DNA of 64,000 nucleotides from Akebia trifoliata (Eukaryota > Streptophyta > Magnoliopsida > Ranunculales > Lardizabalaceae): contig CM030716.1 of the NCBI GenBank assembly GCA_017979445.1, positions 12,747,611-12,811,610 on the forward strand, written 5' to 3'. Below are positions 1 to 64,000 of this stretch, in pieces. The notes beneath the pieces are model-generated. The model was not told the DNA's origin. It worked only from the letters and a program-made list of their open reading frames with translations, and made no database searches. The stretch's first letter is position 1. Each line of letters starts with the position of its first letter. The translations under genes were made by a program, and so were the position numbers.

Positions 1-217
1 TAAGTGCTTGGTCACATCTCATTTTAGTTTCAGGATACATGTCCAAGTTGACGATGCTTAGACATTGTCTAGTGTTAGTAAGCATCTGATCTGACCAAAA
101 ACATTATGTTTTTAATGAGTAAAATTGTGGGTATAATTGTAGCAACATTAACTACTAGGATTCTAGTCAATTTTGTAATAGAAAGGTTTTCACTGTTAGA
201 AATGTTTTTTAAATATA

Positions 218-300
218 AATTTGTTAGGTGCCAGAACAGAGCTTTCCCACCTTCTTATTTGGGCTTACCATTGGGGGTGGCTTATGTTGGCAAGATGATC
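218..300 (+). pseudogene. Possible LINE reverse-transcriptase fragment
   Basis: One frame reads CQNRAFPPSYLGLPLGVAYVGK and then stops. The core SYLGLPLG resembles the conserved block after the catalytic motifs in plant L1-like (LINE) reverse transcriptases, where a 'YLGLPLG' string is usual. Only about 25 residues can be matched and nothing LINE-like flanks them, so this would be a small relic next to, or inside, the gene-fragment cluster that follows. Chance resemblance is possible. Confidence 0.35.
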
Positions 301-384
301 TGAGCATCAATATTGCAGCTCTAATTACACTGTTTTAATTATCATCCTGATTATGCTGTTGAACCACGCTCTTTCTATTTGCAG

Positions 385-1367
385 GGATTTTACAATCCCA
401 AATCTGCCTTCTGAATAGAAAGGCAAATCCACACAAGTATGTATGTTCCCTTGTTTCATTGTATTTCCCAAGTTTTCTATGTAGTTCTCATCATCAACCT
501 TTTATTCTTTCTTTACAAGCTTTATGGATTATCATTTTAATGTTTGTTCCTCAGACTTTCTCTGCTAAAGTATCTGTGTCTCTTTCTGTTTGTTTTGTGC
601 AACAGTCTGGTTATGGTGATGCTGGGGGTCTGTATGCACTTCAACCACAGGTTGGTGTTTCAGGCTACGTTCTGAACCTTTATACAAGTTTTCTTGTTCT
701 AAGTCCTAACTGTGCTATTTGGTGGTTGCTTTGTTGAATAGTCCAGACGTCCTCACGTCTTATCTCCCTCACATGTGGTTTACATGTGGCGCATGTGCAG
801 GGATTGGGTCCACCACTTGCATAGCCTACCTCCGTTATGTCCCAAGCCAGATATTTGTCCTATTTGATGGACCTAGTTATTCACTCTACCATCTATCGGG
901 AACTTTAAAAAAATATGGTGAGACCCTTAAGTCCCAAGCCAGATATTTGACTCATCGATTGAAGTTTTCCCCCCTTTTTTTGTGCTTTATTTTTTGTGGA
1001 AACATGCACATTCATTGAACTTTGTTGTTTATTCTCTAGATGGGTAATGCTACAGCCATCGCAGCTGCATTTGGAGGAGGGTTGCCTCCTGGGATAAGTG
1101 GTACTAATGAAAGGTGCACTGTCCTGGTTTCTAATCTAAACCCTGATGTAAGCCATTTCTTCTTCCTTGGAAGCTTTTTCTGTTCCTGTCACCTCATAGC
1201 CAACCACTTCTCCTTTTACTTACATCTCAGAAAATCGATGAGGATAAACTCTTCAACCTGTTCTCCATTTATGGGAACATTTTAAACTTCTTCGTAACAA
1301 GCCAGATCATGCTCTTGTTCAGATGGGAGATGGGTTCCAGGCTGAATTAGCTGTGCATTTCTTGAAG
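385..1367 (+). pseudogene. PTB3-like polypyrimidine-tract-binding protein, broken multi-exon fragment
   Basis: PTB proteins bind pyrimidine-rich RNA in the nucleus and regulate splicing. Four exons can be placed by plant-type splice sites: 385-436 (DFTIPNLPSE, stop, KGKSTQ), 606-650 (SGYGDAGGLYALQPQ), 1040-1147 (GNATAIAAAFGGGLPPG then TNERCTVLVSNLNPD) and 1231-1367 (KIDEDKLFNLFSIYGN, then KLLRNKPDHALVQMGDGF in another frame). They match the linker and third RRM of plant PTB3-type proteins in order. Exon 1 has an in-frame TAG where the family has Gln. The last exon changes frame near 1280, where the residues between 'GNI' and 'KLLRNK' are mostly missing, consistent with a 7-bp loss. RRM1, RRM2 and RRM4 are absent. 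The retained introns make it a genomic copy, not a processed one. The 389-bp intron at 651-1039 carries a short duplicated string (839 and 930). It sits upstream of a CACTA terminus and is probably captured cargo. Confidence 0.85.
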
Positions 1368-1786
1368 GTTCGACTTCATTTGTCTTTCTTCTTGCTTTGT
1401 AGGGATATTTATTGTTGTTATTGCATGGATATAGTTGTCATGGAAGTTGTACCAATGTTTTCAAATAAGTGATTGTGCATAGGTTTCACTGAAATCAATT
1501 TTCTTAAATCAAATTTTGTTTTATGGCATCTGTGAGAACTTCCTTGGAAACACTGATTGGCCTTGTCTTTATCTTTATGTTTGCTGAACAACTAAACCAA
1601 ACCATACAGAATTGATTTTTGATAATTAAGACTTGAACTTTAGTCCGAAACAAAATAGGGGTTGAATAATTGTCTATTCAAATAAATCTTTTATTCGTTT
1701 AAAAAACAAATATGTCTATGCTAGTACAATCACTTTTACCATCACTCTAACATGGCTTATCAATATTTATGATGTCCGTGCTCTAG

Positions 1787-1909
1787 AAAGTCTTCCCGCC
1801 AGTACTAGTGTTTGTCCAAAGCAAGGAACGTGCGAAGGAGCTTTACATGGAGTTGGTATTTGACGATATTAGAGTTGATGTTATTCATGCAGATCTTTCT
1901 GAGTCACAG
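1787..1909 (+). pseudogene. DEAD-box RNA helicase (RH57/Rok1/DDX52-like) single-exon fragment
   Basis: The exon reads [17 protein letters not shown], then [10 protein letters not shown], and ends at a good donor (CAG|GTAACC). In RH57/Rok1-type helicases, which act in 18S rRNA processing in the nucleolus, this is the start of the C-terminal RecA-like domain. The upstream side reaches an AG at 1785-1786 that could be the acceptor, but the residues before 'PPVLVFV' do not fit the family well, so the 5' edge may be damaged. The following exon of the family (residues around 'GVNCVINYDFP') is not found within the next kilobase. The piece lies 420 bp beyond the PTB-like exons on the same strand although the two genes are unrelated. 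Confidence 0.75.
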
Positions 1910-2940
1910 GTAACCTTCTACCCCTTTTTTATCAAGCAAGATTCATCCATAATATACTGCTGTAGTTTTTTTATCAAAAAATATGACATTAAAACAAAAA
2001 ATAGTTGTTTGAATTGGATATATCTGTTAAAAGTTATTATGTTACTTCATATAGCTGTTATCCACACTTTTTCTTGTGACTTCTATTGTGGAGCGTATGC
2101 ATGTAAAGCCTATGACACTGTCATCTCATTTTCCAAATATTCAGCTTGACATGTATACTAGTACAGTGTTTCATTCTAGAACTTAACTTGTCAAATTGGT
2201 TATGAAGCTAAGTAAATCATATATTATAAAATCACTTGAATCCCCTGAAGCTCTTCTTTTAGAAGCTTGAGTTGTAGAGGCTCTACAAGTACTCAAATAT
2301 GTAATTCAATGTACCGAAGCTCATTGGTGTCCTTCAAATAGTGGAGTGAATTTTCTCAGTTTTGAAGAAACCAAAACTAAAACAGAAGAGTTTACTTGCC
2401 TGTTTTTGGAGGTTTAACACTTTAACTACAACCATACTTCAATAACTTACTTAATATGATGTTTTTCTTATTATTTTTATTAGCTAAGCCACTTATTGGT
2501 TCCATCTTCACGATAATAGCAGATAAAGGATTCGTTGAAAGTGTGGGGTCTTTAGAAGAACGTCCATACCGTCAATAGTGCATAAAGGAGTTATCTAGTG
2601 GCTTGGCCTGACTATTTTTTAATTTCTATGAACATGATTTTTTATTCTCTTTCCAAGCTACTGCAGATTCGGTATGAAGTAGCAACTACCTTGTCCTTTT
2701 ATTCATGAAATTTGAGTAGTCCTTTAGTTTCTTGAGATTTTGTTTCATATTTTAGTGTGATTTTGGTAATAATGGAGATTTCTAACATGCAAGCTAATTT
2801 TATAGTGGAAAACATTTGTCATTGAATGGTCTTGTTAGTTATACTTACCTATCTTGATAAATGGCATTGGCTTCATAGTTACTGCAATTTCATGGTGTTT
2901 TAGGTTTTCTTCTGACATTGTTATCGTGCTTTCTTTTCTT
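1910..2940 (+). other. Intron-like or filler sequence, no gene recognised
   Basis: This AT-rich stretch follows the donor site of the helicase exon and is T-rich like plant introns. I see no further helicase exon, no strong inverted repeat and no open frame that looks coding. It may be retained intron of the helicase fragment plus unrelated filler. Confidence 0.4.
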
Positions 2941-3030
2941 AAGGTTTCCAAACCTAGACGTTTCCTAATGAGTAGATCTGGTTATGGGCGTAAAGGACAA
3001 GCAATTCTATTGCTAACCAATGGTGAAGTA
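2941..3030 (+). pseudogene. Possible Argonaute (AGO4-type) N-terminal exon fragment
   Basis: The frame reads SKPRRFLMSRSGYGRKGQAI then LLLTN. AGO4-clade Argonautes, which load 24-nt siRNAs for DNA methylation, have a similar run near the N domain: a basic Pro-Arg stretch, M-A/S-R, Gly-x-Gly-x-K/R-Gly, then 'LLTNHFKV'. Here the similarity ends at LLTN and the sequence continues as a Gly/Ser-rich run that does not match. A T-rich tract and an AG lie just before it, as at an intron end. The match is short, so this is tentative. If right, it is a third unrelated gene piece in the same orientation. Confidence 0.35.
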
Positions 3031-3239
3031 CTTGGGAATGGTAGCCCTGGTGGCAGTGGATCTCTAAATGAAAGACAATTGTGGTTTGTTTGCAGTATTA
3101 TGCGACATTTTGTAATTTCGATGGTGAAGTATTTACTAATTTTGAAAATTATGACTAATTGTAACTCTTTTTATCTATAAATGAATGTAATAGAGAACCT
3201 CAATGTTCTCTATTTGTGTTTATTTTGACTACGGTTAAT

Positions 3240-3593
3240 AGGCACGTAGAAAAAAAAATTTAAAAATTAAATTTTTGAAAAAAGTTAAGATATCGATTTA
3301 TAACCGATGTCTAAAGTTTGAAACTTAAAACATCAGTCTTATAGACATCGGATTTAAATCGAAGTCTCTGGTGTTATTTTTTGTGTTGTAGTTTCAGATT
3401 TGGAACGGGTTTTAACCGTTCCGAAGTGGGAGATCTGGAACGGTTTTTAACCGTTCCAAATGTTGAAATCTAGAACGGCTTTCAACCGTTTAAACTCATT
3501 AACGACGCCTCGATTAGAGACTGTTGATAAACCGTTTCATACTGGATTAGGAACGGTTATAAGCCGTTCCTAATTTCCATATTTGTTGTAGTG
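3240..3593. mobile_element. CACTA (En/Spm) transposon right terminus with subterminal repeats
   Basis: The segment ends in TTGTAGTG at 3586-3593, the inverse of the CACTACAA terminus of plant CACTA elements. Just inside lie four short palindromic repeats of the form GGAACGG..AACCGTTCC, at 3402-3422, 3437-3457, 3470-3491 and 3550-3570, plus an earlier pair around 3316-3352 built on ACCGATGTC / GACATCGG. CACTA elements typically carry clustered subterminal repeats that bind transposase. No matching left end is visible, so the element starts upstream of the window or has lost that end. The gene fragments between about 385 and 3030 would then be internal cargo. Confidence 0.7.
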
Positions 3594-4147
3594 CGCTTTT
3601 TGTCAATCTACAAATAACACACCAAAATGCAATGAGAATAAGACATCTAAAAGTCCACATATAAGGAATCAATGAAGCATGACCAACATGGTCATGATTA
3701 AATCAAGGACCAATCTAGGGAAGAAGGTAACCAAAAGGGAAGATTATTATTATTTTTTTTGTTGAAATTCTCATTTCAGTGCACTATTTATTTTGATTCT
3801 GAATAGCGAAAATTACAATTTTTTGAATTAAAATATTTCACTTAAAGCAAGGAAAAAGTTTCCTATTCCCACTTTAATTTTAGCTAATGGTTTAGAAAAT
3901 TCCAATTTACAAAAGAGTAAATATTTCTTCTGTTTTAAGTGAAATGTTCCAACCTCAATTAAAATATTTCACTTGAAAAAGAAGAATTTTCTTACCTATT
4001 TTATAGAGTAGAATTTTTTTACCATTTTAATTTTAATAAATTGTGAAAAAATGACCCTTCTATAAATCGTGTAAAAAACTTAATCCCGAACCCAACACAT
4101 TTATTAAATAGGTAACATTTACATATATATATATATATATATATATA
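3594..4147. other. Intergenic AT-rich sequence ending in an (AT)n run
   Basis: No gene or transposon is recognised. A string AATTAAAATATTTCACTT occurs near 3824 and 3958 and an inverted partial copy lies near 3934, so a small degraded inverted-repeat element may be present. The last bases (about 4121-4147) are a TA dinucleotide run that served as target for the MITE that follows. Confidence 0.5.
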
Positions 4148-4512
4148 GGAAATGTTCAGCAACAAACATTTTGACAAACATTTTGGCGAAACATTTTTCA
4201 AAATATGGGTTAGAGGTTTTGGAATGGGCTGATTTTTGGTGAGGATGATCTCTACGGTGAGGAGATCATCATCACCAAAAATCAGCCCATTCCATAACTT
4301 CTAACCCATCAAAAATGGTTTACAAAAAATGGACGGTCCATGATTTTTCAACTTGTAAACATGGGGCTAGAAGTTTTGGAATGGGCTGGTTTTTGGTTAG
4401 GATGATCTCCTCCCCGTAGAGATCATCCTCACCAAAAATCAACCCATTCCAAAACCTCTAACCCATGTTTTGAAAAATGTTTTGCCAAAATGTTTGTTGC
4501 TGAAAGGGACCC
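4148..4512. mobile_element. Hairpin-rich MITE flanked by TA dinucleotide runs
   Basis: The ends are inverted repeats: TTCAGCAACAAACATTTTG on the left (about 4155) and its complement on the right (about 4483-4503), continuing inward through CAAAACATTTTTCAAAA and the ATGGGTTAG motif. Inside are two long hairpins, 4205-4309 and 4361-4466, each built of arms containing GGAATGGGCTGATTTTTGG and its complement around a 'GATGATCTC...GAGATCATC' tip. The copy sits between two TA-repeat runs (4121-4147 and 4513-4525), fitting a TA-rich target. It has no coding capacity, so it would be moved by another element's transposase. Its superfamily is not clear from the ends. Confidence 0.8.
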
Positions 4513-4526
4513 TATATATATATATG

Positions 4527-4602
4527 GAGCGGTTTAGCAGCCCTAAAGTTTGCCAAACATTGTGCCAAACATTTTTCAAAACATGGGTTAGAAGCTTTGG
4601 AA
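4527..4602 (+). mobile_element. Truncated copy of the adjacent hairpin MITE
   Basis: The sequence repeats the left arm of the preceding MITE: a degenerate terminus, CAAACATTGTGCCAAACATT, TTCAAAACATGGGTTAGAAG and TTTGGAATG, then breaks off into a TA run. It has only one arm. It could be a separate truncated insertion or a partial duplication across the TA repeat at 4513-4525. Confidence 0.6.
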
Positions 4603-4789
4603 TGATATATATAAATTGTATCCAAAGCCTAGTACAAAACTACAAATCTCCACCTATGAAAAAATAATAGTAATAAAAAAACATTTTTCTACAAAAAAAA
4701 ATTAGATGACCAAAGTTCTTAGAATTTTGTCCTCTACATCGCCCTAGCATCAGATCATGTTTTTTATGCCCCAAGGTTTTATCCAACAA

Positions 4790-5075
4790 ATTTTATAAAT
4801 TGGGTTTAGAAATTTCAAAATGGGCTGATTTTTTATGAGGATGATCACTATGGTGAGAAGATTATCCTCACAAAAAATCAGCTCATTTCGAAACTTCAAG
4901 CCCTAGTTGACATGTTGAAGAATTATGGATCATTAATTTTTTGTAAATCACTTTTGACAGTGTTAGAATTTATAGATTGGGTTGATTTTTTGTAAGGATA
5001 ATCTCCTCACCATAGAGATCATCTTCACCAAAAATCAGCCTTTTTCGAAACTTCTAACTTTAGTTTACAAAACAC
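4790..5075. mobile_element. Old, diverged and inverted second copy of the hairpin MITE
   Basis: Two further hairpins, 4801-4912 and 4962-5058, use the same motif set (AATGGGCTGATTTTTTATGAG, GATGATC tip, complementary arm). The spacer between them (about 4905-4962) matches the complement of the spacer between the hairpins of the 4148-4512 copy, so this copy is inverted relative to it. It has many substitutions and its outer ends are poorly kept, so it is clearly older. Confidence 0.6.
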
Positions 5076-6289
5076 ATTGGATAAAATGATGATCACGATC
5101 TTGCCCTTATATAAACATATCACAACCCATAGCAATTAGAATTTTAATTAGTATGTCAAATAGAAAATTTCAAATATACCCTAATTAGATTTTAGGCAAC
5201 CCTTTAGTCAAAATTAAAATAGAAAAATATTTTTTTGACTAAGTAAGATTTGAAATCTTACTAAAGGTTTTTGGGCCCGCGTGGATTACCGCATTGGCAA
5301 TCCAACACAACAGCCTACTAGATTGCAAGGAAAAATTTAGATTCAAAAAAATTAAATTAAAAAATCAATTTTTTGCTTTTCGTCGAAGTTCTTAGAATTT
5401 CATCCTCTACAAGTCTGTCTCACCCGATCATGCTTTTTAGATGCCAACATGTGAGCCTAGGATCAAGCGTTAGTAAGATTTGATAACTTACTAAGTCAGG
5501 CTTTACAACTAATTCATTAAAAATGCCGTAAGTCTGTAGGGCTATCTGGGAGGTTTATCCACATTTATAAAATAAACAATTGTAATTATTGCGTACGCCA
5601 AAACGTCCTAATGAACATGCAGTGACATCTTTCCATGTTTGTAAACGTGAATTATATATCAATTTATAATATTCTTAAATTCAAAAAAAGTTACAAGTGA
5701 ATTTGTTTGCACTATGCCTTAGCTAATATGACTCGCCAGGTGGTATACTCAAATGACTCCATGACATGGACAAGATACTCAGATAAGATACTAAATTCTT
5801 CAAGAACATTTGAATTTGGTTTCAAAACTCGGTATTTCATGTCTGTCGTCCCTATGGATAGCCGCTTGACTTGGTCGAGTCATCATAAGCTATTTAACTC
5901 GGTTTACAATTACTTATTAATATTCAAAAATAATTATAATTTTTTAATAAAATCAGGTGGATTAGAAGATGCTCAAACATAAGATCATACCTTTATTTAG
6001 GTAACATATGTATAGTTAAATTATAAAAAAAAAATGAACTATTTTAAGCAAAATCGCACTTGAATTGGCAGAGTTTTACGGACTCGGCCGAGAATTTCAA
6101 AATATTGCGTGTGTTGTCGAAGAAGACAACGTGCGAGAGAATTCACATCAAATATCTCATTCATTCTTGAGCGATACTGAGATGACTCAGGGAAGTTATC
6201 ATCTTGACGTCGGATGAGATTTGAAATCATGAATTACTAGAGTATGTCCATACAGCACACTCATGATCATGTGTTCTCGATAAAATATA
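5076..6289. other. Intergenic sequence, nothing recognised
   Basis: There is one moderately long open frame (5707-5982) without any recognisable domain or coding signal. No terminal repeats stand out. The string TAGTAAGATTTGA(A/T)A and 'CTTACTAA' recur near 5240 and 5470, which may mark a small degraded repeat. Confidence 0.4.
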
Positions 6290-6567
6290 CACTATGTGAA
6301 AACTGAAAAATTCTACATGAAAAATCGACGGGCCAAGACCCATGAATTTTAGAAACTACAATTCAACGGCCTTGGACCATCATAATTGTGATGTTCCCTA
6401 GATTTGACGGCCTAAAGGCGTTGAATTTCTCTCACCCTTTATTAATTTGACGGTTTGGACCCGTTGGAAGAAAAAATTCGACAATGAAAAATTTGACGTC
6501 ATGGTCTATTAATTTTACAAAATTTGACAGTCTTAAGCCGTCAAATATGAGTTTTTTTCACATTGTG
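6290..6567. mobile_element. CACTA-type MITE (278 bp) with 3-bp TSD ATA
   Basis: The element begins CACTATGTGAAAA and ends TTTTTCACATTGTG, which are near-perfect inverted repeats. It is flanked by ATA on both sides (6287-6289 and 6568-6570), the 3-bp duplication expected for CACTA elements. Internally it holds repeated palindromic motifs of the type TTTGACGG.C..AAGCCGTCAAA (for example near 6398-6425, 6450-6470 and 6525-6546). It lies just beyond the intron side of the KAS I fragment. No transposase is encoded. Confidence 0.85.
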
Positions 6568-6647
6568 ATATCTACCGCAAAAGCACACATTTGATCTACA
6601 ATTCATCCATTGTATCTACAATTCATCCAATTAGGAGAAACAATGAC

Positions 6648-7060
6648 CTTAGAGAGATTATCACCGCCAAGGCTGGCATCTTCGATAGCCTTCTTGCCAG
6701 CAACAAGGCAATAGCGGAGGGTATTGTCGAGGCGATGATCATACTTGTTAGAAACGTAACCTTCAGATGAGAATCTCCTAATCTGGGCAGCGAAGCGGGT
6801 GGGAAATTTCGAAGCATCAAAGCCATCAATGAGAGTGATACCGCTTTCATCCGAGAGTAGACGATCATAATAGACATTAACATCGTTTCCGAAAACCGAA
6901 ACCAAACCCATACCAGTAATAACCACTCTCTTCTTCGGATTCTTCTCTCTCTTCGGAGCTGAAGCCGATATCACTAGAGGATATGATGCTTAGAATATTG
7001 TCTCTGGAGAGGCTCCAACGGAGAGACACGAAGCGTTAGTGATTGGAACATCATCTGCAT
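6648..7060 (-). pseudogene. Beta-ketoacyl-ACP synthase I (KAS I), broken 5' fragment
   Basis: KAS I elongates acyl chains from C4 to C16 in the plastid fatty acid synthase. From ATG at 7060 (minus strand) the frame reads QSLTLRVSPLEPL, like the start of KAS I transit peptides, then stops near 6990. A second frame, with an in-frame TAA just before it, carries SAPKREKNPKKR and VVITGMGLVSVFGND, then GFDASKFPTRFAAQIRRFSSEG and VAGKKAIEDASLGGDNLSK. These match mature KAS I up to an AAG|GT donor at 6648. The catalytic Cys-His-His residues lie downstream in the family and are absent. The fragment thus holds one exon with a frameshift and no later exons; a CACTA MITE follows 80 bp on. It keeps splice structure, so it is a genomic fragment. 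The reference protein needs more than 400 residues; about 130 are here. Confidence 0.85.
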
Positions 7061-9356
7061 GTTTAACAATGCCTCGATAGCTACAACTATAGAGCTACTT
7101 TGTTACTGCAAATCTTATTTTATAGTCACTTTGATCCACCACCTTGTCAGCAAATTTGTACACTTCACAGTAGTACCTAGACATGTGGCACAAATGACGT
7201 AGGTAATAAGAGAGAATTTCTCTCTCCTACCCTAAGTGGAAAAAAACGAAAAACAATTCTTGATCTGGGCAACTTGTAGAATGGGTTATCGCGGATGAAA
7301 TTCTATGAATTTAAAAAAAAAAAAGTTATTTTTACCATTGAATTTTAATTTTATATGAGTGTTCAATAGCCATCCATTTTCAAGGATCAAGTTCAAAAAA
7401 CTTTTTTTTTTTTTTTTTTTCAAATTTTCATTTTTTTTTTTAATATAAATTTTTTCAAAATGAATCGGAGCAGATTATATGCAAAATGCTCCTGACTGGT
7501 CTTATCTGGTAAAGGGGGTTTGAGTCGATAAAATCCTACAATACCATTTGACGGTTTCGGAGTTCAATGAGTTGCGGCAGGTCACGAGGATTCAAGCTCG
7601 GCTGGTGGCAGGAAATGCAATTGATGAAATCTAGAAATCTGCAGTGTTAGATTGCCAAAGTTGTTATTCATACGGCCCAAAGACCTTATTTATGATTTGA
7701 AATCTAAAAAAATAAAATTTCTAGGCAAAGACCTGATATCTCTAGCATTTCAAAAATAAGACTGAATTGTATGCACCCAGGGTTGAGGCTAGAAACCCTC
7801 CTCCCACAACTCAAACATTGCCATGTAAGCAATAATCGACCGAATTAATGCTTAAAATCTATCATTTTCAAAATTTCCGTGAATTGTGATTTACGAGGCA
7901 AGCATTGAGGTGTGAGAGGAGGGTTTCAATCGTCCACCCTAGTTTATACGAACCTGTCTCCAAAAATAATTGTCACTGCATTAACATAAAGGAAAACACT
8001 AGGGATTCCCAAGAAAAATATATCCCTTGGGAAAAGTCTATCAATCCCTAGAAGATTGGAACTGATATGTAGGAAATCTGTAATTTTTCTCAAACCTCAA
8101 TGGTCATGTTGATGAAGAGCCTAACCGTGGATTGAGGTTAGAAAAGTTTCTGTTGAGTCCAAATACTGAATGAGGTGGGTATGTCACAAGAGGTCCAAAT
8201 CAAGGTTCCAAAAATCTTTCGAATCATGTCAGTATTGTCCGTAAACAAGATACCATTACCAAGATTGTCTTCTTCTTCTTGATTGATTTATATAAAAAGT
8301 TCATATTAATCATCAAAGATATCGAGATGACACGTCGAACCATGGTCCAAACTCATAAACTCTCATAAAGATGTACATGATACCAAGATTTAAAACCATG
8401 GTCCAAACTCCAGCCAATGAGTTGGCTATATCACGAGAGAGAGAGATTATTGCGATGTTGTGGTCTCAACCAGTCTGCAGTTGGGACATCCTTTTAAATG
8501 CACTCTGACGTTTGGCATGGTATACTGGCAACTCAGTTTAGTAAAAAAATTCTTTCTTAATGCCCCTTCACCCTGATAAAACGTCAAACTCAAATCGTAG
8601 AGATTGATGATTCAAATCATTAAGATCAATTTTCTAGTCGTCGATCTCAACAATTTGGAAATTTTATCTGGTTCAAAGGACAAGATCTATGATTTGTATT
8701 GTTGATCTCAATGGTTGTAAAAGGTCAATCTCGACTATCGGAACATATATTCATCTCAATGATTAGATTTGCTGATCTTTACAATTCGAGTCATGGATCT
8801 CGAGGGGGCATTAAGAAGGACAAAGCTTGCGCAATGAACTATCAAGTTCGGCGAAAAAGTCAGGTGTTCTTTAAAATGAAATCCCTTCATCAGGGTTCAT
8901 CAAGTAATTTTTCCATCGTAAATTCTGACACAAAATGGGCCAACAGATTTATTGATAGAGTCCCACCTAACCAGAATGCATAAATTAGCTGCACAGAGTT
9001 TGTCCACCACAACTTTTTAAGAACATAAAGCAAGAGGGTTGGGATGGGAAGAGTAATACCAATTTCCTAAGGATCAGTATGTCAGCTTCGTCTGGGCACT
9101 CCAATTTTTATTCGCCACCCCTTTTATCTCTGTTCATACACGTGTCACAATGAGGTCCAATGATTGAGGCACCTGCATTGATGCCTGTTAGGTCGGGATA
9201 TAGGCTAGTTGAGTTGGCCATCTGTTTATAAATGTCAGGGGAAAAGAGTTTTATAAGATAATTCAATGTGCGTTTCACCAATGAAATAAGATTAAAGTGA
9301 CATGTCATACATTTTTTTTTTCTCTTTATCATAGATATCCCTACTCTCGTGTGAGA
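7061..9356. other. Intergenic sequence with poly-T tracts, no gene recognised
   Basis: The first few hundred bases lie upstream of the KAS I start codon and could include its old promoter, but no clear TATA box is placed. Poly-T tracts occur near 7401-7442. A 15-bp string CCATGGTCCAAACTC is repeated at 8340 and 8395. The open frame at 8699-8983 has no recognisable domain. An inverted-repeat element is listed separately. Confidence 0.45.
7778..7943. repeat. Imperfect terminal inverted repeat pair, candidate MITE
   Basis: The left arm (about 7778-7825) contains AGGGTTGAGG, GAAACCCTCCTCCCACA and CTCAAACATTGCC. The right arm (about 7897-7943) is its imperfect complement with GGCAAGCATTGAG, GAGGAGGGTTTC and CCACCCTAG. 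The arms are about 45 bp and the loop about 70 bp. I could not define a target-site duplication. Confidence 0.5.
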
Positions 9357-9361
9357 CTAAT

Positions 9362-12300
9362 TGCGGCGTCCCGCCAAACACTAACACAAATCTCAAGATC
9401 AAATCTTGAGGTATTAGGGGGCATCTCAAAATTTCGACATAGTTTCCTCTGTTTATGTTAGCGTTCCACGAAACTTGAAAATCTGATAAGTCAATATACA
9501 ACAAATTATGTATATAAATATATGTCAAAAATATACAAGATGCAGAAGACAGTAAATTTCAAATAACATAGAGTTAGATCAGAGTACGCAAGGAGTGAGA
9601 TATACAGGATTACAAAAATTAACCTCTCACTAACATGGACCTATCACTCAACCCAAAAACTATATGCACCTCCTGGAATGAACAGACTCTTAGTGGAAGT
9701 AGTCTCAATGCTCACCGGCTAACAGACTATGGTCGTTGGTATGACCCACCAGATAATCTTCGCTCGTCGGCCCTATGATTGCCTCTCCGACTACAAACTC
9801 TGAAGGTAAAAAAAATATAGGAATGAAATGGTGAGTAACAATGGTTATCCGATAGATCCACAAACAACTCATACTAATAACCTCACCTCACATGAACGAA
9901 TAAACATATTTAACCATTTTAATACATGCAAAGCTTTACAAAATAAAATACGATTAACTGGTACATATAGATAGGGGTGAGCAACTAAACAATTTAAAGA
10001 TCTACATAACATCAATCATCAGTACTCACTATACATTTTCATTTTTATACAAATATAATTGACAACATTGAAATAGTATACATGTTTTTTAATATATAAG
10101 TCAAAATATAACAACAAATACATATTACACAATGGTGGAGTAGTGGAATTAGAGAGTTGGGATTCACGATTGGATCACTCCCAATTGAAACATGATGTTA
10201 CAACAATTTACTGACTTTTAGTTCCTGATTTTATGGTCGATCATTGCGCTTACCACACTGGTTGATCATTTATCCGGCTCAGACTGACCATTTGACGTGA
10301 CCGTAAGCAACGGGTCTTTTTTCGATGTGTTAGAATGTTCGACTACTCTATATTATTAGTGATCATTGACTAATCATCTCCATCTATTCCTATCAGGCAT
10401 ACATGAGATTCCTAAAATATACAACTCTATTCGTCTACGACCATTTTTACAATACAAATTCACTAGTAAAGATAAAGAGGAATGAACTTAAATTCCAATT
10501 ATGACTTCACTCTCATACGCGTCCCATATCATGTATGAACTTAGTTATCCCTACCGTACATCGTAGGATAGGACATCACTCCAGATGATACGACGCATTT
10601 TCCCTTTAGGCATTACAAGCTTTTTAACAGCTTACAAAATAACTACATATATATTATTTTTCTCTAAAAATAAATGAAAAATTAACATTACAAAATTGAG
10701 AATGGATATTCAATTTCTTACCATGCAACAGTGATCCACTGACCTAAAATAAATAACTGAACAAAAATATAATCCAGTACATGGCGCTAACAGAATTTAA
10801 ATAAACATGCAATCAATATCATTATTCCCGGATATCCCTTCACCAACCTACACAAAACACAACAATGTAAAATACAGATATTACCCCTCGGGTGTGATTA
10901 TAACATTTTATAGTTTTATCCATTTTCCTATTTTTTGACATTTTTACTTTTTAACTTTTCAAACACAACATCCTTTTATCAATTTTTCAAATTCATTTTG
11001 ATTATTCAATCAAAAAACTACCAAAGTTTACTTAAAATGGAGTCCCAACGATAAATAGAACAAAAACTGTCAAAACTGAAAAAAATTGGTGAAAATTTAG
11101 TTGTGTTGGAAACTCGATTTTTCAAAGTTCTTGAAATTGAAAACGGATTTTTGGAAATGAAATCCTTGAATACGATATTCACCATCATATAAATTTTATA
11201 GTTCAATTCAAAGAAACGCAAAAGATATTTGATTTTTAAAATTTGACGAAAACTTCGAAATTTACGTTTTGTTCTAGAAACCAAAAATTGGATTTTGATC
11301 CTTTAAGATTTGAATCTTAAAACCATTCCCATTTTTCTTAAATGGGAGCTAAAACCTAAATTTCATTAAAGAATTTAAAGTGACATTTACTTAAATGTTT
11401 TTAAAGGGTCGAAAAACATATACAAGTGAAGGAAAGTTCAAAGTAAAAGCAAAATGCAACTTCTATCAACATTTTGCTAAAACTAGTATGACCGGTGTCT
11501 TACTAGTAGGACCGGTGTCTTTGGTCGGTGGGATCGACAGTAAGTTGCCAACCATGCAAAAATTTGGGTTTTTTCATCAATTTTTGGGTTTTTCACTCGT
11601 TCTTCGATTATTTAACCCACCCACGAATCAAATGTTTAAATCATGATAAAATACATCAAACACGAAGGTTCTAACATGAATTTAAAATAAATGAAACGAC
11701 ATTCTACAATTTTAAAACACATAACAAGTTTTGTTAAAAATCCTAAATGCAAGTTCTCAAAATCTACGGCTACTAATAAGAGTTGAAAGTCCCCTACCAA
11801 GTTCGTAGTTGTCGGACATGATGAGCTAGCTCGAAAATTCTAGATTGACAACGAAGAACTCGAAATTGAGTGAACGTGGGTGCCAAACGAATTGGGTTGG
11901 TTGCAAAATCTTCGATGAAGGTATTCTTCCTCCTTCTACAACGAGGAACGACTCTTCTTCTAATTGGATGGGACTCCAAGTGAGTATTATCAAACACATT
12001 CTTAGCTTTCGGTGAGAGACAAAGAGAAAAAAAGAAAATGAAGATCGAATGGGGTGAGAATGTGGAGCTCGTCGTTGTCGACAACTTTTTCTTTTCGTCG
12101 ACTGTTAACTTAGACTCGTTTTCGATGGATCTTGATAAAAAGGGGTCGAAACCCTTGGGTTGAGAATTGATTGGTTTTTTGTGAGTTGGAAAGGAGAAAA
12201 TGAAATAAAAGAAAGAATTGGTTCTTTTATTAAAAGTTGGAGGGGTTTTTTGGTATTTTTCCTTTGTTTCTATTTTTGTCGTTAACTTAACTATTTGGAA

Positions 12301-12647
12301 TCGAAAAATGACAAATGAGTACTCTATTTTAAATAATTTTTCATTACAGACTTAATGGTGTGATTGAATATTCTTGATTATCATTTTAATGAAAATTCAT
12401 TCTTTTAGGTACTACTCAATACGAAATTTGAGGAGTTTATAACGTTTTCTTTAAAACTCGATTTTGAACATGCTTACATGCTAATGTATGTTTTTCGATC
12501 ATTTTGAATCTAATGACAAAGTCAGATTTCGTTAAAAATGAACATAGTAAAATTCAAGTATTTTACCCTAAGTCTTTCTTTTAGAATTTTTCCAAAATTT
12601 CATTAGTAGATTTCCTCGAGATGCAAATTAAAACTCAAGATATTACA
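9362..12647 (-). repeat. Tekay-like element 3' LTR
   Basis: Bounded by TGCGGCG... on the plus strand and ...ATTACA at 12647. It aligns throughout with the split LTR 16232-17706 / 39040-40826 and with the solo LTR 42658-45820. Open frames inside it (for example 11794-12084) recur in the other LTRs simply because the LTRs are copies; they are broken in the solo LTR and not considered genes. Confidence 0.9.
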
Positions 12648-12660
12648 TTCTCTCCTCCTT
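12648..12660 (-). promoter_or_regulatory. Polypurine tract of the Tekay-like element
   Basis: On the minus strand AAGGAGGAGAGAA lies directly against the 3' LTR start (TGTAATATC). This is the usual position and composition of the RNase H-resistant primer for plus-strand DNA synthesis. Confidence 0.75.
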
Positions 12661-12695
12661 AATAAAAATTATGTCCTCAAAATTAAAATTATTCC

Positions 12696-13319
12696 TTAGT
12701 TTCGGAATAATTTAGGATACTTAGCTTGTATCTCAACCTCTTTTTTTGACGTGACTTCTTTAATGTTGTAGTACCTCCACAATACTTTAATTAGAGGAAT
12801 AGTTTTAGATCTGAATTGCTTCACTCTCTTGTCAAGTATCTGTCTCGCACCTTCCTTGTATGATACGTCCTCGTCTACCTCTAACTCCCGCAAGTCAACC
12901 ACTTGTAAAGGATTTGGTGAATACTTCTTTAGCATGGACACATGGAACACGTTGTGAATCAGTTCAAGCTACGGTGGTAAAATCAATCTGTAAGCCACTA
13001 GACCTATCTGTTCCACTATTTCAAGTGGTTTCATAAATCGCGACTTTAATTTACCCTTCACACAAAACTTGGAGATTCCTTTTCGGGGTGATACTTTCAA
13101 GAATACTCTATCCCCTACTTGGAATTTCAAAAGTCTGTGTCGCTTGTCTACATAGCTTTTCTGTCTACTCTGATAAGTTTTTAATCTGTTCCATATAATG
13201 CGTACTGTCTCAATAGTTTTCTCAATAATCTCGGGTCCCAATATCGTGGCATCTTCTATCTCTAGCCAACATATCAATGATTGACACACCCTACCGTATA
13301 CAGCTTTGAATAGTGTCAT
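12696..13319 (-). pseudogene. Integrase C-terminal part of Tekay-like pol
   Basis: The minus-strand frame 13319-12969 reads TLFKAVYGRVCQSLICWLE, then SRQKSYVDKRHRLLKFQVGD and RVFLKVSPRKGI, the end of the integrase core and the GPY/F-like C-terminal module of plant chromovirus integrases. The frame at 12950-12696 (FHVSMLKKYSPNPLQVVDLR ... PLIKVLWRYYNIKEVT) continues with the 'vFHVSMLKKY' and chromodomain-proximal tail. The two are separated by a stop/frameshift near 12960. It ends 36 bp from the polypurine tract. In an active element this protein would insert the cDNA into chromatin. Confidence 0.85.
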
Positions 13320-14190
13320 GCCGATATAGCTTGAAAACTATTATTATAGGAAAACTCAACCAACGGTAAGTGATGCTTCCAACCTCCTCTAAAATCCAAA
13401 ACACATGCCCGCAACATGTCTTCTAAAATATGAATAACTCACTTAGACTGTGGATGAAAAGTCGCACTGAAGTTCAACTGAGTACCAATGACTTTGTGTA
13501 AACTCTCCCAGAATCAATAAGTGAATCTAAGATCCCTATCTAACATGATAGAAACTGGAACTCTATGCAATCGAACTATCTCAATTATGTATATCTAACT
13601 CAGTCTATCAACATCGAATGAGACTCAAACTAGAATGAAGTGTGTCGATTTTGTCAATAGATCAATAATCATCCATATGACATCTGACCTGTCATTGGCT
13701 CTCGGTAACCTTACTACAAAGTCTATTGTCACATGCTCCCATTTTCATTCCGTTATAGGTAATGGCTGGAGTAAGCCTGTTGGGTTGCGGTGTTCTGCCT
13801 TGACTTGCGGACATGTTAGGCATCTACTTACATATTTTGAGATTACCTTCTTCATACCTGGAAATAAAAAATTTCTTCGCAAATCTTTATACATCTTCGT
13901 ATCTCTTAGGTAGATAGAATATCGAGAGCGGTGTGTTTCACCGACTATATCAGACCTCAGCTACGAGTCCTAAGGTACCCACATCCTACCTCTGAATCTA
14001 AAACCCTTATCTATTCCTTTCGACCAATCTAGGTCAATTAGATCCCTAGCTCTCGGTTCATATTCTTTCATATCTTCATCTACTTTCTGGGCTTTCATAA
14101 TTTATGTTATCAAATCATTTTTTATCCTCAATGTACCCAAATATATGTGCAGTCTATACCTTTCCCTTGAAGTCTCAAACAATGTTTCTA
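13320..14190 (-). pseudogene. Degraded integrase zinc-finger and core region of Tekay-like pol
   Basis: Position between RNase H and the integrase C-terminus, and scattered gypsy-like strings on the minus strand, place the H2C2 finger and DDE core here. Numerous stops and frameshifts prevent placing the catalytic D, D and E residues. The plus-strand open frame at 13635-13913 overlaps this and is a shadow. Confidence 0.6.
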
Positions 14191-14644
14191 AGGCTTGTTC
14201 TAGCAACTACTATTTTTTTACCATCATATAAGCTATGGTGTTTCTACTCAACACGACGGCAACTACATTAGCCTTTCTCAGGTGATACTCAAGGGTAAAG
14301 TCGTAATCTTTAAAATATTTCATCCAATGTCGTTGTCTCATATTTAATTTTCACTACAAGAATATGTACTTGAGGCTTTTATGAGTGGAGAATACTTCAA
14401 ACTTCTTCCCGTATAGGTAATGTTTTCAAATGCATAGTGCGAACACTATAACGACTAATTCAAGATCATGAACGAGGTAATTCTTCTCATGGTTCTTCAA
14501 TGTCCTAGACGCATATGCCATTACCTTCCCAAACTGCATCAACACGGTTCCTAAACCAATCTCGGATGCATCAATAAAGATCGTCAAGCCCTCACTTAGA
14601 ATCAGAGATACTAAAATTGGAGCAGTTGTCAATCTCTTTTTCAA
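14191..14644 (-). pseudogene. RNase H domain of Tekay-like pol
   Basis: On the minus strand 14644-14426 reads [20 protein letters not shown], then [40 protein letters not shown]. This matches gypsy RNase H, with the first catalytic Asp in 'DAS' and the Glu in 'DLEL'. Further on, in another frame, QRHWMKYFKDYDFTLEYHLR then KANVVAVVLSR marks the tail of the domain, where the usual 'ADALSR' has lost its Asp. Several stops separate the pieces. Confidence 0.8.
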
Positions 14645-14695
14645 TTCCTGAAATACAGTCTCATACTTGTCATCCCACTCAAATCGAACGTTATT

Positions 14696-15460
14696 CTATG
14701 TCAATCTCGTTAATGGTGCTGCAAGAGTGAAAAATCCCGCAATAAATCTCCTATAGTAACTGGCCATCCAAAGAAAACTTCTAATATATGTCACTATCTT
14801 CAGTTGTTTCCATGTCAACACGACTTCAACTTTGGAGGGGTCTATTGTTGTCCATTCACTAGACACCACATGCCCTAGGAATTTTACCTTTTGAAGCCAG
14901 AACTCACACTTGCTAAACTTGGCATATAGCTTATATTCTCGTAAAGTCTGTAGTGTGATTCTGAAGTGCATCTTGTGATCCTCCCCCGACTTAGAGTAGA
15001 TTAGGATGTCATCTATGAATACAATGAAAAATTTGTCGAGGTGTTCCCAAAATACTCGGTGAATAAGATATATAAATGTTGTCAATGCATTTGTCAAACC
15101 CAAAGGCATCATTAGATACTCGAAGTGTCTTAGCCTGATCCGAAATGCAGTCTTCGGAATATCTGCCTCCCGAATTCTCAACTGGTGATATCCGGATCAC
15201 AAATCAATCTTAAAGAAGTACTAGGTACCCTGCAGTTGGTCAAACAAATTGTCAATGCGCGGAAGGGGTACTTATTCTTAATGGTCATTTGATTTAACTT
15301 CCGGTAGTCGATGCATAATCGAAGCGACCCATCCTTCTTCTTGACAAACAAAACTGGTGTTCCCCAGGATGAAGAACTCGATCGAATAAATCCCAAGCTC
15401 GATAGAAAATTCTACCTTACGACACAGTGAAAATTTTGATAATTCTTCTGAAAAAATCAT
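14696..15460 (-). pseudogene. Reverse transcriptase domain of Tekay-like pol
   Basis: Two overlapping minus-strand frames cover the domain. Frame 15396-15178 has [40 protein letters not shown]. Frame 15181-14696 has IPKTAFRIRLRHFEYLMMPL, the catalytic FIDDILIYSK (the YxDD-type motif as IDD), and KCEFWLQKVKFLGHVVSSE. A frameshift lies near 15180 at the 'SGYHQLRI' position of the family, with stops before 15460. Order RT-RNase H-integrase is the Ty3/gypsy order. Confidence 0.9.
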
Positions 15461-16215
15461 CTTTGAATTCCCTAACTACCTATACAATATCCACTACTGT
15501 CTTTATATCTGATAATCTCAAAATTCTCAATTGTTTGTATAGAGAACTATCTTTTCTGTATCTAGATCCTTGAATTTTGACCTTTGGATACTTCGATCTC
15601 CTAAAAATAATTGGTCTCGTAAAAAAATCAACATAGGCATGGTTCTGTACTAATCAATATATCCCCAACAAATCTAGTATCATGAGATCAGTAATCCATT
15701 CATGGCCCTTTACTTTAATTATATAGTCTCGACATAATTTCTGGGCTATCTGATGGTTTCCAATGGGGTAGATAATTTCATTATTTGACCCGTGTCAGTA
15801 ATTTCTAACTTTAGTAAATGTGCAATCTCAATATAAATATATGCTCTAGAGGAGTCATTAAAGAATAAAACTTGAATTCTTAACATTATAACTACAAATC
15901 GTGCCTTCCAAAACTTCATCAGAAATAGGTACCTCCTCTTGGGTCAATGGTCTAATCTAGAACCTGTCTCGTCTTTATTGCGATTTGGCTCTGCCTCGTC
16001 CAATTCTCTTGCGTGTGTATCAACAGCAAGGCATTTATCAGCATATGGCTAAAGTCATTCTTATGAAAGCATTAATTACTATTTTAACTAGAAATTTAGT
16101 AATGAACACCATTTTCATTACTAACAGAACGAACCTAAAATCCTATCTTAGTCTTATTAGGCTCTAGGGACTCTAGACACAGAAGAGCTCGTAGTCTCAA
16201 TATGGAACGACTAAT
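15461..16215 (-). pseudogene. Protease-proximal remnant; gag missing
   Basis: Only about 750 bp separate RT from the primer site, where an intact element would have gag plus protease (about 2 kb or more). A minus-strand run near 15600-15700 (ILDLLGIY, stop, VQNHAYVDFFTRPIIF) loosely resembles the 'DVILGMDWL...HAVIDC' region after the aspartic protease site. The rest is unrecognisable. A deletion of most of gag is inferred. Confidence 0.45.
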
Positions 16216-16229
16216 GAGTTCTAATACCA
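16216..16229 (-). promoter_or_regulatory. Primer binding site, initiator-tRNA-Met type
   Basis: On the minus strand TGGTATTAGAACTC follows the 5' LTR end by two bases. It differs from the usual plant iMet primer site (TGGTATCAGAGC) at two positions, as expected for an old copy. Confidence 0.8.
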
Positions 16230-16231
16230 TC

Positions 16232-17706
16232 TGCGGTGCCCCTCCAAATGCTAACACAAATCCCAAAGTCAAATCTCGAGATACTAGGTGGTACCTCAAA
16301 AGTTCGACATGATTTCCTCTATTTATGTTAGCGTTCCATAGAAGTAAAAAACCTAAAAAGCCAATATACAACAAATCTTGTATATAAATATGTGTCAAAA
16401 GCATACAAGATGTAAAAGATGGTAAATTTCAAATAACATAGAGTTAGATCAAAGTACGCAAGGAGTGAGATATACAGGATTACAAAAATTAACCTCTCAC
16501 TAGCATGGACCATTACTTAACCCAAAAACTATATACACCTCTTGGAACGAACAAAATCCTAGTGGAAGTAATCCCAATGCTCTTCGGATAATGGACTCTG
16601 GTCATCGATATGACCCACAAAATAATAATCGCTTGTCGATTTTATAACTGCCTCTCCAACTGTAGACTCTGAAGCTAAAAAAAAAAGGGTGAGTAACAAT
16701 GGTTACCCAGTAGGTCCACAAACAACTCCTATTAATAACCTCACCTCACATGAACGAATAAGCATATTGAATCATTTTAATACATGCAAAGCTTTACAAA
16801 ATAAAATACGATTAACTGGTACATATAGCTAGGGATGAGCAACTAAACAGTTTAAAGATCTAGAAAACATCAATCATTAGTACTTACTATACATTTTCAT
16901 TTTTATACAAATATAATTGACAACATTGAAATAGTATACATGTTTTTCAGTATATAATTCAAAATAGAACAACAAATACATATTACACAATGGTGGAGTA
17001 GTGAAATTAAAGAGTTGAGATTCACGACTAGATTGCTCCTAATCGGGACATGATGTTACAATATGTTACTAACTTTTAGTTCCTGATTTTGCGGTCGATC
17101 GCTGCACTTACTACACTGGTTGACCATTTATCTGGCAGGTTGGCTGTTTGACGTGACCGTAAGCAATGGGTTTCTTTTCGATGTGTTAGAAAGTTTGACT
17201 ACTCTAGATTATTAGTGATCATCGACTAAACATTTTCGTTTATGCTTATCAGGCGTGCATGTGATTCCCAAAATATACAAATTTATTCATATACGATCAC
17301 CTTTTACAATAAAAATTTATTAGTAAAGATAAAAAGGAATGGACCTGAATTCTAGTTGTGATTCCACTCTCATATGCGTCTCATATCACATATGAGCTTG
17401 GTTGTTCCTACCGCATATCCTAGGATAGTACATTACTCCGGATGATACGACGCATTATCCCTTCAGGCATTCACAAGCTCTTTAACAGCTCACAAAATAA
17501 CTACATATATATTATTTTTTTAAAACAAAAGAGAAATTAACATTAAAAGGTTCATAATGGATATCCAACTTCCTACTATGCAACAGTTGCCCACCAGCCT
17601 AAAATAAATAATAGACCAAAAACATAATCCAGCTCCTTGCACTAACATAATTTAAATAAATATGCAACCAATATTATTATCCCTAGATATCTCTTCACCA
17701 ACCTAC
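16232..17706 (-). repeat. Tekay-like element 5' LTR, proximal part
   Basis: Aligns with 9362 to about 10850 of the 3' LTR. It is cut at 17706 after ACCAACCTAC by the insertion of element A1; the LTR continues at 39040. Confidence 0.9.
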
Positions 17707-18239
17707 TGTAGACACCCCATTTTTGCATCTGCCCAATTCGACAATTCGTCAGCCGACTGTTGTGGATTCCTAATGATTAGCATAAAAGAACTCGAAGGTT
17801 TGTGAGTGCTGCTTCATTCCTTCTGTTTCTAGTCTTTTCATCCCCCCTACTCATTACGAATCGACATAGAAATTTACGCACGCTTAGGATCGCTACACCT
17901 TACACCTGATTTAGCAAACACGTATGTTTAGGTTCGCTACACAGTTCGACAACTTAGATACTTCGCTACACTATGAAAATATAACTTTAAAACTTAGAAA
18001 TACTTACACAGTGACTGAAAGAAACCTCATGCTAAAATTCAAAAAAAATCTGTAAAAATTCATCAAAATGACGAAAATACCCCTCATAAATTTTGGACCT
18101 CCAAAAAATCTCGAAAGTACCTCCATTGCACTCAGAATGTGATTTCAAGTCTAACGGGATCTAAATCGATGAAAACATAGAGATTCAAGAAAAATCGTCA
18201 AATATCGTAAAAATGACCAAAACTCCCATTAACATCCAA

Positions 18240-19135
18240 CTCTAACATAGAGACCTTGATCCCTAGGAAAATAAAATTCAAATAAAAAATTAGATCAAAT
18301 AAAATTCAAATTGAAAATTAAACTAAAATTTAACTAAGATCCAATTAAAATCCAAAATTTAAAATCAATTTAAAATCGTAAAATCAAATTAAATTCAATT
18401 AAAATACAAAATAAAAATTATATTTAAATTAAAAATCAAGAAACCGATTAAAAATACAAAATCAAAATCAAAATAAACAAATTGAAAATCAAATTAAAAA
18501 TCATTCAACCAATCAAAATGCAAAATTGAATTTTAAAATCAATCAACCAAATCGACCAATTAAAATACATTCGATCAAATCAAAATCTAATTAATCAACC
18601 AATTAAAATACAAAATCAAAATCAAATTAAAATTGAATCAACCAAATCAAATTTTAAAATTAAATTGAAATATAAAATCAAAATCAAAATTTAAATATCA
18701 AACTTAAATATCAAATTAAAATATCGACAAAAATCAATCGAAATTCAATTGAAAATCAAATTGAAAATCATTCGAATCAATCAAATCGATCAACCAATCA
18801 AAATAAATTCAAAATCAAATTAAAATTAAATCAATCAAATAAAATTTTAAAATCAAATTGAAATTCAAAATCAAATCATAATAAAAAAAAGTCAAATTAA
18901 AATTCAATTGATTAAGCAAAGTGAAAATTAAAATCCATCAAAATTTTAAATCAAAATCCAATCCATCGATTAATATTGAAATTAAAATCTAATTAACCAA
19001 TTAAAATTGATCAGTCAAATTCAAAACTAAAATCGACTAATCGAATTCAAAATTAAATCAATCAACCAAAAAAAATAAAATCCACTTGATCAAATTGAAA
19101 TCCAAATTTGATTGAATTAAAATCGAGTTCCAACC
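18240..19135. repeat. Low-complexity AAATCAA-type tract in the A1 LTR
   Basis: About 900 bp of imperfect iterations of short words such as AAAATCAAATTAAAATTCAA and CAATCAACCAA, extremely C/G-poor. The inverted counterpart in A2 lies at about 47560-47990 and is much shorter, so the tract length varies between copies. Confidence 0.8.
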
Positions 19136-19978
19136 GACCAATCAATTTAATGGTCTATGAAATATCATTAAGGCGAATAGCGTGGGATCACCACTCCCCA
19201 TTCCCCAAAAATATATAAAAATAAAAATAAAAAAGATAAAATACATGGACACACATTTTCTTCTCCAACTCTCTCTTCCCCATGTTTTCCATCTCCCTCT
19301 CTCCAACTTCTCATAACTACCCATGTCCTCTACCATCACTCCCATTTTTTCATCTCCCATGTTTGATCGTAGAACCACCATAAAAGAGGATCAAAGAAAT
19401 CATTAAAGGGGAGAAAAAAATGTTTTTGAGACCACCCTCAAAAAAATAACAACATTTTTTTCACCATTAAACCTACAACCTTCTTCTTCTTTCTAAAAAA
19501 AAAATCACACATTCTTCTTTATTAATGTCCTCAAATCCTCTCTCCCTCTCTATTTATCATAAAAAAAATATCAGCTATAGCCTCACCTTCAGTAACGTCT
19601 TCTTCGTTACCCTCAAAGAAAAAAAATTGATTTTGGAGAAAGATTCACACATCAAACTCGCAAGATCACGACACTACTCATAAGTTATTTTAAATTTTTG
19701 TTGAATGAATCTAAGCATCCAAAATCATTCGACAAAGGTAATTTTTCTTTTTTTATTTCATTTATTTATTCTTGACTTCATAATTTTTTATGTATCCGAT
19801 TGGATTCGTCGATTTTTTAGGTGTACGTGATACTAATGATAATTTTTTAATTTTCTAAAATATTGATGGATCAACCAATTAATTATTAATATTATTGGAT
19901 CGATTTTCTCATTTTGTAATATTAATGGATCAATTTGTTAATTTTTACTAAATGTTTGGGCTAATTCATTAAGTTTGA

Positions 19979-21070
19979 CGCACGTGATGATTTTGAAAAA
20001 TCAAGATTTTCTTTATCAAAATTATTGAGTTTACTCACTGATTTTGGGTACATTAGAAATTTGAATCGATTTATTTTCTATAAAATGGATATATGAGTTA
20101 ATTCAATAATTTTACCGCACGTGGTGATTTTGAAAAATCAAAATTTCCTTCATCAAAATTATTGAGTTGACTCACTGATTTTATGTACATTAGAAATTTG
20201 AATCGATTTATTTTCTATAAAATGAATATGTGAGTTAATTCAATGATTTTGCCGCACGTGACAATTTTGAAAAATCAAGATTTCCTTAATCAAAATTATT
20301 GAGTTGACTTACTGATTTTGGCTACATTAGAAATTTGAATCGATTTGTTTTCTATAAAATAGATATGTGAGTTAATTCAATGATTTTGCTGCACGTGGCG
20401 ATTTTAGAAAATCAAAATTTCCTTAATCAAAATTATTGAGTTGACTTACTGATTTTAGGTACATTATAAATTTGAATCGATTTGTTTTCTATAAAATGAA
20501 TATGTGAGTTAATTCAATGATTTTGCTGCACGTGACGATTTTGAAAAATCAAGATTTTCTTTATCAAAATTATTGAGTTAACTCACTGGTTTTGGGTACA
20601 TTAGAAATTTGAATCGATTTATTTTCTATAAAATGGATATGTGAGTTAATTCACTGATTTTGTGTACATTAGAAATTCCAAATCAAAACTTTCTATGAAA
20701 TGGGAGTCAACTCACTGATTTTTTGTGCGCATTGGAAATTCCAAGTAGAGATTTTTTATAAAATTGGGCATGTGAGTCGACTCATTGATTTTAATACACG
20801 TGGCATTTCAAAAATCAAGATTTATTTGATAAAAAATTTATGGATTAACTCACTGATTTTAATACACGTGGCAATTCGAAAATCGAATTTCTTTGATTAA
20901 TAATTTGTGAGTTAACTCGCTGATTTTAAGATGCACGTGACAATTCAAAAATTGAATTTCTTTGGTTATTAATGTGTGGGTTGACTCATTGATTTTGGGA
21001 CGCACGTGGCGATTCAGAAATCAAATTTCTTTGATAAAATGTCGTCACGTGGCAATTCAAAAAATCGAAT
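19979..21070 (+). repeat. 137-bp tandem array with CACGTG cores in A1 5' LTR
   Basis: Units begin with (C/T)GCACGTG at about 19979, 20116, 20253, 20390 and 20527, a period of 137 bp. Each unit holds a CACGTG core, a GATTTTGAAAAATCA inverted repeat, GAGTTGACTCACTGATTTT and TTCTATAAAATGGATATGTG. From about 20660 the array continues as shorter units of roughly 60-70 bp that keep CACGTGGCA/CACGTGACA cores (about 20796, 20863, 20934, 21002 and 21045). CACGTG is the G-box and ACGTGGC the ABRE-type core bound by plant bZIP and bHLH factors. Confidence 0.85.
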
Positions 21071-21591
21071 TTCTTTAATAAAATGTCGTCAATGAGCCAA
21101 TTTACTAATGTTGTATATGTGGTATTGATAATCTATTTCACACTATTCAAATTGTGACCGAATTGATCCATTAATTTTTGGTGCCACGTAAGCCTTATTA
21201 AATCGTAGGATTCCTTTTATGCGAAATTCGAGAATCTATGTAATTATCTTAACTATAAGATTCGTTTGGCAAACCAGACATAAACTGATGATGATGATTG
21301 GACCATGGTCTTGACCCTAGTCTTATCCCGTTGACCATAGGTTAGTTTTGGATCGTAGTAGAGACCGATCATCTCGATCGAACGGATTCAGTGCCTAACA
21401 CATTCCGAAACTCGTAACCTGACCCTTTACCCATCTCTCTGATCCGTGGACCGACCCATATCCATTTGGAGTTAATTTTGGTTCCTAGACATAAACTAGG
21501 TGGCGACTCCTTATTCTTTTAAAATTCCCGAGATACGTAGATCGGACCCCTGTCCACTATTTAGCGGACGGCCGGGTCGAGGCAATTTCAG

Positions 21592-21605
21592 TGACGACTC
21601 CACTG
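21592..21605 (+). promoter_or_regulatory. A1 primer binding site, tRNA-Arg type
   Basis: TGACGACTCCACTG lies one base after the LTR end. It is two changes away from TGGCGACTCCGCTG, the complement of the 3' end of plant tRNA-Arg, which the related B1 copy keeps exactly. Confidence 0.75.
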
Positions 21606-23096
21606 GGGAATTTGGGGTCAAACTTAACCCGATCCAAGACTATCCTTAGGTTGACTTTTTCCTCGAGTCAATCCAGTTAACTCAATGAGACTCTTAGATT
21701 AGATTAGATTTTATCCTTTCTTTCATTGGCATGTGATTAGATATATTTAATTGTTTATCTCTGTTGATTTATATGATGATTGGATGTATTTAATTTATAT
21801 AGATGGATATTCGCGAAAACACCCCGGGCGCACTTTGTCCTTTTGCACACACTCACGAGCATGCATACTAATATTTGCATCATGTCATCTCCTTATAAAC
21901 CAAGTAACCAGATTTAAGCTAACCTGGTTCTTTCGGGATACGGGGGACGCCCGTGAAAGCTACAACTTCAATACAATGCCTTCGGGTATATCAAACTGGA
22001 ACACCACATACTGCTTGACCAGGTAAAACTGGGATAGTATATCGGTGTTTCGGGCTGAAGTAACCTAAGCTTTGTCATAATCTAGTCTCAATCATATAGT
22101 AAGCCTAGAACATAGGTACGGTCCCACTAGGTCACGACTTGAATCTACCATAAGTGCTCCCGGGTTGCCTTTCTTTAATCTAACTAAAAGGTAAGTGGGT
22201 GGACTGGTCCACACCACTCAAATTGAACCCGCAATACTGGTCCAACCCAATAACATAACTGATCAAACATACCGATCAATGTCTATTTAAACTAGTTAGC
22301 CTAATTGGTAAATAGATCTCATAGATCAAAACATGGACCGATTAGACTAATTGGCTTAAAAATAGTAGATGAAGTGATTCAAGTAGAATATTCAGATCCA
22401 TTGGGTCGAATCGGCCCAAACTCAAATGGGTACATAGTCCCAAATTTTTATTGGCCAATTTAATTCAATGGACTAAATATTTTATAATCAACAAGGTTGG
22501 GATTAGTAGAAAATATATTAAAGACTGTATCGACTAGCACAACCTAGATCTTATTCTTAGAAGGTCGTACAACCCTTAATCATGGTTAAATTTTCTAAGA
22601 TTCCTAATCAATCAACAAATCATCTTCATGTCGTTTCTTGCTTAGAATGTTTTATCGGTTAGAGACTTTGAATTTAAGGGGTTAGTTTAATAAACGCTAT
22701 CAACAGGGACCTTTAGTTATAATTTGATAAAAAAAAAATTATTCTAAGGTCTGCAACAAATACTTCACTTTTGATATCATTGCTTCTAAGCTTAAGCATC
22801 CGCTATCTAGTTGGAGTCGTAAGTCCAGTCAATTAAAACGTATGTCAGTACCAAGCCAACAATCAGAAATGGCTTCAGAATCTCTCAACATTGCCTAGTT
22901 GTTCTCTGAATATCACAGTGCCTCAATTCTACCTGTTAAAAAGTGATGTCCTGAGTCCTCAGTCTATACTCAAACCTGTTGTAGGTACTTGTCTTTTATT
23001 TTTCATGAGTCATGTGATTCAGTTTGAGCTTAGTTTTTTTTCCATTCCTGTTGAGTCGAGTTAGTTTGACAAGTTTGCAATGGTGTTTGTCATCCC
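21606..23096 (+). other. A1 untranslated leader region
   Basis: No open reading frame of note. At 21905-22070 it holds a block with GGGTATATCAAACTGG and CCCGTGAAAGCTACAACTTC, also found, duplicated, in the leaders of B1 and B2. A GTTAGTTTAATAAACG tract and an ACATTGCCTAGTTGTTCTCT block near 22860-22900 precede the pol remnants, as in B2 near 58320-58360. Confidence 0.6.
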
Positions 23097-24010
23097 ATTT
23101 GAATAAAAGAAATTTTTAAATACCCCGAGCGCATTAACGAATTAACTAATAATCTTACTTTAGGAGAAGATTCTCTAATAAGGAATCCACTTCTGAATCA
23201 ATAAATTATTTGAACAAGAAGGCAAAGGTCAAGTCATTGACCTCGAAGCAAAAAAATAATTCCTAAGAAATTCATATTGGAACTAACTTATCCTCAAAGG
23301 AACACGAGGAGATGATGAATCTATTCAAAAAAATTCAAAAGACTTATTCGCATGGTCCTATGAGGATATGTAGGGTAAGCTTGGGTGTTGTCCAACACAA
23401 GATGGATATTTGCCCTTTATAAAACCAGAATGGAATCACATAATTAGAGGATAAGTTATGAAATATATCAACATTGAATTTCTCAAAATAGCTAGACACC
23501 CAGAATGGATTACTATTGAGGCAGCCATCGTCATGAAAAGGTATGAGACACATCGAGATCGATTCGAGAAATTATCATCCACACCCTCGACATGTTAAAC
23601 TTCAACTCAATTTTCTTGCAGACTACTCAGGGTTCTATGTTATGTGGCGTGAAAGGAAGTTTTTGAAATGAAAAGTTCATCCCTAAAAGTATGAATAAAA
23701 AAATCAATCGTCAGAAGTAAATTTGATTTATCATCATAAATCATTTGTGTTTTGATAAGAAAGTGAAGATGCGGGACATGCAAGTCGAAGATTTAGCCTT
23801 CAAAGAAAATCGAGCAGTGTCTCAAATCTAAAAAAAGAAAATTGTAAATCCAATAGGGAAGGTCCTTTCATCACCAAGATAAAATTGTTTGGAAAAGTTG
23901 TCAGACGTCAAATATCGTAACGACACCAAATCGAGCGGTACTATATTTAAGGAGGCCATCTTTAGTCGAACCAATTTTTTGATTACCCGTCTTAATATCT
24001 CCTTCTTCAG
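23097..24010 (+). pseudogene. A1 pol remnants (Tat-like)
   Basis: Fragments in changing frames: INELTNNLTL near 23140, then AWSYEDM at about 23346, INIEFLKIARHPEWITIEA near 23470-23525, and the integrase tail QVEDLAFKENRAVSQI near 23785 with SSGTIFKEAIF near 23930-23960. The 'WSYEDM' string is typical just before the Tat-lineage reverse transcriptase. Between it and the integrase tail only about 430 bp are left, so RT, RNase H and the integrase core are essentially deleted. The internal piece 'FLKIARHPEW' differs from what B1 and B2 have at this point. Confidence 0.65.
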
Positions 24011-24049
24011 CCCTTTGCAGTCTTTTTTTTTTTAAATTGCCTTTTTCTT

Positions 24050-24170
24050 TCTCAACCTGATCATCCAACCTAGGGGAGGGAATGTGTTCGAACTACTTTT
24101 TGGTCTGATCCCAAAAGTCTGGGGTACGTAGGCAACCTGAGAAATTACTTCAGGCCCGACCACATCAAAA
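24050..24170 (+). other. Conserved non-coding block after pol (A1 copy)
   Basis: Contains CCTAGGGGAGGGAATGTGTT, GGTCTGATCCCAAAAGTCTG, GGGTACGTAGGCAACCTGAG and ACTTCAGGCCCGACCACATC. The same block lies at the same place in B1, B2 and A2. It is kept better than the neighbouring coding remnants. Confidence 0.75.
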
Positions 24171-24439
24171 AAAAAAATTCTCTAGAAAAAGATTCGAAAA
24201 GAAAAAAAATCAAAATTGTTGTCAAAATAGGGAAGAAAATCCAAAGAAAATAATGAAACGAAACGCCACACAAGGGGCATTTGGGTTTTAAGCCTCAAGT
24301 CTTTTTTCTTTCTTAGCCAACTCCTAAGCCCACCTATGGAAGTCCTCCTAAGTACCGTATGAAAAGGTTGAGGAAAATAGCAAACAAAATCAAGCAGTCG
24401 CTCCAGAAGTTTAGAAAGAAAGAAAAAGAAAAAAAAACC

Positions 24440-24740
24440 TGCTAAGTTGAAAACCCAAAAAGACGACTTAGGCAAAAATTAAGGCAAGCTCACAAGGTTG
24501 AAAATCTGAAATGAGGGTCTTGGTAACAATTAGAGAAAAAAAAATGATAAGCTTGCTGGATCAAAATTTTGAAAAGGTGATCTAGGCAAAATTAGAGTAT
24601 GCTCGCTATATTGAAAACCTGAAATGGCAATTTAAGCAAAAATCAGAGCAATGAAAAGAAATCTGAGAATCTAAAAGGCGGTTCGAAGCAAAATATTGAA
24701 AATCCGAATGGTTAAGCTACATCAACTTCGGGGCAAACAA
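24440..24740 (+). repeat. Degenerate ~60-bp repeats (A1 copy)
   Basis: Iterations of 'GCTCGCTAGATTGAAAACCTGAAA' split by spacer words such as AAGGCGATCTAGGCAAAA. Equivalent arrays occur at 28985-29230 (B1), 49555-49830 (A2) and 60110-60250 (B2). Confidence 0.65.
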
Positions 24741-25264
24741 TACCCAGTTTGAACCAACTATAGACTCAGTGGATACTAGTATCTCGTCTATGATTAATAT
24801 GAATAGCTTCACGTCTCTAAGTGAATCGATAGGGAGAAAGAACAGAGTCTTTGATGAATTTCAAAAATAAATATTGTGTTCCAATTTCTTTGAGCCTGAC
24901 TCAAAATTTTCAATAAAAAAAAAGTCAAAATTAAAAGTTAAATCCTTATTGCACTTGCGGTAATCAAAGATTTCAAAACTTCATAACATGGGCACTTCCC
25001 TTTTTTAAAGAGTACAGTTTTCCCCCTTACACTAGGGGTATTCTTTTTCAAACGTATTCAATTATCCCCAATACGATGTTCCCTATCAATCTAGGGGCAT
25101 TTTGCTTAGAAGCTTGGTCAATTTCAACCCTAAAAGATAAGGTTAACTCTGAATTAAAGATTACCCTCTTGATAGTAATTTTTGAAAAACCCTCGAGGCT
25201 CAAAGAAAATTAAAATGTTGGCTTGACCTTCATAAATAAAGAAAAAAAATGATTCCTGTGGAAT

Positions 25265-25396
25265 GAGATTATTTCTCAGATTTTGCTCAGATACTACCGA
25301 GAGTTTTCTTGGATTTTGCTCAGACATCGCTAAGGGTTTTCTCGGATTTTGCTCAGATACCGCCGAGGATTTTTTCAGATTTTGCTCAGACGTCGC
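25265..25396 (+). repeat. Start of the GCTCAGAT minisatellite in A1
   Basis: Four units of about 35-37 bp of the type TTTTGCTCAGATACCGCCGA plus GGGTTTTCTCGGA. The array is cut at 25396 by the B1 LTR. B1 carries the same minisatellite inverted and longer. Confidence 0.8.
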
Positions 25397-25984
25397 TGAA
25401 AGCGCCCTCGATCCGGGGGGTGCGCGGATCCGCTTTTGACCCTTGAGGTTTAGGAGTCGCCACCTAGTTATTACGGTCTAGGAACCTAACTTTGACTCTA
25501 AAAGACAAATAAACTAATCTACGAAAGAAAAATACGGGTCTGGGGATCACGTTACGGGGTTGGAAGGTGTTAGGCACCAACTCCGCAAGGCCAATGCTGG
25601 TCTCTATTTATCCCAAATAAACTAACAACAAAACCTAGATAAAAAAAATAATAAAAATTTTACCTTCGATACGCAAAGATCTTATTCCCTCAAATCTGAC
25701 AAAAACTGCTCCTTGTACCGTACTCCTTGCTTTGTTCTATCTCCAGATCTAATTTCTGATCTCCGAGGCAATGTATCTCTTTCTTGGATCTGGATTCTTT
25801 GAATTTGTTATGGATTTTGGGGTGTTTTTGAAGGGCTTCTAAGTATTTTTCAAGCTAAAATTGAGGTATGGGTGTTAGGTAAGGAGTTGGGGCTCCAAAA
25901 CTAGGGTTTATAGGAGGCTAGGGAGACTTTTTGACCTACTTCTCTTAGGGTTTATGATTTGATACGAAAATAGGGTGTGAGGAA

Positions 25985-25996
25985 CCTTATTTATAG
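25985..25996 (-). promoter_or_regulatory. TATA box of the B LTR promoter (B1 3' LTR copy)
   Basis: CTATAAATAAGG on the minus strand. The same motif as CTATAAATAGGGG stands at the matching place in the other B LTRs, always between the TTGAC array and the R-U5 part. Confidence 0.7.
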
Positions 25997-26186
25997 ATTT
26001 TTTTAAAGGTTAATTTAGATAGAATTTGTTTTTAATTAGAATTCTTTTAGTTAGAGTTGTATTTTAGTTAAAATTGTTTTAGGTAGAGTTATATTTTAAT
26101 TAGAATTATTTTAGGTAGAGTTATATTTTACTTGGAACTCTAGTAAATAGAGTTATTATTTAATTAGAACTCTATTAGGATTTTGA

Positions 26187-26342
26187 CTTTTGGTCTTATT
26201 TGATTGACTTTAATATTTTGACTTTAGTCTTAATTGCTTGACTTTAAGATTTTGACTTTAGTCTTAATTGATTGACTTTAATTTTGACTTTAGTCTTACT
26301 TGATTGACTTTAATACCTTGACTTTAGTCTTTCTTGATTGAC
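26187..26342 (-). repeat. TTGAC-rich tandem array (B1 3' LTR copy)
   Basis: About five units of roughly 30 bp: TTGACTTTAGTCTTAATTGA then TTGACTTTAA. Each unit supplies two TTGACT words, the core of the W-box bound by WRKY factors. Equivalent arrays: 35655-35791, 55567-55741, 50872-51137 (inverted) and 62202-62371 (inverted). Unit number differs between copies. Confidence 0.75.
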
Positions 26343-27129
26343 TTTAATTTTTTCGAGAACCCCCCTCTATTATATATTTAATTCTTTGGACCCCTAAATG
26401 GAGGGGTCCTTGAAGAAATATCTTGGCAACCCTCAACAATTTTGCCTGAGAGCTTAATTGATTGATTTTTTTAGTTCAAATTTTTTAATTAATTTTATTA
26501 ATGTTTCACTTTAATTATTTAATATTTTATTTATTAATTTCAAAATTTTTAATTATGAAAATTATGAAATTACCATTTTACCCTCGGAGAGGACTTTTCG
26601 TGTTTTAAGTCGGTTTTTGATGTTCTAAGATGTTTTAGAATCAATTTTTCTTAAGGAATTCAATGAAAATATTGGTTTGTGTCGTTTATAAAAATTTTTG
26701 TGTGAAATGGTCGTGAACTTTATGAGGGGCATTTTCATAATTTTGTCAAATTCTGTGAAAATTGGCGAAATGATTTATTTGGTTTCGATTTGTTATTTTA
26801 TGTGTTCGAATGGGTTTTCCTAAGCGTAATGTAGGCTCTAGGGATATTTTGATGTTAGGGGTATTTGGTAATTTGATCATTTTTTAGTGATTTTTATCGT
26901 GAAACTTCTTTTTGTCTGTAAAATGATGATTTCTATGTTTCTGGAGTCGTATTTTCCTAGCGTAACGTTGTTTATAAGGTTTTGTCAGTTCGAGATACCT
27001 CATCCGGATTTCTAAAACATATCTGGTAATAAAATAAAGCAATGGAAATAACATCCATCATTGGGAATCATTGCGATCGGGTTGACGAGTTGATTAATCA
27101 GGCAGATGCAAAAATGGGGTGTCTACAGA

Positions 27130-27142
27130 TGCCCCTCTTTGG
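27130..27142 (-). promoter_or_regulatory. B1 polypurine tract
   Basis: AAAGAGGGGCATC on the minus strand immediately before the 3' LTR. Identical tract at 61550-61562 in B2 and nearly the same at about 48541-48553 in A2. Confidence 0.8.
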
Positions 27143-27424
27143 CAGAGGGTTGAAGCAAACTAGATAGCAAATCTATTTTGGTAGATAGTGCGATATCCGA
27201 ATGTAAAAGCTAGTGACAGTTCATTTTGTAGCCTGATTTAGCAATTCGTCGGTGTGTTCGGATCCTTGAGGGTAAAGCTCTCCCCGAATTAAAAGGTTGC
27301 TAGGTCATCGAGTGAGAACTCTCACTGATAGTTTCAGATCCTTGAATTTTAGAAAATTCTCCTTAACTGATGTAACAACTGTGCAAGTGTGTGACTTAAA
27401 ATCTATGATAAATTTTAAAAAGTT

Positions 27425-28275
27425 TATGTTGGAACTGAGTAAAATCTGAGCATAAAATGAATATAAATTAAGCATAAACTAAGCATAATCTGAGCATAAA
27501 TTGAGCATAATCTGAGCATAATATGAGCATAGACTGAGCATAAACTGAGCATAATTTGAATATAAACTGAGCATAATTCGGAGAAAACCCTCGGCGGCAT
27601 CTAAGCATAATTCAGAGAAAACCCTCGGCGGTAACTAAGCATAATTCCGAGAAAACCCTCGGCGGCATAATTCTGAGAAAACCCTCGGCGGCATCTAAGC
27701 ATAATTCAGAGAAAACCCTCGGCGGTAACTGAGCATAATTTTGAGAAAACTCTTGGCGGCATCTGAGCATAATTCCGAGAAAACCCCCGGCGACATCTGA
27801 GCATAATTCTGAGAAAACCCTCGACGGCATCTGAGCATAATTCCGAGAAAATCCTCAGTGGTAACTGAGCATAATTCTGAGAAAACCCTCGACGGCATCT
27901 GAGCATAGTTCCGAGAAAATCCTCGACGACATCTGAGCATAATTTCGAGAAAACCCTCGACGGTAACTAAGCATAATTCCGAGAAAGCCCTCGGCGGCAT
28001 CTAAGCATAATTCCGAGAAAACCCTCGACGGCATCTGAGCATAATTCCGAGAAAATCCTCGGCGGTAACTGAGCATAAATTCGAGAAAGCCCTCGGTGTC
28101 ATCTGAGCATAGTTCCGAGAAAACCCTAGGCGGTGGCATCTGAACATAATTCCGAGAAAACCCTCTACGGTATCTGGGCATAATTCCCAGAAAACCCTCG
28201 ACGGTATCTGGGTATAATTCCGAGAAAGCCCTCAACGGCATCTAAGCATAATTCCGAGAAAACCCTCAGCGATAT
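27425..28275 (-). repeat. 35-bp minisatellite in B1 with self-complementary units
   Basis: About 21 units of roughly 35 bp from 27567 to 28275, of the form GCATAATTCCGAGAAAACCC plus TCGGCGGCATCTGA, alternating with a 'GGTAACTGA' variant. Upstream (27425-27566) are simpler GAGCATAA(T/A)CT iterations from which it may have grown. Each unit contains CCGAGAAAACCCTCGG, a 5-bp stem around a 6-base loop. Because 35 is not a multiple of 3, long open frames appear with a 35-residue period; these are repeat artefacts, not genes. Confidence 0.9.
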
Positions 28276-28984
28276 CTGGCTGAGTAAAATTGAGACTACA
28301 GGAATAAGTCTGGGAAAGAACGATTGAAAATGAATCTAGAAAACAGGGGTTGAATCTGGAAATGAATAGATCTGAGAAAGAATGAATGCCCTATCTCCTG
28401 TGTGAGATCCAAAATACTTTTTTTTGAACCTCAAGGTTTTATCCAAAAGTTTTATGAATTTAAAACCTGAGTTTTTATTTCTTTTGAACCTCAAGAGTTT
28501 TTTGAAAAACTCTTATCAAGAGGGTAACCTTAAGTTTGGGGTTCTCATTATCTTTTAGGATTAACATTGTTCAAAAATAAAATGCCCCTAGTTTGACAAT
28601 GAACATGGCATTGAAGATAATTGAACACATCATGCAAAAATTAAAAAAATGCCCCTAGTATAAGGGGGAAAAGTTACATTAAAGAAGAAAGAAAATGCCC
28701 CTTGTATGAAGGTTTGAAGTATTTGATTACCACAAGCGCAATAAAGACTCAACTTTTAATTTTGATTAATTTTATTGAAGGTTTTGAGTTAGGCTCATGA
28801 GAACAAAATTACTTCTTTTCGAGACTCATCATAGAATTCAGCCTTATCTCCCTTGGTTCACTTGGGAAAGTAAAAAATTTAAGATTGATCGTAGACAAGA
28901 TACTTGTGGCTTCCGAGTCTGTGCCTGATTTAAGCTAAGTATTGAACTTGATTACTCGGACTTCTCGGACCGCTCTTAGCTTTT

Positions 28985-29230
28985 AACTCCCCGAAGATTT
29001 TCTTCTATTTTTCTTTGTTGCTCTCACTTTTGCCTAGATTTTTAATCTAGCAAGCTTACTTTAACTTTTGCCTATATCGCCTTTTCAGATTTTTAATCTA
29101 GCGAGCCCCTTTTTTTCTTTGCTCTAATTGTTGCCAAGATTGTCCTTTCGAATTTTCAACCTTGCGAGCTTGTCTTAATTTTTGCTTAAGTCGTCATTTT
29201 CGGGTTTTCAACTTAGCAGGCTTTTTTTAT
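28985..29230 (-). repeat. Degenerate ~60-bp repeats (B1 copy)
   Basis: Three to four units combining TTTTGCCTAGATT..., TTTTTAATCTAGC and GAGCTTG-like words, complement of the array at 24440-24740 in A1. No coding content. Confidence 0.65.
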
Positions 29231-29489
29231 TTTTTTATGGAATTGCTGTCTGATCATGTTTTGTATTTTCCCTGACTTTTCACACGGTACTTAGGAGGAC
29301 TTTTATAGGTAAGCTTAGGACTGGATATAAAAAGAAAGGAATTTTGAGGCTCAAAAACCCAAATGCCCCTTGTGTGGCATTTCCTTTTAAATTGTTTTCT
29401 TTTTCCTTAAATTGTCTTCCCCATTTTGGATTTCTTTTTCTTTTGAATTTTTTTTCTTTTTAGATTTTTTCATTGTCGGGGAATCTATT

Positions 29490-29605
29490 TTTTTATTTTG
29501 ATGTGGTCGAGCCTGAAGTAACTTCTCAGGTTGCCTACGTACCTCAGAATCTTGGGATCAGACCAAAACGTAGTTCGAATCTTCCCTCCCCTGGGTTAAG
29601 TGATC
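29490..29605 (-). other. Conserved non-coding block after pol (B1 copy)
   Basis: Contains GATGTGGTCGAGCCTGAAGT, TCTCAGGTTGCCTACGTACC and CCTCCCCTGGGTTAAGTGAT, the complement of the A1 block at 24050-24170. Confidence 0.75.
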
Positions 29606-29685
29606 GGGCTGAGAAAGAAAATGCATAATTTTTCTTTTTGAAAAAGCTGCAAAGGGGTTGAGAAAGGATATGTTGAACTGGGTAA

Positions 29686-30860
29686 CTAGGTAATATGAGG
29701 ATTGATTCGGCCAAAGATGGTCTCCTTAAATGTAGTACCGTTTGATTTGGTCAAGGTTGGTTGGTTCTGGTAATTCGATTCCATTATGATCTTGAAGCCT
29801 GATAGTTTTTTCTGATAATATTTCCTTGATGATGAACGGCCCTCCCCAATTTGGTTTGAACTCCCTCTAGAGTCAAAGATAGGTGCCCGATTCTCTTTGA
29901 GTACTAAATCCCCAACTTGCAAGTAACGGGCCTTGATTTTTTTGTCAAACGCACGGGCGACTCTTCTTTGATAAGCTTACACGTGATACAGAACTCTAAG
30001 TTATTTTTTTTTCAATCTGGTTTAGCTCTTCATACCCAATGACGAGCCTAGTTTGTTTTTAGCAATTGACTTTCCATCAAGACCTTGAGATACGGGATTT
30101 TTATTTCAACTGGTAAGACTGCTTTCAGATAATATACTATAGAGTAGGGAATAGTTCCAATAGAAGACTGTATTTGAAGTACTACACCCCCATAGTGTGA
30201 ATGGTAGCTTTTCTGACTAATCTTGGTATGATTAACAAATTTTCACGATAATTATCGTGAAACCCTTACGAGCTGCTTCAACCGCTCCATTAATCTGAGG
30301 ACGGTAGGGGGATGATCTGTGATGCCGGATCTTGAACAGAATAATGATTTAAGCTTTGAAGTACGACCCATTATCAGGGATCAGTTCAAATGGTACCCCC
30401 ATATCGACTGATAATATGTGATTTGCAACTCAATATGTAGTAAGGATAACACTGATACTATTGATATTTTCATCTCATCAAGTGAGTATCTATTCCGTGT
30501 TGAACAACACCCAAGCTTGCACCTAACACATCCTCATCGGATCACGTGAATAAGTCTTTTGAAATTTCTAAGTAAATTCATTATCCCCTCATATTTCTCT
30601 AGGGATAGGATGGTTTCTATTTGAATCTCTTTAGGAATTATTTTTGTTCCAAGGTCAATGACCTTTGCTTCCTTGATTAAACATTGAGCCTGACTCTTAT
30701 CTTCTTGCTCAGGAAAGAAATATATCCTTGAAGCCAGATTAGTAATTAATTCATTAATGCGCTCGAGGTATTCAGAAATTTCCTTTATCCAATCAAATTC
30801 AGATGGGGCGACAAATACCTCTATGACTCAACAGACTAACTCAACTCAACAGAAAAAAAG
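29686..30860 (-). pseudogene. B1 pol remnants: pre-RT part joined to integrase
   Basis: Reading the minus strand: from 30860 APSEFDWIKEISEYLERINE ... EDKSQAQCLI, then a CKLGCCSTRNRYSL-like stretch near 30520 that in frame corresponds to the 'EDMPGASLGVVQHGID' region before RT. Next, after a short A/T-rich join near 30440, comes the integrase core (...FELIPDNGSYFKA near 30400-30350, 'PYRPQING' near 30300) and the integrase tail QVGDLVLKENRAPIFD at 29922-29870. RT and RNase H are absent. Frames shift often. B2 has the same join. Confidence 0.75.
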
Positions 30861-32640
30861 AAAAAGTCGACTCGAAAAGAATATACGACCTTGCTGAAAA
30901 AAAGGGACTTGAACTAACCCAAATGACTCATGAAAACTCAAGACTACCCACAACGTACTTGATTAGGACTGAGGACTGAGACATTGCTTACAACCGGCAT
31001 GACTGGGGCACTGTGATCTTCAAAAAACAACTAGGCGATGTTGAGAAATTTTAAGGTCATTTCTGACTGTTGACTTGATATTGACGTTTACTCTAACTAA
31101 CCGGATTTACAACCCTAGCTAGACGATGGACGATTGAGCTTAGATACAATGATAACCTAGTAACCCCATCAAATGTGGATTATCAATTCCACTATTACCC
31201 CCTTGATAATATTTTAAATGAATCCTGAGATTTTATTGAATTATGTACACCAATCCATTAAACAATTCATCCATAAAAGGAAAATAATTTTATTGCACTC
31301 TTGAAAATTATTGAAAAATAATGTTTTTATTGAATAATAATTTTCACAAACATACTTTAATAATTTTTCATGCAAAAATAGATATTTTGTAAATCATTTT
31401 TTTCTTTGAAAAATATTTTTCTTCCTTTTCTTTTTTTGGAAAATATTTTCTTTTAGAAAACTTTTTTGGAAAAGCATTTCTCTTCTGGAAAACATTTTTC
31501 TTCTTTTAAAATAGGTTAAAAATCCAAATTAGAAAAAAGTTTGAATTTCATTTTGATTCAAATGGCTCGGCCCATAATGATCGTTGGATCGAAATGGACT
31601 GGGTCAAGTTTAAAATGGATTTTTTATTGGGTTGGTGTACCCAGTGATACTGTAATTTCAAATCAGGTTAAACAACAAAAAATTTATCCTTAAGGACGAA
31701 CCCGTACATTCTTGATCTCATCATTCATATACATTCATCTCATCATTCACATGCATTCTGATCTCATCATTCACATACATTCATCTCATCGTTCACATGC
31801 GTTCTGACCTTATCATTCACATACATTCATCATTCACAAGGTTCCATTCAATAAACAACCCGAGAACACCCACGATAAGTTCGAGTCGTGACCTACAGGG
31901 GAGGTTTCTAGACTCTAAGCTTACTACGTGCAATGCATTTTATCTGGCCACCCTTGCCCAAATACACCTATATACCTCTCGATACGTGGTGACTTGGTTT
32001 GATATACCGTATAGGTGATAATTTAAAACCTCAACTCACTTCTCTGAAGTAAAAAACAGTCAGTTTGATCTCCAGTTGAGAGGTGGCGCACGATGCTGAG
32101 CAAGGACCCACTTAAATACCTCTCGTCTAGAATAGGCGTAGTCTATCTCCCTTGTACAGTAGGGTACAGCGGGGCAAGATCTCGCTTAGGCACCAATTTT
32201 AACTAAGAAGTGCAATTGATATACTTGGATTATCTTTTATATACCTACGGGTATGAGTCAAGAGTTGTAGCTTTCATAAATGGTTTGGCATCCCACGAGT
32301 GGACCGACCACGTACTAGTACTACGTTGGCGATCGGGACATGTGACTGTGTGGCTCACAATAGGTCAAAGGCTCAGGTCGCTATAACCTAGGTGCATCAA
32401 TATACCTTTCAAAGTCACCTGATCAGATAGTACTGATATCCCAGTTTGATATACCCTAAGGTACGTGACTGGAGTTGTGGTTTTCATGAATGACGTCACA
32501 TCTCCAAAGAGACCGGGCCACGCACTAGTGCCACGTTGGCTATGTGGGACGTGTATACGTGCAAAATAATAAACGTGCATGTGGTGTGTGCAGAACAGGG
32601 TGGGGTGTGCCCGGGGCTTTTATTCAAATAAATGAGCCTA
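30861..32640 (-). other. B1 leader with duplicated GTATATCAAACTG block
   Basis: No gene recognised. At 32230-32575 two related ~170-bp blocks follow each other, each with a CACTAGTGC/ACTAGTACG word, a GGGATG.C/GGAGATGTGACGTCATTCAT word, ACAACTC and GGTATAT. The same pair is at 56878-57250 in B2; A1 has one block (21905-22070). CATTCACATACATTCATCTC iterations lie at 31720-31830. Conservation across families suggests a role in the RNA leader. Confidence 0.6.
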
Positions 32641-34905
32641 TGGGCCATATCAAACCATTACAACATGGAAATATTAATCCCAATAATACACAAACCAATC
32701 ACATCTCATCACATCAATACTAGGATCAAAATAAGCACACATATCTCAATTTATAGCATGTTTGATAAGCAATCTCAATAGGACTAATAATTAGAATCAA
32801 TCGAAACAAGCACATAGTTTTTTTTTAGTCCAATATTTTTTATTAATTCAATCAAAAATCGCTTTGGTGACCCTAAACAAATTGGGATTTCAAAACATAT
32901 TAGATTAAGGATGAAAAGATAATGGTTGGACCAAGATGTGGTTTTTATTTTTTATTTTTTATTTTATTTTATTTTATTTTTTTAAAAACAATTTGATTTT
33001 ATTGAAAACCATATTTTTTATATACCCATTATTTGTGATCTAACAAGCATCAAAATTTAGTGATTTAAATTAGAGTATAGTGATATGGATACTTGGTGTG
33101 AAAATAAGGAACCTAGAAAAAAAGTAATTAAACAAATAAAACGATCTACTTTTGCATGAAACCCTTTCAATCAAAACCAAGAGATTAGGTTAGAGATTCA
33201 ATTCTCCAATTAGACTTTGGTTGCAAAAATTCCTTTTTTTTTTTTTTTTGACATTCTGATTTTTGGTCGAACATGTATTTAACACCAAAAATGGAGCATA
33301 AATTCATACTTTCAATGAAATTCGGAGTCTGTACATCGGGAACCAGCGAAATATGTTCTTGAATATCTTACTGGAATTGAACTTGAGTAAAAAAAAAACC
33401 AAAACAGAAAATTACTATTATTGGGAGACTGTAGAAGCGTCCAAAAATTTTGATTCTGTCGTTTAAGATTACATCATGATCGGACGGTTCGACTCTTGTC
33501 CGATCTTTTAATCTCTCCCTTCCTCTTCAACTCCCAAACACATAAAAATCAGCATTTTTTTTAATAATCTGAACGAAAAAGAAGAAAAAGAAGCTCCTAA
33601 AACTTCCGTAAAAAATTTATTTAGGAAGGAAAATCAATCAAGATCGGATCACTTCGAACAATACACAATGATTCATGTCTCAGACTCACGAGATCTAATC
33701 TATCTTTTTGAATTAACGTCTAAACAGTAGAAATAATTTAGATTTTCGAAAAAAAAAACAACATGGACTACATTTTTGAAAGGGTTTTTAGTTTTCTTTT
33801 TTTTTTAATCAAGGTTCAACCATTTCACTTCGAGCCAACAATTTCTTATTGATCTGAACCATCAAAAATCTGTGATTCTTCGACAAGAGAATTTACCAGA
33901 GAAATCAAAGATAGAGATCTTTTGGATTGATGAATATGAGTCAAGCGTTTCCAACCAATCGCATCAACCCGTGATATTTCCCTATCGCATATTTTCCTCT
34001 GGACTGCCATTGAAATTCGTCTTGGAAGGTTGTTTTAACGATGATGACAATGGGATTAGGGATCGACTGTCATGGCGATGAAGATGAAGAAGGAAGGAAA
34101 GAAGGTAGAGTGAGAGAGAGAGAGAGATCAGCAAAAGACGTTTCTCTTGGCTGTTGTTTTTCGTTTTTTAAAGAATTGGAGAAGGAGATAAAAACAGAAA
34201 AGCTATTTTTTGCTAATGGCACACCACATGTAAAAAATAAAATTTACGATTTTTTTTCTGATTTTTTTTTCTTGGAATTCTCTCCTCATCACGAACAACA
34301 TTAAAAAAAATATTTTTTTTGTTTCTTAGTGCATTACTCACAAAGAATTTATTTTCACAACTCGTCACATATGCCTAGTAACGCACTAAAAAAAATTCAT
34401 CCAAGATTTTTTTTTAAAAAAAAATCATAACCCTCATCTGAACCACCATCATTCCGTCCTCAATTTATGTCAATTTGAATCTTTCATTATTTAGGATCAT
34501 CCCAAAACGACCCTACATTGAATCATAAAAAAGGATACTCCAAAATGACCTATCCAAAATCAATCTAAATAATGCCAAGAAAAAATAATACGATCAAAAA
34601 AAATATAAAATAAACAAAATAATGAGAATGGTTCAACAACCATTTTTTTCACACTGTTATGCTCTTGTCATCCTGCATTATTTAGGGTCATTCTGAATGA
34701 TCATAGATTAAACCATAAAAATTTGCAAAAAAAAAGTATTCGGAATCCAAACAAATGATCCATAATTAAGCCAAAAAGAATGATAGAAAAATAAATAAAT
34801 AAATAAATAAACAAATAACTAAAAATAAAATAAAATTAAAAAAAATGTCCTACTAGCAATGCATCCCATACTTGGGGTTTTTCAAATTTGATCCTCAATG
34901 GTCTC
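32641..34905 (-). other. B1 5' internal region, variable part
   Basis: AT-rich sequence with T tracts (33231-33250) and a (GA)n run at 34110-34127. There is no recognisable gag. The part nearest the primer site (34330-34900) matches B2 51997-52680, whereas 32900-34300 does not match B2 52700-54780, so the two copies hold different material here. Confidence 0.5.
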
Positions 34906-34919
34906 CAGCGGAGTCGCCA
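34906..34919 (-). promoter_or_regulatory. B1 primer binding site, tRNA-Arg type
   Basis: TGGCGACTCCGCTG on the minus strand, one base from the 5' LTR. It is an exact complement of the last bases of plant tRNA-Arg including CCA as I recall that tRNA. Confidence 0.8.
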
Positions 34920-34920
34920 C

Positions 34921-36570
34921 TGAAAGCGCCATCGATCCGCGGGGTGCGCGGATCCGCTTTGACCCTTGAGGTTTGGGAGTCACCACCTAGTTATTACGGT
35001 CTAGGAACCTAACTTTGACTCTAAAAGATAAATAAACTAATTCGAAAGAAAAATACGGGTCCGAGGATCACGTTACGGGGTTGGAAGGTGTTAGGCACCA
35101 ACTCCGCCAAGCCAATGCCGGTCTCTACTTATCCCAAATAAGCTAACAACAAAACCTAGATAAGAAAAATAACAAAAATTTTACCTTCGATATGCAAAGA
35201 TCGTATTCCCTCAGATCTGACAAAAACTGCTCCTTGTACCGTACTCCTTGCTTTGTTCTATCTCCGGATCTAATTTCTGATCTCCGAGGCAAGGTATCTC
35301 TTTCTTGGATCTGGATTCTTCGAATTTGTTATAGATTTTGGGATGTTTTTGAAGGGCTTCTAAGTATTTTTCAAGCTAAAATTGAGGCATGGGTGTTAGG
35401 TAAGGAGTTGGGGCTCCAAAACTAAGGTTTATGATTTGATACGAAAATAGGGTGTGAGGACCTCTATTTATAGATTTTTTTAAGGGTTGATTTAGATAGA
35501 ATTAGTGTTTAATTAGAATTCTTTTAGTTAGAGTTGTATTTTAGTTAAAATTATTTTAGGTAGAGTTGTATTTTAATTAGAATTGTTTTAGGTAGAACTA
35601 TATTTTAGTTAGAACTCTATTAAATAAAGTTATTATTTAACTAGAACTCTATTAGGATTTTGACTTTTGGTCTTATTTGATTGACTTTAAGATTTTGACT
35701 TTAGTCTTAATTGATTGACTTTAATTTTGACTTTAGTCTTACTTGATAGACTTTAATACCTTGACTTTAGTCTTTCTTAATTGACTTTAATCTTTTGGAG
35801 AACCCCCCTCTATTATATATTTAATTCTTTGGACCCCCAACTGGAGGGGTCCTTGAAGAAATATCTTGGCAACTCTCAACAATTTTGCCAGAGAGCTTAA
35901 TTGATCGATTTTTTTAGTTCAAAATTTTAAATTAATTTCATTAATGTTTCAATTTAATTATTTAATATTTTATTTATTAATTTCAAAAATTGTAATTATG
36001 AAAATTATGAAATTATCATTTTGCCCTCGAAGAGGACTTTTCGTGTTTTAAGTCGGTTTTTGATGTTTTAGGATGTTTTAGAATCAATTTTTCGTAAGGA
36101 ATTCAATGAAAATATTGGTTTGTGTCATTTATGAAATTTTTTGTGTGAAATAGTCGTGAACTTTATGAGGAGCATTTTCATAATTTTGTCAAATTCTGTG
36201 AAAATTAGCGAAATGATTTATTTGGTTTCGATTTGTTATTTTATGTGTTTAAATGAGTTTTTCTAAGCGTAATGTAGGCTCTAGGGATATTTTGATGTTA
36301 GGGGTATTTTGGTAATTTGATTATTTTTTAGTGATTTTTATCGTGAAACTTATTTTTGTTTGCAAAATGATGATTTCTATGTTTCTGGAGTCGTATTTTC
36401 CTAGCGTAGTGTGTTTTCTAAGGTTTTGTCAGTTCGAGATACCTCATCCAGATTTCTAAAACATATCTGGTAACAAAATAAAGTAATGGAAATAACATCC
36501 ATCATTGAGAATCATTGCGATCGGGTTGATGAGTTGATTAATGAGGCGGATGCAAAAATGGGGTGTCTAT
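34921..36570 (-). repeat. B1 5' LTR, outer end clipped
   Basis: Starts TGAAAGCGCC on the plus strand and ends ...GGGGTGTCTA at 36570, lacking the final CA. TATA motif at 35463-35472 (CTATAAATAGAGG on the minus strand), TTGAC array at 35655-35791. It abuts the middle of A1's 3' LTR. Confidence 0.9.
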
Positions 36571-39034
36571 CACTCTCTCTTCCCATGTCCTCCATCTCCC
36601 TCTCTCCAACTTCTCATAATTACCCATGTCCTCCACTATCACTCTCATTTCTCTCTCTCTCTCTCATATTTGATGGTAGAACCACCATAAAAGAGGATCA
36701 AAAGAACCATTGAAGGGGAGAAAAAACGTTTTTGAGGCCACCCTATAAAAAAAATAACAATATTTTTTTCACATTAAACCTACAACCTTCTTCTTCCTTT
36801 TAAAAAAAAATCACACCTTCTCAATTAATGTCCGCAACTCCTCTCTCCCTCTCTATTTACCATTAAAATAATCAGCTATAGTCTCACCTCCATTAACGTC
36901 TTCTTCGTTACCCTCAAAGAAAAAAAATTGATTTTGAAGAAAGATTCACACATCAAACTCGCAAGATCACGGCACTACTCATAAGCTATTTCGAGTTTTT
37001 GTTGAAGGAATCTAAGCATTCGAAATCATTCGACAAAGGTAATTTTTCTTTTTTTTTTATTTCATTTATTTATTCTTAACTTCATAATTTTTTATGTATC
37101 CGAATGGATTCGTCGATTTTTTAGGTGTACATGGCATTAATAGCAATTTTTAAATTTTCTGAAATATTGATGGATCAACCAATTGATTATTAATATTATC
37201 GGATCAATTTTCTTATTTTGTAATATTAATGGATCAATTCGTTGATTTTGCGAAATGTATGGGCTAATTCATTAAGTTTGGCGCATGTGACGATTTTGAA
37301 AAATCAAGATTTTCTTGATCAAAATATTAAGTCTACTCACTGATTTTGGATACATTAGAAATTTGAATCGATTTGTTTTCTATAAAATGGATATGTGAGT
37401 TAATTCAATGATTTTATCGTACGTGGCGATTTTGGAAAAATCAAAATTTTCTTAATCAAAATTATTGAGTTGACTCACTGATTTTAGGTAGATTAGAAGT
37501 TTTAATCGATTTGTTTTCTATAAAATGAATATGTGAGTTAATTCAATGATCTTGTCGCACATGACGATTTTGAAAAATCAAGATTTCCTTGATCAAAATT
37601 ATTGAGTTGACTCACTGGTTTTGAGTACATTAGAAATTTAAATTGATTTATTTTCTATAAAATAGATATGTGAGTTAATTCAATAATTTTGGAGCATCTG
37701 ACGATTATGAAAAATCAAAATTTCCTTGATCAAAATTGTTGAGTTGACTCATTGATTGTGATTACATTAAAATTTTGAATCAATTTGTTTTTTATAAAAT
37801 GGATATGTGGGTTAATTTAATGATTTTTCCGCACGTAGCGATTTTAAAAAATCAAAATTTTCTTGATCAACATTATTGAGTCTACTCACGGATTTTGGGT
37901 ACATTAGAAATTTGAATCGATTTTTGTTTTCTATAAAATGGATAAGTGAGTTGATTCAATAATTTTAACGTACGTGGCGATTTTGAAAAATCAAAATTTC
38001 CTTGATCAAAATGATTGAGTTGATTAACTGATTTTGGTTACATTAGAAATTTGAATCGATTTTTTTTCTCTATAAAATGGATATGTGAGCCAACTCACTG
38101 ATTTTGTATACATTGAAAATTCCAAATCAAAACTTTCTATGAAATGGGAGTCAACTCACTAATTTTTTGTGTGCATTGGAAATTTCAAATAGAGATTTTC
38201 TATAAAATTGGACATGTGAGTCAACTCATTGATTTTAATACACGTGGCATTTCAAAAATCAAGATTTATTTGATAAAAAATTTATGGATTAACTCACTGA
38301 TTTTAATATACGTGGCAATTCGAAAATCGAATTTCTTTAATTAATAATTTGTGAGTTAACTCGCTGATTTTAGGATGCACGTGACAATTCAAAAATTGAA
38401 TTTCTTTGGTTCTAAATGTGTGGGTTGACTCATTGATTTTGGGACGTACGTGGCGATTCAGAAATCAAATTTCTTTGATAAAATGTCGTCACGTGGCAAT
38501 TCAAAAAATCGAATTTCTTTAATAAAATATCGTCAATGAGCCAATTCATTAATGTTCTATACGTGGCATTGAGAATCGATTTCATACTATTCAAAATGTA
38601 ACCGAATTGATCCATTAATTTTTGGTACCACGAAAGCCTTATTAAATCGTGGGATTCCTTTTATGCGAAATTCGAGAATCTATGTAGTTATCTTAACCAT
38701 AAAATTTATTTGGCAAACCAGACATAAACTGATGATGATGATTGGACCATGGTCTTGACCCTAGTCTTATCCCGTTGGCCATAGGTTAGTTTTAGATCGT
38801 AGTAGAGATCGATCATCTCGATCGGACGGGTTCGGTGCCTAACACCTTCCGAAACTCATAACCTGACCCCTTATCCATCTCTCAGATCCGTGGACCAACC
38901 CATATATATTTGGAGTTAATTTTAGTTCCTAGACCTAAACTAGGTGGCGACTCCCTATTCTTTTAAAATTCCCGAGATACGTAGATCGGACCCTTGTCCG
39001 TTATTTAGCGGACGGTCGGGTCGAGGCGATCTCA
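36571..39034 (+). repeat. A1 3' LTR, 5'-truncated
   Basis: Aligns with 19268-21590 of the 5' LTR: CT-rich segment, then the 137-bp array, then ...GTCGGGTCGAGGCGATCTCA. It lacks the first 1.56 kb. Ends at the CTTAC copy of the target duplication. Confidence 0.9.
37282..38600 (+). repeat. 137-bp tandem array in A1 3' LTR
   Basis: Unit starts at about 37282, 37418, 37556, 37692, 37830 and 37969, so six full units against five in the 5' LTR, then the shorter CACGTGGCA units to about 38580. Several cores have decayed (GTACGTGG, GAGCATCTG, GCACATGA), so this copy keeps fewer exact CACGTG words than the 5' LTR. Confidence 0.85.
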
Positions 39035-40826
39035 CTTACATACAACACAACAATGTAAAATACAGACATCACCCTTCGAATGTGATTCTGACATTTTATC
39101 GTTTTATCTATTTTCTTATTTTTCGACATTTTTACTTTTTATCTTTTCAAGCACAGCATCCCTTTATCAAATTTTTAAATTCATTTTAATTATTCAATCG
39201 AATACTATCAAAGTTTACTCAAAACAAGATCTCAGCAATACATAAAACCAAAACTATTAAAACTGTAAAAGTTGGTAGAAATTTTGCTAAGTGTCGGAAA
39301 CTTGATTTTTCAAAGTTCTTGAAATTGAAAATAAATTTTTGAAAATGAAAGTCTTAAATACAAGATTTACAATCATATAAATTTTATAGTTCAATTCAAA
39401 GTAACGCAAAAGATATTTGATTTTGAAAATCTAATGAAAATATCAAAATTTACGTTTTGTTCTTAAAACCAAAAATGAGATTTGGATCCTTTGAGATTTG
39501 GATCTTGAAATCATTCTCATTGTTCTTAAATAAGTGGTAAAATCTTAATTTCCTTAAAGAATTTAAAGTGACATTTACTTAAATATTTTTAATGAAATAA
39601 ATGGTGGAAATGCATATACAAGTGAAGGGGAGTTCAAAGCAAAAGCAAAATGCAGTTTCTGTCAACATTTTGTTAAAATCGGTATGACCAGTGTCTTTGG
39701 CCAATGGAATCGGCTGCAAGTTGCCAACCACAAGAATTTTTGGATTTTTTCGTCAATTTTTTGGGTTTTTCACTCGTTCTTTGATCCTTAAACCCATCCA
39801 TGAATCAAATGTTTAAATCACAATAAAATACATCAAACACGAAGGTTCTAACATGAATTTGAAATAAATGAAATGACATTATATGATTTTTAAACACACA
39901 ACAAGTTTTGTTAAGAATCCTGAATGTAAGTTCTCGAAATCTACGACTACTAATAAGAGTTGAAAGTCCTCTACCAAGTTCGTAGTTGTTGGACATGATG
40001 AGTCAGCTCGAAAATCACAAATTGACAGTGAAAAACTCGAAATTGGGTGAACTTGGGTGCCAAACGAATTGGGTTGGTTGCGAAACCCTCGATGAAAGTA
40101 TTCTTCGTCCTTCTACGATGAGGAACAATTCTTCTTCTAATTGGATAGGACTTCAAGTGAGTATTATCAAACACACTCTCAACTTTTGGTAAGAGACAAA
40201 AAGAAAAAAAGGAAAATGAAGATCGAATGGGGTGAGAATGTGGAGCTTGTTGTTGTCAACGATTTTTTCTTCTTTGTTAAAGATCAACTCAGACTCGTTT
40301 GCGATGGATCTTGACGAGAAGGGGCTAAAACCTTGGCTTGAGAATGGGCTGGTTCTTTGTGAGTTGGAGAGGAGAAAAATGAAATAAAAGAAAGACTTGG
40401 TTCTTTTATAAAAAGTCGGAGGGGTATTTTTATATTTTTCCTTCGTTTCTATTTTTTTCATTAACTTGACTATACGGACTTAAAAAATGACAAATGAGTA
40501 TTCTATTTTGAATAATTTTTTGTTACGGATCTAATGGTGTGATTGAATTTTTTTCATTCTTGTTCTAATGGAAATTCATTCTTTTAGGTCTCATTCAACA
40601 CAAAATTTGAGGAGTTTATAACTTTTTCTTTCGAACTCGAATTCGAACATGCTTAATAGCTAATATATGTTTTTCAACTATTTTGAATCTAATGGCAAAG
40701 TCAAATTTCGTTAAAAATGAATATAGTAAAATCCAAGTATTTTATCCTAAGTCTTTCTTTTAGAATTTTTCCAAAATTTCATTATTAGATTTCCTCGATA
40801 TGCGAATTAAAACTCGTGGTATTACA
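39035..40826 (-). repeat. Tekay-like element 5' LTR, distal part
   Basis: Resumes at 39040 (ATACAACACAACAATG) after the 5-bp duplicate and ends ...GTATTACA at 40826, followed by the CTAAT target duplicate. On the minus strand this is the true 5' start of the element. Confidence 0.9.
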
Positions 40827-41856
40827 CTAATCCCACGATCGCATGCACTGCCTCCTTAGAATGTTCTACATTCAATTGGTTGAGTTGAGGGTCAACTGAA
40901 CCCTGGATTATGATCTCAAGGAATTTATTGCTTCTATCTGGGGTTTCAACACTTGACCTACGTTTTGGAGAGCATATCAAGAAAGTAGTATGCTAGGCAC
41001 GCTTGTGACTTTTGTGTAAAATCATTTATTGAGATACTATAAATCTGACATAGAATGCTCAATTATAGTTGATGATAATTAGTCTTATGTATATATTCAT
41101 TTGAAACATAATATGTTGAAAAGACCTTGTTTAGAATTATGGGAATGACAGGGAGGTATCGATAGCTTTGTTCGTATCTTGCCAATGTAAATTTATTCAA
41201 GCTCTATAAGATCTTGTATAATTCATTTTTTAAGAAGTTATGATGTGTCATGCACGAAATTTTATATTATCAAGGTATTGTTTGATGTACCTATAAAATT
41301 AGTCATATTGTCCAAGAGTTTTATAATGTCAACTTTTTTACAATAAGACTTATATATGCTACTGAGTTTGGCTGTACCTCTAATATGAACATCCTCTTTG
41401 GGGTAGAAGAGCTAAGGTAATAAAGTTGAATGGGTAGTAGAGGATAGACAATAAAGTTGATCGGGTATTCTTGGAAAGAGGTGTTCTTTAAAAGGAAGAA
41501 AATGAACGGAATGGAAATAACCATTTCCAAAAGGTATTCTTGGAAAGAGATGTAGAAGAGGAAAGAAAATAAAGTTAGAAGAGTATTTTTGAAAATGAAG
41601 AAAAAATGAAATACAATATAGTTAAAAGTTATCTTTGGGATTCATAAGGAGATTAAGTCTCAACCCCTTTTTATTTGAGGGATAAAGATAGTAGGGTCCA
41701 CCATTGTATTTTATCATACACTAGAGGATGGTTGTGTGCCTACCGCATGGCCATCCTCTTTGGGGTTAAAATGGTGTAAATGAGAAAAGATAATAATGTT
41801 TGAGGGGTTTTGAAGTTGAATGGTATTCAAGGAAAAGGGATAGAAGATGAAAAGTA

Positions 41857-42130
41857 ACTACTAGAAAAAAGACTTTAGACGTCATTTTTAAATGATGTCT
41901 ATAAGAAAAAGTGATGTCTATTGTTTGGATGATAAAGTACGTGTAAATAATGGTTTTTAAAGACTGTTTTTTTCAAAACTGAATGTTTAAAGATCAAACA
42001 TAAATTGATGTCTAAAGTCCCACACTTTTTTGTGTGATCCTTCCACCCGTGAAAAATGCACTTTAGATTTAAAATTTGATATTTATTTAAAAGGAAATGA
42101 TGTCTAAAGTCTATTTTTTTAATGGTGGTG
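41857..42130. mobile_element. Possible CACTA-like remnant with GATGTCTA repeats
   Basis: A start like CTACTAGAAAAAAG, common at CACTA-like ends, is followed by repeated and inverted words TTTAGACGTCATTT, AAATGATGTCTATAAG, ATTGATGTCTAAAGTC and GATGTCTAAAGTC. No matching right end or target duplication is found. Confidence 0.3.
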
Positions 42131-42404
42131 CCAAGGTTAAAGGTATCCCTAGAAACTGGAAGAAGAGGAAACACAATAAGGTGTTTGATTGATAATGGAA
42201 AATGGTATTTTCAATGTGTTTGATTGCATATTTCCATGGAAAATGAATTTTTACCCTTCAAAAATACAGCAAAGGCTAGATTTCATTTTCTCACCTATAC
42301 CCATGAAAAAATAAAATTCACCCTCTATTTATTTTTTCAAATAAAAAATGTAATCTCTTCTATTCATCTTCTTCTTTCCCACCACCATCCCCACCCGCGT
42401 CGTT

Positions 42405-42405
42405 A

Positions 42406-42451
<46 letters not shown>
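42405..42451. repeat. (CT)n microsatellite
   Basis: About 20 uninterrupted CT units. The 'LSLSLS' open frame across it (42224-42487) is a by-product. Confidence 0.95.
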
Positions 42452-42456
<5 letters not shown>

Positions 42457-42657
42457 CTTCTTCTCCCTTTTTAGATTTTTCCCCTAATATTTTTTAAATG
42501 TAATAAAACAATGGAAACTTATTTTCCAACCCTACTCATTTTTCACCACTATTGTACTATGCATGCCCTTTCTTTTGTGGATAAATACTCTATGGAGGTT
42601 TCTATAGAAAATTTTGAATGTCACAATTCTCTATAGTTTTGACTCCTTGTCCTATGA

Positions 42658-45600
42658 TGTGGCGCCCCGCCGAACACTAACACAAATCCCTATGTCAGAT
42701 CTCGAGGTAGTAGGTGGCACCTCGAAATTTCGGCATGGTTTCCTCTGTTTATGTTAGCATTCCAAGGCGTATAACCTGCACCTGATAAACGACATATAAT
42801 CCTGCATATATACGCATAAATAGAATACTAGCGAAAGCTTATACACATCTAATATAGTACGATAGATCAGAGTGCGGAAGAAGAAAATTTATATACAAGA
42901 TTATACAGAGATTTTCTCACTCTAACAAAAGTCCTAACACTCAAGACAGAATCCATAAGACTACCTGGGGGAACTGACACCACTAGGGGGTATAGCCCTA
43001 ATACTTACCAGGTGACGGACTCTGGTTGTCTACCTGACCAACCAGATGATCCTCATTCGTGCTCTATACTTGCCTTGCCAAGCTCTGAATCTGAAACTAA
43101 AAAATAGATAAGGAAATGGTGAGTAACAATGGTTACCCAGTAAGGAATAACACAATTTCTGCCAATAACCTCTTCTAACATGAACGAATAAGCATACTCA
43201 ATCATTTTAAAATATACAAAATTTTACAGAATAAACTACGATTAACTGGTACATATAGCCAGAGATGAACAACTAAACATTTTAAAACTCACATTACCTC
43301 AATCATCATTACTCACTATAACCTTCTCTTCTTATACAAATCTAATTGATCAAATAGAAATAGTAAACATGGATTTTATTTTATATATCAAAATAAGCAA
43401 CAGATACATAATACACAATGGTGGAGTATTGGAATTAGAGAGTTGGGATTCACGACTGGATCGCTCCCAGTCGGAACATGATGTTACAATTCTTCTCTGA
43501 CTTTTAGTTCCTGATTTGTGGCTGGTCGCTGTTTACCACGCTTGGTTGACCATTTATCCGGCTCAGGCTGGCCGTTTGACGTGACCGTAAGCAATGGGTC
43601 TCTTTTCGATGTGTTAGAATGTTCGACTACTATAGATTGTTAGTGATCACTGACCAATCATCTTCGTCTATGCCTATCAGCGTGCATATGATTCCCAAAT
43701 ATACAAACCATTCGTATACGACCACCTTTACATAACAAGTTCACTAGTAAAGATAGAGAGGAATAAACCTGGATTCCAGTTGTGACTCCATTCTCATACG
43801 CGTCCCATACCACATATGACCTTGGTGGTCCCTACCGTACATCCCAGGATAGTACATCACTCCGAATGATATGACGCACTATCCCTTCAGGCATTCACAA
43901 ACTCTTTAACAGCTCACAAAATAGCTACATATGTATATTATTTTCATTTGAAAACAAAAGAGAAATTAACAATACAAGGTTGAGAATAGATATCCAGTTT
44001 CCTACCATGCAAGTGTGGCCACCCGGCTTAAAATAAATAACAGAACTGAAACGTAAACAGCGCCTCGCGCTAACAGAAACTAAATAAACATGCAACCAAC
44101 AATATTATCCCTGGATATCTGTTCACCAACCTGCATACAACACAACAACGTAAAATGCAGACATCACCCCTCGGGTGTGACTCTGACATTTTACCGTTTC
44201 ATACCCTTTCTCTCTTTTTTCGATGTTTACAATTTTCAATTTCTTCAATAAAACATCCATTTTCTGATATTCATCAACTCAACATGGGTTAATTGAATAG
44301 TAAATCGTTTTTCTAACTATGAAGTTCATTTCTATCAAAAACCTCAAAAAAAATACAAAACTTATATTAAAACAAGGTCCGAGCGGTGCACAGGACCCAA
44401 CTGGCAGAAATAACCTGATAAAATATCCTACCCACGTATAATTTGTTAAAAATACAATTAAACATATCAAACATGCAATTTCTGGCGTGAATTTTTAAAT
44501 AACATAAGAATTCTATATTTTGGAAACTCACCACAAATTTTTAATAAAATCCTAAATGCAAGTTTCACAATCTACGATTACTAATAGAAATTAAGAGTTC
44601 CTTACAATCACTAGGTGACGGAATTGAAGCACGTGCACGGAAATCGAGGCGAATGGCACGGAAATCGAGACGGACCGAACTTCGAAATGGTTGATTTTCG
44701 AAACTGGCCTGGTGATTTTAAAGATCTCAATGTGCTCGTCTCTTCTCCCTTCTACGGCGAAAGACGGTTTGACCCCGAAATCGATGAAAACCGAGGTCGA
44801 AGTTACGAAATCTCCGTATAAAAATACGACTGATTTTTGACTATACAGGGTGAAAAAGATGAGAAAATGGAAGGAATTTGGGTGGATTTTGTAGAGAATG
44901 AGGCTGCGAATATTTCTCCCTTCTGCGTCGAAAGACGGTTTGACCTCGAAACAAACGAAATCCGAGGTCAAAGTTTAGAAATTTCCGTATCCAAATCGGC
45001 TAATTTTTAACGATATTGGATGAAATAGAAAGTGAAACGAAGAAAGGTTGGGTGGGTTTTGTAGAGAACGCAGCTGCGGATCTTTTTCTCTTCTGCTGTG
45101 ATCGTCGAAAATTGACCATTTGCGAGGGATCTGAGATTGAAGATCGAAGAGAAAAAAAAAATTTTGTTTTTATGTGTCTCGGCAGTATAGACGCGCTGGG
45201 GAAGATGGGTTTTAAAAAAAAAATTATTTTATTTATATAAAACTTGGGACAAAATCGATATTTTGTCAATTGTTTTGATCGACGATAACTTGATCATCCG
45301 GACTCCAAAACTGACAAATGAATACTCTATTTCGCCTAATTTTTCGTTCCGAATCTAATGGTATAGTCAATTTCTATAAATTATCTCTCTATCAAAATTT
45401 TACACTTTTAGCCTGATGTGACCCCTAAACTTTACGTCATTTTCATTTTTGACGATAATTCGACTTCTTGATCTCCAAAAATGACATATAAATAGTCCAT
45501 ATTCAATAAGTTTTCGTTACGAACCCAATGGTATAATCGAATCTTACTAATCCTTTCTCTAACAAAAAGTCACTATTTTAGCCTGATCCGACCCGGTAAT

Positions 45601-45820
45601 CGAGGATTTTGAAATTTTTATATTCGGACTCGCACTTGAGCGTGCTTACAGGCTAAACTATTTTTTTCGATCATTTTGAATCTAATGGTGAGGTCAGATT
45701 CTATTAAAAATGATCAAAAACATCCTAAAGTTTTACCCCTAAATCCCACTTTCAAGATTTTCTTAAAATTCCACTATTTATTTTTTCTCGAGATACGAAT
45801 TAAAAATTCGGGGTGTTACA
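42658..45820 (-). mobile_element. Solo LTR of the Tekay-like family, TSD TATGA
   Basis: The plus-strand ends are TGTGGCGCCCCGCC and ...GGGGTGTTACA, with TATGA immediately before (42653-42657) and after (45821-45825). It matches the LTRs of the 9362-40826 element along its length but with many differences, especially in 44300-45200. No internal sequence remains, as expected after recombination between two LTRs. The minus strand is the transcription sense by comparison with the full element. Confidence 0.93.
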
Positions 45821-45825
45821 TATGA

Positions 45826-46148
45826 GAAGACTCCCATTGATTAATAAGACATTTAAATGTATTGTATTTTGCATAATTTAAAAGTTTAGTTTTGATGATT
45901 ATCTCAATAGAATGTTTTTATACCATTTGAATTAAGATATTAATGTATGCTACCTATTGAGTTTCGAGTCACACCTTTTTTTCTAAATTTTTAAAATGAA
46001 GAGTTCGAAAAGAGTATTTTAATTTTTATCGTAGAGTTATGACTACTATTTGTTCGTTGCAGATTAACAACGAATGTAGTACTTCATAGTTTCTTCATGC
46101 ATAATGTTAATGTTTTTCATTTTTACTTCTGCTCATAAGAAATAGAAC
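45826..46148. other. Short intergenic stretch, nothing recognised
   Basis: AT-rich, no open frame or repeat of note. Confidence 0.5.
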
Positions 46149-46238
46149 ATTGTTAATATTCATTTCCACGTTCCATATGGTGTTGTTTATTGTATATTTA
46201 TTTTTAATGTATGCAGGTTGGAGGACATAGGGTAAATG

Positions 46239-46333
<95 letters not shown>

Positions 46334-46425
46334 AATATTCATTTCCACGTTCCATATGGTGTTGTTTGTTGTATATCTGTTTTTAATGTATGTAGGTTGG
46401 ACGACATAGGGTAAATGTAATATAT
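46149..46425. repeat. Direct duplication of ~95 bp flanking an (AT)44 microsatellite
   Basis: The block GTTAATATTCATTTCCACGT ... GGTTGGAGGACATAGGGTAA occurs at 46149-46239 and again at 46329-46418 with five or six differences. Between them lies a pure AT run from 46240 to 46328. Both blocks end in GTAATATATAT, so the AT run lies at the junction of the two copies. Confidence 0.9.
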
Positions 46426-46429
46426 ATAA

Positions 46430-46916
46430 ATATTAAAATAAGACCTATTGCAGCGGATATCAATATCCACTGCTATACATGTTATATATATTTTTTTAAA
46501 TGATCTATTGCAGCGGATATTAATATCCGCCGCTATACGTGTTATATTTTTTATTTTTTTTAATTGATCTATTGCAGCGGATACTAATATACGCTGCTAT
46601 ATGTGCTATATTTTATTTATTTTTTAAATGACCTATTGCAGCGATTACTAATATCTGTTGCAGCAGATACTAATATCTGCTGCTATAGGTGTTATATATA
46701 TTTTTTTAAATGACCTATTGCAGCGGTTACTAATATTCGCCGCTACAGGTATTACTTATAACAACGGAACATCATATCCGCTGCTACATTTAACGACGGA
46801 GGCAACACCTACGGATCTCTTTTTCACTGCTCACCGTCGCAAATAGTTTTTTCCGACGGAAATCTATCTTGTAGCAGTAGAAAAATCCACCGCCATACAT
46901 CAAAAATGTTATAGTG
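46430..46916. mobile_element. CACTA transposon terminus with palindromic subterminal repeats
   Basis: Ends with AAAAATGTTATAGTG at 46916, the inverse of the CACTATAACATTTTT terminus common in plant CACTA elements. Inside are five to six iterations of CTATTGCAGCGGATATTAAT followed by ATCCGC.GCTATA (about 46445, 46504, 46569, 46636, 46720), each with a GCGGATAT..ATATCCGC palindrome, then AACGACGGA and TCCGACGGA words. The opposite end is not found. A2 LTR-like sequence follows on the right. Confidence 0.75.
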
Positions 46917-48539
46917 AAAGAAAAAGATAGAGTGAGAGAGAGCAGTGTTGTTGCTGTAATAGGGACAGAGGACGTAAGAGAGAGTAGCATTATTTTTGTA
47001 GCAATAATAGAAGACGTGAGAGAGATGTTGCAACAGTAGTAATGATAGAAGATGTGAGAGAGATATGTAGTGGAGCAAAGACATGATGAAGAAGATGAGG
47101 TGGAGCAGGGACGTGGGCTGAGAAAAATGTAAGAGAGATTAGTGTTGCTGGTCTGAGAGTTGACTGTGAGAGAGGTGAGGTGGAGTAAGGACGTGGGCTG
47201 AGAAGAATGTGAAAGGGATGAGTACAGAGAGAGAATGTGGGCTAAGAGAGGTCTGAGAGTGAGCTGGGCAGAGAACGTTCAGAGATTGAGAGACATCAGA
47301 GAGCTAATGGTCTGAGAGTTGGAATTGACATGAGAGAAAACTAAAATGGACAGAGAGGTTGAGGAAGACGTGAGGCCAATGGAGAAGAAGAAGAGAGATC
47401 TGCCAAAGTGGACACGTTAAGCCCCAATTTGTAGAAACCATGTTTCTATTTTTACGTTTTTTCTTTCTATTTCTTCTTTTCCTTCTTTCTTAAAAGAATC
47501 GGAGTGGTGATCCCATGCTACTCGTACTTAATGGTCCCTCGTTAATGAATTTTCGATTAATCAATTTTCTCATTTTTTTGGATTTCTAATGTGATTAAAT
47601 TTTGATTTTAACCTTTAATGATATTATCTTAATCTTGAATGGTTGACTTATACTTATTTTTTATCTTGATTGGTCGATTGAGTTCGATTTTGAATTTTGA
47701 ATTTTGTTTTTATTGATTTAATTTAGTTAGATTTCGAATGAATTAATTTGAATTGGTCAATTAGTGTTTGATTTTAATGTCGTTTTGATTGGTAGATTTG
47801 ATTTTAATTAGTTTTGATTTATTGGTTGATTGGATTTTAATTTTAATTTTAATTTGGTCAATTAGTTTTTAATTTTAATTTTAATTTTTTTATTTTTAAT
47901 TTGAGTTTGATTTTTAATTTAAATTTGATTTTCATTAGATTGAATTTTTAATTAGATTTCAAATTTCAATTATTTTAAATTTTTTTTCATGTTTTTCTTA
48001 AAATCACGGTCTCTAGGTCAAAGTTGGACATTGATGGGTATTTCGATCATTTTTGTGATTTTTACTAAATTTCTCTATTTCCGTTGATTTGGGTCCTGTT
48101 AGACTCAAAATTACATTTTGAAGGTACTTTCGAGATTTTTCGGAGGTCCAAAATTCATGAGGGGTATTTTCATCATTTTAGTGATTTTTATAGATTTTTA
48201 CGAATTTTGGCGTGAGGTTTCTTTTAGTCCCAACGTGATTATTTCTAACTTTCAAGGTCATATTTTCCTAGGGTAACGAGGTCTCTAAGTTATCAAACTA
48301 CGTAGCAAACCTAAGCATACGTGCTTGCTAAATCAAGTGTATGGCGTAGCGATCCTAAGCGTACGTAAATTTCTATGTCGAGTTATAATGAGTAGAGGAG
48401 ATGAAAGAACTAGAAATGGGAGAAGTCAATAACAGTACTCACAAACCTTTGAGTTCTTTGTGCTCATCATTAGGAATTCACCGCAACTGAGGGACGAATT
48501 ATCGAATTAGATAGATACAAAAAAAATACGGTGTCTATA
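46917..48539 (-). repeat. A2 3' LTR fragment (A family, minus strand)
   Basis: From about 47495 (GGAGTGGTGATCCCATGCTA) to 48539 (...GGTGTCTATA) this is the complement of the first 1.5 kb of the A1 LTR, including a shortened low-complexity tract and AGCGATCCTAAGCGTACGTA. The GA-rich part 46917-47400, with repeated GAGGTGGAG.A.GGACGTGGGC units, stands where the A1 LTR has its CT-rich segment and may be a diverged equivalent. The rest of the LTR, including the 137-bp array, is missing. Confidence 0.8.
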
Positions 48540-50251
48540 AATGCCCCTCTTTGATAGAGGGTGGTAGAAAACTAGATGGCCAATATATTGTCGTACATAG
48601 TGCGACATCCGAATTCCAAGGCCAGTGATAGCTAATTTTGCAGCATGATTCGATAATTTGTCGAGGCATCCAGATCCTTGAAGAAAAGCTCTCATTGTAC
48701 TAAAAAGTGTCGAATCCTTGAATTTTAAAATTTCTCCTTGACAAATGCAAATGTAATGAGAGTGCATATGAATGCAACAGTGTAATGATTAGCATAATTG
48801 AGTGAAATCTGAGCATAAGGTCTGAGCATGATCTAAGAATAATTGAGCATAATCTAAACAAAATCTGATAAAAATCTCAATGGGGTCTGAGCATAATCTG
48901 AGCATAATCTAAGCAAAATTTGAGAAAAATCTCAACAGGATCTGAGCAAAATCTGGGGAAAAAAATTTGAGTAAAATCCCACTCCACAGGAACCATTTAA
49001 AAAAAAAAAAAAACAAAGAATTGGATTTTATAAAGGTCAGGTCAACATTTTAACTTCCTTTGAACCTTGGGTATTCCAAAATTATTATCAAGAAGGTAAC
49101 TTCTACTTCTAGATGTACCTTATCCTCTAGGATTGAAATGGATCAAACTTGAGAACAAAATGCCTCTAGTTCGATGGGAAACTTTGCACTGAGGATAATT
49201 GAATGTGTTTTGAAAAAACATACCCCTAGTGTAGAGGGGGAAAGAAATACATTTCAGAAAAAAGAGAAATACCCCTCAATATGAAAATTAGAAATCTTAG
49301 ATTACCGTAAGTACAATATGGGTTCAACTTTATTGAATATCATGAGTCAGGTTCAACTATTAGAATCAAATATTAACTTATGAGATTCGCCTTAGAGATC
49401 ACGTTCTCTCCTCTTTGACTCACTTTGAAAAGTAAAATTTTTCAGATCAATTGTAGACAAGATACTTGTGACTTTTGAGTCTTTGCTTGGTTTAAGCTAG
49501 GTATTGAAGCTTGGTCATTCAGACTTCTGATGTTCTGGTTTGGATCGCCTTTTCAAATTTTTAACTCGATGAAGATTTTCTTTTAATTGCTATAACTTTT
49601 GCCTAGATTCCCTTTTTAGGCTTTCAATCTAGCGAGCATGCTCTAGTTTTTGCCTAAATCACATTTTCAGGTTTTTGATTTAGTGAGCTTATATTTTTTT
49701 TATTTCATTCTTCTTTGCTCTGATTGTTGTCAAGGCCATCCTTTTTTTTTATTTTAAACCTTGCGAGCTTGCCTTGATTTTTGCCTAAGTCACCCTTTCG
49801 GGTTTGCCTAAAATTCTGAAGTTACTACCTGATTTTGCTTGTTATTTTTCTCGACTTTTTGCACGGTACTTAGGAGGACTTCCATATGTAAGCTTAGGAC
49901 TAGGGATAGAAAGAAAGGTATTTTGAGACTTAAAACCCAAATGCCACTTGTGTGGCATTTCTTTTAAAAATTCTTTTTCTTTGAATTTTCTTCCCCCATT
50001 TAGACAATATCTTTCTCTTCTTCTTTTTTTGTGGGGGAATATTATTATTTTTTTACATGGTCGAGCATAAAGTAACTTCTAGGGTTGCTTATGTATCCCA
50101 AATTTTTGGGATCATATCAAAATGTAGTTCGAACACATTTCCTCCCCTAAGTTAAGTGATCAGGCTAAGAAATAAAAATACATTTTTTTTTTATTTTTTA
50201 TGTTTTTATTATTTTTTTAAAGAGGTTGCAAAAGACTAAGAAAAGAGATAT
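48540..50251 (-). mobile_element. A2 internal region next to its 3' LTR
   Basis: On the minus strand, approaching the LTR: conserved block (50045-50160, with TGGTCGAGCATAAAGTAACT and the GGTTGCTTATGTATCCC version), degenerate ~60-bp repeats (49555-49830), decayed minisatellite (48785-48965, AATCTGAGCATAATCT type), and polypurine tract AAAGAGGGGCATT at about 48541-48553. It is cut at 50251 by B2 and resumes at 63204. Confidence 0.8.
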
Positions 50252-50871
50252 TGTAGACACCCCATTTTCGCACTGGCCTAATTAATCAACTCGTCAACTC
50301 GATTGCAACGGTTCCCAATGATGGATGTTTATTCCAATGCTTTATTTTGTTACCAGATATGTTTCAGAAATCCAGATAAGGTATCTCAAACTAACAAAAC
50401 TGTAGGAACCATGCTACGCTAGGAAAATATAACCCCAAAAACATAGAAATCATCATTTTTCAAACAAAAAAAAGCTTCACGATAAAAATCACTAAAAAAT
50501 GATCAAATTACCAAAATACTCCTAACCTCAAAACATGCCTAGAGCCTACATTACGCTTAGGAAAACCCTTTCAAACACATAAAACAAACAAATCGAAATC
50601 AAATAAATCATTTCGCCAATTTTTACAAAATTCGATAAAATTACGAAAATGCCCTTCATAAGGTTCACGACCATTTCGCACAAAAAAAATTTGCATAAAT
50701 GATACAAATCAATATTTTCATTGAATTTCTTACGAAAAATCGATTCCAAAACATCCTAGAACATAAAAAACCGACTTAAAACGCAAAAAGTCCTATCCGA
50801 GGGTAAAACGATAATTTTACAATTTTAATAATTAAAATATTAATTAATATAAAGTGAAATCCTAATTAAAG

Positions 50872-51137
50872 TTAAAGTCAATCAAGAAAGACTAAAGTCA
50901 ATTTTACAGTCAATCAATTAAGACTAAAGTCAATCTTAAAGTCAATCAAGTAAGACTAAAGTTAAGATCTTAAAGTCAATCTTACAGTCAATCAATTAAG
51001 ACTAAAGTCAATCTTAAAGTCAATCAAGTAAGACTAAAGTCAAGATCTTAAAGTCAATCAAGAAAGACTAAAGTCAATCTTAAAGTCAATCAAGTAAGAC
51101 TAAAGTCAAAATCTTAAAGTCAATCAAGTGAGACTAA
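50872..51137 (+). repeat. TTGAC-rich tandem array (B2 5' LTR copy)
   Basis: About nine units of AAAGTCAATCAAGTAAGACT then AAAGTCAATCTT; the TTGACTTT words are on the minus strand. It is the longest of the five arrays in the window and ends about 240 bp upstream of the TATA box. Confidence 0.8.
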
Positions 51138-51376
51138 AAGTTAAAATCCTAATAGAATTCTAATTAAATAATAACTCTATTTAAAACAATCTTAATTAAA
51201 TAATAACTCTATTTAAAACAATCCTAATTAAATAATAATTCTATTTAAAATAATTCTATTTAAAATAATTCTAATTAAAATATAACTCTACCTAAAATAA
51301 TTATAATTAAACAATAACTCTTTCTAAAAGAATTATAATTAATCACTAACTCTATCTAAACAAGTACTTAAAAAAA

Positions 51377-51390
51377 TATATAAATAGGGG
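51377..51390 (+). promoter_or_regulatory. TATA box of B2 5' LTR
   Basis: TATATAAATAGGGG, followed by TCCTTACAACC, a plausible start region about 30 bp on, and by AAAATAAACCC. The same arrangement is in every B LTR. Confidence 0.75.
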
Positions 51391-51982
51391 TCCTTACAAC
51401 CTATTTTCGTATGAAAAAATAAACCCTAGAAAAATTAGGTCAACAAACTTTCCTAGCCTCCCATAAACCTTGATTTTGAAGTTCCAACTCTTTATCTAAC
51501 ATCCATACCCCAACTTTAGCTCAAAAAACACGTAGAAACCCTTCCAAAACACTTCAGAAATCCATAACAAAAATTAGAAAAATTCAGAAGGAGATACTTT
51601 GTAATGGAGATCCGAAACGAATCCGGTGATAGAACGAAGCGAGGAGTGTTGTACGAAGAACTATTCTACTAGATCTAAGGGAATAAGACTGTTGTCTTCG
51701 TAAATGTAAAGATTTAATTTTTTTTATTGATTAGGTCTTTTTAGCAATGTAGTTCTATTTGAAAATTAGTAGAGACCAGCGTTTGTCGGGCGGGGTTGGT
51801 GCCTAACACCTTCCAACCCCGTAATGTGATCCCCGAACTCAGTTATTTTTTAAGTAGATTAGTTGTTTTTATCCTTTTAGAGTCGATGTTCGATTTCTAG
51901 ACCGCAATAACTAGGTGGCGACTCCCAAACCTCAAAGGTCAAAAGTGGATCCGAGCACCCCGCGGATCGAGGGCACTTTTAG

Positions 51983-51996
51983 TGGCGATTCCACTA
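51983..51996 (+). promoter_or_regulatory. B2 primer binding site, tRNA-Arg type
   Basis: TGGCGATTCCACTA, one base after the LTR; three changes from the exact B1 site. Confidence 0.75.
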
Positions 51997-52739
51997 GGGA
52001 TTATTGCGGATCAGACTTGAAAAGTCCCAAGTATGAGAACATTTGCCAGTAGGACCTAATTTTTTATTTTATTTTATTTTTAATTATTTATTTTTTTTAT
52101 TTTGATTTTTATCATTCTTTTGGCTCTATTGTTGATAATTGATTGGGATGTTGAATATTTTTGTTTGGCACATCTTTGTTATGATTCAATTTGGGGTCAT
52201 TTAGAATGACCCTAAATAATACAGGATATCAAAGGTTAATGACATGGGGAATGACCCATTTTTTTATTTGAATTATTTTTGGGTATATATTATCATTTAT
52301 TGGTATCTTTTGGTTCAATTTTGGATACTTTATTTTGGCACTTTTTTTTTATTGTTCAATCTAGGGTCATTTTGGGATGACCCTAAATAATGAAAAATTC
52401 AAATTAACACATGAATTGATGATAGAATGATGGTGGTTGGGATGAGAGTTATGATTATTATTATTTTTTTTAAATTAGATGAACTTTTTTAGCGTGTTAC
52501 TAGGCATAGGCGGCAAGTTGTGAAAATAAATTATTTGTGAGTGATGTGATAGGAAATATAAAAAATTTGCCTTTTTTAATGTTGTTCATGATGAGGAGAG
52601 GTTTCAAAAAAAAAATCGGAAAAAAATTATAAAAAGAAAGTTTTTTTTTGGTGTGCCGTTAGCAGAAATCCATTTCTACTGTTTTTATCTTCTTCTCCAA
52701 TGAGAAGAGGATGAAAAAACAGCAAAGAAAAAAATGCCC

Positions 52740-52741
52740 TT

Positions 52742-52781
<40 letters not shown>

Positions 52782-52812
52782 TCACATCCCTCTCTCTCTC
52801 TCTCTCTCTCCC
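52740..52812. repeat. Interrupted (CT)n microsatellite
   Basis: Two CT runs split by CCTTCACATCC. B1 has a GA run (complement of CT in its own sense) in the corresponding zone, 34110-34127. Confidence 0.9.
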
Positions 52813-54099
52813 TCTTCTATGATGAAGAATCGATCAAAAAAATCGTTTCCCTTTCTGTAATGGTTTCTCAATGGGATCAAATCCTTCTGAAAAATCTGAT
52901 CTTTGATCAGCAAGTATGTCCCAAACAAACGCCTTTTACAGTTACAGGTCTTGTGGATACCCTCCGCTTATCTTCTCTTTCTCTATTTTACCCAGGTCTG
53001 TCTCTCTATTAATCTCTTTATTTAAACATCAATCAAAGATTAACTTACATAGGTTTGGCTCTTCTTCGATCTATGCGATTCATTCTGATAATTTACAATA
53101 CGAAGTAGTCCCTTCACCACTTCGGTTCAATCCTCCATCATTCGTCGCTTGGGTTCAGTTCGGTCCCTTTCTGTTTAGCCTTCATCTTCTATTTGGTTCA
53201 GCCTCATTCATCACCCCTTCTTCACGCCATTAACGAACATCTATCATCTTCTTTCTCTTTCACCCATCAACTTATTACCACTCCATTACCTCTGTTACAA
53301 CAGCCCACCAAAGACCCACAGACCTACGACTTTCTGCCATTAAACCACTTTTCACATTCGTTAAAGCACCCGAAACCCCAACAATTTTTCCACCATTAAT
53401 GTTCTGAATCGAGCTTCAACAACTTATTTTTAAAAATGATTCTTCGTTGATTTTCTTTAATTTCTTAAAGGGGTTTGGGTCGGATCATTGTTGGAACGCT
53501 TTTAATTTGTTAGTATAATTGAGATCTTAGTCAAGTGGGTTTGTTTATTATGGGAACAACTTTGGATCTTTTCAAGAAAGTCTCATTGGTTTTGAAGATT
53601 CAGTTGTTCGGGTGTTGAATTTCTGGCGTTTTCGCTAGTTGAATCTTTCCATTTAAAGAGATGGCAAATTTGGTGTTCTTGATCATGGAAGAGGCTTGCA
53701 CTTTCAATTTTGTGTAGATGTGGAGTTATTTTGATCTCGCTGTTATTTCTTTACCAATTGCAGTGAATGAGGTTCTTTATTTCTCTAGAAATCGATTTGG
53801 ATTAACTATTGTTTCATTGGAATAGATCTAATCGATTGAGTAATCAATTCGGCATTGAAATTTCATACAGATCTGTTCAATATGTGTAGTCCAGTAGTTG
53901 AATAGAAAAATTAAGGTATTAGTTTTTTGGAAATTTTGATTTGTGGAGAGCCCAGACAGACCCTAAAAAAATTTGTTTTGTTTTTAAAAAAATAAAAATA
54001 AAAAATAATATTTAGTCTTGTCTATGACAGAGAAAGGGGGCATTCAAGATAAAAAAGAATTTTTTTTCCTCTTCTTCTTTCTTTGTTCCTCTTGAACTT

Positions 54100-54363
54100 C
54101 TATTGTCACACCCATTATTACTTATCACACATCACTAAAATATTGGCAAATTTCGTTTGTGATTACAAACTATAAATTGGTGTGACATTAATAAAAGGTG
54201 GTATGACAATAGTAACTCACTTGTTGGTTACACGTAATTGTAAAGAAATGAACAACTTCCTTCGTTGATTGAGAGTTACAATTGGCATACCAATTTTTAA
54301 TAATGTTACCTCAATTGTGTGCAATTAGCTTAGTAATTTACATAAAAATCGGTGTGACCATAG
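54100..54363. repeat. Inverted-repeat element with GTCACACC termini, candidate MITE
   Basis: Begins CTATTGTCACACCCATTATT and ends AAAAATCGGTGTGACCATAG. Internal words GGTGTGACATTAATAAA and GGTATGACAATAG repeat the terminus in inverse orientation, and TTACAATTGGCATACCAATTT near 54270 is related. Target duplication not clear. Confidence 0.5.
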
Positions 54364-54799
54364 GATATTCTCTTTGATTGGGATGTGTTTTTAGTTTTTT
54401 TTTTTTTAAGAGGTTTATGCTCCTTAATCCTACAATTATCATTCTATCATCAATCTAATATTCGTTGAAATCTCGATTTGTTTTGAATAGCCCAAAGCGA
54501 TCTTTGGTTGGACCATTAAAAAAAAAAGGTTGGATTTCAAAAATTAACCATCGAGGTGATTTTTTTTTAGGTGAGTCAACCCAGTTGACCTCGTCTTACA
54601 TCACGTGAGGAACTAAGTGTATGCTATTTATTTTCTTTGTGTGATTTTATCATAATGTATTTTCATGATATCCAATTTCGAACGTAATGAGTCGAGTCAA
54701 CTCGTTTGAATTTATTAGTCTCATGCAATATATTGATTGTTCTCATACATTCTATTGATACTTAATGATGATGCTTCATGTGATATTTTTCCATGTTCT

Positions 54800-56528
54800 C
54801 GAAAGCGCCCTCGATCCCTAGGGTGTGCGGATCCGCTTTTCACCCTTGAGGTTTGGGAGTCGCCACCTAGTTATTACGGTCTAGGAACCGATCAATGACT
54901 CTAAACGGATAAAGAGACCAATCTACTAAAGAAAAACTGAATCCGAGGATCATATTACGGGGTTGGAAGGTGTTAAGCACCAACCCCGCCCAGTCAAAGT
55001 TGGTCTCTACTAATTTCCCAAATAAGTTACATTGCTAAAAAACCTAGATAATAAAAAAAAAATTATACCTTTCCGATAGCAAAGACCTTGTTCCCTCAGA
55101 TCTGACAAAAACTGTTCCTTGTACTGTATTCCTTACTTCGTTCTGTCTCCGGATTTGATTTCTGATCTCCGAGGCAAGGTATCTCTTTTTTGATCGAGTT
55201 TGTTATGGATTTTGGGATGTTTTTGAAGGGCTTTTAAGTGTTTTCTAGGCTAAAATCAAATAAGGGATGTTAGGTAAGGAGTTGGGGCTCCAAAACTAGA
55301 ATTTATGGGAGGCTAGGGGGCTTTTAGACCTACTTCTCTTAGGGTTTATGATTTGATACGAAAATAGGGTGTGAGGACCCCTATTTATAGATTTTTTTTA
55401 AGGGTTGATTTAGATAGCATTAGTGTTTGATTAGAATTTTTTTAGTTAGAGTTGTATTTTAGTTAGAATTATTTTAGGTAGAGTTGTGTTTTAATTAGAA
55501 TTGTTTTAGGTAGAGTTGTATTTTAGTTAGAACTCTATTAAATAGAGTTATTATTTAATTAGAACTCTATTAGGATTTTGACTTTTGGTCTTATTTGATT
55601 GACTTTTAATATTTTGACTTTAGTCTTAATTGATTGACTTTTAATATCTTGACTTTAGTCTTGCTTAATTGACTTTAATTTTGACTTTAGTCTTGCTTGA
55701 TTGACTTTAATACCTTGACTTTAGTCTTGCTTGATTGACTTTAAATTTTTGGAGAACCCCCCTCTATTATATCTTTAATTCTTTGGACCCCCAAATGGAG
55801 GGGTCCTTAAAGAAATATCTCACGAACCCTCAACAATTTTTCATGAGAGCCCGATTGATCGATTTTTTTTTAGTTCAAAATTTTAAATTAATTTCATTAA
55901 TGTTTCACTTTAATTATTTAATATTTTATTAATTAATTTCAAAAATTTTAATTATGAAAATTGTAAAATTACCGTTTTACCCCCAAAGAGGACTTTTCTC
56001 GTTTTAAGTCGATTTTTAATGTTCTAGGATGTTTTAGAATTGATTTTTTGTAAGGAATTCAATGAAAATATTAGTTTGTGTCATTTATGAAATTTTTTGT
56101 GTGAAATGGTCGTGAACTTTATGAGGGGCATTTTCGTAATTTTGTCGAATTCTGTTAAAATTAGTGAAATGATTTATTTGGTTTCAATTTATTGTTTTAT
56201 GTGTTCGAAAGGGTTTTCCTAATCGTAACGTAGGCTCTAGGGTTGTTTTGATGTTAGGGGTATTTTGATAATTTGGTTAATTTTTAGTGATTTTTATCGT
56301 AAAGCTTCTTTTTGGGTCTGCAAGATGATGATTTCTATGTTTCTGAAGTCGTATTTTCCTAACGTAGCGTGGTTTCTAAGGTTTTGTCAGTTCGAGATAC
56401 CTCATCCGAATTTCTGAACATTTCTAGTAACAAAATAAAGCAATGGAATAAACATCCATCATTGGGAATCATTGCGATCGGGTTGACGAGTTGATTAATC
56501 AGGCGAGTGCAAAAATGAGATGTCTACA
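54800..56528 (-). mobile_element. Solo LTR of the B family inside B2, TSD GTTCT
   Basis: Plus-strand ends CGAAAGCGCCCTCGATCC (first T lost or merged) and ...AATGAGATGTCTACA. GTTCT stands at 54795-54799 and again at 56529-56533. Alignable over its whole length with B1 and B2 LTRs. Contains its own TTGAC array (55567-55741) and CTATAAATAGGGG (minus strand, 55378-55390). It is reversed relative to B2. Confidence 0.9.
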
Positions 56529-58500
56529 GTTCTATGATGTTGAATGCTATGAGATGAGTTAACTCAATAAATCTACATTTGAATAGGGTGCATGGTTTCC
56601 TTTTGATACCCGATTGATATGATTGTATTCCTTGGATATCTTGATTGCTCGAACCATTAAGTCTAACATGTTGATTGTGTGATTTTAATTAATTGATTGG
56701 TTTTAATTCGATTGATTGATTTTAATTTGCATGCTAAGATTTCGATCTTGGTAATATTCCAATGCTTGTTGGTGGCCCATTGATGATATAATCAGGCCCA
56801 TAGGCCTAGTGGTTTGAAAAAGGCCCCGGACACACCCCACCTTTTTTTGCACACACTACTAGCACGTTTACTGTTTTGCACGTCCCATATAGCCAACGTG
56901 GCACTAGTATGTGGCCCGATCTCTTCGGGGATGCGACATCATTCATGAAAACCACAACTCCAGTCACGTACCTTAGGGTATATCAAACTGAGGCATCAGT
57001 ATCGTCTGATCAGGTGACTCTGAAAGGTATATCGATGCACCCAGGCTAGAACTACTTAAGCCTTTGACCTATTGTGAGCCACACAGTCACATGTCCTGAT
57101 TACCAACGTAGTACTAGTACGTGGTCGGTCCCCTCGTGGGATGCCAAACCATTTATGAAAGTTACAACTCTTGACTCGTACCCATAGGTATATCAAAGAT
57201 GATCCAAGTACATCAGTTGTACTTCTTGATCAAAATCAGTGCCTAAGCAAGATCCTGCTCCGATGTACTACGGTACTAAGAGGATAGACTACGTCTATTC
57301 TAGAAAAGAGGTGATTTAAGAGTGTCTTTGCTCAAGCATCGCGCACCACCTCTGATATGGGGATTAAACTGACTGCTTTTAGCTTTAGAGAAGTGAGTTG
57401 AAGTTTTAGATTATCACTTATATTTTATATCAAACCAAGTCACCACGTACCGTTTGATTGAGTACGCTCGAGAGGTATATAGGTGTACTTGGGAGGGTGG
57501 CCAGATAAAAATGCATTGCACGTAGTAAGCTTAGAGTCTAGAAACCTCCCCTGTGGGTCACGACTCAAACTTATCGTGGGTGTTCCCGGGTTGTTTATTG
57601 AATGTGACCTTGTGAATGATGAATGTATGTGAATGTATGGTTGTCCTCAAGGATTAAAGTTTTTGTTTTACCTGATTAAAATGAGTGCACCGACCCAATA
57701 AAGAATCCATATTTGATAATGATTTATAATGACCTAGTCCATCTCAAACCAATGGTCATTATGGACCGATCCATTTGAATCAAAATGAAATTCAAACTTT
57801 TTTCTAATTCGGATTTTTTAACCCATTTTAAAGAAGAAAAATATTTTCTAGAAGTAAAATGTTTTCCAAAAGAGAAATGCTTTCCAAAAGTAAAATGTTT
57901 TCCAGAAGAATAAGATTTTTCAAAATGAAATATTTTCCCAAAAAAGTTTTCAAAAAAAAAATATTTTCCAAATAAAATAAAAGGAAGAAAAATATTTAAA
58001 AAAAAATGATTTACAAAAGATCTATTTTTGAATGAAAAATTATTGAAATATTTTTCCAGAGTGCAATACGATTATTTTCCTTCTGAATAATCATTACATT
58101 AATGAATTGTTTAATGGATTGGTGCACAGAATTTAATAAAATCTTAGGGTTCATTTAAAATGTTATTAAGGGAGTAACACTAAAGTTGATTAAATCCACA
58201 TTCGATTAGGATTCAGGGTTATCATTGCACCTAAGCTCAATTGTCCACCTAGTTGGAGTCGTAAGTCCAATCGGTTAGAACAAACGTCAGTACCAAGTCA
58301 ACAGTTAGAAATAGCCTCAGAATTTCTCAATATCTCCCAGTTGTTCCTTGAAGATCACCGTGCCTCAATCCTGTTGGTTGTAGGCAATGTCTCAGTCCAC
58401 AGTCCTAATCAAGCCCGTTGTGGGTAAGTGTCTTGAGTTTTCATGAGTCATTTGGGTTAGCTCAAGTCCAATCAATCCAGCAAGGTCATGTTTTCTTTAA
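56529..58500 (+). other. B2 leader with duplicated GTATATCAAACTG block
   Basis: The pair of related blocks at about 56878-57060 and 57088-57250 mirrors B1 (32230-32575). Each has a CAACGT(A/G) word, an ACTAGTA word, ATG..A.ACATT/CCATT, ACAACTC and GGTATATC. A T/C..AAAATATTTTCCA-type low-complexity stretch lies at 57830-57980, matching B1 31380-31500 inverted. No gene recognised. Confidence 0.6.
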
Positions 58501-58519
58501 ATTGAGTTTACTCTTTTCC

Positions 58520-59774
58520 TGTTGGGTCGAGTTAGAAGTGTTTATTGCCCCATCTGAAATTGATCGGATAAAGGAAATTTTTGAATACCTCAAGCGTATT
58601 AACGAATTAACTAATAATTTAACTTCAAGGATAAATTTCTCTCCTGAACAAGAAGATAAGGGTTTGGCTCAACTTTTAATCGAGAAAGCAAAGGTCATTG
58701 ACCTCGGAATAGAAAATAATTCCTAAAGAGATTCAAATAGAAATCCTCATATCCCTAGAGAAACATGAGGGGATAATGAATTTACTCAGAAATTTCAAAA
58801 GACACAATCGCGTGGTCTGATGAGGATATGTTAGGTGCAAGCTTGGGTGTTGTTCAACACGGAATAGATACTCGCCCGATAAGATGAAAATGTTGATAGA
58901 GATGTTATAAAATGTATCAATACTATCCTCACTGCATCTTAAGTTGCAAATCATGTCTTATCAACCGATATAGGGGCATCTTTTGAACTGATCCCTGATA
59001 ATTGGTTGTACTTCAAAGCTTAAGTCATTACTCTATGTTTAAAGTTCAAGATCCAGCATCACAAATCATCTCCTTACCGTCCTTAGATTAATGGAGCGGT
59101 TAAAACAGCCAATAAGAATCTGAAGATAATCATCAAGAAAATGTGTCAATCACATCGAGATTGGTCAGAAAAATTGTCATTTGCACTGTGGGCATACCGA
59201 ACTTCAATTCGATCTTCCACTGGAGCTACTCCTTACTCCCTAGTATATGGCATGGAAGCAGTCTTGCCAGTTGAAATAGAAATCCTGTCTCTCAGGGTCT
59301 TGTTGGAGAGTCAGTTGTCAGAAGCAGATTGGGTTCGTCAACGGTATAAAAAATTAAATCTGATCAAAGAAAAATAACTAAGAGCTTTGTATCACGTGCA
59401 GACTTATCAAAGAAGAGTCACCCGTGCCTTTGACAAAAAAATCAAGGCCCGTCACTTACAAGTTGGGGATTTGGTACTCAAAGAGAATCGAGCACCTATC
59501 TTTGACCCTAAAGGGAAGTTCAAGCCAAATTGAGGAGGTCCGTTCATCATCAAAGAAATATTACTATGAAAAGTTGTCAGACTTCAAGATGATGATGGAA
59601 TCGAATTACCAGAACCAACCAACCTTGACCAAATCAAACGGTACTACATTTAAGGAGGCCATCTTTGGTCGAATCAATTCTCTTGCTACCCAGTTCAATA
59701 TCTCATTTCTCAACCCTTTGCAATCTTTTTTTTATATATATAATAATAATGCCTTTTTATTTCACCTAACCTAA
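58520..59774 (+). pseudogene. B2 pol remnants: pre-RT part joined to integrase
   Basis: Frame 58418-58726 carries EVFIAPSEIDRIKEIFEYLK, then RINELTNNLTS and EDKGLAQLLIEKAKVIDLG. At about 58810-58870 the residues VVQHGIDTRP correspond to the string just before Tat-lineage RT. After a short join (about 58890-58960) the integrase follows: SFELIPDNWLYFKA near 58985, SSPYRP, stop, INGAVKTANKNLKI, then the clean frame 59141-59377 with SHRDWSEKLSFALWAYRTS and STGATPYSLVYGMEAVLPVE, and the tail QVGDLVLKENRAPIFDPKGK near 59460-59515. RT and RNase H (normally more than 1 kb) are absent. Stops and frameshifts abound. In a working element the integrase inserts cDNA; this one cannot. Confidence 0.85.
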
Positions 59775-59875
59775 GGGAGGGAAGAATTCGAACTACGTTT
59801 TGGTCTGATCCCAAAATTTTGGGGTATGTAGGCAACCTGAGAAGTTACTTCAGGCCCGACCACATCAAAATAAAA
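59770..59875 (+). other. Conserved non-coding block after pol (B2 copy)
   Basis: CTAAGGGAGGGAAGAATTCG, TTTTGGTCTGATCCCAAAAT, GGGGTATGTAGGCAACCTGA and ACTTCAGGCCCGACCACATC. It contains a TTTTGG..CCAAAA palindrome around TCTGATC. Confidence 0.8.
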
Positions 59876-60109
59876 AATATATATATTTCCCTACACAAAA
59901 AAAAATAAAAAATAATAATATTGTCAAATAGGGAAGAAAGTTCAAAGAAAAATAAAAAAATGCCATACAAGGGGTATTCGGGTTTTTGAGCCTCAAAACC
60001 CTTTCTTTTTATACCCAGTCCTAAGCTTACCCATAAAAGTCCTCCTAAGTATCGTACGAAAAGTCAAAGAAGATAGCCAAGCATGATCAGACAGCAATTC
60101 CATAAGTTC

Positions 60110-60250
60110 AAAAAAAAAAAAAAAAAGCTCGCTAGTTCGAGAACCTGAAAAGGCAATCTAGGCAAAAGTTTAAGCAAGCTCGCTAGATCGAAAACTTGAA
60201 AAGGCGATCTAGGTAAAAGTTAGAGCAACAAAGAAAAATAGAAAAAAAAT
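60110..60250 (+). repeat. Degenerate ~60-bp repeats (B2 copy)
   Basis: Two and a half units of AAGCTCGCTAGATCGAAAAC plus TTGAAAAGGCGATCTAGGTA. Confidence 0.7.
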
Positions 60251-61029
60251 CTCCGGGGAGTTAAAAAGCTAAGAGTGGTCCGAGCTGAAATATCAGAAGT
60301 CCGAAGCCACAAGTATATTATCTACGATCGATCTGAAAATTTTTACTTCCTCAAGTGAACCAAATGAGAGAAGGATAAATTTTATGATGAGTCTTAAAAA
60401 AAAAAAAAAATTTGTTCTCTTGAACCGGACTTAAAATCTTCAATAAAATTAATCAAAATTAAAAGTTAGATCTTCATTGCGCTTATGGTAATCAAATATT
60501 TCAAACCTTCATACAAGGGGCATTTTCTTTCTTCTCTAATATGTAACTTTCCCCCTTTATACTAGGGGCATTTTTTTAATTTTTACACGATGTGCCATGT
60601 TTTCTGTCAAAACTAGGGGCATTTTATTTTCAATGTTGAGCAATGTTAATCCTAAAAGATAAAAAGAATCCTGAACTTAAGGTTACCCTCTTGATAATAA
60701 TTTTTCGAAAACCCTTGAGGTTCAAAAGAAATAAAAACTCAGGTTTTAAATTCATAAAACTTTTGGAAAAAAAAAATCTTGAGGGTCAAGCAAAAGCGTT
60801 CTTGATCTCATATTTTGATTTTTTGTCTAGAAAATAACTCATTTACCTAGAGTAGGAGATAGGGTATTCTTTTGTTCCTAGATTCATTAATCCTTTTCCA
60901 GATCCATTCATTCCTAGATTCAATCATTCTCTTCTAGATTCATTATCTTCCAAATTTATTCATTCATTCCCCGATTCAATCTTTCTTCTCCAGATTCATT
61001 CATTCTTTTCCAAAATTCATTCATTCCTC

Positions 61030-61285
61030 GGCTAGTTTTGCTCAGTTGCCGCCAAGAGTTAACTTGGATTTTGCTCAGTTGCTGCCAAGGGTTACCTTGG
61101 ATTTTGCTCAATTGCCGCCAATGGTTATCTTGGATTTGGCTCAGTTGCCGCCAAGGGTAAACTTGGATTTTGCTTAGTTACCGCCAAAGGATATCTTGGA
61201 TTTTGTTCAGGTTATGCTTACTTTTTCTCATATTATGCTCAGATTTTACTCAGATTATGCTCAGTTTTTTCTCAATTTTTACTCA
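61030..61285 (+). repeat. Short minisatellite near the B2 3' LTR
   Basis: Five units of about 35 bp of the form TTTTGCTCAGTTGCCGCCAA plus GGGTTACCTTGGA, then TTATGCTCAG / TTTTACTCAG iterations to 61285. Equivalent of the 21-unit array in B1, with CCAAG..CTTGG as the inverted word in place of CCGAG..CTCGG. Confidence 0.8.
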
Positions 61286-61549
61286 GTTTCACAGTGCACA
61301 CACGTGCACATTGCACACATAAGTCAAGGAGAATTTTCTAAAATTCAAGGATCTGACACCGTCAATGAGAGTTCGCGCTCAAGGACCTGATAACCTTTTA
61401 GTTCGATGAGAGTTTTACCCTCAAGGATCCGAATATCTCGACGAATTATTAAATCAGGCTGCAAAATGAACTGTCACTAGCTGTGGCATTCAGATATCGC
61501 ACTATCTACCAAAATAGATTTGCTATCTAGTTTACTTCAACCCTCTGCC

Positions 61550-61562
61550 AAAGAGGGGCATC
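61550..61562 (+). promoter_or_regulatory. B2 polypurine tract
   Basis: AAAGAGGGGCATC directly before the 3' LTR TGTAGACACCCC. Confidence 0.8.
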
Positions 61563-63198
61563 TGTAGACACCCCATTTTTGTACTCACCTTATTAATCAA
61601 CTCGTCAACTCGATTGCAACGGTTCCTAATGATGGATGTTTATTTCAATGCCTTATTTTGTTATCAGATATGTTTCAGAAATCCGGATGAGGTATCTCAA
61701 ACTAACAAAACTGTAGGAACCACGCTACACTAGAAAAATATAACCCCAATAACATAGAAATAATCATTTTTCAGACAAAAAAAGCTTTACGATAAAAATC
61801 ACTAAAAAATGACCAAATTATCAAAATACCCCTAATCTCAAAACATACCTAGAGCCTACATTACGCTTAGGAAAACCCTTTCAAACACATAAAACAACAA
61901 ATCGAAATCGAATAAATCATTTCGTCAATTTTTACAAAATTCGATAAAATTACGAAAATGCCACTCATAAGGTTCACGATCATTTTGTACAAAACATTTT
62001 CATAAATGACACAAACCAATATTTTCATTGAATTTCTTATGAAAAATCGATTCCAAAACATCTTAGAACATCAAAAACTGACTTAAAACGCAAAAAGTCT
62101 TATCCGAGGGCAAAACGATAATTTTATCATTTTAATAATTAAAATTTTCAAAATTAATAATTAAAACATTAATTAATGTAAAGTGAAATCCTAATTAAAA
62201 TTAAAGTCAATCAAATAAGACTAAAGTCAATCTTAAAGTCAATCAAGTAAGACTAAAGTCAATCTTAAAGTCAATCAAGTAAGACTAAAGTCAAGATCTT
62301 AAAGTCAATCATAAAGTCAATCAAGTAAGACTAAAGTCAAGATCTTAAAGTCAATCAAGTAAGACTAAAATTCAAAATCCTAATAGAATTCTAATTAAAT
62401 AATAACTCTATTTAAAATAATCTTAATTAAATAATAACTTTATTTAAAACAATCTTAATTAAATAATAATTCTATTTAAAACAATTCTAATTAAAATATA
62501 ACTCTACCTAAAAAAATTATAATTAAACAATAACTCTTTTTAAAAGAATTATAATTAAACACTAACTCTATCTAAACAAGTACTTAAAAAAATCTATAAA
62601 TAGGGGTCCTTACAACCTATTTTTGTATGAAAAAATAAATCCTAGGAAAAAGTAGGTCAAAAAGCTTCCCTAGCCTCCAGTAAACCTTGATTTTGAAGCC
62701 TCAACTCTTTACCTAATATTCATACCCCAACTTTAGCTCAAAAAACACCTAGAAACCCTTTCACAATACCCTAGAAATTCATAAAAAAAATTAGAAAAAC
62801 TCATAAGGAGATACTTTATTTTAGAGATCTGAAAAGAATCCGGTGACAAAACGAAGTGAGGAGTGATATACGAAGAACTATTCTACCAGATCTGAGGAAA
62901 CAAGACCGTTGTCTTCGTAAAGGTAAATATTTAATTTTTTTTATTGATTAGGTCTTTTTAGCAATGTAGTTCTATTTGAAAATTAGTAAAGTTCGACGTT
63001 TGTCAAGTGGGGTTGGTGCCTAATACCTTCCTATCCTGTAAGGTGATCCCCGAATTTAGTTATTTTTTAAGTAGATTAGTTGTTTTTAACCGTTTAGAGT
63101 CGATGTTCGATTTCTAGACCGCAATAACTAGGTGGTGATTCCCAAACTTCAAAGGTCAAAAGCGGATCTGCGCATCCCGCGGATCGAGGGCGCTTTCA
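61563..63198 (+). repeat. B2 3' LTR
   Basis: TGTAGACACCCC to ...GATCGAGGGCGCTTTCA. TATAAATAGGGG at 62595-62606 and a shorter TTGAC array at 62202-62371. Confidence 0.92.
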
Positions 63199-64000
63199 GA
63201 TATTGAATTGGGTAACAGGAAAATTGATTCAATCAAAGATGGTCTTCTTAAATATAATATTGTTTGATCTGGTTAAGGTTTATTGTTTCTGGTAATTCGA
63301 CGCTATCGTGATCTTGCAGTCTAATAGTTTTCCCATGTAGTACCTATTTGTTGATGAAAAAACCTTCCCAATTGGGCTTGAACTTACCCCTAGGATTGAA
63401 AACGAGTGCTCAATTCTCTTTACGTACTAGATCTCCAACTTGCAAGTTGCGAATTTTAATTTTATCAAATGCCCGAGCGACTTTTCTCTAATAAGCTTGC
63501 ACATGGTACATGGTTTTAAGTCATTTTTCACCGATTAAGTTCAACTATTCCAATCGGTAATGAACCCAGTCTGCCTCTGATAGTTAACTTTCTATTAGAA
63601 TCTTGAGTGATGGGATTTCTATTTCAACTGGTAAGATAACTTCCATTATGTATACTAGTGAATAAGGGGTGGATCCGGTGGAAGATTGTATTAAGGTGCG
63701 ATATGCCTAGAGTGCAAATGATAATTTTTCAGACCAATCTCTATGCAATTGACACATCTTCCTGATGACGTCTTGAGATTCTTATTGGCTGCTTCAACTT
63801 CTCTATTAGTCTAGGGATGGTAGGGGGATGATTTGTGATGCCAGATCTTGAATTTTGAACACAAAGTAATAACTTCAGCTTTGAAGTGCAACCCATTATT
63901 AGATATCAACTTAGAAGGTACCCCATATCGGTTGATAATTTGTGTTTGGATGAACTTAACAACCTTAGATGTAGTGAGAACAACGTACAAAACGACTTCT
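63199..64000 (-). pseudogene. A2 integrase remnant, running off the right edge
   Basis: Resumes the A2 element after the GATAT duplicate. Minus strand from 64000: VVLTTSKVVKFIQTQIINRY, GVPSKLISNNGLHFKAEVIT, LCSKFKIWHHKSSPYHP then stop, REVEAANKNLK, and after frameshifts the tail near 63460-63400 (GDLVRKEN-like). In the family the string before 'GLHFKA' is normally S-D-N/P-D-N; here the catalytic Asp position reads Asn. The RT part, if any, lies outside the window. Confidence 0.75.

Follow-up and report, generated by a model that had tools for sequence, protein, structure and literature searches.

A common pol deletion in two LTR retrotransposons of Akebia trifoliata points to a non-autonomous lineage

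Within a stretch of 64,000 nucleotides of Akebia trifoliata DNA (the window), two LTR retrotransposons, B1 and B2, pass from the stretch preceding the reverse transcriptase (pre-RT) directly into the middle of the integrase. Most probably, at a rough probability of 0.87, both are insertions of one non-autonomous lineage in which the deletion was ancestral and which was copied by the proteins of an intact relative. A pol segment of approximately 1.9 kb, which begins at the first reverse transcriptase (RT) codons and ends midway through the integrase core, would have been removed by a single deletion in the common ancestor of B1 and B2. The RNA of this lineage would have kept the LTR ends, the tRNA primer site and the polypurine tract and would have been packaged, copied and integrated by proteins of the relative, most likely an element similar to H, the host of B2. 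The deletion came first, followed by the split of the lineages and then by the insertions of B1 and B2. The two copies make up a small and clean case in which these events can be ordered from the sequence alone. Should the pattern recur genome-wide, the origin of RT-less plant gypsy derivatives and their drift away from the mobilising elements would become testable. The term family rests here on two full copies in the window, plus a solo LTR that is unable to show the deletion.

Elements of the window

Self-BLAST comparison and reading of the LTR ends revealed that old plant LTR retrotransposons are nested within one another in the window (Table 1). A search with Rfam at gathering cut-offs gave no match in the window. 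B1 and B2 are located 28 kb apart in inverted orientation, and in both of them paired LTRs, a primer site (PBS) adjoining the 5' LTR and a polypurine tract (PPT) adjoining the 3' LTR were found. The target-site duplication (TSD) of B2 is perfect, while its 5' LTR ends with TA, not CA. B2 is interrupted by a solo LTR, which possesses a perfect TSD of its own (GTTCT, 54795-54799 and 56529-56533). H is the element into which B2 inserted. The TSD of C (CCTAC/CTTAC) matches in four of five bases, and the corresponding empty site is present in E at 10847-10851. E is presumably chromovirus-like.

The flanks of B1 do not form a matching target-site duplication (GTCGC at 25392-25396, CTCTC at 36573-36577). 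Since the low-side flank lies within the 3' repeat region of C and the high-side flank about 1.56 kb into the 3' LTR of the same element, C must have lost 1.5 kb or so at the least. Either two B-type insertions may have recombined to give B1, or B1 may have inserted with an accompanying target deletion; the join common to B1 and B2 is unaffected by the mismatch. Ahead of its 3' LTR, B1 contains a 34-bp tandem array of approximately 18 copies (27567-28278). The array of B2 is shorter (33-bp unit, 61036-61210). The middle parts of the 5' internal regions (B1 32647-34092, B2 52784-54799 and 56534-56794) differ in length and did not match each other in the self-comparison.

Table 1. Positions of the elements and of their features in the window
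Feature	Position	Strand	Basis or remarks
Element B1	25397-36572	minus	self-BLAST, reading of LTR ends
B1 3' LTR; 5' LTR; PBS; PPT	25397-27127; 34921-36572; 34902-34919; 27128-27140	minus	
B1 pre-RT stretch (pol relic to RT start)	30460-30860	minus	30674-30485 to P0006 1021-1083, 21/63 identical; rest by DNA alignment to B2
B1 join (RT start/integrase at about 30448/30447) and in-frame stop TGA (30432-30430)	30430-30459	minus	
B1 integrase remnant (second half of catalytic core, C-terminal part)	29729-30447	minus	30424-29729 to P0006 1763-1996, 120/230 identical
Element B2	50252-63198	plus	self-BLAST, reading of LTR ends
B2 LTRs; PBS; PPT	50252-51981 and 61563-63198; 51983-52000; 61550-61562	plus	
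B2 TSD GATAT, left copy	50247-50251		flanks read directly
B2 TSD GATAT, right copy	63199-63203		flanks read directly
B2 pre-RT stretch	58560-58900	plus	58580-58878 to P0006 986-1085, 35/97 identical
B2 join: putative RT start (58901-58924), integrase from 58925, in-frame stop TAA (58940-58942)	58901-58942	plus	
B2 integrase remnant	58925-59650	plus	58957-59650 to P0006 1766-1996, 133/231 identical
B1-subfamily solo LTR within B2	54800-56528	minus	89% identity with either B1 LTR
Element C, split by B1	17707-39034	plus	self-BLAST, reading of LTR ends
C 5' LTR; PBS; remainder of 3' LTR	17707-21590; 21592-21609; 36573-39034	plus	
Pol deletion of C	23262-23538	plus	RT kept to P0006 residue 1127 (23511), integrase-like DNA from 23527; join within about 23511-23538
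Element H, host of B2, integrase; runs off the window end	63204-64000	minus	63999-63251 aligns to P0006 1746-1996
H beyond B2; PPT; LTR start	48540-50251; 48540-48552; 48539	minus	
Element E, RT-bearing but broken	about 9362-17704	minus	Pfam; primer site of TGGTATTAGAAC type read directly

The missing pol block and its join

Compared to an intact pol, about 1.9 kb is absent from B1 and B2, comprising RT, RNase H and the N-terminal part of the integrase. In frameshift-aware alignments to P0006, the 5' part of both copies ends at residue 1083-1085 and the integrase begins at residue 1763-1766. DNA similarity to C and reading of the frame would place the last RT codons of B near residue 1113 and the integrase start near residue 1752; the B-C similarity used here was equalled or surpassed by three of 500 shuffles. 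The motifs WGIDIIG, DNGSHF and NGAVEAANK are situated at P0006 positions 1715, 1779 and 1810, respectively, and we take the missing block to consist of RT, RNase H, the zinc-finger motif of the integrase and its first catalytic Asp.

Of 1144 candidates from a region-limited comparison of the B2 integrase with the protein collection, 493 matched at E<=0.001, and the best 120 of these were listed. Among the matches listed, a Populus alba protein gave the best E-value (49% identity), while the highest identities (68-69%, with 81-83% of the query covered) belonged to two Tasmannia lanceolata proteins and the best Fagus matches reached 61%. A literature search in general terms for Tasmannia together with LTR retrotransposon found nothing. 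The pre-RT motif and the integrase E motif could both be found by pattern in 18 of the best 120 matches, the other 102 being without one of them. The two motifs are 600 to 900 residues apart in 16 of these 18 proteins and 555 and 480 residues apart in the remaining two; in B2 the spacing is approximately 90 residues. A scan of viral contigs for the B2 integrase fragment turned up 59 pattern matches, with no relative among them.

Nine plant pols, taken from the best 120 of 493 matches, were compared to the window by tblastn. RT/RNase H matches were confined to E (14.2-15.4 kb). In B1, B2 and H, only the C-terminal half of the integrase was matched, and C was matched at 23320-23538 (pre-RT and RT start) by four of the nine. 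None of the nine detected RT in B1 or B2. Pfam recognized RVT_1, RT_RNaseH and Integrase_H2C2 in E, no domain in B1 at E<=0.1 and no domain in B2, C, H or the window-end piece at E<=1. Since Pfam misses integrase remnants that are seen by tblastn, its silence on decayed copies carries little weight and tblastn is the stronger test. Frameshift-aware alignment with three pols detected neither gag nor protease in the 5' part of the internal region in B1, B2 or C, the best scores lying within four points of, or below, the reversed-DNA control (one control each).

A MAFFT alignment of B1 (31200-29600, minus strand) and B2 (58150-59860), to which C was added, revealed base-level homology of B1 and B2 that begins in the pre-RT stretch, spans the join and continues in the integrase. 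In this alignment C likewise goes from pre-RT to integrase, though at a different position. The local alignment over the join scored 85, while the maximum in 500 shuffles was 26. Of 198 aligned sites in the approximately 200 bp around the join, 166 are identical (83.8%, K2P 0.19), with similar values on the pre-RT (84.3%) and integrase (82.9%) sides. Both copies reach their first in-frame stop at the same codon, five codons past the join (TAA in B2, TGA in B1), and relative to H they have in common net -10/+1 bp indels within about 50 bp of the join. An extra gap of 15 bp immediately 5' of the join occurs in B1 and is most simply explained by a later loss in this copy. Further downstream, the alignment to P0006 indicates five frameshifts and four stops in the integrase remnant of B1, and one frameshift and five stops in that of B2. 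The assertion of the initial annotation that B1 and B2 carry an identical RT/RNase H deletion was confirmed: base-level alignment of the reversed B1 with B2 gave the same breakpoints, and RT was not encountered elsewhere in either copy by tblastn with the nine plant pols. The short join that it described is indeed the same in both copies, but seems to include about eight codons of the RT start.

One could imagine that B1 and B2 were intact at insertion and that each of them later lost the same stretch at a deletion hot spot. Element C demonstrates that a very similar block can go independently. However, the breakpoints of C are different, as expected of independent events, whereas the joins of B1 and B2 agree at the base level, including the stop codon and the indels. 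Because these lesions are common to both copies and argue against two separate deletions, a hot spot is extremely unlikely. RNA splicing as the source of the deletion also received no support, as no AG directly borders the integrase side in H, the only side of the join to which this observation applies.

Order of events and coding constraint

The K2P divergence between the two LTRs is 0.058 for B1 and 0.099 for B2. The LTRs of B1 and B2 diverge from each other by 0.24-0.26, which is 2.4 to 4.4 times the values within each copy, and B1 and the solo LTR by 0.12. For the internal pieces, B1-B2 values of 0.13-0.31 were determined, with 0.19 at the join. Since the divergence between B1 and B2 exceeds their own LTR-LTR values, the two lineages split before either insertion, when the join was already present. 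Judging from the join, the stop codon and the indels that both have in common and from the LTR divergence, the deletion is older than both insertions, which agrees with the earlier proposal that it preceded amplification. That the family must borrow RT and gag, as had also been stated, is sound reasoning, since gag and protease are likewise undetectable. B1 and B2 were presumably mobilised in trans by means of proteins of a relative.

The different surroundings of B1 and B2, together with the TSD that B2 has of its own, argue against a segmental duplication. On the other hand, the deletion might have arisen in one B copy and have been transferred to the other by gene conversion. The inverted arrangement of the two copies at a distance of 28 kb would suit such a transfer, as would the rather low K2P (0.12) of the segment just 5' of the join. 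Yet, in a comparison of 25 segments of 150 sites over 4 kb, in which K2P ranged from 0.06 to 0.55 and was 0.15-0.25 in 16 segments, the three join segments (0.12, 0.19 and 0.18) were inside this range and the lowest values were found elsewhere. As the join segments are not strikingly low, a recent conversion is disfavored; the transfer would fit only if it were old and is, on the whole, very unlikely. A stretch of approximately 0.8 kb without recognized coding content (B1 31814-32646, B2 56795-57635) shows a K2P of 0.125, as opposed to 0.17-0.31 in the remaining internal pieces that were compared. A packaging signal or an exchange of this segment could account for the low value.

Constraint on the integrase remnant was assessed by counts at codon positions, codons near frameshifts being left out. 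Between B1 and B2, 43, 26 and 34 differences fall on positions 1, 2 and 3 in 193 integrase codons, a distribution that is not significant (chi-square 4.21, 2 d.f.). The comparisons of B1 with H (57/37/74 in 188 codons) and of B2 with H (50/30/84 in 216 codons) both favor position 3, and this excess indicates that the integrase was constrained between H and the B lineage. The dN/dS ratio of B1 and B2 is 0.47 (bootstrap 0.29-0.78). When neutral evolution was simulated with a mutational bias taken from three LTR pairs, the ratio was 0.68 (0.43-1.05), ten of 150 runs being at or below 0.47. These data suggest no clear constraint on the integrase after the split of B1 and B2, although some weak constraint may have acted before insertion.

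In this context it has to be considered whether the B lineage was still coding during its spread, either through an in-frame fusion of the RT start and integrase or through an integrase remnant that was translated and useful. The join is apparently in frame in B2, B1 and also in C, and the dN/dS ratio lies at the lower end of what the neutral simulation gave, but the frame runs into the stop five codons past the join in both B copies, the differences between codon positions are not significant and the catalytic core is incomplete. Such a coding role is therefore improbable. The stop common to B1 and B2 was the reason for discarding the idea of a functional fusion protein of RT and integrase. 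With this stop just past the join and no recognizable gag or protease, the pol remnant of the B lineage was most likely inert.

Candidate partner, known systems and a second deletion

The sequence following the LTR is TGGCGACTCCGCTGGAGA in B1 and TGGCGATTCCACTAGGGA in B2 (14 of 18 bases alike). The primer site of C (TGACGACTCCACTGGGGA) has 15 of 18 bases as in B1, while that of E (TGGTATTAGAAC) is unlike the sites of B1 and B2. The purine tract AAAGAGGGGCATC is identical in B1 and B2 and nearly the same in H (AAAGAGGGGCATT). The LTRs start with TGTAGACACC, with the variants TGATAGACACC at the 5' LTR of B1 and TATAGACACC in H. The H integrase reads across the breakpoint of B and extends some 15-18 bp past it up to the window end. 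No RT-bearing partner for B is seen within the window, whose end H runs off. Applying primer site and LTR termini as criteria (PMC9744471), an H-like element would be the best visible candidate partner, its RT and primer site lying outside the window, and E a poor one. A literature search with nine letters of the primer site returned, among the matches listed, only papers unrelated by title.

B1 and B2 are probably Tat-like plant Ty3/gypsy LTR elements. Many of the listed pols matching the B2 integrase carry PF13456 beside PF17917/PF17919 in their Pfam lists (best 120 of 493, by similarity). We take PF13456 to be an additional RNase H and PF17917/PF17919 to be the native one. In the available text of PMC10508981, the Tat clade is characterized by a dual RNase H, and the dual order is the only one reported in early angiosperms. 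By contrast, B1, B2 and C are devoid of the RT-RNase H block that holds the clade-defining domain, and H leaves the window before that region.

For the Retand elements, the accessible part of PMC11963269 reports ten defective clusters out of 63, one of which lacks RNase H and integrase. Like these, B1 and B2 are amplified elements that lack some of the domains, and tandem arrays between pol and the 3' LTR (in B1 at 27567-28278) are a further similarity. Differences concern the LTRs, which are 1.6-1.7 kb long in B and 3.9 kb in C, compared to 315-1,194 bp given there for Retand, and the region between pol and the 3' LTR, which at about 2.6 kb in B1 (with the 18-copy 34-bp array) and about 1.9 kb in B2 is shorter than the 2.9-6.6 kb of Retand. 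Retand possesses an antisense TRP28 domain, which was not detected in B1, B2 or H: PF04195 gave no match at E<=1 in the antisense frames of their 3' regions, where decay could hide one, and only three sub-cut-off matches, to other families, were obtained. Retand is described there only from eudicots and Liliopsida.

A parallel in terms of mobilisation is offered by the wheat families RLG_WHAM and RLG_Sabrina, proposed as non-autonomous partners of RLG_Wilma in the text seen of PMC9744471. As in B1 and B2, RT is lacking, LTR termini and primer site are kept and trans-mobilisation has been proposed, the wheat families being without both RT and integrase. However, they partly encode GAG, whereas in B1 and B2 gag is undetectable and an RT-bearing partner is not seen in the window. 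Going by these portions of PMC9744471 and PMC11963269, non-autonomous plant gypsy families without RT and integrase are already well described, and the finding on B is ordinary in kind.

The least expected part of the findings is an independent second deletion. As the tblastn match of P0037 in C extends to 23538, the C join is fixed only to about 23511-23538. Position 23527 of C is equivalent to B2 59128, near P0006 residue 1823 (none of 300 shuffles as good), while the similarity of the C integrase-like piece to H is not significant (11 of 300 shuffles). B leaves RT earlier and also re-enters the integrase earlier than C, so that the breakpoints are staggered. Since B and C each keep sequence absent from the other, neither join can be derived from the other. 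On this basis, C lost nearly the same pol block independently of B. Lying beside B1, it provides a natural control for the shared B join. It is conceivable, although rather doubtful, that one Tat-like lineage lost the block from the RT start to mid-integrase at least twice, in B and in C, apparently in frame and each time before spread, the deletion of C being known from one copy. This would indicate a recurrent mechanism, e.g., template switching in reverse transcription, that repeatedly yields and launches RT-less derivatives. The LTRs of C contain arrays in which a 137-bp unit is repeated and then gives way to related 69-bp units (19962-20662 and 37282-38105), and the consensus of the 137-bp unit includes the motif GCACGTG.
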